Of a stretch of 64,000 bases of DNA, positions 1-64,000 are shown in pieces (within the stretch, counting starts at the first letter, position 1; the number at the start of each line of letters is the position of its first letter). The notes under the pieces are model-generated. The model made no database searches. It saw nothing but the letters and a program-made list of their open reading frames with translations, and was not told where the DNA came from. A program made the translations under genes and the position numbers. Source of the DNA: Bolinopsis microptera (lineage: Eukaryota > Ctenophora > Tentaculata > Lobata > Bolinopsidae); contig NC_087083.1 in the NCBI RefSeq assembly GCF_026151205.1, forward strand, positions 8,987,460 through 9,051,459, read 5' to 3'.

Positions 1-138
1 TCCTTCCTTATATCTTAGAGTATTATCAAGATGTCGATGGTATACCCTTTTATAAATTGTTTGACGTCTTTGAAGATTAAGGGAAAAAAGCTGTTTTATG
101 TCACTGAGGACTCCTGGACACCACTTTTTGAGGATCTT

Positions 139-232
139 TCAGTTACTCCTCAAGATCTTTTCCAATATTCTCTCCTTAAGAGAAGATCTGTTTAATTCAA
201 GTGGAACTCCTTCTTCAAATCCAGCTATTTTA
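139..232 (-). CDS. Possible terminal exon of an unrecognised gene
   Basis: On the minus strand, after a TGCAG acceptor, 94 nt read KIAGFEEGVPLELNRSSLKE and continue for ten more codons to a TGA at 139-141. The composition (charged, no low-complexity) is protein-like and the acceptor is correctly placed, but only one exon is seen, the family is not recognised and the 5' exons are not evident. The overlapping plus-strand frame (98-280) is considered a shadow. Confidence 0.25.
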
Positions 233-439
233 CTGCACTTGTTTTGTCGCGGTAAGTCATGTAAAAGAAAAAAACAGTGACTCAAAACAACATCTATCGC
301 CAACAAATAAAAACGCGTACTGACTGGAGATCAAACGCGCGCTGTAAATGAAGAGAGACACGTACTGGAGCTCAACAGAACTTTTCGTTCGACTTTTCGT
401 TCGACAATTCAAACGTTCACAAGAGGTAAAACAAAGAAA

Positions 440-985
440 ATGACTCCTGATCGCAGCCTGATATCTCGCATTGTGTCCACACTCCACGAGAGAAAAGATA
501 CGATCAGCCTGGAGAATGACTACTCGCAGCTTGATATCTCGCCTTGTGTCCACGAGAGAAAAGAGATGATCAGCCTGGAGAATGACTCCTCGCAGCTTGA
601 TATCTCGCCTTGTGTCCACGAGAGAAAAGAGACGATCAGTCTGGAGAATGACTCCTCGCAGCTTGATATCTCGCCTTGTGTCCACGAGAGAAAAGAGACG
701 ATCAGTCTGGAGAATGACTCCTCGCAGCCTGATATCTCGCCTTATGTCCACGAGAGAAAAGAGACGATCAGCCTGGAGAATGACTCCTCGCAGCTTGATA
801 TCTCGCCTTGTGTCCACGAGAGAAAAGAGACGATCAGCCTGGAGAATGACTCCTCGCAGCCTGATATCTCGCCTTGTGTCCACGAGAGAAAAGAGACGAT
901 AAGCTTGGAGAATGCCTACTCGCAGCTTAATATCTCGCCTTGTTTCCACGAGAGAAAAGAGACGAGCCGCCTAAAAAATGGCTAA
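440..985. repeat. 66-bp minisatellite, about 7.5 copies, open on both strands
   Basis: GATATCTCGCC-type words recur at 533, 599, 665, 731, 797, 863 and (as AATATCTC) 929, exactly 66 bp apart, with a diverged copy before them. A plus-strand frame from 440 to 985 gives 22-residue repeats with HERKETISLEND; a minus-strand frame from 949 to 257 is also open. Neither has a recognised domain, a clear splice context or a family match known to me, so this is recorded as a repeat. A short repetitive protein cannot be excluded. Confidence 0.85.
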
Positions 986-1175
986 ATATGTATTGAAGAA
1001 AATGAGACATATTTGACATATACCCAGGAGTCAGGACCAAGCCTAACAAGATCTTAACAGTGAAATGGGAACTAACGGTGAGATGTACCAAGGCATCCTG
1101 ATAACAGAAGACAAGATAACACTAACAATCTAACACGAGACGATGAAACAGACAATAAAGGACGGACACAGTATG

Positions 1176-1256
1176 CACTAACCTAGCGTGCATTAACACC
1201 GCGTGCACTAACACCGCGTGCACTAACACCGCGTGTACTAACCTAGAGTGCTCGAA
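1176..1256. repeat. 15-bp repeat, about five copies
   Basis: The unit GTGCACTAACACCGC occurs about five times with small changes (GTGCATTAACACC, GTGTACTAACC). There is no coding or structural role visible. Confidence 0.75.
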
Positions 1257-1439
1257 CACTGCCTACTTGCTGATCACGAGCTACAACCCATCTCCGAAAG
1301 ACAAGGCTGTTACGAACCAGGTTGAACGTAGGTATTTACTATTTACCAGCATTTGGTACTTTTAACACAGTTCTGTAACAGCTGTAAGAATTAGTATTTA
1401 CGAGCTGTCGTGCCGTGCAGAAGTTGAGTGGAGCTTCTG

Positions 1440-2210
1440 TTGCCAGGTAACAGGTTTTCCGGTCACGTGAGCAACTTCCCGGTTCGTTCCGGATCAGTGA
1501 TTAGCACGAGATTGCTAGCAGTTAGGTGTATGTAGTTAGCAGCGGGCTTTAGTAACTAAGGTGCGACCGGGGGAGAGGAGGGTCGAGAAATCAAAATCTC
1601 TGCTCACGAAAAGAGCCGCACATCAGAGAAGCCCTGAGTTTAAACCAAGTTAGAGTCGCCAGGTATTCGGGTTTCGGGGTCACGTGTGCTATCACGTGAC
1701 GTCACACCATGTCACGTGACTATAACTTGAAAACACGTACTGGAGAGTGTGTCAGTTATTATATATTGTAACGTAAAGTGCAGGTACTGGTGAGCTAGAG
1801 AGAGAGAGAGCTTTATAACACCCAACATGCTCGAGAGAAGGGAGCCGAGGATTGCAGCTGTTAGAGAACACCTGTAATTACCCACACCAAGTCACGTGAC
1901 ACCCTGTTTTAATCTCTCATTGGTGGAGGAGCGGTCACGTGGGTTGAGATTAGTTGCTGGGACCCCCACACGTGGGGTTGTATCATCATGGTGATTGGTC
2001 GGATGGAGTCACGTGGGGTCATAATGATTTGTGGGGACCCCCTGGATGATCAAGCGGTAGATGAGATTGTTTTGCTACACAACCGATCGTGCGACGTGCT
2101 GGGGTATAATAGTACTCGGTGAGAGGGAGAAGCGTCAAGTTTAGTAGAGATCACGTGGGTGAAAGTAGGATCACGTGGGCAGATAGTAGAGTCACGTGGG
2201 CCAGAGACAA
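1440..2210. promoter_or_regulatory. E-box-rich tract with about ten CACGTG palindromes
   Basis: CACGTG recurs through this stretch, often as TCACGTGA or GTCACGTGAC, and at about 1695-1705 directly joined to a CRE-like TGACGTCA. From 2147 three copies of ATCACGTGGG / GTCACGTGGG follow each other at about 20-bp spacing. CACGTG is the core site of bHLH-ZIP factors (USF, MITF/TFE, MYC/MAX families). A random 770-bp sequence would be expected to hold roughly 0.2 copies. Function is not shown; it may simply be a dispersed repeat. No gene is recognised between 990 and 3860. Confidence 0.5.
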
Positions 2211-2580
2211 AGGTATCACACAATCATACTATAGTTGTAACGTTGCGTCTATAAGTGTCAGGGATTTGCTGGGGGTACTACACCACTGTGAATGGAATGC
2301 TGTATTTATAGATGTAAACAAGTATTCTAAAATACAGTCTGATATTTTCGAGTACACTGAGTCTATAAGGAATGATTAATCTGATTCGGTTACAAGTCTT
2401 TTATAAATGTTTTATAGGAAATATTTTTTATAAATGTTTTATAGGAAATAAGACTGAGTTAAGACTGTTAACCCGGCTTAAATGTTTGAAATCTGATATG
2501 GGAAGTGACAGGCTGGCGTCGTCCGGTTATGAGACTCAGTCCGAATCAGTAAGAAAGAAATAACAGAAATATTAAAAAGT

Positions 2581-2764
2581 CTGATTCTGTCCTCAATTTC
2601 AATCTAAATGAGCAATAAAGTGAGAAATAAAATATAATAATATTGAATCTATAATAAATATGAGTCCGTGAGCTGATTCTGTCCTCAATTTCAATCTAAA
2701 TGAGAAATAAAGTGAGAAATAAAATATAATAATATTGAATCTATAATAAATATGAGTCCGTGAG
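2581..2764. repeat. 92-bp direct tandem duplication
   Basis: The segment starting CTGATTCTGTCCTCAATTTC at 2581 is repeated at 2673 with almost no change. A similar shorter duplication (TTTTATAAATGTTTTATAGG) lies just upstream at about 2398-2450. The copies must be recent. Confidence 0.9.
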
Positions 2765-3860
2765 CTTATTACTACTTACTGTGTTTGCGTCTGAGATGAT
2801 TCAGTAACAAAGATCACAATAGTGACTTTAGTATAATCATAAACTGAGTCCGAGTTTCAAACAAAGCTCGGAACATGAAACTTACTTTTGTCCGGAAAAC
2901 AAAATATATTTTCCTTTAATTGAAAAGAGTGGCTATCTGACCTCATCAGACAGCAGAGTGAATATGTGAAACAACACGAAAATAAAATATATGTACATCA
3001 TATCATCGGAAAGTCAAAAGAGAGAAGATCTAAAAATGATATTTGATCTCATTTTTTGACAGTACTAATCCATAATATTTAGAAAACATAACGTCGGTGC
3101 ATGGCATCACATCAACATAAACCCAAAAAAAAGCAGGATACAAAAATATTTGATCAAAGTTTTTTAAGGATGTAAAAAAAAGAGAGAATTAGATCATCAC
3201 TAAATACCGTTGACAAGCTCTCGACGAAAAGAGATATCCTCAGCTCATGATGAACACTCCTGGCTAACAGACGCCAGCCCACAACTCGCTAACAAGCTCG
3301 CTTCAAAGTGCCAACTACAGCTTCATATTAACACAAAAATTTATGAAGGAGCACCTACCGTCGAGAGTCCTGTCTCTTGGAGAGCTGAAATCAACTATTA
3401 CCAAAAGTTTTTAAAAAGATCACACGTGAAACACGTCAACAGGTGAAATATATCAACAGGTGAAGTTGGGGTTAAGTTAAAATTTACCAAAAGTACCGTT
3501 AGCATGGGTTCACAAAAACTGTTTAGAAGCTTTACGTTAGAGTGTTGTGATGGTATACACGTGGAAGTAGACTTTTTTCGACTACACAAATATTTACATG
3601 TGGACATGTACAAGCAGAAGTGTTACCCAAACCATGGTGATAATCACAGTAAATCTGAATATCATTGATAACGACTCAATCGAATCATGATATATTGGAT
3701 TAGAGTAGTTGACATCCTGCTGAAGGCATGAGGATCTATTATTGTCGCTACACGGTGATGCAACACTACCAGGTATTAAAACATAGTTCCTGGCTAAAAA
3801 TTCAATAATAACTTTATCATGGAAACTATAAACTGTAGCACACTGACAATATTCTTGATA

Positions 3861-6800
3861 TAATAAAACCCCAATTTGACGCAGAGGTTGGGCGAAAGGA
3901 AACGGTGTTAAATCGGTGTTTGTAGTAAATTGGGGCGGGGTAAATCGGTGTTTGCAGTAAATTGGGGCGGGGTAAATTGGTGTTTGCAGTAAATTGGGGC
4001 GGGGTAAATTGGTGTTTGCAGTAAATTGGGGCGGGGTAAATTGGTGTTTGCAGTAAATTGGGGCGGGGTAAATTGGTGTTTGCAGTAAATTGGGGCGGGG
4101 TAAATTGGTGTTAGCAGTAAATTGGGGCGGGGTAAATTGGTGTTTGCAGTAAATTGGGGCGGGGTAAATTGGTGTTTGCAGTAAATTGGGGCGGGGTAAA
4201 TTGGTGTTTGCAGTAAATTGGGGCGGGGTATATTGGTGTTTGCAGTAAATTGGGGCGGGGTAAATTGGTGTTTGCAGTAAATTGGGGCGGGGTAAATTGG
4301 TGTTTGCAGTAAATTGGGGCGGGGTAAATTGGTGTTTGCAGTAAATTGGGGCGGGGTAAATTGGTGTTTGCAGTAAATTGGGGCGGGGTATATTGGTGTT
4401 TGCAGTAAATTGGGGCGGGGTAAATTGGTGTTTGCAGTAAATTGGGGCGGGGTAAATTGGTGTTTGCAGTAAATTGGGGCGGGGTAAATTGGTGTTTGCA
4501 GTAAATTGGGGCGGGGTAAATTGGTGTTTGCAGTAAATTGGGGCGGGGTAAATTGGTGTTTGTAGTAAATTGGGGCGGGGTAAATCGGTGTTTGCAGTAA
4601 ATTGGGGCGGGGTAAATTGGTGTTTGCAGTAAATTGGGGCGGGGTAAATCGGTGTTTGCAGTAAATTGGGGCGGGGTAAATTGGTGTTTGTAGTAAATTG
4701 GGGCGGGGTAAATTGGTGTTTGTAGTAAATTGGGGCGGGGTAAATTGGTGTTTGCAGTAAATTGGGGCGGGGTAAATTGGTGTTTGTAGTAAATTGGGGC
4801 GGGGTAAATTGGTGTTTGCAGTAAATTGGGGCGGGGTAAATTGGTGTTTGCAGTAAATTGGGGCGGGGTAAATTGGTGTTTGTAGTAAATTGGGGCGGGG
4901 TAAATCGGTGTTTGCAGTAAATTGGGGCGGGGTAAATCGGTGTTTGTAGTAAATTGGGGCGGGGTAAATTGGTGTTTGTAGTAAATTGGGGCGGGGTAAA
5001 TCGGTGTTTGTAGTAAATTGGGGCGGGGTAAATCGGTGTTTGCAGTAAATTGGGGCGGGGTAAATTGGTGTTTGCAGTAAATTGGGGCGGGGTAAATTGG
5101 TGTTTGCAGTAAATTGGGGCGGGGTAAATTGGTGTTTGCAGTAAATTGGGGCGGGGTAAATTGGTGTTTGCAGTAAATTGGGGCGGGGTAAATTGGTGTT
5201 TGTAGTAAATTGGGGCGGGGTAAATCGGTGTTTGCAGTAAATTGGGGCGGGGTAAATTGGTGTTTGCAGTAAATTGGGGCGGGGTAAATCGGTGTTTGCA
5301 GTAAATTGGGGCGGGGTAAATTGGTGTTTGTAGTAAATTGGGGCGGGTTAAATTTGTGTTTGTAGTAAATTGGGGCGGGGTAAATTGGTGTTTGCAGTAA
5401 ATTGGGGCGGGGTAAATTGGTGTTTGTAGTAAATTGGGGCGGGGTAAATTGGTGTTTGCAGTAAATTGGGGCGGGGTAAATTGGTGTTTGTAGTAAATTG
5501 GGGCGGGGTAAATTGGTGTTTGCAGTAAATTGGGGCGGGGTAAATTGGTGTTTGCAGTAAATTGGGGCGGGGTAAATTGGTGTTTGTAGTAAATTGGGGC
5601 GGGGTAAATTGGTGTTTGTAGTAAATTGGGGCGGGGTAAATTGGTGTTTGCAGTAAATTGGGGCGGGGTAAATTGGTGTTTGTAGTAAATTGGGGCGGGG
5701 TAAATTGGTGTTTGCAGTAAATTGGGGCGGGGTAAATTGGTGTTTGCAGTAAATTGGGGCGGGGTAAATTGGTGTTTGTAGTAAATTGGGGCGGGGTAAA
5801 TTGGTGTTTGCAGTAAATTGGGGCGGGGTAGATTGGTGTTTGCAGTAAATTGGGGCGGGGTAAATTGGTGTTTGCAGTAAATTGGGGCGGGGTAAATTGG
5901 TGTTTGCAGTAAATTGGGGCGGGGTAAATTGGTGTTTGTAGTAAATTGGGGCGGGGTAAATTGGTGTTTGTAGTAAATTGGGGCGGGGTAAATTGGTGTT
6001 TGCAGTAAATTGGGGCGGGGTAAATTGGTGTTTGTAGTAAATTGGGGCGGGGTAAATTGGTGTTTGCAGTAAATTGGGGCGGGGTAAATTGGTGTTTGTA
6101 GTAAATTGGGGCGGGGTAAATTGGTGTTTGCAGTAAATTGGGGCGGGGTAAATTGGTGTTTGCAGTAAATTGGGGCGGGGTAAATCGGTGTTTGTAGTAA
6201 ATTGGGGCGGGGTAAATTGGTGTTTGCAGTAAATTGGGGCGGGATAAATCGGTGTTTGTAGTAAATTGGGGCGGGGTAAATTGGTGTTTGCAGTAAATTG
6301 GGGCGGGGTAAATCGGTGTTTGCAGTAAATTGGGGCGGGGTAAATTGGTGTTTGTAGTAAATTGGGGCGGGGTAAATTGGTGTTTGCAGTAAATTGGGGC
6401 GGGGTAAATTGGTGTTTGTAGTAAATTGGGGCGGGGTAAATTGGTGTTTGCAGTAAATTGGGGCGGGGTAAATTGGTGTTTGCAGTAAATTGGGGCGGGG
6501 TAAATTGGTGTTTGTAGTAAATTGGGGCGGGGTAAATTGGTGTTTGTAGTAAATTGGGGCGGGGTAAATTGGTGTTTGCAGTAAATTGGGGCGGGGTAAA
6601 TTGGTGTTTGTAGTAAATTGGGGCGGGGTAAATTGGTGTTTGCAGTAAATTGGGGCGGGGTAAATTGGTGTTTGCAGTAAATTGGGGCGGGGTAAATTGG
6701 TGTTTGTAGTAAATTGGGGCGGGGTAAATTGGTGTTTGCAGTAAATTGGGGCGGGGTAGATTGGTGTTTGCAGTAAATTGGGGCGGGGTAAATTGGTGTT

Positions 6801-9800
6801 TGCAGTAAATTGGGGCGGGGTAAATTGGTGTTTGCAGTAAATTGGGGCGGGGTAAATTGGTGTTTGTAGTAAATTGGGGCGGGGTAAATTGGTGTTTGTA
6901 GTAAATTGGGGCGGGGTAAATTGGTGTTTGCAGTAAATTGGGGCGGGGTAAATTGGTGTTTGTAGTAAATTGGGGCGGGGTAAATTGGTGTTTGCAGTAA
7001 ATTGGGGCGGGGTAAATTGGTGTTTGTAGTAAATTGGGGCGGGGTAAATTGGTGTTTGCAGTAAATTGGGGCGGGGTAAATTGGTGTTTGCAGTAAATTG
7101 GGGCGGGGTAAATCGGTGTTTGTAGTAAATTGGGGCGGGGTAAATTGGTGTTTGCAGTAAATTGGGGCGGGATAAATCGGTGTTTGTAGTAAATTGGGGC
7201 GGGGTAAATTGGTGTTTGCAGTAAATTGGGGCGGGGTAAATCGGTGTTTGCAGTAAATTGGGGCGGGGTAAATTGGTGTTTGTAGTAAATTGGGGCGGGG
7301 TAAATTGGTGTTTGCAGTAAATTGGGGCGGGGTAAATTGGTGTTTGTAGTAAATTGGGGCGGGGTAAATTGGTGTTTGCAGTAAATTGGGGCGGGGTAAA
7401 TTGGTGTTTGCAGTAAATTGGGGCGGGGTAAATCGGTGTTTGTAGTAAATTGGGGCGGGGTAAATTGGTGTTTGCAGTAAATTGGGGCGGGATAAATCGG
7501 TGTTTGTAGTAAATTGGGGCGGGGTAAATTGGTGTTTGCAGTAAATTGGGGCGGGGTAAATCGGTGTTTGCAGTAAATTGGGGCGGGGTAAATTGGTGTT
7601 TGCAGTAAATTGGGGCGGGGTAAATCGGTGTTTGCAGTAAATTGGGGCGGGGTAAATTGGTGTTTGCAGTAAATTGGGGCGGGGTAAATTGGTGTTTGCA
7701 GTAAATTGGGGCGGGGTAAATCGGTGTTTGTAGTAAATTGGGGCGGGGTAAATTGGTGTTTGCAGTAAATTGGGGCGGGGTAAATTGGTGTTTGCAGTAA
7801 ATTGGGGCGGGGTAAATTGGTGTTTGCAGTAAATTGGGGCGGGGTAAATCGGTGTTTGTAGTAAATTGGGGCGGGGTAAATTGGTGTTTGCAGTAAATTG
7901 GGGCGGGATAAATCGGTGTTTGTAGTAAATTGGGGCGGGGTAAATTGGTGTTTGCAGTAAATTGGGGCGGGGTAAATTGGTGTTTGCAGTAAATTGGGGC
8001 GGGGTAAATTGGTGTTTGTAGTAAATTGGGGCGGGGTAAATTGGTGTTTGCAGTAAATTGGGGCGGGGTAAATTGGTGTTTGTAGTAAATTGGGGCGGGG
8101 TAAATTGGTGTTTGCAGTAAATTGGGGCGGGGTAAATTGGTGTTTGTAGTAAATTGGGGCGGGGTAAATTGGTGTTTGCAGTAAATTGGGGCGGGGTAAA
8201 TTGGTGTTTGCAGTAAATTGGGGCGGGGTAAATCGGTGTTTGTAGTAAATTGGGGCGGGGTAAATTGGTGTTTGCAGTAAATTGGGGCGGGATAAATCGG
8301 TGTTTGTAGTAAATTGGGGCGGGGTAAATTGGTGTTTGTAGTAAATTGGGGCGGGGTAAATCGGTGTTTGCAGTAAATTGGGGCGGGGTAAATTGGTGTT
8401 TGTAGTAAATTGGGGCGGGGTAAATTGGTGTTTGCAGTAAATTGGGGCGGGGTAAATTGGTGTTTGTAGTAAATTGGGGCGGGGTAAATTGGTGTTTGCA
8501 GTAAATTGGGGCGGGGTAAATTGGTGTTTGCAGTAAATTGGGGCGGGGTAAATTGGTGTTTGTAGTAAATTGGGGCGGGGTAAATTGGTGTTTGCAGTAA
8601 ATTGGGGCGGGATAAATCGGTGTTTGTAGTAAATTGGGGCGGGGTAAATTGGTGTTTGCAGTAAATTGGGGCGGGGTTAATCGGTGTTTGCAGTAAATTG
8701 GGGCGGGGTAAATTGGTGTTTGCAGTAAATTGGGGCGGGGTAAATCGGTGTTTGCAGTAAATTGGGGCGGGGTAAATTGGTGTTTGCAGTAAATTGGGGC
8801 GGGGTAAATTGGTGTTTGCAGTAAATTGGGGCGGGGTAAATCGGTGTTTGTAGTAAATTGGGGCGGGGTAAATTGGTGTTTGCAGTAAATTGGGGCGGGA
8901 TAAATCGGTGTTTGTAGTAAATTGGGGCGGGGTAAATTGGTGTTTGCAGTAAATTGGGGCGGGGTAAATTGGTGTTTGCAGTAAATTGGGTTGGGGTAAA
9001 TCGGTGTTTGTAGTAAATTGGGGCGGGGTAAATTGGTGTTTGCAGTAAATTGGGGCGGGATAAATCGGTGTTTGTAGTAAATTGGGGCGGGGTAAATTGG
9101 TGTTTGCAGTAAATTGGGGCGGGGTAAATCGGTGTTTGCAGTAAATTGGGGCGGGGTAAATTGGTGTTTGTAGTAAATTGGGGCGGGGTAAATTGGTGTT
9201 TGCAGTAAATTGGGGCGGGGTAAATTGGTGTTTGCAGTAAATTGGGGCGGGGTAAATCGGTGTTTGTAGTAAATTGGGGCGGGGTAAATTGGTGTTTGCA
9301 GTAAATTGGGGCGGGATAAATCGGTGTTTGTAGTAAATTGGGGCGGGGTAAATTGGTGTTTGCAGTAAATTGGGGCGGGGTAAATCGGTGTTTGCAGTAA
9401 ATTGGGGCGGGGTAAATTGGTGTTTGCAGTAAATTGGGGCGGGGTAAATCGGTGTTTGCAGTAAATTGGGGCGGGGTAAATTGGTGTTTGCAGTAAATTG
9501 GGGCGGGGTAAATTGGTGTTTGCAGTAAATTGGGGCGGGGTAAATCGGTGTTTGTAGTAAATTGGGGCGGGGTAAATTGGTGTTTGCAGTAAATTGGGGC
9601 GGGGTAAATTGGTGTTTGCAGTAAATTGGGGCGGGGTAAATTGGTGTTTGCAGTAAATTGGGGCGGGGTAAATCGGTGTTTGTAGTAAATTGGGGCGGGG
9701 TAAATTGGTGTTTGCAGTAAATTGGGGCGGGATAAATCGGTGTTTGTAGTAAATTGGGGCGGGGTAAATTGGTGTTTGCAGTAAATTGGGGCGGGGTAAA

Positions 9801-11190
9801 TTGGTGTTTGCAGTAAATTGGGGCGGGGTAAATTGGTGTTTGTAGTAAATTGGGGCGGGGTAAATTGGTGTTTGCAGTAAATTGGGGCGGGGTAAATTGG
9901 TGTTTGTAGTAAATTGGGGCGGGGTAAATTGGTGTTTGCAGTAAATTGGGGCGGGGTAAATTGGTGTTTGTAGTAAATTGGGGCGGGGTAAATTGGTGTT
10001 TGCAGTAAATTGGGGCGGGGTAAATTGGTGTTTGCAGTAAATTGGGGCGGGGTAAATCGGTGTTTGTAGTAAATTGGGGCGGGGTAAATTGGTGTTTGCA
10101 GTAAATTGGGGCGGGATAAATCGGTGTTTGTAGTAAATTGGGGCGGGGTAAATTGGTGTTTGTAGTAAATTGGGGCGGGGTAAATCGGTGTTTGCAGTAA
10201 ATTGGGGCGGGGTAAATTGGTGTTTGTAGTAAATTGGGGCGGGGTAAATTGGTGTTTGCAGTAAATTGGGGCGGGGTAAATTGGTGTTTGTAGTAAATTG
10301 GGGCGGGGTAAATTGGTGTTTGCAGTAAATTGGGGCGGGGTAAATTGGTGTTTGCAGTAAATTGGGGCGGGGTAAATTGGTGTTTGTAGTAAATTGGGGC
10401 GGGGTAAATTGGTGTTTGCAGTAAATTGGGGCGGGATAAATCGGTGTTTGTAGTAAATTGGGGCGGGGTAAATTGGTGTTTGCAGTAAATTGGGGCGGGG
10501 TTAATCGGTGTTTGCAGTAAATTGGGGCGGGGTAAATTGGTGTTTGCAGTAAATTGGGGCGGGGTAAATCGGTGTTTGCAGTAAATTGGGGCGGGGTAAA
10601 TTGGTGTTTGCAGTAAATTGGGGCGGGGTAAATTGGTGTTTGCAGTAAATTGGGGCGGGGTAAATCGGTGTTTGTAGTAAATTGGGGCGGGGTAAATTGG
10701 TGTTTGCAGTAAATTGGGGCGGGATAAATCGGTGTTTGTAGTAAATTGGGGCGTGGTAAATTGGTGTTTGCAGTAAATTGGGGCGGGGTAAATTGGTGTT
10801 TGCAGTAAATTGGGTTGGGGTAAATCGGTGTTTGTAGTAAATTGGGGCGGGGTAAATTGGTGTTTGCAGTAAATTGGGGCGGGATAAATCGGTGTTTGTA
10901 GTAAATTGGGGCGGGGTAAATTGGTGTTTGCAGTAAATTGGGGCGGGGTAAATCGGTGTTTGCAGTAAATTGGGGCGGGGTAAATTGGTGTTTGCAGTAA
11001 ATTGGGGCGGGGTAAATCGGTGTTTGTAGTAAATTGGGGCGGGGTAAATTGGTGTTTGCAGTAAATTGGGGCGGGATAAATCGGTGTTTGTAGTAAATTG
11101 GGGCGGGGTAAATTGGTGTTTGCAGTAAATTGGGGCGGGGTAAATTGGTGTTTGCAGTAAATTGGGGCGGGGTAAATTGGTGTTTTACTG
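3861..11190. repeat. 32-bp satellite array (about 227 units) inside pogo-like transposon ends
   Basis: From 3909 to about 11184 the sequence is a head-to-tail array of a 32-bp unit of the form GTAAATYGGTGTTTG(C/T)A followed by GTAAATTGGGGCGGG. The first and last unit starts (3909 and 11173) are exactly 227 x 32 bp apart, so there is no net indel over 7.2 kb. Common variants are C/T in AAAT(C/T)GG, C/T in TTTG(C/T)AG and GGGATA for GGGGTA. The array is flanked by sequences like the ends of the pogo-like elements at 49679-50899 and 56641-56802: on the left AATAAAACCCC followed by ATTTGACGC, on the right GGTGTTTTACTG. TA precedes the left end and CA (one change from TA) follows the right end. 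The plus strand carries GGGGCGGGG once per unit, so it is G-rich. Confidence 0.95.
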
Positions 11191-14100
11191 CATTACCCTT
11201 ATACTCTTATATTAACGGTTAAAGTTCACAGACGGGTACTATAATGTTAGGGCAATAACAGAGCTATAATGTTTAAGTTAGACCTCACAGAAACTTTATG
11301 AACGCAACCCCATTTAGCAAGACCTCGCTAATGCACTATTTTGTCTATTATTTGGGTATAAACACTACGCAATACTCTAATGGACCACCAAATATGGTAA
11401 AAATGAAATTTCAGAACTTTTATTTATCGTAAAGTAGTTTCTTAAACAACAAACACGATATAAGCTTAGGTTGAAAGCATGTGGAGATGAAACGATCATT
11501 AAATAGTTACGCAAGGTACTGAACTTTACTAAGTTTAACATTTTATGTCGCTCAAGGTAAACGCTAAATATATTAGTAATATAATAGTATATAATGACAA
11601 TATAATATAATAGTAATATAATTAGTAATATAATATATACTTGAGAGTGTGGCTGCTATTATATTGTTAGCGCTGAGTGGTGATCTACTCCAGCTCAGTA
11701 CAATTCCTTATAATTACTGATATTTTATGTCTATATTCAGGCTCTAGGCAGCCTGGCAGCTGCAATTGGAATCTGGCAGCTGGTTCTCTCAACATTTCTG
11801 TAGTTAGCTTTATCTACGTTGAAAGATTAAAGAGAGAAAATATTTCTAATCACCAAAATCTGGCCTCTTTTTAAATTAATAACTCTCTCAGTTTTATGCA
11901 ACTCCGGGTATACTCCAATGATCTATTTAATTGGAAAATTTTTTAATTTAATTTAATCGTATTTAAGTTAATTAATTAATACTACTCATATTCAAATTCC
12001 TAGAAGCTTCTCAAGGTAAATTCCTAGAAGCATGATTCCTCTTTTTAAATGGAAATTCCTAGAGGCTTGTTTCCTCCTTCCCAAAGTGCATTTCAGTCAT
12101 AAGTGGTCCCAGACCGTCCGATATAGAACAAACTAATAACAAAGTACTACATTCGGCAGATTATCAAGGCAATAATAGGTACAGGACTGCAGACTAAATT
12201 TTAATACGGAATAAGGAGCAACCTGTTCGCAATAAGAATAATAGAGGCACAGAATAGTTAGGAACCTGTGCAGTACAGGAATAGAACACCTCTCAATAAA
12301 GGTGTTTAGAATTTTGCCTTTTGATCAGTCATAAAAATGAAAAAATAGGAAATCAAAATTGTCTAGATCATAGATTATCTAGAAAGTCTAGATAACGGGA
12401 AAAAGATTATCTATTTATCTAGGCGAGTTGATAATAATGGAAACCCTAGTCGGCACAGGCGTAATGTGCCAGTACGAGATACACAACACCTCTCTGTATA
12501 CAGCTCTGTATACAGCTCTGCTTGTGCCTCCCTTGGAATGTACTAGTAGTATTAACACTCAGCAAGGTTTTTGTAATTAATTAACTGATATATAGCTTAT
12601 AATATATAATATATGTAATATATAATGTAAGTTGTAGTGAAGACCGTGGGTGAATCCGTTATGGATTCGTCCGGGTGTTTGAGTAACGTACTATGTACGG
12701 ACTTTATTATACTTGTTTTTAATGCTCCTTTATAATGGCTGCTCCTTCAAAGTTTATAAAGTCATCTACAAGAGATAAAAACAGGATTAAAGCTGAATAT
12801 TACGTTTAATCAAATAGATTCAGTTGGCATAACAATGTCACGAATATAAAGTATGTTATTCGCTAATAGCTTTATCATGTTTATTCCGTCACGTGATTAA
12901 AATGAGCTGCTATGGTTAAGTTATGTTGTGATTAAGTGGGAAAAAATAATAAAAAGAATGAACTCATTTCATTAGAGGTGACTTTTATTTTTATATAAAT
13001 CAAGGGATCGCCATATGACTATGAGCTGTTATATCTGTATTTAAAAAAACATGCTACCGTTAAAAATAAGAGTCACGTTTTATTAAATAGTTAAATTTGC
13101 CTCATATATCAAAGGATCGTCAAAATCTAGCAACGTACCTGGGTGATCCTTTTACTTCTTTGAACTTAATAAATCGACAAATACCGTAAAACCATAAAAG
13201 ACAGCTTTAACGTAAGAATTCTGCATTTATTTAACTACAGAGACCCACTAAATATAAGAGCACTAATACTTCATAACAATTAATTTAGCTTGTTCCATAT
13301 GAGCTTTTCTAGTGACTTAGTGACAGTACTGACAGCTGTAGAGACAGTTCAGCACGTACATTATTAACAAATCACTGAATTTGATGAAGTCGCAGCCACT
13401 TCAGGGGGTACAGTAAATCGATAAATTCGAAGTCAATATTATATTTCGACTATATGTATAATCCAGCGGACCCGAATTGTAAGCAGTTTTTATCAAGTTA
13501 ACATCCGCACAAAACAATTGGTATTTGGTAATTAAGAAATGAAGCTGATGGTCAGGATCGAGGTAGCACTAATCAGTCACAGGACAATGTGTTCATTAGA
13601 CATGCACCTTACAGCTTACCTTGTATCGCCAACAAATCAATCATCATATTAAAGTGCTGAAAATGAACGAATAGTCATGACAATGACATGAATCTCCAAT
13701 TGCAAAGCTGCATGTCACCGTGCATGAATTGATCGTGAAAATGAATGTAGAAGTCACATCAATTGTCAATGCGTCAACGATAAATAGCTCACAGTAGATC
13801 TGCAGCTGTTGTGTGAAACTTGAAGATTAATGAAGTGCATGGGAAGTTAAGATTGGATCTCAGATCCGTGTCTTTGTTTTTTGTGGACCCGCACAGCAGC
13901 TGGTGCTCCTAATTCACCGTGCACACCTGCGTTAGATGGAATAGTCATGATAGACTAAGAATAGATTTGGAGCTGTTTATGCCCTGGAAAAATTTTAAAT
14001 GCAGACGTTTGGCCTTGGGTCTCTTTTCAACCGTCAGAGGAGTTAATCTAGCAAACGACAGCTAACCCTTTCCTGATTTATCCAGCGGAAATATGCTGCT

Positions 14101-15190
14101 TCAAACTCCCGTAAATTAGAACCACAATGAACGGAGGTACATTCTGTATAGCTTGTAGTAATGGTTATCTTATGTGTGCGTGGTCAAACGCACAGAGAAA
14201 ATGAAACGAGAACTGCTCGCCACTCGATCATTTTGCTAGGCCGTTCCAAAGTTTAGACACGACAGCCCCGCATTTAATCTGATAGATTTATGAAGGAGCA
14301 CTCCGCATTTATGTTTAAACACTTCAAGACATTGACGAGTTTTTATTCCTCGAACTGAAAGAAAAATAAGAAAAGGAAAAATGTCTATTGAGAGGAATAA
14401 ACAACTTATGATGCTTGACACAAACAAGCAAACAATCAAATAATAAGCTTGTTGTAAATGAAAACAAGATGACTCAGCAAGATGACTCAGCACGCGAATC
14501 AGCATTTTGAGACCACGTGACTGCACCGAGGTGTACATAAGCAAAATAATTATGTTTTGGATTATTTCTTCGCTGAAGTTTCTCGATAAATGGTTATTCA
14601 GCGCAACATCTTCAACTTATAACTGAGTCAACGTATTTCAAAGTTTGCAAAAATGGACACACAGGAAGCGATTCAATCTAAGATCAAAAGTTTTTTAATT
14701 TTGATATGAGCTACACGATTTTTGATGGAATTAGAATTAGAACCAGAACGCAGTCACGTTAAACGATTTAAATGTAAGATAGACCGAACTATGTGATCAC
14801 ACTTATAAACTGGGGCCCAAAGTAACAATATCGTTGATATGACGTCGTTGTATTGATATCTTTGTACTACCGCAAAAATCTGGCCTTTAAAATTTGAGCT
14901 TTTAGTGCGATTCGATTATAACAATTCGAGCTATCAAATACCAGCTTCTCTTTGGTTAAGTGTAGACTAAAAGAAAATACTTTCAGCACAGGCATATCAG
15001 TCTGGATTACCAAACACAAGCAAATAGTGGAATATTGAAAGCAAATAGTGGAATATTGAGCACACCGTTACAGTGGTGTTAGAATAGTGGTAAAATGGTG
15101 CTGCAGCCCAGTGCTCTGTCTTTGTCAATTAGCGGAGTGGCACCCGGATACGAGGGAGAAGAGAGAGAAGAGACAGCTTTTGCACTGGTG
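11191..15190. other. Intergenic AT-rich DNA, no gene recognised
   Basis: No exon chain or long frame could be supported. Small items are a 47-codon frame at 12437-12580 beginning METLVGTGVMCQYE, and an acceptor-like CAG at 11740 followed by a hydrophobic 20-residue frame ALGSLAAAIGIWQLVL to a stop; both are too isolated to call. Confidence 0.5.
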
Positions 15191-15206
15191 CTTACTACTT
15201 GTAGAG

Positions 15207-15230
15207 AAACGGGGGGGGGGGGGGGGGGGC
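15207..15230. repeat. Poly-G tract
   Basis: An uninterrupted run of about 20 G on the plus strand. Similar runs lie at 26211-26231 and 35860-35878. Such tracts can form G-quadruplexes and are assembly-error prone. Confidence 0.9.
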
Positions 15231-15913
15231 TATAAATTTTTGATAATTTTAGGCTGAAATTGTTTAAAGTATGGTCACCCCCGGCCTCTTCAGCTCTACC
15301 AACTAATAAATTCTACTCAACTTTTACTCAATAATTATTGAACACAGTCACATCTAAGTTGGTGTGCTGAACCACTTGGATTGGCTTTCTCTTTCGACTT
15401 GCTAGTGTAAATAATCATGGCAGGATGGTGATGCGATGATAAATCCTAATTAAGACAATTACCTTATTAACTAATTAAGGCAACAGAAGGTAGCTATTGG
15501 AGAGCTGGACTCTGATTAGCAGAACAGGTAACCATAGTAACCATAGTAATAGTGGAATTGTTAGTGGTGAGCGGTGTAGTCATCATGATGACTGGTCATT
15601 CGTTATACTTATAACTACTACTAGGATCAAGGTATCAACTCGTGCGTGGTATGTTTAGTATTTGCCAATCAAACAACCTGCGTATTTCTATCTACTATTG
15701 CCTGTCAGCGAGGAATTCATTTAGCTTAGGAAGATATTGAACATGATACTGAAGGATTTAATTCAATCACAGACATAAATTCTAGGGATTGGTACAGCAG
15801 TCCCACGGTACAAGAAACCTTATTTTGATCAGAATTGGGAGTAGCCACTGAGTTAAAATATTTCACTTTCACAAACCGAATACTGACAAGCAGTGCCAGG
15901 AACCTTCAGAATG

Positions 15914-16092
15914 GTCACTATCACGTGACGTCATCACACTATCACATGACGTCATCACACTATCACGTGACGTCATCACACTATCACATGACGTCATCAC
16001 ACTATCACGTGACGTCATCACACTATCACGTGACGTCATCACACTATCACATGACGTCATCACACTATCACGTGACGTCATCACACTATCAC
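15914..16092. repeat. 21-bp array of fused E-box and CRE motifs
   Basis: Eight units of CACTATCAC(G/A)TGACGTCATCA stand exactly 21 bp apart (15916 to 16084). Each carries a CACGTG or CACATG E-box overlapping a perfect TGACGTCA cAMP-response element; the E-box centre reads G,A,G,A,G,G,A,G. Two rotations of DNA helix per unit would put all sites on one face. Open frames here are repeat artefacts. Confidence 0.93.
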
Positions 16093-16744
16093 TAACTTGG
16101 GGTGGTAAAAGGTGGGACCTCAAGTCATATATAAACAGAATTACCAACACCATCACCAACATCACAACTGACTGATCGTAGGTATTTCAGTGGCATTTCT
16201 AATTCTATATTTGGTTAGCTATTAAATGAGGGTACAAGAATATGTGATATTTTCGAAGCAATGATCATACATTTAATGAATAGTGGATACAGCATTCTCA
16301 CAGTATAGGAAACGCCTTAGAACGCGCGAAAGTGGAGCAGGAAAGCTACAGATATTGGTATGATCAACACCTAAAGTAACCTAAAGTATTCTCCAATCTC
16401 CACATCTCAACAAGAAGCTGATAGTGATACTGTTCATTCAACCACGTGGTCAACATAAATCGGGGGCCAAGCATATTGAGAGGCAGTAAAACGATCAGAC
16501 TGCGATAAATGGGGACTTGCCACCCCATGGCAACATTAAAATATACCGATTCTGTTACATCGCTTCCTAAAATGATTTGCTATTCAGTGGTGTTGAAATA
16601 TTAAAACTATGTGATACGAATGCCAAATAAAAGAAAGCACGCGTAACGTAATATTTCGAATTAACTGCAGCTAAATAATTACCGCTTGGCAGGTGTGTTG
16701 TATCCCAGTATAATTTTAGATCCAGCCGACTGTTCTGGAAACAG

Positions 16745-16870
16745 CTGTGGATATAGCCCCACGTGACAACCCACGTGATAGTCTGAGGCACGTGGTATTA
16801 TAAAATTACCATATAAGGAATATAGCCCCCACGTGACCAGGTTATAATACCACGTGGCAGTCACGTGATT
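16745..16870. promoter_or_regulatory. Cluster of six E-boxes around a CArG box in a short inverted repeat
   Basis: CACGTG occurs six times in about 110 bp. A perfect CArG box CCATATAAGG lies at 16809-16818, and CACGTGGTATTATA before it is the inverse of TATAATACCACGTG after it, so the segment can fold into a hairpin with the CArG box in the loop. CArG is the site of SRF-type MADS factors and CACGTG of bHLH-ZIP factors. Activity is inferred only from motif identity. Confidence 0.5.
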
Positions 16871-18275
16871 AACTTCATCTTACTTTGTACTTTATAATTT
16901 TGGTGGTAAATGTTGGTGGAGATGTGATAATTTAGTCTAGGATAAAGATAAGATCTGAGGAGAGATGTGTCTTCCTCGGCTCCTGAGAGAAGACAAAACC
17001 GTCTCTTAAAGAGTTCGGGAGAAATATATTTATTTCCTAAAGAGTGAAACTGAAGGAGATAGATGTGTCTCTACCAGAAGTTGATAAACGCGACAATATA
17101 CATCGCATGCCAGATATATTAAACACGCAGATGCCAGGGTATATCAACATTACTTTATCCTGAAGAGAAAAGGAATCACATTTGTCTTCTAGGGCGACAA
17201 GGAGACGTCTTAAGTTGACAGGTGCACTGTGAGCAGGCCTTGTTAAACTTTCAGCTAGATTTACAGATCTGTTTAATCACCAATAGCGCAGCCTCTCCGA
17301 CGCTAACTTAAATATTAAAATAAGTGTAACGTTAAACAGGCTGAGGTAATGCTGGTTGTAAATTTAATAAAAGCTGCTTAATTTAGAGCTAATTATTTGT
17401 AGATGGTAAGGTTGTGCGATTACCTCATCTAATTTAACTTTTAAGTAGTACTAGTATTTAGTTATAATATCACTCTTAGTAAACGAACGCTGCTAACTGC
17501 TTGCAGAGTTACGCCAGCCCCCGTAAAGTTTAAAGTTACAGCTTTACAGTTACAGTTACAGACTGATTCAAATATTACATAGCGTACTATATATATATTA
17601 TTATATATAAACTATATATATATTACATAGCGTACTATATAGTATTAGTTTTGGGTCTTCATAACGGCTTATCAAGGAGGGGGGAGGGGGTAAGAATCGC
17701 ATAATTGATCACGTAATACTAATATTATTAGTAATACAAGCTTTAATAATAATTGGACAAAAAGAAATAAAAATATCATAATGGTACGCCTGATCCACCA
17801 TTTTCTACCAGTATCTATAATTATCACGGGCATGGCAGGTCAGTTGCCATTACCATAACAACACACTGATACAGTGTCAGTACTGGATTCAATTTCCCCG
17901 TATAAATCATACAATATAAACGTCTTTCAAGATCATTACTTCAAAAACCAGGTCAATGAACATTGAACACCAATAAATATTCCAATAACAGAGAGAATCC
18001 TGGAGTTATAAATATAATGGCACATTCAAAAAACCCTATCGATCATTCCTTTTTCGACTGCTTAAATTGATTCACTGATAAATGGTAACGTGCATTAATA
18101 TGTAAGTGATCTTGCTTTAAAAAATCAACACTGCAGCTTGTAAATTCGCATTGTGATGTCGTAACATGAACATCCGATACATAATAAGATAGTAGCTTAG
18201 CAAAACCGTGAACTCGGCCGGCGCCGCGCAAGTTTGAAATTGGGTAAACGCTATATAATACTGTATAGTTGATAT
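16871..18275. other. Intergenic DNA, nothing supported
   Basis: AT-rich sequence with a short palindromic AT run at 17583-17645 (ATATATATTATTATATATAA type) and a G-rich stretch near 17680. No exon chain was found. Confidence 0.5.
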
Positions 18276-19030
18276 TATAAACCCCTCCGGGATAGAATAA
18301 GATTCTGATAATCCCGGCTCCCGCTAAATAGATTCTGATAATCCCGGCTCCCGCTGTTAGTTTTTTCCCGCTGAATAAATAACCCCGGCACAGCTTTTAT
18401 AATCCCGCCCCGCTAATTTGGCTCAACAAGATTTGTTTTGTTTTGACATTCCATGAGAATTTCAACCGCGTACAGTCACGTGTTTTGATGACGTGTATCA
18501 CGTGACTAACTACTACGACGCGCATTGGTAAAAAATGTCACGTGACCTATGGCTTAACGTAAGAACTATAAATACACTCGATCTACGTATCGGTCTAATT
18601 GCAGGCGCTGGCAAAACTCCAGCACACTGCTTACATTACTTAAACTCTTACATTAATTGGACCAGTTCCAAAACTTGTCTCGACGGTTACATTTGATTTT
18701 GTCCGGTTCGATTAATTTTGTCGTGTTTGATATAAGCCATGTATTATAGTCGTCTACTTTGATAAACTTCATGACACGATATCATTATTAGCTTTTATCG
18801 CTTGCCAGGCTTAACTCGACGCCCCTTATCGATATTCATATTCATTCAACGTTCTGACTGAGGAATAATGTTTAGATATAACGCCAATTTCAAAAGTCAT
18901 AGTACCTTAGTTGTATTTATTTGGTAGTCCCCAATTCCATTTCATATTTTCCATAATGATCTCATATAGCTATATTTAAGAGTAAAATGTCAAATTTGTT
19001 GGTCCTAGCACTAACCCGGAGGGGTTTATA
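18276..19030. mobile_element. Foldback/MITE-like element with 16-bp perfect inverted ends
   Basis: TATAAACCCCTCCGGG at 18276-18291 is exactly inverted at 19015-19030. Near the left end GATTCTGATAATCCCGGCTC is tandemly repeated. The interior (about 720 bp) has no transposase frame, so it would be non-autonomous. No clear target duplication was identified. Confidence 0.6.
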
Positions 19031-19226
19031 ACACATAACACCGGCACGCTTAAGTTATATTAAAATAACCCCTCGTGCTAAAGCACGTCGGGGTTATTTT
19101 CATAATATTAATAATCCCTCGTGCTTCGCACTCGAAATTATTATAAACTTTTCCCGCGCGTCGCGGGAAAAATTGAAATATAATCCCTGCGCATGCCGGG
19201 GTTATGTGTGTTATATACTATATTAA
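19026..19226. mobile_element. 200-bp foldback element containing three internal hairpins
   Basis: Outer arms ATAACACATAACACCGGCA and TGCCGGGGTTATGTGTGTTAT pair with each other. Inside are a near-perfect palindrome (AAAATAACCCCTCGTGCT, AA, then its complement, about 19062-19098), a second around CCTCGTGCTTCGCAC, and a third TTTTCCCGCGCGTCGCGGGAAAA. It abuts the previous element and shares CCCC/GGGG end motifs. Confidence 0.6.
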
Positions 19227-19230
19227 TATA

Positions 19231-21600
19231 ATAATTCAAGAGACGTACACTTCGAATTGACACACGCTGTATAACTATACCTCTTTTTGCGCGCGAAGCA
19301 AACTTCGAACTGTGCACGGTTTAAATTTTAATTATATTTATATAAACGACTCAGATTATGCACGGTTCAACAGTTTTCACAAACACTATAACATTCAACC
19401 GTGCGAAGTTGAAACTGTGAATCGTAACCGATATGGTTCACAAGCCAACAAGTTACAAGTACCGTGAAAACCACGATCGAGTACCGTGAGCCAGAGACTA
19501 GCAAGCTAGCAAGCCGTGAGCCATTACGTTGGGCTAATACTAATATCAATAGTAATAAGTTACTGCTAACTCACAGTCACATGAGCTAACACTTAAAACT
19601 TACTATATCAATATAACTTGCTACATCTAGACGTGCTACATGAGCTAGTATATTACTATAGTATTAGTAGTACCACAGCTGCTGCTCATTCCATTGACGC
19701 GTATGCGTCTAGTTTACAGTTTACTGTTATACTCTTTGATATGCCGAAGAGAAGATTAGTTAACATATAAGTAATAATTAATAATTAAGAGAGCAAATGT
19801 GGACTTTATTATACTAGTATATTATATTATTATATTTTATTATACTAGAGTGTAGAGGTAAGTAAATTGTTACAGCTGTGAACATGTCAATTGTCAATTG
19901 TCAAGGTTAAGTGTGTAATATCTATCAGAGATAAAACAAGATCAATGGACATCTTCATCATCATAACATGTTATTGTTACCTTGTTGTGTTGTGTGTAGA
20001 AGAAGCCGCATAATAAATGGAAAGTATCAACGCACAAAAGGGTTTAAATTTTTAAATCTCTTAAGAATGAACTAAACTAAAGAAATAAAATTGTTACAAC
20101 TTTGAGCAGTTTAATGTTTAATATCTTATGCAACGTGGATCACAAACTGGAAACTAACAGTATTACTATTAGTAACCATAGCTAGTAACCATGGTTACCA
20201 TTACAGTAACCATATAGTAACCATGTTGATCTACATAAATGACAGCGAGGATGATTATAAAAGGAACGTGAGTGGAGTTTAATTTTAAATCTTTAAATCT
20301 GATCTAGACGAGGGCCAAGCAATTAAAGGAGACACGGGTTGCTAGTAAACGTGCGTTGCTAGGAGACGCAGGTATGTCATTATGGTGTCACTTGATGAAT
20401 ACAGGAATAATTGACACTGCAGTGAGTATGTTACTGATGCTCGAATAGTCGAATCTGCAGACTGATTTCAAATTATATGCATGAATTAGATGAATTATGC
20501 ACATAAATCATATTTATTTCTGCATTCAGCTGTTTCATTGTCCCTGAAGTTCTGTTGAAATTGTTGAACATTTAAATATTCATAATTACTTCTTATGTCT
20601 AATCGGTGTGGTTCAAAATCGATGCATATCGATAAAATTTACCCTGGGTCACGGGCACGCTTTATCATATCGCGGTACGTGTCAGGATCACAAAGAAATA
20701 ATAAATGATAAAATCGAAAATATTTCGTGCATGTATTTCGAATTATTCAGTGAGAATTTTAAGATAATCTGTAGCAAAAGTTTATTAATGCATTTTGCGG
20801 TGGAATTGAAAGAAATAATAAAATATAGAACTGAACATATTTCCTTGAATTTACTTCCAATTATTCAGCGAGAGTTTGTACCAAAAAGAGGTTGAATAAT
20901 GCATTTTGTGGTGCAAATAACTGGGATTAATTTCGAAAACACAAAATATGGCAGGCTTAAACAGAACTAATTCACAATAAACTCCTTAATACTTGTTTTT
21001 CCTTTGACAGTGAATTGCAAAGATGCGTGCTGGAAGGGCTTTGTGACAGTAAAGTTTTTAAAGTTCACCCGAGGTACTAGAATTACACGTGTGACGTGTG
21101 ACATTAAGTTGTGTGACGTGTGACAGTTGTGTGACAGTTGAAGCGACGTGTGACAGTTGAAACTACGTGATACACCAAAATACACATCCTTATTTCTTGA
21201 AGTTTAGTGTTTTTGCACTCCTAGTCTTATATCCTTTTAACCAATGGTGACCTTCATTCGAAAGATAAAATGACCATTCTCCCATAACCAAACCCGGTTA
21301 AAAAAACCCAATGTTAATTTCACCAAGCTCTCTAAAATCTGACTTGTGACGCTAAAATGTGACAGGTATACTCCAGCCCTAACACTTTAGTTTGATAACG
21401 ACGAATGATTGCGGAGGTTCGCACCCTCCCAAGGTTAATTGCCTGTTATTTGGAGGTGTGAGGCAGATTATCATTACGACACCTCTTTTAGCCCCCACTC
21501 CCTGCAGTAGTGATCCTAACGAGCCCAGGCTACGCGCTAATTACAAACCATTAGGCTGCTGTAATAGGTTTATAATTATAAGATTCACAGCTCTTCAGGA
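19231..21600. other. Intergenic DNA, no gene recognised
   Basis: A 95-codon frame at 20608-20895 contains two related copies of an AAAGAAATAATAAA-to-ATTATTCAG segment and no recognisable domain, so it is not called. X-box-like GTAACCAT motifs cluster at 20168-20226. Short CGTGTGACA repeats occur at about 21090-21150. Confidence 0.5.
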
Positions 21601-21671
21601 TGGAGGATTAAGCTTATTGTGCTTAATATGTGATCCTTGTAACAATTAATCGGATTAATCAATATACACCT

Positions 21672-21691
21672 CCTTATATGGCCATCACGTG
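21672..21691. promoter_or_regulatory. CArG box plus E-box composite
   Basis: CCTTATATGG, a 4-bp spacer (CCAT) and CACGTG. The same arrangement with spacer GCAT occurs at 22728-22747 (inverted), 23520-23539, 23706-23725 and 24679-24698, with a longer spacer at 27084-27110. Confidence 0.6.
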
Positions 21692-21824
21692 TTCAATTCA
21701 ATATTGAACTGAGTCTAGTATTATCCCCATAAAATAAGTCGAATTTATTGCAGATTTTCGCAAAAAAGATTCGAGGCAAGTTGCATAGTTGATAATCAAA
21801 ACATCTGAGGGGGTAAAATAGTAA

Positions 21825-22189
21825 CAAATTCTAATGAAAAAAGTGCGGACAGTGAGGGAGAAATGTTCGGCAAGTCGGAAGAACCAGGAGGACAGACAGG
21901 AAATAACGAAGAATTTAATCTTACGGTAAAATATTCAGTCTGACATGTTGGGATTAAATGGCAAAGACTTATTCTACGAATATGTCCAGCCGAAAGTTCG
22001 TAACAAAAACGATGGTCGGAAGAAATTAAATAAGTAAATGCCAGCGAGCACTTATTATTATCTGGTAAAACACACCTTAAATACCGGCCAATATTGACAT
22101 TATCACGTGACAAAAACCAGCCAATCAGGGGCCAGCATCCTTAGTCACGTGATACATTTCCACCAATAATGCAGCAGCTGGAGTGCCCA
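21825..22189. repeat. Copy 1 of a 365-bp dispersed duplication with CCAAT and E-boxes
   Basis: This segment (from CAAATTCTAATGAAAAAAG to CAGCTGGAGTGCCCA) is repeated at 24252-24621 with only small differences; the last ~75 bp recur a third time at 26970-27042. It carries CCAATCAG, TCACGTGA and CACCAATAAT motifs. The minus-strand frames in both copies are the same short ORF and are not supported as genes. Confidence 0.9.
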
Positions 22190-22270
22190 TAATTTGAGAA
22201 GCTGCTTGGAATTAGTCTCACGACTCACATTCAACAGACTCACATTCAACGTAAATGAGTGAAGTAGTAC

Positions 22271-23025
22271 AACACCGGTAACCATGGTAACCATGGTAAC
22301 TATGGGCCATAGTTACCATGGTAACTCTAACTCTATCACGGTGCGTGTCGAAGGGCTGCAATTAATAATATTAAATACAGCTTTAATAATACATAATTAC
22401 AATAATTACAAGGTCACCTACTGAATGGGTCTAAGTATTTGGTATTGGGCATATTCTTGAAAAATATAGAAATATTATTAAACAGTTCAGTTGGACTATG
22501 TAATTATGCCCCAATTATACGCTTTCATAATGCTAGGAGTACAATTAACGCTGGGTTTAACAGGGAACACTAATTATTAATTACAGCTTTCGTTTTCACT
22601 TTATAACAAAACATCTAATCACTGACTCTGTAATAGAACACCGGTAACCATAGTAACCAACCTCTTACCACGTGTTTAACTCTACTGGTAACTTTAGACA
22701 CGTGACATTCTCAGTTATTTAATAAAACACGTGATGCCCATATAAGGTACCACTTATAATCAGAACCTAATCCCACCAGGTGAATTGTTTTCCTGGCGTA
22801 AATATTATAAAATTGCAGACCTTCTGATTTTGGATTTCTGTAAAGTTTCAACTGGCTTGAAATTGGAAGTTTATTCGTTTAGAAGTACCAGACAGTAAAG
22901 CTGGTCTAAACGTTTCTGTAGAATTTGTTCAGACAGTAAAAATAAAACACTCGAATAATGTGTGTAAACTTTATTTAGTTAAACGTCAAAAAAGTAGAAC
23001 AACACCAGTAACCATGGTAACTACG
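22271..23025. promoter_or_regulatory. Three X-box-like motif clusters about 365 bp apart
   Basis: AACACC(G/A)GTAACCAT(G/A)GTAAC starts at 22271, 22637 and 23001. The first cluster continues to a perfect X-box GTTACCATGGTAAC near 22313-22326. The consensus GTNRCC-(N)-RGYAAC is bound by RFX factors. Related words occur at 15530-15548 and 20168-20226. Function is inferred only from motif identity. Confidence 0.45.
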
Positions 23026-23519
23026 TACAATTCAAATACCTGTAACTCTCTAAACATCAGAATAGCTACAAGGGTAACACAATAATATATCAAAGTTTCT
23101 GTATAATTTCAAGGAGGACGTAACACGGGTTTTAAGGCTACATTTTACACATCGCACCTTTGTGTTTTCAGATCAGTAACACACGTGACTAACTGCACGT
23201 GACAGATGCTGGAACCCTATGGTAGAATCCGGGGAAATACTAGGGATATTAGATGAATCTGTAAATAACTTAATCCCCACCTTGCTATACATTAATAATA
23301 TTAATAATGCGACACTCTCTTAGTTAAACTATGCGAAAAATTTCCCAAGCAGCATTATAAACGTTTCTCATATAGTGGGTACTAAATTTCGTAATTTAGA
23401 ATACATTTTCAATATTATATCGAACATCAGAATTCCGAAAAAAAATCACAATAAACTCTGGACATAAAAACTCCCAATTTCTATTTCCCGAATTGTATAT
23501 CGGAGTAACTGTGACATTA

Positions 23520-23725
23520 CCTTATATGGGCATCACGTGGTATAATATTTAAAGTATGTTATTACAAACCGATCTAATTGGCAGCAGGCAATAAAGACGT
23601 GACTATCTAAAGGTAGCCCTAACGTCCTAAACATAGCGTACAGTCCTCAGAGGTGGTTAAAACTTATCCCGTCTTAACAATGCCACACGTGGTATTTTGA
23701 CTTAACCTTATATGGGCATCACGTG
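23520..23725. promoter_or_regulatory. Two CArG-GCAT-E-box composites
   Basis: CCTTATATGG-GCAT-CACGTG is present at 23520-23539 and again at 23706-23725, the sequences around the two being otherwise different. Both members are perfect consensus sites (CC(A/T)6GG and CACGTG) at identical spacing. Confidence 0.6.
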
Positions 23726-24050
23726 GTTTACAAGATTCAACCCTCTAGGCGTTCTCAGAAATACAATCTTAATAAAAATCCGGCTTTACAAATTCATATC
23801 ATTAAGTGTCATGGATGAGCGTGATCAAGACAGATCTTAGGAAAATCACCCTAAAAATGTCACTACAAAAAGATATTATCTAAAAATCAACATCACTCAT
23901 AACTAATCATAATGATGAGGTCATTATGAACACCATTATTATGATCACAATTATGATTAATAAACAGTAACTGATAACCCAGACAACAAACATTGATCTT
24001 ACGAATATTCTGAATCTGACACAAAGTATTAAAAATATCATTATGTAGCC

Positions 24051-24124
24051 CACGTGATTATTTGGCCCACGTGATTATGTAGCCCACGTGATTATTAAGC
24101 ACACGTGATCATGTAGCCCACGTG
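24051..24124. repeat. Five E-boxes at exact 17-bp spacing
   Basis: CACGTG starts at 24051, 24068, 24085, 24102 and 24119. The 17-bp unit is CCCACGTGATTATGTAG with small variants, so the palindromic core has been preserved in all five units while spacers differ. Confidence 0.92.
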
Positions 24125-24251
24125 AATCTAAGATATGAAAGGGGCAAATATCGGGTAACGAATTGTGATCTTAAATATCGACGTTAATGTTGTAAACGTG
24201 TCATTGATATTTCCGTCTTCAAATTTTAATAGTTGCTTGTATAGATACGGT

Positions 24252-24621
24252 CAAATTCTAATGAAAAAAGATGAAGTGCAGACAGTGAGGGAGAAATCTT
24301 CGGCAAGTCGGAAGAACCAGGAGGACAGACAGGAAATAATGAAGAATTTAATCTTACGGTAAAATATTCAGTCTGACATGTTGGGATTAAATGGCAAAGA
24401 CTTATTTTACGAATATGTCCAGCCGAAAGTTCGTAACAAAAACGATGGTCGCAAGAAATTAAATAAGTAAATGCCAGCGAGCACTTATTATTATAGGTAA
24501 AACACACCTTAAATACCGGCCAATATTGACATTATCACGTGACAAAAACCAGCCAATCAGAAGCCAGCATCCTCAGTCACGTGATACATTTCCACCAATA
24601 ATGCAGCAGCTGGAGTGCCCA
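24252..24621. repeat. Copy 2 of the 365-bp dispersed duplication
   Basis: Nearly identical to 21825-22189, about 2.4 kb away in the same orientation. Immediately after it comes CACGTGACCGGCA and then a CArG/E-box composite at 24679-24698; the partial third copy near 26970-27055 is followed by the same two features. Confidence 0.9.
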
Positions 24622-24949
24622 CGTGACCGGCAACTAGAGGGTAATTCCGGGGAATCTTGGCACTATCCATCTACATCTCCTTATATGGGCATCACGTGTT
24701 CGGTCTTCGCACTATATCCAGCGAGACAGAAAGGGAGAGTATATTGCTGTAATATTGGGGAGAGAAGAGGAATGCGGGAGTGGTGAAACAAGGGTGAAAC
24801 TGGAGCTTACGGGAGATGGGCACGTTATGTTCAGTCACGTTACACAAACCAGCCAATCAGAGGCGGGTATTGGAGATGGGCACGTTACGCTCAGTGGAGT
24901 TGGCAAGTTAAGGAGGGTAACATAAACTCCATGGCTAGAATATTGGGGA

Positions 24950-25150
24950 TAAGGTCAGAAACTAGGACTTGAAACTGGTGATGGGATCAGAAACTAGGGC
25001 TAGAACATTGGTGATAAGATCAGAAACTAGGGCTAGAACATTGGTGATGGGATCAGAAACTAGGGCTAGAACATTGGTTATAAGATCAGAAACTAGGGCT
25101 AGAACATTGGTGATGGGATCAGAAACTAGGACTACAAAACTGGTGACTAC
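24950..25150. repeat. 33-bp tandem repeat, about six copies
   Basis: GGATCAGAAACTAGGGCTAG followed by AACATTGGTGATG repeats at 33-bp intervals (for example 24989, 25022). Frames on both strands are open because 33 is divisible by three; no gene is supported. Confidence 0.88.
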
Positions 25151-26376
25151 TGACGGGTTATTAGAATTCACCTAGATGAGACCATATAAAAGCGTATTAA
25201 ATAACCTTATATAACAACCATGGTACATAAGGCTTGTCTTAAAATGTTAGCAAATAGTTGACCAAAAACTTCATCAAATGTCATATCAAATACCAGAAAA
25301 AAACAACACTTAATATTGTAAGATACTAAACATTTGAAATTCTGTTGTCCCATTAGCTGATTAGCTAATTAGCTATTCTCGACTAGTTGCTGTAATTAGT
25401 ACGTTTCCTAACATTGCTGTACGCTGTTTCTTCATTTTCTGCGTGTCTTAGCTAGTTTACAAGTTGGATTTAGATGACGTCACGTTTTGGGTGATGACGT
25501 CATTTGGTCGACACATGGTTCTGTATCACCTGAAAGTAAAGGAATGTAATAATTATGAGCACTGATAATTATGAATATTGAAATATGGATATATACGCTG
25601 TTATCACCATTTTTGATTATACTGTAAGCGTTTTAAAAGTCCATTTAGTCACTGTCCACTGCAACTTTTACTTAAGATTCAATTTACAACAACGCAATCA
25701 TAAATTCTATCATCGTACGTGCATGAGATAGTTCTACAACATTCGTTGCAATCATTACAAAAAACCCTGATTCGCGTCACTAAAGTTTACCTAAAGTTTA
25801 CTGTCTAACTAAGGAGTACCAATAGTTTAGAAATATTTACCGGTATTACAAGAAGCCATACCAACAGCAGCAATGTTTAATGAGAGAGCAGTGAAACCTA
25901 TCACGTCATATAATTGCAATAAGTAAGATTTGGCCAACTTTGACGTATAAAGGTATAAGGGCCCGACACACTGCGACCTTGTCACGAGAACAGGCCTCTA
26001 AACGACCTCTAAACGACCTCTAAACGACCTCTAAACACACTGTGCCATTTGTCACGTGTGTCGTCACGTTTAACATGATTGTTAAGAGGAGCAAAGCTGC
26101 CTGTTAAGGTTACTTTTACTATCGATTTTTTTGGTATCAGTGGAGATTCTCTAGCTTCAGCTGATTGGACAAGTCTGGAAGAGATCGCTACCTTTACAAG
26201 TCTACGTTCCGGGGGGGGGGGGGGGGGGGGGCTCACTGCCTAACAGCCACCTAGTTGTAGCCAACATTGGCTCAGATATTTGTGACATATTATATTTGGA
26301 CACCATCATATCACTTAACATTGAACCAATAATAAACTAACTGATCAGAGCAGCTATCAAGGCAGCTATCAAGGTT
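25151..26376. other. Intergenic DNA with E-box/CRE motifs and a poly-G tract
   Basis: TGACGTCA-type motifs occur at 25475-25505, CTCTAAACGACC is tandemly repeated at about 25995-26035, and a ~20-nt poly-G run is at 26211-26231. No exon chain was recognised. Confidence 0.5.
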
Positions 26377-26706
26377 TCTTGGTGCAATATAGTCTTAGGT
26401 TCTGGTATTATTGAGAGTGAAGATCACTTCCTTAACCATTGTGATCTTAACGCCGCATCGAGGCGAAAAGTCCTAGACAAGATCCAGTCAATCATATCAA
26501 ATCCAAACAAACCATCTGCGACATCTTATCCTGTTCACGCTGTCATCCCTGGATCAAACGTTCTCAAACTCATCAGCAACAACAGTGAAATCATTGAATT
26601 AATCACGAACGAAAGTCAAGTCCACCTCACGAGAGTCGTTGCTAGATTTGCCACTACGTGTTTTAACAACCGCAAGAAATTCGTCGACTCTCTGGCCAGT
26701 ACATGA
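26377..26706 (+). pseudogene. C-terminal fragment of a non-LTR retrotransposon protein
   Basis: An open 109-codon stretch ends at TGA 26704-26706: ESEDHFLNHCDLNAASRRKV followed by a helical tail ending RFATTCFNNRKKFVDSLAST. The pattern E-D-H-F-L-x-x-C...R is the C-terminal zinc-knuckle-like region found after the RT domain in many animal LINEs. No upstream RT is present, so it is a fragment. Confidence 0.55.
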
Positions 26707-27103
26707 ATATTAAACATCACTGTACCAGCGCTGTTTCTTTTCGCGCAATGATGAGTGCAGAGTGACCTGGCTCAAGCATTACAGCATTACCAAGGCGACT
26801 GTAAACAAAATATTTATTGTCAAAATCTTTATTTTTCACTTTGGTTTATATTAAGTTATATAATATAATAAATTTAAATCATATGATATTGTTATTATCT
26901 TAACAGTTACTATTGTAACTAAAGATTTTAAATTTGTATTCCTTGTATTCCTTGTATTCCTTGTATTCCAAACCAGCCAATCAGAGGCTAGCATCCTAAA
27001 TCACGTGATACATTTCCACCAATCATGCAGCAGCTGGAGTGCCCACGTGACCGGCAGGGTAATTCTGGTGATAAAGTACATCTCCTTATATGGGCATCCC
27101 GCA

Positions 27104-30100
27104 TCACGTGATAAAGTACCTGTGTTTTGATGAGGAGGGGGAGTTGTGTTCGGAGGAGTTTGGAGTTAGATAGTGAGCCACTTCCGCGTTCTCGTTATCT
27201 GAGTCTGATTCCGGCGTGAGGGGCTGCGACTCCTGGGAAATTGTTTGTTATTCTCGTGAAATATTAAAATCACGCGATTATAATCACACAAATTATAATA
27301 GCATTAATTTTCACAAGTGAAATGTTTGTCTATTGTTGGTGTGGACTGGTGTGATATAACAGGGGCCGGGTGTGATATAGCAGGGGCCGGGTTTGATATA
27401 GCAAGGGACTGGTGTGATATAGCAGGGGCCGGGTGTGATATAGCAGGGGCCGGGTGTGATATAGCATGGGACTGGTGTGATATAGCAGGGGACTGGTGTG
27501 ATATAACAGGGGCCGGGTGTGATATAGCAGGGGCCGGGTGTGATATAGCAGGGGACTGGTGTGATATAGCAGAGGCCGGGTGTGATATAGCAGGGGACTG
27601 GTGTGATATAGCAGAGGCCGGGTGTGATATAGCAGGGGCCGGGTGTGATATAGCATGGGACTGGTGTGATATAGCAGGGGACTGGTGTGATATAACAGGG
27701 GCCGGGTGTGATATAGCAGGGGACTGGTGTGATATAGCATGGGACTGGTGTGATATAGCGTGGGACTGGTGTGATATAGCAGGGGACTGGTGTGATATAG
27801 CAGGGGACTGGTGTGATATAGCAGGGGCCGGGTGTGATATAGCAGGGGCCGGGTGTGATATAACAGGGGCCGGGTGTGATATAACAGGGGCCGGGTGTGA
27901 TATAGCATGGGACTGGTGTGATATAACAGGGGCCGGGTGTGATATAGCATGGGACTGGTGTGATATAGCATGGGACTGGTGTGATATAGCAGGGGACTGG
28001 TGTGATATAACAGGGGCCGGGTGTGATATAGCAGGGGACTGGTGTGATATAGCAGGGGCCGGGTGTGATATAGCAGGGGCCGGGTGTGATATAGCAGGGG
28101 ACTGGTGTGATATAGCAGGGGACTGGTGTGATATAGCAGGGGCCGGGTGTGATATAGCATGGGACTGGTGTGATATAGCAGGGGACTGGTGTGATATAGC
28201 AGGGGACTGGTGCACACTGCAAGTTTGTTTTAACACATGAGAGCCATCAACCAATCACTAATCAACTTGCAGAACCAGCCAATAATATTGCAGAATCACG
28301 TGTCAGAATAGACCTGTATCACACACACGACGATCAGCGTTGATCAACTTTATGATTAATCAACAATTTCATCAAATTATGGACATTATAAATCAACATG
28401 TTCTGTTTCCAGCAAATGAAAGTATTGGTCTCCAGTGACAATCTATACGTTAAAATAACACCACTTCGATATGCATACTTATAGTGCGTTAAAAATTGAA
28501 TTATATTAATTTCAAAACATTTATTAATCAAGATCATAAACATCCCGAAGTCACGTGATACAAAACAACCAATCAGAGGGCTGCATTCTGGTCACGTGAT
28601 ACAAAACAACCAATCAGGGGGCTGCATTCTAACCTGAAGTTCGTACACATCATGTAAGAGGGGTATTGCGTTAAAATGGGTCTGAATGTGATGTCGATCC
28701 TTTTTGTCAACATCTTCGAAATCTTTCAACTGCTGAGCTGGCTGGTCCTTTAGTACCTAAGGTGGTTATTTTACAATTAATAAAACTAGAAGTAAGAAAT
28801 GGTTACGAAAGTAATGGGAATTCACATAAATAATGGCGATGAGGTGATCCATATTTTCGCTGAAATAATTCTACATTTAAATCCGAACTCTAATACGGAA
28901 CTCTGCGTGTAAGACTTTTAAAACGAACCTGCGCATAAGGCTGCATCCAGTGACGACAAGATATGAGATCATCCCAACTGTAACCAGTAACCTCCTTCAG
29001 TTTGCTGGGGACCACTAACCATAGTGCACTAGCCGCGATCATACTCGGCCTGCAACCATCAAATTGTTAGCTTTAAGCTTATTGTAAGTTGTAACATTGG
29101 ATATTGGGAAAAATGTGAAAATTGTAACAGCTCAGCGAGATATTAGCGAGATATTAGGGGTGGGATATTGCAGGGATTTAGACGCCCACTTTTTAGGATT
29201 TCTCGGGTAAATGCAAATGTCAATGATACCCACAGGGTTGAGAAAACACAAATTTGTCGAATTTGACTGATTATGAATAACTAGTAAGGATAAAGGAAGT
29301 AATTAAGTAATAAGTACAATTAATCACCTATACTCGACGCTCTTAACATCAAGGGAACACAGGTCAATGAGTTGGATTATCTTCACAAAGTCGGACTGTG
29401 AGTATTCTGCTCTCAGAAACTGGAACGTAGTGCAACTGATACCTGAAGTAAAAATTGTATAGCCAATGAGAGGGAAGTATTCTAGTCACGTGACACAAAC
29501 TAGCCAATGATAAGGGAAGTATTCTAGTCACGTGACACAAACTAGCCAATGATAAGGGAAGTGTTCTAGTCACGTGACACAAACTAGCCAATGATAAGGG
29601 AAGTATTCTAGTCACGTGACACAAACTAGCCAATGATAAGGGAAGTATTCTAGTTACGTGACTGATAAAATAGCAACTGTTATCATGCCACGTGACATGC
29701 CACGTTTCAGTTCATTCACCAGATTAACGAACAGTAAATGAGTAAACAATCGCTTGATGTAATCGACCACCTCAAAGCAAGTTTGGGAATATATGTACTT
29801 ATTTAGTGATAAGATGATTCAGCTAACTGGGTCGGGTAAACATTTGACCGGATGAGGTGGCGACAACTTGTTGATTGATTGGGAGTCATGAATATTTTGG
29901 GTGTTACTGTGCGATCCGCCCTAAATGATTGATGGTGCATTGGTGCAGCAGCAGCATGTCAACGGTTCCTACACCACTACAGCTGATAACTACAATAGTG
30001 TATAAAAAGATAGGTATCTCACATAGGTACATCCAATCATCCACGAGTAAGAAAGAAAAGAAATGTGTAACTGTAACGATTAGTTTTGACTGGAAAGTTT

Positions 30101-33100
30101 CACTAAGTCAAGGGTTAAAGAAACTGTATTGAGGGGTCTAATAAAGTAATAACTTACCTCTGTAGTATTCTATTTGTAAGTAGAGGTTTAACCACGTGTT
30201 AACGGTGAGCGCTGCAAGTTTCCAGTCCAGTGCCTGAACGATCACACCGTGTTAAACCACGTGTTAAACCACGTGTTAAACCACAAAGTTACACAACAAT
30301 AGGTGAGATCCCAAGATAGATCGAGGGAGCGTTTGTTTTTACACGTGTCACGTGGTAATATAATCGAAGTGAATCATAAAGTTGCCCTGGAGAGGGACTC
30401 ACTTTCATCATTTCAAGTTCCATTTTCCACATCGCATCTTTAGAACAGGAGTTGTCAGTGATGTAGGACAACTTTTCCAGGCCTGGTGGGTAGATCTCCT
30501 GAAAAATGTATAATTTGAGAAAAATGTATAACTTATGAATAATTAATGTATAACTAAAGATTTACTCGAGGAAGAACATCAAAAGCAACCTCAATAATTG
30601 CACCATTGAGGTAACAGTTGTGCTTTTCCGGGTTGAGCTTCTTTTTACGACCATTTTAACATTCGGGATTAAGGATTATGGTCGTTAGATATGCCAATGA
30701 CTCTCAATCACGATTATCACAACACAGTCACTACACGCAGTAATAACCATTGTAAGCTCGGAAATAAGTACATAATTACCACAAACATTCCTTGCGCTGA
30801 TCATTTTGCTAGGTCCACTTATGCCCATATAAGGAATAATACGGGAGTACACACGAACTATACACAGAGGAAATAGAGTACATTTCGTGTGTTGAAGGGG
30901 ATGTACAATGAAGCGAGGAGAGAGAGAGAGTAGGTCTATAAATAGAGCGCGGAGGCCGTTAAGTCACAACCCTTTAACATAATGCGAGTTCGGGAATTGG
31001 GTTTGGGGAATTAGGTTCCGTTCTCAAGAATTTGAGAACGCGCGTGCTCAAGATTGGCAGTTATGACAAAGAAATGGGGCTCAAATCACGAGGAATTCGT
31101 TGATTTTTTGATCTGAAACTGTTTGCAGGTATACGGAGAGGAAATAAGGTCTGAAAATGTTTTGAAAAAATGAAATCATTTCAAAAAGCTGAGCAGAGAA
31201 AAACATTTGGCGCCTTTATTATTGCGAAATGCCTGTAGTGACGACTTTTAGCGCAAGCATGCGGTTAGGCAAGCGCGCGTTCCATACGAGAGACAAAAGC
31301 CGTTAGTTGGAGAGTTCGCGCCATTTCCTACACAGATGGAATGTACGAGAGCTATGTTTCTTACCGCCAAATCATTCGGGAGGAAGGAATTATGACTAAA
31401 TATGAGGCACAGGAACGTGAAAATTGTGACAATCCCAGGTCTATTTGTCCGCACTAAAGATATATCTACATCAATTGATTGAATTTAATTCAGTAATACG
31501 TGTATTATAACATGTAGCACAGCCTACTACGGGTAGTAGTAGGTGACACGTAAATAGTTAAAATGAATACATTACCTCTAACTTAGCAGCCATGTGTAAC
31601 GCTGTTATGCCGACTAACTGGAGCTGATCTTTTTTAATGTCAGGCCTTTTTGATATAAACCTGGGGAGGGTTTTGGTAATTTAGAATGGGGTTTATTTTA
31701 GAAGAATAAAGATTTTTAGAAGTAAACACTGCAACAGGATACTCAAATTGCCTGAAATTGAGTTTTGATGAATGTCATACATTGGTGTTGAATTCTAGGT
31801 TTCTTGGAACGTTAAGGTGAGCTGTGGTACTACACCCAATTAGCAATTTCTTATCTCCCAATCAAACACAAGCAAATCAAGCTCTTTTAACATGTATACG
31901 CGGTTTTACACTTCATCAATTTGAAAACGATTGTGTTAACAGTTTCTTATACAACCCAATTATTACATGTTACAATCCCAATCGGGTTTAAATTCCAACC
32001 GTGTGAAAAGATCGGATGAATAAAATGACGTTATGACATCGTGGTACAATCCAAGTGTAAAGTTTGCACGAGATAAAGATAATTTTAAAATTACGAAAAG
32101 GTGCCCACTCAACATTCCTTTCTCTGGTGTGGTATTCGGAATAACTTCTGTTCTAGATAGCATTATTGCAATACATAAGATAACTCCGCTTGGTGCATGA
32201 TAAAACTAAGAGGAATAAGGTAAAGTTGATGTGTAGCGGATTTATTTTTGGTAATGATGAAAGTTTTAGAAACACACCAAACTTTAAAGATGTTGATCAT
32301 GACGTGATATGGTTAGGAGGTTATATTAGATTACCGGGAAATGAACATGATGAAACAAATATAATCGTGATATAAGTTGGGATATTATAAATTTATGCTT
32401 ATATCGCGTGAATCAAAACATGAAATGACACAAGTACTAAAATAACATTAAATTATGCGAATAAAGCATGAATATGAAAAATATTCAAGTTATTTAGAAA
32501 TTAACTGTTACCTGTCAATGTAGTCCATGGATAGGTAGAACGTTTCCCGCTTCAAGCAATATAACTGTGATACCTGCAAAACGAGTACTTATTAAATATT
32601 TATTTATTAAATATTTATTAAATAACATAAACAGAATTTATGTTAAAGCTACGTGTGCGATATATTTAGTAAAAATAAAGAAATTCGACATTAGATACAT
32701 ATTAAATAATCACTTCTTAATAAATAAATAAATAAATAAATTCTAACATTTATTACACGCTTCGACATTAAAATATACCCAACAAAGATGTACATTAAAG
32801 TCATTCAAGCGAGACTTAGTGTTGAAATAGCAAGATTATGGACTTTTTAAACAGTTCAGATTTTATGAACAAATATTTGTATGAAGTTACCAAAATTATG
32901 CACTTTCATATCAGTTCAGACATTATGGACAAATATTAGAAATATTATCAAAAGCTAGTTGGAAATAAAACGTCTTTAGGGCATTTTTAAAACATTCTAC
33001 AGATGATAATGATCTCACTGAGTAGGGTAGTTCATTCCAAATTTTTGGTCCACAAAACATAAATGCAGCATCTGTTCGTCTGAAATGAGGAGCAGGAGGA

Positions 33101-36100
33101 ACTTTCAACAAATAAAAGTCATCATCTAGTCTGGAACTTTGTCTTCGTACTTCCCTTAGATTGACGTGTCCTTGTAAGTACTGAGGGGCTATGTTATTAA
33201 GACACTTGAAGACCAGAAGTGATATTTTGAACTTAATTCTGAACCGAACAGGCAGAAAGTGGAGCTTTTTGAGGTAAGGCATGATAGGTTCACGTATCTT
33301 TTTTCCGTAAAGACCAAAGATAAATCTAGCAGCATTGTTCTGTATCTTTTGTAGCTTATGAAGATTCTTTTCTGTTAGTCCATAATAGACTGAGTTGCAG
33401 TAGTCTATGAAACAGAGGATATTGGAGTGAACTAGCTGAACTTTTAGGTCATGGGAAAGCTTCGAACCGATTCTTGCTAAGTCCCTTTGATTCAAATAAC
33501 ATACTTTGGAGACAGCATTTATTTGAGAGTCCAGATTCATTTGGTGATCGAAAAGGAATCCCAGGTTCTTGGCCTTGCTAACAGGGCAGATTGAGAGGTC
33601 TCCTAAATCCATTGTCTGGATTGGGCTGACATATGGTCCTATATCAATGAACTCTGTTTTTTCATCATTCAGTTTTAGGAAGTTAACTGTCATCCATTGC
33701 TTTATCTCCAGAAAGCAATTTTTCACAGCTGTTAAATCAGGATTAGAACTGTGAACATCAAAAGTAAAGTACACCTGTGTGTCATCTGCATACAAATGTA
33801 TCGAGAAACCATATTTTGTGACAATTTCTTCAAGATCTCTGGTATACAATATGAACAGTAGTGGTCCTAAAATGGATCCTTGAGGTACACCAATATCCAG
33901 ATAGCCTTCAGAAGATGTGGCTTTTTTTACTTTAACCTTGAATGTGCGATTATTAAGGTAACATTGTAACCAGCTGAGTGCTAGTTCTGTAATACCATAC
34001 GCATTCTTGAGTTTCGTAAGAAGGAGGTTATGGTTTATGGTGTCGAAAGCAGCTGATAGATCTAAGAGTAGAAGCACAACATTCGATTTGCTGTCAATCA
34101 TCATTAGAATATCATTATGTATTTTGGTAACTGCAGTTTCACAACTATGGAATTTTCTATAGCCTGATTGATATGGGGAAAACAGGTTGTTGACATCAGC
34201 ATATTCATTTAATTGGCAATGAACTACTTTTTCTAGTATTTTGGACAGATAAGTTAGATTGCTAATCGGTCGATAGTTTTTCAGCTCATCAACATCTAAG
34301 GTAGGTTTCTTGAGTCCAGGCCTAATAGATGCTTCTTTTAGGGCAGATGGAAACTTTCCGACTCTTAGTGATTCATTCACGATGTAATGGATGATTGGGA
34401 GAAGCTCGGGTAAGCAGTTCTTGAAGAGCCACATTGGTATGACATCGAGTACGCTTGATTTATTGGGAAGACTCTTAATTAAGGTTTCAAGGTCTGATAA
34501 TGAGACTTCCTTAAACTGATTAAGTCTACACTTTGCATTATCTATCGAAGTAGAGTCCTTGGTACCTTGACCGTTTAGGGAAGTGTTTTGAATTTCCTTC
34601 TCAATATTAGAGTAAATGGTCTTTACTTTTTGATCGAAGAAAGTCTTGAGTTTGGCAGCCACTTCGATATCTTCACCATTTGGCAATTTGTTGGAGCCAT
34701 ATTCCTTATCTAAAAGTTTATTTATGACTTTATAGGTCCCTTTCGAGTCTCCTTTGCAAGAACTGAGCTGTTTATCATAGTAGCCATCCCTAGCTCGATT
34801 GATAGTGATTTCTGCGTCAACACATTTTTCAAAATGAGTAGTTTTAAACTCATCATTCTCTGGATACTTTTTGGCTTTTCGTTTTGCCCTTCTCCTCTCT
34901 CTGACAGCAATTTGACATTTAATATCCCAAAAATCAGACTTTTCAGCAGTAAATCGTTTCGTAATAAGTGGGGCATGTTTGTCTAGCACCTGTTCAAGGA
35001 CATTTTGATAAAGGTTCACAGTCTCGTCTAAGGATTGATATTCAGAAAGGTTAAGCTCTGAACAAAACAGATCTTCCCTGAACTTATCGATGTCAATTTT
35101 GCTTAGCTCTCTGACATCTTTTTCTTCATATGTACGAGCTTTATGAAGATCGAATGTGACTGGGACCTGAAAACTTACTAGATAGTGATCAGAGCTGGTT
35201 CCAGTGCTTGTCTCTACCATCATATCTGTTACAGACAATGAGTCACTTACACAGCCTAGAGTAAATAACAAGTCCAGTGTCCCGCCGGAGATGTGAGTAG
35301 GAGAGTCGACATGCTGAAGGAAGCCTTTGCTCTCACAAAGAGCAATAAAGTTCTGGGCAACATTAATCACTAATGATTTAAGTAATACGACTTACTATGT
35401 TAATTAAAAATAGCAACGTGACTGCCTGGACATTTGCTAAGGGGTAAATTCATAACGACCTGGATCAATAACTAAGTATTGAACGTTATTGATTGTTATC
35501 TAATAACTTTACCCCGATTTGCTACATAAGACAGTAATCAATTCTCGAACAGATCGTCTTAAGAATTACGATAATTTGAAAGTTTTAATACTTTCAACAT
35601 TAACACTACTAAAATTATTAATTATATGTATAACAAACAATTCTGTTGCTGACGATCTGCGACAACATTTCACCTCAGATGATTTTTGTTAAAGTTTACA
35701 AGAAGAGTTGTTACTCTCACTCGTTGTATGATGGCAAAAACTTCTATTATTGTAACATTTGAACGTTCGAAATGAATTTAAACCACCTTTTTAAGATGTT
35801 AAAATTAAATCTAAAGATGATATACTTCGAATGCTACATTACAACGATTTGCCTAGATAGGGGGGGGGGGGGGGGGGATCATGAGTATTTTTGATATCAG
35901 ATGATCTCAAATACGGTGCACTAAATATGTTTTTTATAAATTCGTCAAAAATCGAATTATTCAGTTCAGTTGGTATGGTGATGATGTCAATTCCTCTTTA
36001 ATCATTGGTGTTACAAAATTATAACATAACTGAAATTTACATGTAACCAATATTTTAACATCATCAATATCATTCAATATTCATTTTAGACGGAGTAAAA

Positions 36101-39100
36101 TACTGGGTAACTAGTAACACCAAACTCTCCTGATACGCAACAATTCGATTAATTGTAGCAACATTGTGAGCAAAATTGCAGCAAAACTCGTGACGTGAGA
36201 AATTAAGCTAAATCGTTTCGATTGAAAGGAGCGAGGTACAACTCCCATTGCAAAACAGTTGAACACTTTATATCACAAATATTTGACGTAACAAAGCTAA
36301 CTTGTGACGTTATGATTATCAGTTACCTAACAACCATTAGGTTACCTAGCAATCATTAGTTTAAGAGCTCTCTTAGTTTTATTTTTACGGTAATCACTAA
36401 TCACACACGTAAACAAAACTGCACTTTGTTAATCGTTTTAATACGTGAAGAAGAAAAATTTTATTTAGGACGAATAGGTGGCCTTTCTTCGTTCTATAAC
36501 ATAAATAGAACCTTTATTTATTTATAACATTTAGACCGGCAATGAAAACTAAGGACCTTTCAACCATTTCTAATTGTATACATATTTTACTGACATGATT
36601 TTTATCATTAACAAATATTACTGATTAATTATCCGTCATTATCCTAATCATTAATTAGGGTAATCAATTAGTAATTAACCAATTAACTGACCTCAATTAA
36701 CCAATCTAGTAGGATAGCTCGAGCTCCTTGTTTAATGTGGGGATGTTGGAGTATCCCTAACTTAGACGCTTGCCTCTTTTCCTCCTGTGGGTAAAATGCT
36801 ATCAAAATATGTAGAAAATTAGTAAGTTAGCGGTTTAATTAATTAGCAATTCAAGCAGTTCAAGTTTAGATTTGCGATTAATACGATAAATAATATTTAC
36901 GGTTGGTTACTAATATTTACGGTTGGTTACTAATATTTACGGTTGGTTACTAATATTTACGGTTGGTTACTAATATTTACGGTTGATTGGTTACTAAGCG
37001 TAGAATTGTGATAAAACACTCATATCTTAAACTAATAAAAACAAATTTTTATTGTATTTCCTCAGCCAATAAAAGTAAATAAATAAAAATAAAAGGAATT
37101 AAATAAATAATAATAATTATTGATTAATTCATTAATTAATTAACTAAATAAAGTACCTGGTGTTTTAACCCAGCCCAGATCTTGTCATTTGCCGCGAAAT
37201 TGAGTGGTGGAAGAGGTATAACGACAGTGGAGGGTATCTGACTACTACTATAGGCCGGTGAATCCTGGGGAGAGAGAGAGAGAGAGAGGTTAGTAACCTA
37301 TTAACATACTAATTTATCATTAATAACATATTCATTTAGGAGATAGAGATTAGTATAGTAACCTATTAATATATCATTAACATATGTTAATAACATATTC
37401 ATGGCTCATTATTTATGCATGAGATTTATTAATAGTTTTGATTTATTACATCACATACATGATACATTCGTTTAAAATCCACAAGCGAACTCTGCTTTAC
37501 AGGGGTAAGCAGGAGAGGGGTGAGGGACGCGTAGAAAACGTAGAAACAATATAAATAACCAATTTTATCGGTTTTAACGATTGCGTTATTTTCGGAAACC
37601 GCCCTGGAAAAATTTTACCTTGAAGCGATCAGTTTTGTCTGGTTTCTTTTTATCGCTACGCACATACAAATCAACATAAACATATTCAGTCATCTACCCA
37701 AATTGAGAAATAATACAAAGAAATAAACTGCTGCAACTTAAAACGGTAGGAGGTAGTATTTATAATTTTATGCTCGGTTATAAACAAAATCACTCAACGA
37801 AGGAATTATGTACTGATAAGGACTGAGTGATAATTTCAATTGGAAATAGCTGGTATTATTAAAGCTGAAATGGAATGCAGATAAGACTCAAGATAAGCAA
37901 GATAACAAGTATCATATGGTATAACAATCATTCTCAAGCTGCCGAGCTATTATAGGTTAAGTAGATTTACAAATAGTATCTTAACTGAGCAATCGATAAA
38001 GACCAAGTCTTACCTTTCAAAAGTAATTTTCTTCTCGGTACCGAATTTTCTCGAGCGGATCCCAAATTTTTCGAAACAATTTGATTTCTAAAAAGATTTC
38101 CCAGCAAATCAACAATAAAAATGGCGTTTCCCGGTACGCTAGCGAGCGTACCCACTCTTGAAAAGTTTCTGCAAAGTTGCCAACCCGAGGGCAAAATTTT
38201 ATAAATTTTAATAACACCGACACAAAGGCATTCGAATTGAAGTGAGAATTCTCAGAAAACTGAGCCAATGGCTTAGAGTCCAGCCATTGAGACTGACAAC
38301 CTCATGGAGCGAACTGAAACAATGGCTTCAACACTAATTAATATTGATGATACAAAAAGAAAAGCATGGGATAATGAGGGTCTCATATTATGATCTGTTA
38401 ATGTTAGACGGCCCCAACGTTAATGTGGCTTTTGCTATGTGTTGGTTCAGCCGAATTAATTATTATATAATTAAGTTTATTTTTCCATGTTCAGTTAGTT
38501 GTCATCTGGTTACACAATATGCCACTTATCTTCCATTAGTTGTATGTCAAAATAATGTCATTGTAATTTTGCATGGCTGAAATGTAATGTTTGATTTATA
38601 TTATATATTATGATAGTTTAATTTTATTTTAATTAATTGAATTCTTATATTAATTAATTGAATTTTTAAATTTAAAACAATATTAACCTCTCCGAAAGGC
38701 GGTGTTGGAAGCTCAGGTCGGATCTTGTTAGTTTCCTCCCAAGGGGTTGTAGCGTTGTTATCAACATACCTTCTTTTGGAACTCTGCAATTGTAATTGTA
38801 ATTGTAATTGTAATTGTAATTTTAATTGTAATTGTAATTGTAATTTTAATTGTAATTTTAATTGTAATGGTAAATAACAAACTAATCGAAACTTGAATTA
38901 AATAAAGATCGTTGAGCTGCATAGATAAGTTTACAAATGTAGGCCAGTTTTGAGTAAATTAAAAGTGCTAACTGGTACAGTCAATACTGACAACAGTAAG
39001 GAGATAAACAAGCTCATGCTGGATAGACAGATCAGAGAAAGACGATGTCTACTCGGACATTAAAGCCGCCCTAAGTCGAAGCAACTAAGTTGAGTAAATA

Positions 39101-42100
39101 ATACATGCAGAAAATTTGCATGATATTTACAAGATGCAGTGTTTTCAGCTGCTTATGGAGATCACACTTGAATGACTGAAGTTTGTTTGTTATAATTAAT
39201 TTATTCGATTAACACAGTTTCAGTAACCAACACAATTGAAGTTAAAAAACTAAACCAACCAATCAGACCAGAGTATCGGCACCACGTGACACAAACAACC
39301 AATCAGACCAGAGTATCAGCACCACGTGACACAAACTAACCAATCAGACCACAGTATCAGCACCACGTGACACAAACTAACCAATAAGACCACAATATCA
39401 GCACCACGTGACACAAACAACCAATCAGAGCACAGTATCAGCATCACACGTGACACAAATTAACCAATCAAAGCACAGTATTTAACTTACAGCACTGGTT
39501 GTGGGGGCTTGTTTGGGTTGGAGGGGTTTGAAGTGTGACTGTAGAGATGTTTGGCGTGACGATGCAGCCCCAGCTACACACTTCTTCTTCGTTCCCTCCT
39601 GAGAAGTGCGAATCGTTATTCTACGTTTATTAAACCTGAGTTTAAACTACTGACACAGTTTTAAAACTAGCTACTCAACTATTTCATAACACGCCCATAA
39701 GTGACTAAGGTGTGAGCTGATTTTTAAAAAGGTGATGAATATTTAGGATTGGGTGATGACCGAATACTTGGACTAAAACACGAACCGGTTTAAAAAGTGA
39801 TACTACCAACCAGTATGTCTCTACCAACAGTCTCTAATAAACTCACAGTCTCTTATAAACTCACAGTCTCTAATAAACTCACAGTCTCTAATAAACTCAC
39901 AGCCTCTAATAAACTCACAGTCTCCAATAAACTCAGAGTCTCTAATAAACTCACAGTCTCTAATAAACTCACAGCCTCTAATAAACTGACAGTCTCCAAT
40001 AAACTCACAGTCTCTTATAAACTCACAGCCTCTAATAAACTGACAGTCTCCAATAAACTCACAGTCTCTTATAAACTCACAGTCTCTAATAAACTCACTG
40101 TCTCTAATAAACTCACAGTCTCTAATAAACTCACAGTCTCTAATAAACTCACAGTCTCTAATAAACTCACAGTCTCTTATAAACTCACAGTCTCTAATAA
40201 ACTCACTGTCTCTAATAAACTCACAGTCTCTAATAAACTCACAGTCTCTTATAAACTCACAGTCTCTAATAAACTCACAGTCTCTAATAAACTCACAGTC
40301 TCTAATAAACTCACAGTCTCTAATAAACTCACAGTCTCCAATAAACTCACAGTCTCTAATAAACTCACAGTCTCTTATAAACTCACAGTCTCTAATAAAC
40401 TCACAGTCTCTAATAAACTCACAGTCTCCAATAAACTCACAGTCTCCAATTAACTCACAGTCTCTAATAAACTCACAGTCTCTAATAAACTCACAGTCTC
40501 TAATAAACTCACAGTCTCTAATAAACTCACAGTCTCTAATAAACTCACAGTCTCTAATAAACTCACAGTCTCTAATAAACTCACTGTCTCTAATAAACTC
40601 ACAGTCTCTAATAAACTCACTGTCTCTAATAAACTCACAGTCTCTTATAAACTCACAGTCTCTAATAAACTCACAGTCTCTAATAAACTCACTGTCTCTA
40701 ATAAACTCACAGTCTCTAATAAACTCACTGTCTCTAATAAACTCACAGTCTCTAATAAACTCACTGTCTCTAATAAACTCACAGTCTCTTATAAACTCAC
40801 AGTCTCTAATAAACTCACAGTCTCTAATAAACTCACTGTCTCTAATAAACACACAGTCTCTAATAAACTCACAGTCTCTAATAAACTCACTGTCTCTAAT
40901 AAACACACAGTCTCTAATAAACTCACAGTCTCTAATAAACTCACCGTCTCTAATAAACTCACAGTCTCTAATAAACTCACAGTCTCTAATAAACTCACAG
41001 TCTCTAATAAACTATCAGTCTCTAATAAACTCACAATCTCCAATAAACTCACAGTCTCCAATTAACTCACAGTCTCTAATAAACTCACAGTCTCTAATAA
41101 ACTCACAGTCTCTAATAAACTCACAGTCTCTAATAAACTCACAGTCTCTAATAAACTCACAGTCTCTAATAAACTCACAGTCTCTAATAAACTCACTGTC
41201 TCTAATAAACTCACAGTCTCTAATAAACTCACTGTCTCTAATAAACTCACAGTCTCTAATAAACTCACAGTCTCTAATAAACTCACAGTCTCTAATAAAC
41301 TCACTGTCTCTAATAAACTCACAGTCTCTAATAAACTCACTGTCTCTAATAAACTCACAGTCTCTAATAAACTCACCGTCTCTAATAAACTCACAGTCTC
41401 TTATAAACTCACTGTCTCTAATAAACTCACAGTCTCTAATAAACTCACTGTCTCTAATAAACACACAGTCTCTAATAAACTCACGGTCTCTAATAAACTC
41501 ACTGTCTCTAATAAACACACAGTCTCTAATAAACTCACAGTCTCTAATAAACTCACCGTCTCTAATAAACTCACAGTCTCTAATAAACTCACCGTCTCTA
41601 ATAAACTCACAGTCTCTAATAAACTCACAGTCTCTAATAAACTCACAGTCTCTAATAAACTATCAGTCTCTAATAAACTCACAATCTCCAGGGCGGGCAT
41701 GTTTTTTAGACTCTGGAGACAAGCTCCACTGCAGAAGTGCCTCATTCAGGCTGGATAAAGGACAAAAGTACCACCAGCGTGCTATTTGTAAAGAGTAAAG
41801 CAAATGCACAAACAAATATCAAGAGGATAACAGCCACGATCAGAACTTGTTAAGAAGCAGTGAGATTATATAGCCTCAATAAAGATTTTTAGTGGGCAGA
41901 GAGGGAACAGAGAAACCAAGAATTAAGACTGGTGAAGAAAAGTGGGGAAGAAACAATAGTCCTTGCTAAACGCAATGATTTCTGAAATCTGAATACTTCT
42001 TACACACTGATACTGCACTGTGTACATTGCTCAACACATAAGAAATAGACTCCCTCTATACTTAACAAACTTGTCAAAGAAACGAAGAAAAAACCCATAC

Positions 42101-42823
42101 TAAAATAAACATTTCACTTTATCCGGGCTAATAAAGTGAACTTTGTAGATATAAATTCTTATCTACTAACAGCATTTTATCTAATTAGTGTATATTCTAG
42201 AGTACATAATATTTAGTGTGTAGTTGGATATTCTGCAGGGTTCGAAAACTTTCAACACTATGTTGCAAATAATTTGAGTGACAGGTGGATTTCGGTGACA
42301 GGATGAATTTGAGTGACGGGTAGGATTTCTGAGGGTGCATGTATAAGATGACGTGAATGGGACCCAGTCCCCAGCAAACACGATGGTCTTAATATTTATT
42401 TAATTTATGTGCAATAACTGGGTCTATTTTTGACTACTTGTATACTTTTGTTTTGAGTATATACTAATAGGTACCATAATTGTGAACATAGCATGTATTT
42501 GGTGAAGAATTAAAAATTTAATTATTTTTCAGACACCTTAATTACACTTCGGGAGAACTCAATATCTAATATATACAATAATTACCGCTACACCTGTTTC
42601 TGTAAGACTAGTTCTAATTTTCTAGTTCTAATTTCTAGTCCAAATTTTCTAGTTCTAATTTCTAGTTCTAATTATCTTTGTTAAAATGTTCATGAATAAA
42701 AGTATGATGATCACGTGACAGAAACTAACCAATCAGAATTAATTGAATAAAATAATAAATTAAATGTTTTACCTGAAGCACAGTAGTAGACTTTCTCTTG
42801 GCAACTTTTCCCCCACGGATCAT
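27104..42823 (-). CDS. CCNE: Cyclin E, complete 13-exon gene
   Basis: Cyclin E activates CDK2 at the G1/S transition in the nucleus. Coding exons, 5' to 3' on the minus strand: 42773-42823, 39491-39598, 38688-38783, 37157-37264, 36692-36784, 32512-32573, 31576-31660, 30403-30498, 30158-30233, 29328-29406, 28929-29049, 28634-28756, 27104-27232. All junctions are GT-AG and keep phase; they sum to 1,227 nt (408 codons plus stop), close to human cyclin E1. Seen: basic N-terminus with KRKSTTVLQE (exons 1-2), DNNATTPWEE and LPTPP (exon 3, at the place of the N-terminal Fbw7 degron), cyclin box RAILLDWLIEV then LKRETFYLSMDYIDR, LHMAAKLE-EIYPP and YITD (exons 7-8), second fold PSMIAASALW (exon 11), and a C-terminus with PLTPESDSDNE and YLTPN, resembling the C-terminal phosphodegron. 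Oddities: MRAIL is ARAIL; introns are loaded with repeats. Identification is by family knowledge; exon edges are inferred by eye. Confidence 0.93.
27342..28212. repeat. 21-bp minisatellite, about 41 copies, in cyclin E intron 12
   Basis: Units of 21 bp alternate irregularly between GGGACTGGTGTGATATAGCA-type and GGGGCCGGGTGTGATATAGCA-type, with AGCATGGG and AACAGGGG variants. The first and last GTGATATA words (27351 and 28191) are exactly 40 units apart. Four frames stay open for about 300 codons, giving heptapeptide repeats on both strands, the usual result of a stop-free repeat with a period divisible by three. It sits in the last cyclin E intron (27233-28633), so coding is not needed to explain it. 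Confidence 0.93.
28548..28633. repeat. Two-copy E-box/CCAAT module beside cyclin E exon 12
   Basis: GTCACGTGATACAAAACAACC followed by AATCAGRGGGCTGCATTCT occurs twice in tandem. If the exon 12 donor is not used, the cyclin E frame would read 13 more codons into this module and stop at a TGA inside the CACGTG motif (28592-28594). Confidence 0.85.
29460..29660. repeat. 42-bp E-box/CCAAT tandem array in cyclin E intron 9
   Basis: CACGTG starts at 29487, 29529, 29571 and 29613, and a mutated TACGTG is at 29655: exact 42-bp steps. Each unit has GTCACGTGACACAAACTAG and CCAATGATAAGGG. The minus-strand ORF covering it is a 14-residue repeat artefact. Confidence 0.93.
32700..35372 (-). mobile_element. 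5'-truncated non-LTR retrotransposon (jockey/CR1 superfamily) in cyclin E intron 5
   Basis: An open reading frame at 32923-35370 encodes 815 residues without interruption: the tail of an endonuclease/exonuclease/phosphatase-like domain (SSDHYLVSF near residues 59-67) followed by a full reverse transcriptase. RT motifs are in order: NYRPISNLTYLSKILEK (~365), AFDTINHN (~441), GVPQGSILGPLLF (~494) and the catalytic YADD (527-530). Most of the endonuclease domain is missing: an in-frame TAA lies about eight codons before the start of the frame, as expected for a 5'-truncated LINE copy. The 3' part at 32700-32920 has an AATAAA signal and a simple ATTT tail on the minus strand, as seen at LINE 3' ends. 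It lies in the same orientation as cyclin E. The open frame suggests a young insertion, but it cannot be autonomous. Confidence 0.9.
32923..35370 (-). CDS. LINE ORF2 fragment: partial endonuclease plus reverse transcriptase
   Basis: This is the protein of the retrotransposon. It would copy the element's RNA into DNA at a nicked target, but without the N-terminal endonuclease catalytic residues it cannot nick DNA itself. The first codon (GTG) is only the first usable codon after the truncation, not a native start. Residues 150-200 are rich in Lys/Arg (RERRRAKRKAKK), and the final ~200 residues (for example LHKLQKIQNNAARF, YGKKIREPI, KIWNELP) match the C-terminal region common in animal CR1/jockey-type proteins. 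There is no stop or frameshift in 815 codons. Confidence 0.85.
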   Translation of the reverse strand: MINVAQNFIALCESKGFLQHVDSPTHISGGTLDLLFTLGCVSDSLSVTDMMVETSTGTSSDHYLVSFQVPVTFDLHKARTYEEKDVRELSKIDIDKFREDLFCSELNLSEYQSLDETVNLYQNVLEQVLDKHAPLITKRFTAEKSDFWDIKCQIAVRERRRAKRKAKKYPENDEFKTTHFEKCVDAEITINRARDGYYDKQLSSCKGDSKGTYKVINKLLDKEYGSNKLPNGEDIEVAAKLKTFFDQKVKTIYSNIEKEIQNTSLNGQGTKDSTSIDNAKCRLNQFKEVSLSDLETLIKSLPNKSSVLDVIPMWLFKNCLPELLPIIHYIVNESLRVGKFPSALKEASIRPGLKKPTLDVDELKNYRPISNLTYLSKILEKVVHCQLNEYADVNNLFSPYQSGYRKFHSCETAVTKIHNDILMMIDSKSNVVLLLLDLSAAFDTINHNLLLTKLKNAYGITELALSWLQCYLNNRTFKVKVKKATSSEGYLDIGVPQGSILGPLLFILYTRDLEEIVTKYGFSIHLYADDTQVYFTFDVHSSNPDLTAVKNCFLEIKQWMTVNFLKLNDEKTEFIDIGPYVSPIQTMDLGDLSICPVSKAKNLGFLFDHQMNLDSQINAVSKVCYLNQRDLARIGSKLSHDLKVQLVHSNILCFIDYCNSVYYGLTEKNLHKLQKIQNNAARFIFGLYGKKIREPIMPYLKKLHFLPVRFRIKFKISLLVFKCLNNIAPQYLQGHVNLREVRRQSSRLDDDFYLLKVPPAPHFRRTDAAFMFCGPKIWNELPYSVRSLSSVECFKNALKTFYFQLAFDNISNICP
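36895..36998. repeat. 20-bp repeat, five copies, in cyclin E intron 4 to 5 region
   Basis: TAATATTTACGGTTGGTTAC repeats five times, the last interrupted by GATTGG. It lies in the intron between exons 37157-37264 and 36692-36784. Confidence 0.9.
38786..38872. repeat. Hexanucleotide (ATTGTA) microsatellite next to cyclin E exon 3
   Basis: AATTGT/AATTTT units run for about 85 bp ending within three bases of the exon 3 acceptor; on the minus (sense) strand this is an ATTACA-type run ending in AATTGCAG, which supplies the acceptor. Confidence 0.88.
39250..39482. repeat. 40-42-bp E-box/CCAAT tandem array in cyclin E intron 2
   Basis: CACGTG starts at 39283, 39323, 39364, 39405 and 39447. Each unit is CACGTGACACAAAC-(TA)ACCAATCAGACCA-GAGTATCAGCAC. 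It abuts the donor of exon 2 (39491). The core is the same GTCACGTGACACAAAC...CCAAT module seen at 29460, 42710 and 54030. Confidence 0.93.
39835..41690. repeat. 18-bp satellite, about 103 copies, in cyclin E intron 1
   Basis: The unit is TCTCTAATAAACTCACAG. First and last TAATAAACTCAC words (39835 and 41671) are exactly 102 x 18 bp apart. Variants include CTT/CCA for CTA, ACTG/ACCG for ACAG, and rare ATTAAC and CTATCAG units. Variant blocks recur: the CCAATTAAC unit at 40441 returns at 41053 (34 units later), and the CTATCAG unit at 41011 returns at 41659 (36 units later), so the array grew by duplication of ~0.6 kb blocks. Because 18 is a multiple of three and the unit lacks stops in several frames, long hexapeptide-repeat ORFs arise on both strands; they are not taken as genes because the DNA lies in an intron. 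Confidence 0.95.
41695..42770. other. Remainder of cyclin E intron 1
   Basis: AT-rich intron; a TAGTTCTAATTTC-type short repeat lies at 42605-42670, and one CACGTGACAGAAACTAACCAATCAG module at 42713-42737 close to exon 1. Confidence 0.6.
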
Positions 42824-44033
42824 TTTGTTCTACTGGCTAAATGAATATGACCTGGTTAGATAAAAAGCACAGCATGTTAAAAGTTTTAGATAGGTATACT
42901 TATACTGACGAAATCGAGAGAAAATGTTAACAAATTTAAAGTTATTCAAGTTTAAAATGTACAGTGTAATGTTATAAAAGAGGCAGCAGATGCACCAAAG
43001 GTAAGGTCATGTAGATAATGTGTAACACATTTGACTAGGATGTCATCAGCGAGTGACATGGGATATTCAAAAGATTTGACACAGTCAAAATATAAACCCC
43101 TAATCCAAGAAAACAACAATTTCAAGAAAACAACAATTTTATTTAGTATCAATTAAAGCAGACAAAAATATATTTTCTATATATATAACTAGCACGAACT
43201 TTAGATCAGATATCTTAGGGGACTTGGAGTAGCAAGAGATTGACTAGAAGGTATATACCTTTTACAAAGATACGTCGAGAAGAATCCAGGGTGATACAGG
43301 ATCGGAGAGTGCAGACCAAAAGTTTACGCACCCACCTTTGCCTCCTGAGTTCTTGGTTGGATAGAAATTTATGCAAACTTGGTCGTTTATACTCCAAGTC
43401 CCTTTCTTAAAAGAAGTAGTATTAACTATGTCTAGAGTTAGCTTCGTTCAATAATAACAATATCAATATAATAATCAATATCAATACCAGATAAACCTAC
43501 CGAATAAATTATTAAATATCAATAAATTAATTCATTCCGATAAAAATTTTTATAAATTTAGATATTTAGTATCTAAAAACATTACAACAAATGGTTAAAA
43601 AGCGCCCAAAATCGATTTGAAAGATTTTCTGTCTATAGTACAATCCAAATGTTTCTCTCTTCATCAATGAGAAATATTTCATCACCTGTATATTTGAAAG
43701 GGTCAATGATGACAGCTATGATTTCAACTTATCAGCAATGAACTGGAAAACTATCATCTAAAATCATAAGCATCGACTCAGAAAGAAACTTAGAGATGTA
43801 TCAATTTTACAATTTTCTGCTGTTCACGTCTCCTCAATCTCCAATCAATATGTTATGTGGTCTGCCAGAGAAAACTATTTACAAAAAGTATTTTGCTGGC
43901 AAGGTTGATTCAGTACAAACTTGTCAGACCAGCAGCTGATACCATGGAATCTACAAATTTGAAGTCCGCTAAGTCTTTGTTTTGGTCATCAGCTGATCTC
44001 ACAAGCTGATCCTGCAGGAATCGAAAGGGCGGA
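42824..44033. other. Sequence upstream of cyclin E exon 1; no promoter motif assigned
   Basis: AT-rich. A frame at 43215-43397 (minus) has SLHKFLSNQELRRQRWVRK, faintly like a THAP-domain N-terminus, but the rest of a THAP domain does not follow. No TATA or CCAAT arrangement could be tied to the gene, and 5' untranslated exons cannot be excluded. Confidence 0.4.
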
Positions 44034-44391
44034 TCACATGATTACGACGCAGCCCCAAAATAAGTTAGAGCCTTGAAATTTGGCCTGGAGTAAATTCGTT
44101 TTGAGCTCTACTTTTAAACTGCAAAATGTGCTCAGCAGCCGCAGTGACACATATCCACCGAGTTTGCAGATGAGCGCATGGTTTGTTGAGTATTTCTGGC
44201 CACACGTACATGTCATAGGGCAATCCTTTAAATTCAGGTTATATCTAAGAGCTATAGAGTCTGAGAACGGTTTTTTATTCATCAGACATTCATTCGTTTT
44301 TAATGGTAGTGCAGTTAACCAAGCACTTGCCCCTTTCTCAGCAGCTAGTTGGAACATCAACTTAGCCAGCGGTGTTGACTCGAGCTCCTGA
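44034..44391 (-). pseudogene. Retroelement protein fragment, frameshifted
   Basis: The minus strand reads AAEKGASAWLTALPLKTNEC, then a region with ALRYNLNLKDCP, CTCGQKYSTNHALICKLGGY. This EKGASxWLxxLP / LRYxxxxxxxPxxCxCGxxxxxxHAxxCxxGG pattern is familiar from the C-terminal part of reverse-transcriptase proteins in many invertebrate genomes. After the GGY the expected text is lost, suggesting a frameshift. Other RT motifs are not seen nearby. Confidence 0.6.
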
Positions 44392-44429
44392 CGTATTTCT
44401 GCTTGTTTCTGTAGATAGAGCTAAAGCAG

Positions 44430-45230
44430 TAGAGGAGATGGCGGCCTCTCTGGGATCTCACACATCCTGAAACAGAACACTATGTCCCAACGCACTGGTG
44501 TTGGGATGTCTGCCCCCGGTGCCTGCCCGGGTCAATAAAGCAGTCAAGCATCATGTATGTTAGGATGAGCATTCTCAACCAGCAGATGTGGGAACTCCCA
44601 CGAAAGACCGAAACAGATCTAAAGAGACAATTAGCAAAATCGAAAAATAGACTCGAATTTTTTATATAATTTTGAAGCGTATGTTATTGCCCACGTTAAA
44701 ATTATTAGCTATTTTAGATTTAATAATAATAATATTCTACTGCTAAAGATCTTCCAACAGAGTGCAGTATTTTGTAGACCACTGAACCATGGTCAGTAAT
44801 ACTTTTTGAAAGCCGCTCTAATTTTTTCATTTGTGAGAGCCATTCTTAATCAGGTAGAAAACTACACTGAGAACTGGAACAGCGAAAATCTCTATCTACA
44901 TTATTATTATTAAATCTAAAATAGTTAATAATTTAATTAATTATTAACATGCCCCTTAACGTGGGCAATAACATACGCTTTAAAATTATATAAACAAATT
45001 CGAGTCTATTTTTCCAATTGTCTCTTTAGATCTGTTACGTCTTTCGTGGGAGTTCCCACATCTGCTGGCTGAGACCAGCGCTGGTTGAGGATGCTCATCT
45101 TAACATACATGATGCTTGATGCTTGGTGTTGGGATGTCTGCCTGGGGCAGACATCCCAACACCAATGCGTTGGGACATAGTGTTGGTCTGTTTCAAGATG
45201 AGTTAGATCCTAGAGAAGCCTCCATCTCCT
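44430..45230. mobile_element. Foldback element with ~250-bp inverted arms
   Basis: Left arm about 44430-44700 (from GAGATGGCGGCCTCTCTGGG to GCGTATGTTATTGCCCACGT) is the approximate reverse complement of about 44955-45230. Within the arms, CAACACCAATGCGTTGGGAC and TGTTGGGATGTCTGCC recur in both orientations. The ~255-bp centre is AT-rich. No transposase frame is present. Confidence 0.8.
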
Positions 45231-45548
45231 GAGCCCTGGTTTCCTGCCACATTGGTACCTCTGAAAGTATAGAAAGGTGGTGGATTTCTGGCCGGGGTCC
45301 AATATTCTCCCTCTTTATTACTTTATTACTTCTTTATTACTTACTTACTTACTTACTATTCTTTAAGGTGTTATCATTTCTCTGAGATGTTTGCAGAGTC
45401 TTTGTTTTCTAGTCTTTCCTGTTGGCTAAGTCCTGGAGAGATTCATTTTGTATTGTGCTCTGCCAATTGCAACACTTGAATTACTTTATTGTATATATAC
45501 TGTTTGACACTTTTTCATATATGTAGATTCATTTTGTTCCCAAAGAAA

Positions 45549-45809
45549 TTAGACTCTCCTAATGAACGCTTTTTGTGTGCTGCTTTTTGTTGATATTAGA
45601 ACTTCTTCTAGATAGGAATATGAGTCAGTTCCATTAAGTTCTTGTTTAAGTTGAAGGTGACTGGTATCTTGGACTTCTAGACATAGCAGAAGCTGGTGAT
45701 CAGGAGAATCATCGAAGTTGTTACAGAAACGACAGGCTTCACCACTGTATTTACCCATGAACTTCTGGATACCTGCAAAGAATGGTGAGCTGCAGTGAAT
45801 ATAATCCAT
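45549..45809 (-). pseudogene. LINE C-terminal zinc-knuckle-like fragment
   Basis: Reads GEACRFCNNFDDSPDHQLLL then CLEVQ: a CxxC-(x)n-H-x4-C pattern as in the C-terminal ends of non-LTR retrotransposon proteins. It is 86 codons long with no adjacent RT, so it is a relic. Confidence 0.5.
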
Positions 45810-46149
45810 TATTCGGTAGTATATCAGTATGCAGTAGAAGATTAGGCAGTATCCTCCTTATTCAACCTTCAATCATGAATCAAGGATTTCATTATTTTTT
45901 TAAATTACGAATGCGTCGACCAGATAATATTAAATAAAATAAAATATACTTTTATAGCACAATTTGGTGTCGAAACCACAATTTTTCAAGTAAGTGCTTT
46001 TGATGATAAGACCAAAGACATACACAAAAAACAATGTTGATGATAATATAAATGTAGGCACCATGAAGAGCTGTTGGCATTATCCAAAAGATGTTGGCAT
46101 TATCCAAAAGCTTCATCATAATCAGAGTGAAGGATGATAATGTGCGGCA

Positions 46150-46805
46150 CATAATATATAATCTATGTAATAAGCGCCATGAGTTGGCACAGAATCTTTT
46201 GTCTCTGATTTTGATAAATTTGGTACCAAAAGTTGCCTTTAACTGTGAATAATGAAAATTCATCATGTAGCACGATTCGTTGAGATGTATGTGTGGGTCT
46301 CCTGTGCATTGCAAAAGTGTACTATGGACGAAAAATGGTTAATTTATTGCTTAAAATGCCTATAACTCCTAAAATATTGAATATTTTGAAATAATTCTTA
46401 CAGAATCGTAATGAGCTTAATCAGACGCAACTTTTGGTACCAAAATTATAATATAATTTAACGCACAAAATTTTTCGAAAATTTGTTCAGATTAAAAACT
46501 TTTGAGAAAAAAATTCCTTTAAATCTTAAAATATTAGTACTAAAAGTTTCGTCTCGATGAGCTGATTACGATAAATAACTATGTGGTAATAATTTAAAAT
46601 GTGAAAGTTATAGGCCAAAAACTAAAAATTTGCGCGAAAAAAGCACGCGCGGCGAACAAGCGCCGTACTATACTGAAGCATTTTTTCCAAAAATTGCTAC
46701 ACGGTGGATTTATTTTATTCACATTTTTAGACAACTTTTGGTACCAAATTTATCGAAATCGGAAAAAAAGTTCTGTGCTCGCGCTTGGCGCTTATTTACA
46801 CTGAC
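46150..46805. mobile_element. Foldback element with TTTGGTACCAAA-containing arms
   Basis: About 46150-46225 and 46730-46805 are inverted copies (TAAGCGCCA...AATTTGGTACCAAAAGTTG and its complement). A further TTTTGGTACCAAAA lies near 46430. The palindromic KpnI-like core GGTACC sits in each arm. No coding capacity was found; open frames at 46601-46842 are in the arm/interior. Confidence 0.65.
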
Positions 46806-46974
46806 TAAAAATAATTTTGGCAATGCAGAGTTCTACAAATAAATTAAACAAGAGATACCGTTATTAATTTCTAACTGTAAGGACAACATGACAGTTTTAG
46901 CCCAACAATAAACATTCAAAACTTGTGTTGTGGGTACATGGATTATATTTTTAACATAAAGTTGAAATGTTACA

Positions 46975-47365
46975 AATCTTTTGACATACGTTGCATGCCA
47001 CTTTTCGCGCGCGAAGCGCGCGCCGCCGATGTTTGTGATACGCAACATGTATTAACAATTCTTTAATTATTTACATGAAAAATATTTTGTATTCAATTTA
47101 TTTACTAACTTTTAGGCGAATGTTCTGATACTGGTAATCTTTTTTTGCTCTTGTGAGTGGGTCAATCATTTATTTTGAATTGTAGTTGACGAAGTGAGAG
47201 TCTCCACACACTAAGTGGAGACTCTCACTTTGTCAAATACAATTCAAAATGAATGTTCTGATACACTTTAATTTTTGATTTCACATATAACTCAATCAAG
47301 CGTTGATACATGTTGCGCCTTCGGCGCGAAAAGTGGCATGCAACGTATGTCAAATCAAGCGCCAT
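46975..47365. mobile_element. Inverted-repeat element with a central 36-bp hairpin
   Basis: GACATACGTTGCATGCCACTT at about 46982 is inverted near 47335-47356, with GC-rich CGCGCGAAGCGCG motifs inside each end. At the centre, 47172-47207 and 47215-47250 form an almost perfect 36-bp stem (GAAGTGAGAGTCTCCAC / GTGGAGACTCTCACTTTG core) around a 7-nt loop. Confidence 0.75.
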
Positions 47366-47778
47366 GTGATGCAAAAATCACTTTAATAATAGTATTTAGG
47401 CCAGACCGGGCCCGCGGCAACATTTTGCAGAATGAATACTATACATATTACATACAAAACTACATTGCAGTTACATACAAAATGTACAAAAATATTTCTT
47501 ATATTTGCCAAATTAGTATAATATGTATACATTTTTATTGTAATTTTGCTTAATGCTTAACAAGTATTTAAAACTAGTTTAACAAGTAATTGTCCTAAAT
47601 ACATGAATGCGCGTTAAAAATGCAATAAACTATTGTTTGTCTACATCTAAATATAAATTAAACAGGTTTTATTATATGTTTGAACAGTACGTCGTGTCAA
47701 ATTCTCACAATACAAATAGTCCAGCGCATCACCAAACTAAACTTAAAATCAAGCAGCCCAAATTTGACCATTTTATTG

Positions 47779-47815
47779 AGCATTGTTAATGGTCTGGCCC
47801 GGCGCGCGCTACTTG
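47779..47815. repeat. GC-rich repeat end shared with 63718-63755
   Basis: CATTGTTAATGGTCTGGCCC followed by GGCGCGCGCTACTT here is found inverted at 63718-63755. It marks two members of one dispersed repeat family at opposite sides of the window. Confidence 0.8.
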
Positions 47816-48469
47816 ATCGTAGCACTGGTCATTTCGAGAAGAAAGCGGCGCGCGCTACTTCGAAGAAATTTAAACGAGTAACATCCGTCAACCATTTTAC
47901 AGCCAGGCATTGACTTATTTTATTTTGTTTGTATTTATTTTTATACAGCAATGTTTTTTATGAGTAAGCATTTTTTAGATGGCCTACGATATAGATAACA
48001 AATTTCATACAATGATTATCGAAAATATAAAATGTGCCGCGCACGATTGAAACATCTTCAATCTCGATTGTTATTCAATGAGAATCGAGCGCTAATGCGA
48101 ATACTATTTAAAATTTTTATCACTTGAAAGTGGCTATGATCCAGCTTAGTGAAATAGTCAGTCTCTTTCTTGGTATAGCTGTTTTTTTCTTTTGATTAAC
48201 CGCTCAGACATTGACATTGTATCGTGTTAATTATTCAGTTATTTTTTATCCTGGCTTCGCTGATGATTCAGCTCACATATCAAAGCTTTTTTCTCTTTTT
48301 ATTTTGTGTTAGGTGAATACAGTGTGGAATATCTTAACGTCAAAAGGGTAATCTTTCGGCTCACTTGAAAGATGGAAACACTTAGTATAGTATAGTGCAA
48401 TGTTTAAAGCATACATGCGTGCAATTTCGCATAGAACCTATGCAATGGTTCCTTAGCTACTCTCTAGAC

Positions 48470-48545
48470 CAGGTGACTCTGGGATTCAAACCCTGGACCT
48501 TCTGTGCAGAAGGTGGAAGCTCTAATCACTATTATGTTACTGCCC
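48470..48545 (-). repeat. tRNA-derived SINE-like fragment
   Basis: On the minus strand GGGCAGTAACATAATAG opens a tRNA-like stretch with an A-box-like TAGTGATTAGAGC, an anticodon-arm-like CCTTC...GAAGG, and a B-box GGTTTGAATCC. The acceptor stem does not close properly, so it is a tRNA-derived repeat or pseudogene rather than a working tRNA. Confidence 0.5.
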
Positions 48546-48790
48546 ACCTAAAGGTGGATAATAAGTTAAATTATTTGCTACCTTGATTTTAGATAATAAT
48601 AATCTCATCACTAGCCCCAACCCTTCATCAAATCAGATGTGTATTTTATAGCAAAACGAAAGGGGTATCTTCGGCACACATATGAAAGCCCTTGTTGAAA
48701 ATGTATTATAACTAACAAGTAAAAATCTTGACCAGCATTAAAAATGGTCAGATATGTTATTGATAAAAGTATGTTTGTTAACGATATGCT

Positions 48791-51700
48791 ATGAGCTGCG
48801 CTTGCGGATTGAGTGACAAGGTTGAAGATCATGGAAGTGAAACATTTTGCATAGCATGTGGATCTATTGTCAAACAGGTAAGAGCACAAAATGCATTATT
48901 TTGGATTCAGATTTCCGGAAAGAAATAGGTACACTTGCTTAAGTGTTGCAACCAAATGAATTTGTGGCTCAAATCTATCATGCTAACAAAAAACCTTTTT
49001 CAGGACTTTCTTGTTGAGGATAAGCCCAACTTTTGGGACAAATTTCAGCATCAGCGCCATGATTTCACCAAAGATCCTGCTAACAAATTTGTTACACATG
49101 GCATATTTGGCTCCTCTAAAGAAACTTACAATATCAGGTAATTTTTACTTTACCATCTTTCTGTCCAGGGATCATTGACATGTGCATGTGCAGTGAGTTA
49201 AAAACTTTAAACTTTAAAAGTAGTTTAAAATTAGTGAAAATTTTATCTACACACCAACTCACTAAGTAACATGATCCAAAATGGTCTCTTAGAGCGTGGA
49301 AATCACATGACACTACAATGGTAAACAACATTTTGAGAGCGTGAGAAGAGAGAACTCTCTCTATGTCAATGACCCTTCCAGGAGAGCAACCTTTCCTTTT
49401 TTGAAGTAAGTTTCAATTCTAACACATTGACAGTATGAGCATACATTTCTGAACAAGATTACCCTACTATATTATATTTTATGCTGTGCCAAATTATCTC
49501 CCCCATGTACATCAAATTGTAAACATAGTGTGTACCGTATATAATTGATTTGGTAGGCAAACAATCTCATAGACTAAGTGACTGCAAAGTTAATTTGCAA
49601 GATATTGAACACCCTATTAGCTATTCATATGACACTAGATCAATTGCGACTATGCCATTCATAATAATGTATCATGTACAGTAAAACCCAGATTCACTGC
49701 GCCCAAATTTACCGCAAACCCTGATTTACCGTGAGTATTTCCTTTCCCCAAAATTTTTCTTCAAATATTTTTTTCGAAAATCTAGATTTTTTCAGAAAAG
49801 TTGAATTTTTTGCCTGGTCGACGTTGTCTGTAGAAGGACGTTTCAACGATTTCCGTTCAGACAAGCAGGGGAACCAAAGGTGATCTCATATCTTTCGAGT
49901 TCTGCTCATTTCTTTTTGATGTTTCGAACAGTTGTCTCACGATTCCAAAGTGTAGGGTAACTAAAGAGGAGGATTTGCCGCTCTTCAACATTTTGATCAC
50001 TTCTAATTCTCTCTTCTGTCCGATGGTTAGACGTTTTCGATTAGAGGAAGGAGATTCTCCGGTATTAGGTATAGCAGTGGCGTAACTTTGCCTGTTGGCG
50101 CCCCCCCGCTCAGTGACAAAAAGCGCCCCCTAAATTTTTTGTGTCCCTAAAAAAAAAAAAAAAAAAAGGTCGGGTACTTTTTTTCTCGCCCCCCTACAGC
50201 TTTTTGCGCCCCCCCCCCCCCCCTGAAGCAAAAAAGGTACCCTAAATATTTTCTCGCGTCGACCAAACGCTAAATTGGACAGGGAAATACACAAACAAGG
50301 CGTTTTTTCAGTGAAAGGGCTTAAAATTCAGGAAAATTGCGCCCCCCTTATACGGCGCCCCCCCCCCCCCCCCCCCCGCACAGCGGGGTCTGTGGGGCCC
50401 TAAGTTACGCCACTGAGGTATAGTGGAATTAGATTAGAGCAAGACACAAGCTCGTGCTCCACACTGCTTATTGAATCATGTAACCATAAAACCATGTTCT
50501 CGTATAATGCCTTTGCTACTGTGATGCTTGACAGTACTCCTATTACAGGGCATGGGCACCACTGTGTTTGAGAAGGGTCAGTTCGTGCTACAGGGGAATA
50601 TGTGATCTGATCATACAGATGTTGATAGCTAGTGATAATTACAGATTTCGATACGATTTGCAATGTACTGCAAAGAAAGCAAGAATTTGCTCAAACTGAA
50701 TTTCTATCATGTTGATACTATTAAGTTGCTGAGTACAATCAGACTATCAGAAATATCCACTCTATGGATTAAAGGCCTCTCCCACCCTTTCTTGGCCAAT
50801 TTTGGACCCCAAAAACCAAAACCCTGATTTACCGCAAACCCCGATTTACCACAGGTTTTAGCCTTCCCCAAAAACCCGCGGTAAATCGGGGTTTTACTGT
50901 ATAATGTATAAGTTTTTCGTGATATTAATGACACTTCCTTTTAAGTCAAGATTTATTTAGAAGATTTATGTAAAATCTTTTCCACCTTAAATTCACTATT
51001 TTATTGGTTACTATTTTCAGACAGAAGACTTTAAAGAAAAGAAACTTAATGATATCGTGTCACCAATTAAAGCTACCACACCCTGAACTGATAGCCGAGA
51101 CTGCCCTGAGCATGTTGGAGAAACACATTTTCAAACCTCGAAAACATATGCTACAAAAGCATCGTGCTGCTGCTATCTACACTAGTTGTAAATTACACAA
51201 CATTGAGATTACTTCTAGCGTGAGTTTTTTAAATATTGTTAATCTCGTCTTATTATCAATTATCAAATGGATGGTATTAGGCGAATAGATTAATGATTAT
51301 AAAAATCCCATCAATGTAAGCGCCCAAGTACTACACGATACCACAATCAATTGATCTCTAGAAATGCATAACTATTATATTATTTTCAGGAGATAATAGA
51401 CAGTTTGCAAGTTACTGGAAAACATCTTTCAACATTCTTTTTAAAGTTTTACAGGATGTGTACCAGTAATCACGACCAATTAAATACCGAGCTCAGCCAA
51501 TCCCAGCCAATCCACCTGGCTGACATTAAAGATCTAGAGATGAACGGTGTAATACCACCAGATTCATCTAGAACATTCCTAAAATACTGCTCGGATCTAA
51601 GTGAACTGTTCCCGGTGCCACCTGAACCCAGAAGACACACCAGCTATGGGAAACATAGTGGGTATTTTCTGAGAGATTCCCGACATCGGCTGGTGGTGTT

Positions 51701-54019
51701 CGCTAATATGGTTTCTCAGTACTTGTACGGGGAAGAGCTGGGTAGTAGCAAGTTTGAAGCTGCTGGTGTAAAAGATTGTAGGATTGTTAGGTAAATTTTT
51801 ATAAAATATGCATTTTTTAATAAATAGATAGTAAAATCTCTGTAAAGTGCCACAAAATTAAACTTCCTGTTTCATTAAATATCTAGTCACATCACAATCT
51901 GATAATCTTATTTCCTTTACATTTCCAGTTTCCAGAAAGACACAGACTTATGCTGGAGTATACTGCACAAAACATGCGCCCTTTTCATGAAATGGTTACT
52001 TTGGAATTGTTCCCCAGTCTCTGACAGAAAATCACAGGTGAGTCAAATATTAAATTTTAATAAAATAATCCATCGATACCTTAAAAATTGGTGGTCAGAC
52101 GGGTGTTGGTCTCTTAAATATTATGTACTATTAATAGAAGGAGTCAGCAAAACTATTTTTTATTTTCTGTCGAAGGGTTGAAGAGAAGCATTTAAAAAAA
52201 TTAGTACTGCAAAATTGAATAGTTTTCTTTTGTTGCAGGTTTTCCGAAGAAAAACCTTCCCAAAGTTACTAGGAAAATTGCTGGAGAGAAAAGGCTTACT
52301 ATTGGAAAATCTGCGAAAATACCGGGAGTTTGGTAGTGTGAAAGTAGCCAGAGCTAGTGAGTAAATTATGTTTGGTTTATCATTTTTTATTTAACTTTTT
52401 AAAAAGTTATTTAAAGTTTCACCCTCTGAAAGTTTAAGTGAAAATGTGCTAATTGGACAACTTTGCGTGCTGGAGGAATTGGCGAATATCTGTATTATAA
52501 TTAGAAACACACGCAATATCAGTTCTATTATATAAAACTATTTAATAATATCATCTTATTACAGAGCAGAAATCGTGCCAAAAACGGAGAAGAAAGTCCA
52601 TATCTTGTACAAAAAACTCTCCTAAAACCACTTCTTTATCTAGCACCAGCTCCCTATCACAGTCGACTGGTAGTAGCATGGAAGAAGAGTGTACAGCTAT
52701 AAATACTAATACACTGAATCAGTGTTTAGAAGTTCTGAATAAGTACATTGTTCTTCATCATCCGGACCAGATCGTCCAGCAGTTTGAACGGTTAGTTTAT
52801 AATAGGTTAATTAGTTTATTAGTTTATAATATGTTAATTAGTTTATAATATGTTAATTATAAGGATTAATTATAAGGCAATTAAGATAACATTTAGTGTT
52901 TTGAAATTCAAGTTAATCGACTCAATTGAAATTACATCGCATCTTGGCGTAATCTCGGTATAATCTCGGTATAATCTCGCAGGTTGTTGGCGATATTGTA
53001 TCTAACGGATATGAAACCACTCCTTCAGAGAATTCCCAAGCTTATCTACTTTGTTTTACTTCACCAGATAATAAGCACTGTTGAACCCTCTGTAAGTATC
53101 TTATCTTTACTAATTACTAATTAATAATTAGAGTATCTTATCTTTACTAATTAAACGATGGTTGATAAATTCATGTAATATATATATCAATTGGTCATTC
53201 GTTGCTGTGTACTATTCAATTAACTCCATTTTCAAATGACCATTTTAAATTATATCTACAATGATATATCTCCAAACTGGTGGTCAAAGTGCACAACAAA
53301 TTTGAAAATAACTTTATTTCCGTTTATAAAGACTTCAACTGACATTAAAATAATTGATAATTTCAGACTACTAATACTATACCAGTGAATTCTTTGCTCT
53401 TTGTTCTAAAATTCAACACTCATTACTCCATATTGATTTGAATTTTAAAATTCATGAACTCCATTTCACTCTCATGTATAATGTCAATTGTAAATGTAAT
53501 TTGATGTTTTGTTCACTAATTCGTTATTTCACTAATTCACTATTTCACTATTCCTCCCCCAACAGGTCCCATCGCTGTCACAACTTCAAAACCAGAAGAA
53601 TAAAACTGAAAAGATCGACGAAGCAATAAGAAAAACGTTTATAAGAATATTCATCAAGTACAGTGCAACAATGTTGCCGACTAACCTGGATAAGGAGAAG
53701 TAAGTTAATCTGATAATTTAGTGAAAAGATTTTAAAATGGTGGGTAACTTGGTAATTTCTTGGTAATGGAAACGTTTTATTTCAAACCATTAAAAAGTCA
53801 TGGACTATTTCCCTTATTTTCAGGTTAACAGAGACAATACACACTTACTACTACACAATAGTTGGGTCCGTTAAAACCTACAGAAAACTAATTAACACTA
53901 TCTCTCTCGATACGACCTCCGAACCCTCACCCGTTTCTTCTTCTGTCTCTTCTCCTCGGTCTGATATCCAGTTTGTAGTTCCTGCTGAGTTCACCAATGC
54001 ATTGCAGTCGGGCTACTAG
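48791..54019 (+). CDS. Zinc-ribbon plus cyclin-fold protein, TFIIB/BRF-like, 10 exons
   Basis: Exons: 48791-48877, 49004-49137, 51021-51219, 51390-51790, 51929-52037, 52239-52356, 52565-52790, 52983-53091, 53566-53699, 53824-54019. All are GT-AG and phase-consistent, giving 570 residues. The start is the ATG at 48791; an ATG five bases upstream reads into TGA at once. Residues 3-24 hold CxC and CxxC pairs (CACG, CIACG), a zinc ribbon as in TFIIB-family factors. Exon 3 has a helical stretch with HPELIAETALSMLEKH and HRAAAIYTSCK, typical of a TFIIB/BRF cyclin repeat, and exon 4 opens with EIIDSLQVTGKHLSTFF, the end of such a repeat. Exon 7 is Ser/Thr-rich with basic runs (KRRRKS); exons 7-10 look helical and then end in a Ser-rich tail. 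By family analogy it may act in RNA polymerase promoter recognition (TFIIB, BRF1/BRF2 or TAF1B-like); the exact orthologue is not recognised. Intron 2 contains transposons. Confidence 0.8.
49679..50899 (-). mobile_element. pogo/Tigger-like DNA transposon relic in intron 2 of the TFIIB-like gene
   Basis: The ends are CAGTAAAACCC at 49679 and GGGGTTTTACTG at 50899, inverted and flanked on both sides by TA, the target duplication of the Tc1/mariner-pogo group. Subterminal sequence repeats GATTTACCGCAAACCC-type motifs. On the minus strand, about 50065 down to 49870, lies a decayed helix-turn-helix resembling the CENP-B/pogo (Psq) N-terminus: KRLTIGQKRELEVIKMLKSG then LVTLHFGI; after a frameshift the text continues as ETTVRNIKKK followed by a stop. 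The rest of the transposase is not recognisable. A 340-bp hAT-like MITE is inserted inside. Confidence 0.82.
50076..50415. mobile_element. hAT-like MITE nested in the pogo-like element
   Basis: A 14-bp perfect terminal inverted repeat, CAGTGGCGTAACTT at 50076 and AAGTTACGCCACTG at 50402-50415, is flanked by a perfect 8-bp direct duplication AGGTATAG (50068-50075 and 50416-50423). An 8-bp duplication and CAG-starting ends are the hAT signature. The 340-bp interior is non-coding and contains long C runs and an A run (about 50152-50167), which are likely length-variable. Confidence 0.88.
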
Positions 54020-54024
54020 AATGT

Positions 54025-54095
54025 AGTGTTTTCTGATTGGTTGGTTTGTGTCACGTGACTAGAATACAGCTCTCTGATTCGTTGGTTTGTTGTGT
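54025..54095. repeat. E-box/CCAAT module after the TFIIB-like gene
   Basis: Just after the stop codon, TCTGATTGGTTGGTTTGTGT-CACGTGAC is followed by TCTCTGATTCGTTGGTTTG: the inverse orientation of the CACGTGACACAAAC...CCAATCAG module, twice. Confidence 0.75.
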
Positions 54096-54528
54096 ATTCG
54101 AAGGCACTATTGCTGAAATTTGATTTAGAGTTAATCAACAGATCATTTGTTAGACTTTATTTTAGTTAATCGTTTTATGGTCATGTGGGAGAGATTTGTT
54201 TGTTTGTTACCACCTCTGATATATTCTATTTGTAAGACTTTTGTCAATCTAACTTGTTAAATATATTTATAATTGTAAAATTCACGATTTAAAACATTTC
54301 TTTATAAAAACTATTTCAATATTTATTGCCATTTTACTCAAGTACAAGATGATTGAAAAATGAAAATTAACATGGTCCACGATTTTATCACACTTAGCTT
54401 GGAAATTCGGCTTCAGGGATGATTAACTAACCTAAAATGAACTAAATAATTATTTAATCGTTTTATAATAAATCAACAAAACCTCATTCCAATTGATAAA
54501 TTCTTTAAAAATTTACCGAATTCCAGCA

Positions 54529-57500
54529 ATGAACAGAGATGAAGCAGTACGGTGCATCAACATTGCAAAGAGATGTATCGCTGATGGGAACAATGAAAAG
54601 GCAGATAAGTTTCTTAAGAAGTCTCTTGCTTTACACGAAACAGCATTAGCAAAAGGTTGGAACTTAATCATGTTAATTATGTTTAATTAATTAGCAAAAG
54701 GTTGGAACTTGTTGTAACTTACCATGAATCATGTTAATGCGAAAGTTAAATTTGAGCAGCTTTTAATGCTACTTTATGATTCACCAAATTTCAGTAAAAT
54801 ACAAATTCTATTGAACCTCATCTTATACTCGTTATATTATGCAAAATAGAATAATGATCGTTCTAGCTCTCATTTTCCATGTTTTTGCCTCACAGGACTC
54901 AGGAGATATTGTGGTCTTTTCTAAATATAACTGTTATACATTGATGTAAAGTTTATTTGAATTTTGAAATTTAAAAAAACCAAGACTCATATTAAAATCT
55001 ACTACTACTTCAGAGTTACTAGCAGGCCTGGGTCGAACACCCCCAAAGTCCCCCACCTCCCCCTCCTCCTCCTCCACCACCAACGGTGATGCAACTCCAT
55101 CAGAGACCAGAAAACGACCCAATACGGGGGGTGGGACGGAGAGTAATGGGAAAGATGTTACTGCTGATATGATAGCTGCCGTTAACAAGTTTGTTATAAT
55201 TGTTTAATTGATTGTTTGTTTGATAGCTGTATAATAGTGGGTTGGCCAATGTCCAAAAGTTTAGAACTCGAGTACAGTCTCAATGTATATTGTATGAGGG
55301 TCTAATCTTCCAGCGTGACGTCACAACACAAGTATTGTCCTAATTCCCTTTGAAATGTGTTGGTTGAGCAGAGTATCACGTGATTGTGTTTACATCACGA
55401 CATACCATACATTTTGTTAAACATATGTAGGCAATTACAATTCTGTAGATAGACAAGAGTGTAGAAAATTATAAAACGTTAATTTTGATCCCCACTATTG
55501 GTTGCATTGCCCAAAATTCCGTAGATTCTGTGAAGTCAAAAAATAGATTTTACAATGTCATGATAGTTTACTTAACACAAATACAATAGATACTAATATG
55601 ATGTAATCCGCAGAGTGAAAGGTAAAAAAGATTACTACACAATTTTGGGATGTGAAAAGACCGCAACAGAACCCGAACTGAAGAAAGCGTACAGAAAGTT
55701 AGCACTTGCGCTTCATCCTGACAAGAACTGTGCTCCAGGCGCTAATGAGGCATTTAAATGTAGGTCACACTGTAGGTCACACTGTAGGTCACCTGTGTAC
55801 ACCCAGGCTAAATCTTTTAAATCAAAACAATAAATTTCCCTCGTTTATTCACATTCATGTTGGCACTGGTTTAATGTCAGTCTTATTTCTTAACAAATTC
55901 GCTGTTTGCCCGGAGTAAGACAGCTTCAATATTGTGTGCAGATATAATTGTTCGTTAATTGACGGATAATCACCCAATAAGTTAATTGACTTTGTTGCAG
56001 CGGTTGGAAACGCGTACGCAGTGCTGTCAAACAAAGAAAAAAGAGGACAATTTGATAAGTATGGATTTCAGGACGATTCCCCTTCTACTTCCCACCGAGG
56101 ACATAGTCACAGATATAACCGTTATTATCATGATGATGAGGGTAATTAGTTTATTAATTAGTGTATTAAGTAACCTATAAATTACTTTACATAGTTACTT
56201 AATTTCATTCGGTCTCATCCTGGTGCAGTTCAAGATAGTTAGTTATCTAACCCTTTCATTCCTAGATTCCAACAACTGCTCATTCCTCATTATAATTTAA
56301 AAAACTAATTTACCAACTAATTACCCGATTAACTTCAGATATAAGCCCGGAGGAGCTCTTCAACATGTTCTTCGGAGGAATGCAGCCCAACAACAGGAAC
56401 GGCCGTAGAGCAACATTCTATAATAACTACACTAGAGAACAAACTACTACAGGGGATAATAACGCCAGTGTTAGTTTACTTTTAGTATTAGTTTGGATTA
56501 TATTTGTTATATTTTTAATTTATATTAGGTTTAATTTACCTTTGTTATTGTTTTAGTAAAAATGTATTATATAGGTTTAGTTTACTTTTAGCATAGTGTT
56601 TGCTAATTTTTTGTATAGATTCACGTAAAATTAGTAAGTACAGTAAAACTCTAAAATACCGCGCCCAATTTACCGCAAACCCCGATTAATTTCCCCAAAA
56701 TAGGGCTCATGCAAAATGTAAACAAACAAAACCCGATTTACCGCAGACCCCGATGTTTCCTTTCCACAAATTTCCCGGTAAATTGGGGTTTTAGTTTTAC
56801 TGTATTTAGAATGAAGTTTTTCTGAATGCACTGGGATACCGACAAAAAGCGTTTATGGACATGACACTTCATTTGTTGGCTTTTCACTTTTCAATGGTGT
56901 CATCTTATATACGATGTGTATAATGTACTATTTACAGTGTACAATGTAAAGTTGTATTATTATTAATTGAATCTATATCATGTTACCTCTGCATCTCACA
57001 ATGGTTTAATTTGGTCTGCAAATTATGTGTATGATAATAAAGTCGTTCGTTAATTACCAATTATAACTGACCCTGCCTAGTTTCATAAATTTGTTACATA
57101 CACAACAAATTATAAATGACCCTGCCTAAATTTTAATTGTCAAGTTATTACCAACATAAAGTTATTATTTGTCTAACTACAAATTAATTATATAACTACA
57201 CTCGCATACTAACAATTTAATCTTAAGAGACAGCATTTAAGACTATTCCAGGTAATTAATTACTAATTATTTCTGATAACTAATTGCTAATTATTTCAGA
57301 TAGTATCATCGCTATTACAAATGTCGCCTTTGCTACTCCTAATCCTCATGTCGGTTCTCAACTCTATTTTCACTGAAGACCCTGCTTGGAGTTACCATAG
57401 AAACGGGTAAGTGAATATGTTTTGACACGTGACAGAGGTTCTGGGATTTGATTGGTAGCTCATTACTTACTGGAGACTCAGTAAATAATGGGGTAAGTGA

Positions 57501-60500
57501 GTTAGATCATTGCTTGATACTGATTTGTCGGTTGATATCACGTGACAAATAAAGTCAGATCTGGAATTCTATTATGTACTGTGATATCTCTTTAAGTTGT
57601 CTTTATTAGATGCAAGTTGAAAGTCTTTACTGTCTAATTATTGTACAGTGATTTATCCTCGCGCTGTATTACCATGCTAATTACCACGTTAATTACCATG
57701 CTAATTACGAAATGAACCGTAATATGTTTTGGTGAAATTCCAAGAACTGTGTCGTGCTTCTTTGCCGGAATCTTCACTGTCATCACGCCATTTGCGGACC
57801 ACCTCCTTGACTGTGCTATCCAGTTATTTTATCACAGAAACCTGAATGTAGCTATCTATCGGCACATTTCTGTCACTTCATCTGTCAAAATATGTCTGAA
57901 ATCTGTCTAAATCAGCCGTCACTACTATCGGTTTTTATTGCAGATTTCATGACACGACAAAATACGAAACTCATCCTTAAAAGCTATTCTACTGGTTTCA
58001 CCCTGTTTTGCTCTCACATTTAAACTGTCAGGCATTAGTAGAATTGCCAATATTATTTAGTCCAATTAGCTCTTTATCACTAACTTCACCACATTTGGTG
58101 TTTATCTTAATTGTACACTAATTATATCTACTCTCATTGTTCATAACAACTCCCTGATTGATCACCATTGACTGTGTATCATGTCACGTGACCCTTCTTT
58201 TACACGTCACCAAATAAAGGTGGTTTGTTTTTTTAAAGTTCCCGTTTCCCGTAAGTTCCCGTTTCCCGTAAGTTCCCGTTTCAAGTAAGTTCCCGTTTCA
58301 GGCAGTATAAAGTGGAAAGGTCGACATCGTGGAATACTATACGTTATTATGTTAAGGTAAGTTTTTATAATTTTGTAATTTATTTGTTAGTAATGATGCC
58401 TGATCAATTATTTAAAAAGATAAGGAAGTTAGAGTACTGTTAATTGATTAGGATGCTTGAGTTACATCCAGTAAATTTAAACAACTAATTTGGAGTGACC
58501 CCAAATCCCGTTATTAAAACACCTCCCGGTAACTAAACACCTCACGGTAAATAATATAGTGGCCCTTGGCTGCAAAGGATCAACAAATACCCACTAAAGC
58601 GGAGGATTACTCAAGAATCACTGTGTCCGTAAATAGAACACATTTCAGGGAGAATTTACAGAACAGTATACAAGCCAGAAGATATTACACCTAGAGTTCG
58701 AAATAGAGCGAGATTACAAACAAGATCTACAGATTAAATGCATCAACAATCAGCGGAGAAGTAAGTCAAGTGTAGAGTGTACCGACTAGACTACTGAGCT
58801 ATCCCTGAATTTAGGTTGAACACTGATTAGAACTGCGACATATTTGCCACAATAATTTGCACCCTTTAACGGAACGCGCGGAGCATTTTACACAGTGGCA
58901 AGGACCCAGTATCTCGTAGTGAAAACTGGCAATAGCTGCGCGGCGGTCTAGTTTGTGCCGCGCGGATACGACAATGTCATGGATTGGTTGTAGTCAAGGA
59001 TCTGACGACATTCCCGTCTATATAACTTCCGCCCCGGGGTTTGAGACTTGGGATACCTCAAGGGACCCATTAGAAACAAATTTGGCTTGGGTAGAAATTT
59101 TGGCTATGGTGCAGTTTTGCGCAATTGACCACGCCCTTTTTTGGCGCTTTTGCAACTTTAGAATCAAAATAACTCCGCTTCTAATTAGAATTAGAAGCTC
59201 AGCTTGGCTTTAAAGTTGTTCAGAATCATCACATTAAGGGGGGTAGAGCATAATTTTAAAGTCAACAGACATCGGGTTGTTGAGTTATGTGACCACACCC
59301 TTATTTACCCTCGCGAGTCGTGATTTTCACACTAAATACGAGATATCTCGGCTTCTGATTGAGCTACGTGCTCATCCTGGGCATTAAAATGTTCAGAATC
59401 ATCACATTGAGTAGGGTAGAGCACAATTTCAAAGTCCTCAGATGTCAGGTTGTTGAGTTATTAGGCCCCAACCTGTTTTTACGCTTTCGCGGGTAGCGAT
59501 TGCAGCGCTTAAAATCAAAATAACTCAGCTTCCAATTGAAGTTAGGAGCAAAACTCGGGCAGCAAAATGTTCACAATCATCATATTGAGTGGGGTAGAAC
59601 GTAGTTTCAAAGTCCTCAGACGTCAGATTGTTGAGTTATTAGGCCCCGCCCAAATGTTTACGCTCTCGCGAGTCCCGATTCGACGCTTAAAATCAAAATA
59701 ACTCTGCTTCTGATTAGAGTTAGGAACTAAACTTGGGCATAAAAATGTTCAGAATCATCACATTGAGTGGGGTAAAACGTAGTTTCAAAGTCCTCAGACG
59801 TCAGGTTGTTGAGTTATTAGGCCCACACCATAGTATTTACGCTCTCGCGAGTCGGGAGTGGACACTTAAAATCAAAATAACTCGGCTTCTGATTAGAGTT
59901 AGGAACAAAACTTGGGCATGGAAATGTTCAGAATTATCACATTGAGTGGGGTAGAACGTGGTTTCAAAGTCTTCAGACGTCAGGTTGTTGAGTTATTAGG
60001 CCCACACCATAGTATTTACGCTCTCGCGAGTCGCGAGTGGACACTTAAAATCAAAATAACTCGGCTTCTGATTAGAGTTAGGAACAAAACTTGGGCATGG
60101 AAATGTTCAGAATTATCACATTGAGTGGGGTAGAACGTGGTTTCAAAGTCTTCAGACGTCAGGTTGTTGAGTTATTAGGCCCCAACCTGTTTTTACGCTC
60201 TCGCGGGTAGCGATTGCAGCGCTTAAAATCAAAATAACTCAGCTTCCAATTGAAGTTAGGAGCAAAACTCGGGCAGCAAAATGTTCACAATCATCACATT
60301 GAGTGGGGTAGAACGTAATTTCAAAGTCTTCAGACGTCAGGTTGTTGAGTTATTAGGTCCCATCTTATTTGTATGCTCAGGCGAGTCGTGAGTCGACGCT
60401 TAAAATTAAAATAAATCTGCCTCTGATTGGAGTTAGCAAGTCAACTTGAACATACAAATTTTTAGGATTATTGAATTGAGTGGAGTAGAGCGTGGGTTCA

Positions 60501-62530
60501 AAGTCATAAGGGATCAGGCAGTTCAGGCTGTTGAGTCACTAATACTTCTGTTTATGATCTCATGTATCGAGTTCTAATACGTCTATTTATGATCTCATGT
60601 ATTGAGTTCTATTTTTCTATTTATGTTTGACGAACTTACGTCGACCTTATACGATAAATAATGTGATTATTCTTTCTTGTTCCTGGCCAAGATGAATTGC
60701 TCACAACTGCAATGGTAAAAGTAGTTTGAAAATTAAATTAATAACCAGAAAAAGTAAGTTTCGCCCAGAGCAAACAGTGAATACTCTCTAAATCCCGTAC
60801 AACCACACTCTTTCTCACTCAATGTGATAATTCTGACCATTTTTATGTCCACGTTTAGTTCCTAACTCCAATCAGAAGCCTAGTTATTTTGATTTTAAGT
60901 GTCGACTCGCGACTCGCGAAAGCGTAAAAACAGGGTTCCGCCTAATAACTCAACAACCTGACGTCTGAAGACTTTGAAACCACGTTCTACCCCACTTAAC
61001 ATGATAATTCTGAACATTTCCATGCCCAATTTTTGTTCCTAACTCTAATCAGAAGCCGAGTTATTTTGATTTTAAATGTCCACTCGCGAGAGCGTAAAAA
61101 TAGGGTTCCGCCTAATAACTCAACAACCTGACGCCTGAGAACTTTGAAACCACGTTCTACCCCACTCAATGTGATAATTTTGAACATTTCCATGCCCAAG
61201 TTTTGTTCCTAACTCTAATCAGAAGCCGAGTTATTTTGATTTCAAGTGTCCACTCGCGACTCGCGAGAGCGTAAATACTATGGTGTGGGCCTAATAACTC
61301 AACAACCTGACGTCTGAGGACTTTAAAACTACGTTCTACCCCACTCAATGTGATGATTCTGAACATTTTTATGCACAAGTTTAGTTCCTAACTCTAATCA
61401 GAAGCAGAGTTATTTTGATTTTAAGCGTCGAATCGGGACTCGCGGGAGCGTAAACATTTGGGCGGGGCCTAATAACTCAACAATCTGACGTCTGAGGACT
61501 TTGAAACTACGTTCTACCCCACTCAATATGATGATTGTGAACATTTTGCTGCCCGAGTTTTGCTCCTAACTTCAATTGGAAGCTGAGTTATTTTGATTTT
61601 AAGCGCTGCAATCGCTACCCGCGAGAGCGTAAAAACAGGTTGGGGCCTAATAACTCAACAACCTGACATCTGAGGACTTTGAAATTGTGCTCTACCCTAC
61701 TCAATGTGATGATTCTGAACATTTTAATGCCCAGGATGAGCACGTAGCCCAATCAGAAGCCGAGATATCTCGTATTTAGTGTGAAAATCACGACTCGCGA
61801 GGGTAAATAAGGGTGTGGTCACATAACTCAACAACCCGATGTCTGTTGACTTTAAAATTATGCTTTACCCCCCTTAATGTGATGATTCTGAACAACTTTA
61901 AAGCCAAGCTGAGCTTCTAATTCCAATTAGAAGCGGAGTTATTTTGATTCTAAAGTTGCAAAAGCGCCAAAAAAGGGCGTGGTCAATTGCGCAAAACTGC
62001 ACCATAGCCAAAATTTCTACCCAAGCCAAATTTGTTTCTAATGGGTCCCTTGAGGTATTCCAAGTCTCAAACCCCGGGGCGGAAGTTATATAGACGGGAA
62101 TGTCGTCAGATCCATGACTATTGGTTTCTAATTTAATTAGATGCAGTAATTAAATCCAAAATTATGATCCGTGCAAATTGAACCGGAGATTTGTACACTG
62201 GTCTAAAATTAAGTTCTGCAATTGTCATGTCATTACTTCTTTTTTATGGAAATCTAGGCACGTGCTAGCGTTCGAGTTATTATTGAGTTAAATCATAAAC
62301 ACAGGCACGCTTTAGGGTGTTGTAATTCCCTATGTTGTAACTCGACTTATAATTACCGTACAATTTTAAAACCTCTAAAAAACTCTTGCGTTACAGAAGA
62401 ACAGTTGATGTACCAGTACCGGGTAACAGGCAACACAAGATACCGGGATTACGCCTCCGAAATGGATCTAGCCTCTTGTAAGGACTATAACGACTTTAAG
62501 TTGCCTCAATATATAAACAGTCGTCCCTAA
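54529..62530 (+). CDS. DNAJB14: DNAJB12/DNAJB14-type ER membrane J-protein, 9 exons
   Basis: Exons: 54529-54655, 55014-55188, 55614-55759, 56001-56141, 56339-56469, 57300-57406, 58302-58356, 58649-58760, 62397-62530. All are GT-AG and in phase, giving 375 residues (human DNAJB14 is about 379). Family role: tail-anchored ER co-chaperone that stimulates Hsp70 in ER-associated degradation of membrane proteins. Seen: N-terminal [14 protein letters not shown] with KADKFLKKS (family hallmark); a Ser/Pro/Thr linker (exon 2); J domain with [22 protein letters not shown] including the HPD tripeptide, then [13 protein letters not shown]; Gly/Asn/Arg-rich part with [12 protein letters not shown]; one hydrophobic segment in exon 6 ([16 protein letters not shown]); and a lumenal C-terminal domain of DUF1977 type ending EQLMYQYR...[17 protein letters not shown]12 and DNAJB14 cannot be told apart here; it may be the single ancestral gene. 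Intron 8 holds a giant inverted repeat, and intron 5 a pogo-like MITE. Confidence 0.93.
55759..55793 (+). repeat. Triplicated 12-nt splice-donor repeat at DNAJB12/14 exon 3
   Basis: TGTAGGTCACAC occurs three times in tandem, starting at the last exon base. Each copy contains GTAGGT, giving three possible donors (GT at 55760, 55772, 55784) 12 nt apart. Use of the second or third would add four or eight residues (CRSH repeats) between the J-domain motifs [13 protein letters not shown] and VGNAYAVLS, without a frame change. The first donor gives the normal family sequence. Confidence 0.8.
56641..56802. mobile_element. pogo-like MITE in DNAJB12/14 intron 5
   Basis: A 162-bp element with ends CAGTAAAACTC and GTTTTACTG flanked by TA on both sides (56639-56640 and 56803-56804). 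Its subterminal motifs (CCCAATTTACCGCAAACCCC and GGTAAATTGGGG) match the 1.2 kb relic at 49679 and, in reverse, the 32-bp satellite unit. It is non-coding and probably mobilised by the full-length relative. Confidence 0.82.
58237..58301 (+). repeat. 17-bp repeat forming the acceptor of DNAJB12/14 exon 7
   Basis: AGTTCCCGTTTCCCGTA is repeated four times (58237, 58254, 58271, 58288); the last copy ends in GTTTCAG, the splice acceptor. The pyrimidine-rich units make up the polypyrimidine tract, and each also contains GTAAGT, a donor-like word. Confidence 0.85.
58991..62120. repeat. 3.1 kb inverted array of ~178-bp repeats in the last DNAJB12/14 intron
   Basis: Left arm 58991 to about 60350 and right arm about 60820-62120 are reverse complements of one another; they begin with TAGTCA-AGGATCTGACGAC and end with its complement. 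Each arm is itself a tandem array: the marker TTCA(G/C)AAT(C/T)AT recurs at 59219, 59392, 59570, 59748, 59927, 60105 and 60283, a period of 173-179 bp. About 450 bp of less regular DNA separates the arms. The array lies wholly within the intron 58761-62396, so the pre-mRNA could form a hairpin with a stem over 1.2 kb. Short open frames inside it are repeat shadows. Confidence 0.93.
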
Positions 62531-64000
62531 TTGTTACGCGAGTCAGGTTGTGTTGTTTACCATGTTTTAGATCTAAGTTATGGAAGTGTTGAAAAAAAGT
62601 GAGCCGATTTCAGATGGCCGAATTTGGGCTCTTATTTTGAATGGGTTCTTGTTTTTTTAGTCCCACAATCTTAACAACGTTTGGGACTTAAATTGTTCAA
62701 TACTGATGCAACGACTTTTATTCATTGCTTTCTTCATTTTCCCCTCCCACTTCCTATCATGAAAACTCTGGTGTTAAGATTTTAGTTTGCAGTGGATAAC
62801 CGAATCCAAATGTTGGGTTTGGAAAGTGGTGGTTTATTTCAAAATCGCGTTTGGCGTTTCATCTGATTTGTAATCGCTCTTAGTCTTATTTTTCAGATGT
62901 ATTATCCGAAATATTTGGCTACCGTTTATGTTTGAAAGTTTGACCGATATTGTATAACTGTATAATATAAGAAATTGAAATTTCTCTTGTAGTAAAGTCT
63001 TTTTCGTCTAACCTCCTTGAAGATTTTGAATTTAATAGTGTATACCAGTATACTGTTTGGGCGGTATCTTGAATTTTCGCCAAAAGCAAAACACAGAAGC
63101 AACCCAACTGTATTCTTCGGGATTTTTACTTCCAAGTTCCAGTACCTTAATTTGGTTTCATACCATAATCAATTAACTGACTAATTGGTTTCTGGGCAAA
63201 AAGTTCATCCAATCTGACATTTTCACATTTGAAAATGGGACAGAAATTGGAAAATACAAATTTTTGTTTTGTTAAGCTCTCTGCTGTGAGCTTCCTCAGA
63301 TCGAAATCAAACTTCCAGCACCTCAATCGTTACATATGCCATTTATTATTGACTGACTAATTGGTTGCGGGTGAGAAACTCAGTCAAAACTGTAAATTTT
63401 CTGTCCTGGAAATTTCATCTTCAAAAACTGAAAATGGGACAGAATTTGGGATAATATGATTTTTCAATTTTCTTCGCGATTTTGACTTAATTTGGTTTCA
63501 GACAGAAATTAGAAAAATGTATTTTTGTTGTACCTCAATTTGGTTCTCAGAAAACCTTACCGGCTCAGAAAACCTTACCCGCTGGGTTATGGATAGCTTC
63601 GGGGTTATGGTTAGGGTTAGGGTTAATTGGGATTAGGGTAAAAACCGTTTTGTACGGCTGCAAAACCATAAAAACCAAAGTCACGTGAAATTTTTGGGCG
63701 AGCGAATTAGTAAGAGCCACGAAGTAGTGCGCGCCGGGCCAGACCATTAACAATGGTCAAAGATTCGATACGGCGGAATGACAGGCTGAGCGCCGCGGCC
63801 AGTTTGTAGCGTGATGCGTTACTGGGTTAACGGGTGATACTCTTAAAATATTTGTAGCGCGATGCACTACTGGGTCGCGCGCGCATCTAATAATGCTTCT
63901 CGCGGCGAGATGCACCACTGTGCCTCACCGAGCTGCGAAGGATTGACATCGTGAATCAAGTAAAATATCTGTTCCATATATTCTCGCTAGATCGGCGAAA
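62531..64000. other. Region downstream of DNAJB12/14, no gene recognised
   Basis: Two related segments (about 63135-63240 and 63310-63440, sharing TTCCAG(T/C)ACCT(T/C)AAT and ACTGACTAATTGGTT) show a ~180-bp repeat. From 63805 a GTAGCG(T/C)GATGC(G/A)(T/C)TACTGGGT motif repeats about every 48 bp in GC-rich DNA. Confidence 0.5.
63595..63640. repeat. Short interstitial telomere-like sequence
   Basis: GGTTAGGGTTAGGGTTA followed by ATTGGGATTAGGGTA: about three perfect or near-perfect TTAGGG units, the canonical animal telomere repeat, inside non-telomeric DNA. Confidence 0.7.

Follow-up and report, generated by a model that had tools for sequence, protein, structure and literature searches.

The 64,000-nucleotide stretch analysed here (the window, C12:8987460-9051459, of a host genome of 264.65 Mb in 232 contigs) contains a 7.3-kb element at 3861-11190 which has both of its ends and encloses 227 full 32-bp units. 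We conclude that this array was very probably born by in-place expansion inside a MITE and was then carried to 227 units by unequal exchange.

The array was recovered by TRF as an uninterrupted tract at 3909-11185 with 96-97% matches and 0% indels, and cutting it at 32 bp gave 227 full units, the number of in-phase units claimed in the initial annotation. The units are of 13 kinds, the five commonest making up 215 of the 227, and most of the variation consists of C/T at unit positions 6 and 15 and G/A at the last position. At the right end, the 228th unit passes in register into GTTTTACTG. By its length, which is the length as assembled, the array ranks with large minisatellites or short satellites; classical satellites form abundant heterochromatic or centromeric arrays, whereas one long array of the 32-bp unit was found genome-wide. 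A CENP-B-box satellite was considered and rejected, the TTCGNNNNANNCGGG core being absent from the array even at one mismatch. Two more long tandem arrays are present in the window, at 39827-41688 (18 bp x 103) and 27343-28212 (21 bp x 41). The features of the element and of its relatives in the window are compiled in Table 1.

Table 1. Coordinates of the array, the enclosing element, its internal duplications and its relatives in the window
Feature	Position	Strand	Basis
227 tandem 32-bp units, commonest TAAATTGGTGTTTGCAGTAAATTGGGGCGGGG	3909..11172	+	TRF, unit cutting
Element left end: terminal inverted repeat TAATAAAACCCCAATTTGAC and AGAGGTTGGGCGAAAGGAAAC stretch common to L023	3861..3908	+	alignment score, multiple alignment
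Element right end: beginning of 228th unit, in register into terminal inverted repeat (TAAATTGGTGTTTTACTG)	11173..11190	+	sequence, alignment
Target-site dinucleotide TA, left	3859..3860		sequence; family copies TA-flanked
Target-site dinucleotide, right: CA in place of TA	11191..11192		sequence
Run of 49 consecutive units, found again in unchanged order at 9157-10724, offset 57 units (1824 bp): block duplication	7333..8900	+	unit-type string
34 consecutive units, recurring 29 units (928 bp) on at 6341-7428: second block duplication	5413..6500	+	unit-type string
TA-flanked 1.2-kb relative, same ends and same GTAAAT motifs	49679..50899		sequence, alignment
162-bp relative, same ends, TA on both sides	56641..56802		sequence, alignment

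The flanks of the array had been described as resembling transposon termini at about 19 of 22 bases on the right and about 17 of 22 on the left, and our measurements came close to those figures, the right end (GGTAAATTGGTGTTTTACTG) agreeing with the family end at 18 of 20 bases and the left at 15 of 20. Alignment of the left end with L023, a one-unit relative on another chromosome, gave a score of 24, whereas 2000 shuffles reached at most 10.5 and 8065 50-mers from elsewhere in the window at most 11; on account of this left-end score, an accidental likeness of the flanks to family ends was rejected. The two TA-flanked elements used for comparison in the initial annotation exist as described, but the best models for the window element are one-unit copies of about 101 bp, L023 and L080, which align with it end to end. 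Within the 1.2-kb relative, the stretch at ~50070-50420 has long runs of C, is enclosed by two similar sequences in inverted orientation (GTGGCGTAACTT and AAGTTACGCCAC) and is apparently a nested insertion.

Genome-wide, a 26-base right-end pattern with at most 3 mismatches returned 429 + 452 = 881 matches, and the reversed control returned 0. The double motif GTAAATYGGKGTTTGYRGTAAATYGGGG returned 618 + 376 matches, part of the forward count coming from the window array itself, with a control of 0. Short terminal inverted repeats (CAGTAAAACCCCGATTTACC) in inverted orientation and many short copies without coding capacity characterise the family as a MITE family; complete copies are mostly 101-190 bp long, and many have TA on both sides, as expected of a target-site duplication. 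The window element has TA and CA, the latter being one transition from TA. A literature search found no paper on the family end sequence.

The standard form of the family is ~187 bp long and carries, on its left side, a GTAAAT pair 17 bp apart followed by a stretch of roughly 57-76 bp and, at its right end, three GTAAAT motifs with spacings of 17 and 15 bp, the last motif being the terminal repeat itself. The 17-bp offset between GTAAAT halves noted at the outset is real and a trait of the whole family, and the subrepeat adjoins the end throughout. In the alignment, the 101-bp form (L023, L080) resembles a standard form that has lost sequence between its two similar halves, presumably by deletion.

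The length of the unit is accounted for by this layout, since the right-end spacings add up to 17 + 15 = 32 bp. Mispairing among three right-end motifs should therefore yield repeat units of 17, 15 and 32 bp, and all three predicted ladders are present inside family ends. The 17-bp ladders comprise L010 (~46 motifs), L009 (18 motifs), L027, L071 and L076, while the 15-bp ladder, the rarest of the three types seen, is represented by L026 (C11:8.50 Mb) with seven 15-bp steps. Ladders of 32 bp were found with two units in L015, L017, L020 and L025, with four in L012 and in mixed form in L011; the window insertion is the extreme of this series, which has a wide gap between 4 and 227 units. The proposed match between the 32-bp unit and the subterminal motif of the family was borne out, the window unit agreeing at 25-28 of 32 bases with the 32-bp blocks at the ends of relatives, which attests to homology between array and element.

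Evidence for a change of unit number in place came from L012 (C4, ~3.85 Mb) and L017 (C4, ~3.60 Mb), which are duplicated loci with the same flanks. An alignment of 448 columns that takes in both flanks shows three substitutions and a single 64-bp gap of exactly two units between them, L012 having four units and L017 two, so that unit number varies within copies of one insertion. From this single 64-bp gap, we conclude that unit number alters inside the element after insertion. Judging by the alignment, the difference is equally compatible with gain and with loss of two units. Such a change was seen in one of four duplicated sets; the others (L013/L014, two copies in L021 and three in L024) kept the same motif layout. 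No empty or short allele of the window insertion was found in this assembly in a search by the left flank, because the left flank is single-copy. Growth of a subterminal repeat within one insertion, as suggested in the initial annotation, is thus supported by the family-wide subrepeat beside the end, by relatives with 1, 2 and 4 units framed by family ends, by the L012/L017 pair and by the in-register junction.

According to the proposed mechanism, a short non-autonomous DNA transposon (MITE, TA target site) would have inserted at a now single-copy site, its right end carrying three GTAAAT motifs at spacings of 17 and 15 bp, of which the outermost belongs to the terminal inverted repeat. Out-of-register pairing of the first motif with the terminal motif, 32 bp away, would duplicate a 32-bp block and leave the terminus intact and, with several units present, unequal exchange of ever larger blocks could have led to 227 units and kept them homogeneous. 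The terminal motif had its derived bases in common with the adjacent unit more often in expanded copies (7 of 10) than in unexpanded ones (4 of 24; Fisher p = 0.005; p = 0.013 without L017 and the window), in a small sample in which bases within one copy are non-independent; this sharing is consistent with new units arising through exchange with the terminal motif. The later steps are reflected in the unit order of the big array, where the 49- and 34-unit runs of Table 1 recur at offsets of 57 and 29 units, while no repeat exceeded 12 units when the unit order was shuffled 200 times. Large-block unequal exchange is favoured as the best explanation of these recurrences.

Growth in place might also have proceeded mainly by replication slippage or by repair synthesis on the G-rich strand, a possible but rather less probable course. 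The strand is strongly skewed, with 40% G and 6% C, the unit contains GGGGCGGGG, and the early one- or two-unit steps are small enough for slippage. Duplication of whole 57- and 29-unit blocks, however, is far beyond ordinary slippage, even if the first steps could still have occurred in that way, and we infer that exchange rather than replication slippage drove the growth of the array.

An origin outside the element is very improbable, be it that the transposon captured a pre-existing 32-bp satellite or that a circular-DNA concatemer arrived. Capture has been proposed in the literature for a comparable MITE, miDNA4, as presented in PMC12628747, but the 32-bp unit here is the family's own end sequence, and the window array continues into the terminal repeat without a break in register. 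A genome search with the array sequence revealed no second long array of the unit, in unrelated flanks or otherwise independent of the element; the 32-bp junction pattern had 239 forward and 16 reverse matches in the genome and, among the matches listed, most lie in the window array. It is just as improbable that the transposon-like flanks are coincidental or that the array length is an assembly artefact. Long near-identical blocks are prone to misassembly, yet the two copies of the 57-unit block differ from each other by private variants, and the left-end match reported above speaks against coincidence. Expansion within the MITE followed by unequal exchange is hence the reading we adopt.

As to the superfamily, a TA site and CAGT ends are common to the wider Tc1/mariner/pogo group. 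The label "pogo-like" given in the initial annotation is unproven: the ends and the TA site fit this whole superfamily, and the DDE_1 elements examined have other ends. Matches to DDE_1, HTH_psq, HTH_Tnp_Tc5 and CENP-B_N exist in the host genome, and no autonomous partner with family ends was seen among the candidates with these domains that were examined, the comparison covering part of the 881 ends. Only at L075 does a family motif lie near a DDE_1 match; it is part of a distinct 185-bp copy, and L075 was accordingly rejected as a DDE_1-linked family element. Two 99% identical DDE_1 elements, L029 (C1:22.24 Mb) and L030 (C13:9.48 Mb), with HTH_psq in L029, the one scanned, carry four copies of GGGGTAAAACGGACC at one end and thus represent end-proximal repeats in a second family.

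That tandem repeats in MITEs and foldback elements expand into satellites has been established in broad terms (PMC12628747, PMC9659126). The closest known system to the window element is Tetris / TIR-220, a foldback transposon of Drosophila virilis (Dias et al. 2014, PMC4079207), in which tandem repeats likewise lie inside terminal repeats and apparently derive from end sequence. Comparable to the unit-number variation seen here, Tetris has two alleles one unit apart (3 and 4), and both systems have kb-size arrays flanked by terminal domains, and no source transposase has been found for either (PMC4079207 for Tetris). In contrast, the Tetris unit is ~220 bp long instead of 32 bp and follows no motif-spacing rule, whereas spacing explains the length of the window unit; the Tetris repeats reside in long foldback arms and not beside one short end, and Tetris forms many heterochromatic arrays, compared with one long array at a single locus. 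Elsewhere in the window, at ~58990-62112, a foldback-like element was found that resembles Tetris in build, each of its two inverted arms being composed of tandem 178-bp repeats (59158-60505 and 60816-61953). Among the matches listed for this 178-bp family, there are many +/- pairs that share a contig, 97-99% identical and mostly 1-5 kb apart, and the family therefore looks recently mobile.

Other systems share individual traits with the window element. The Xenopus Tc1/mariner MITE miDNA4 (Scalvenzi and Pollet 2014, as covered in PMC12628747 and PMC9659126) has the same TA-type superfamily assignment and either one monomer or a variable-length array between its ends, but its repeat is proposed in PMC12628747 to be a captured one, while that of the window element is its own end sequence. 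For Xstir, MITE-linked repeats of Xenopus (Hikosaka and Kawahara 2004, as covered in PMC12628747), a MITE, a tandem array and composites occur in one genome, as here; the model outlined there has a stem-loop joining two neighbouring elements, whereas the window case needs one insertion. Galileo of Drosophila, as cited in PMC4079207, also has tandem repeats in its terminal repeats, reported there with extra transposase-binding sites, and by analogy the GTAAAT motif may be a putative transposase-binding site. The route from transposon repeat to satellite is thus already known, and the present case is distinct in its very short unit, its spacing-explained length and its single 227-unit outlier.

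If terminal-motif mispairing repeatedly seeds 15-, 17- or 32-bp arrays, the MITE family would for this reason continually give rise to minisatellites, and the 227 units might present ~450 putative binding sites for its transposase or a derived host protein; we offer this extension as a speculative and on balance doubtful one. An explanation of unit length by motif spacing is seldom possible for a satellite. One genome here shows a probable ancestor, intermediates, duplicated loci that differ in place and an end product between both transposon ends, an unusually complete view of a satellite's beginning. Ancestor, intermediates and product can rarely be seen side by side, and the early growth steps can now be tested at named loci in further individuals and species.
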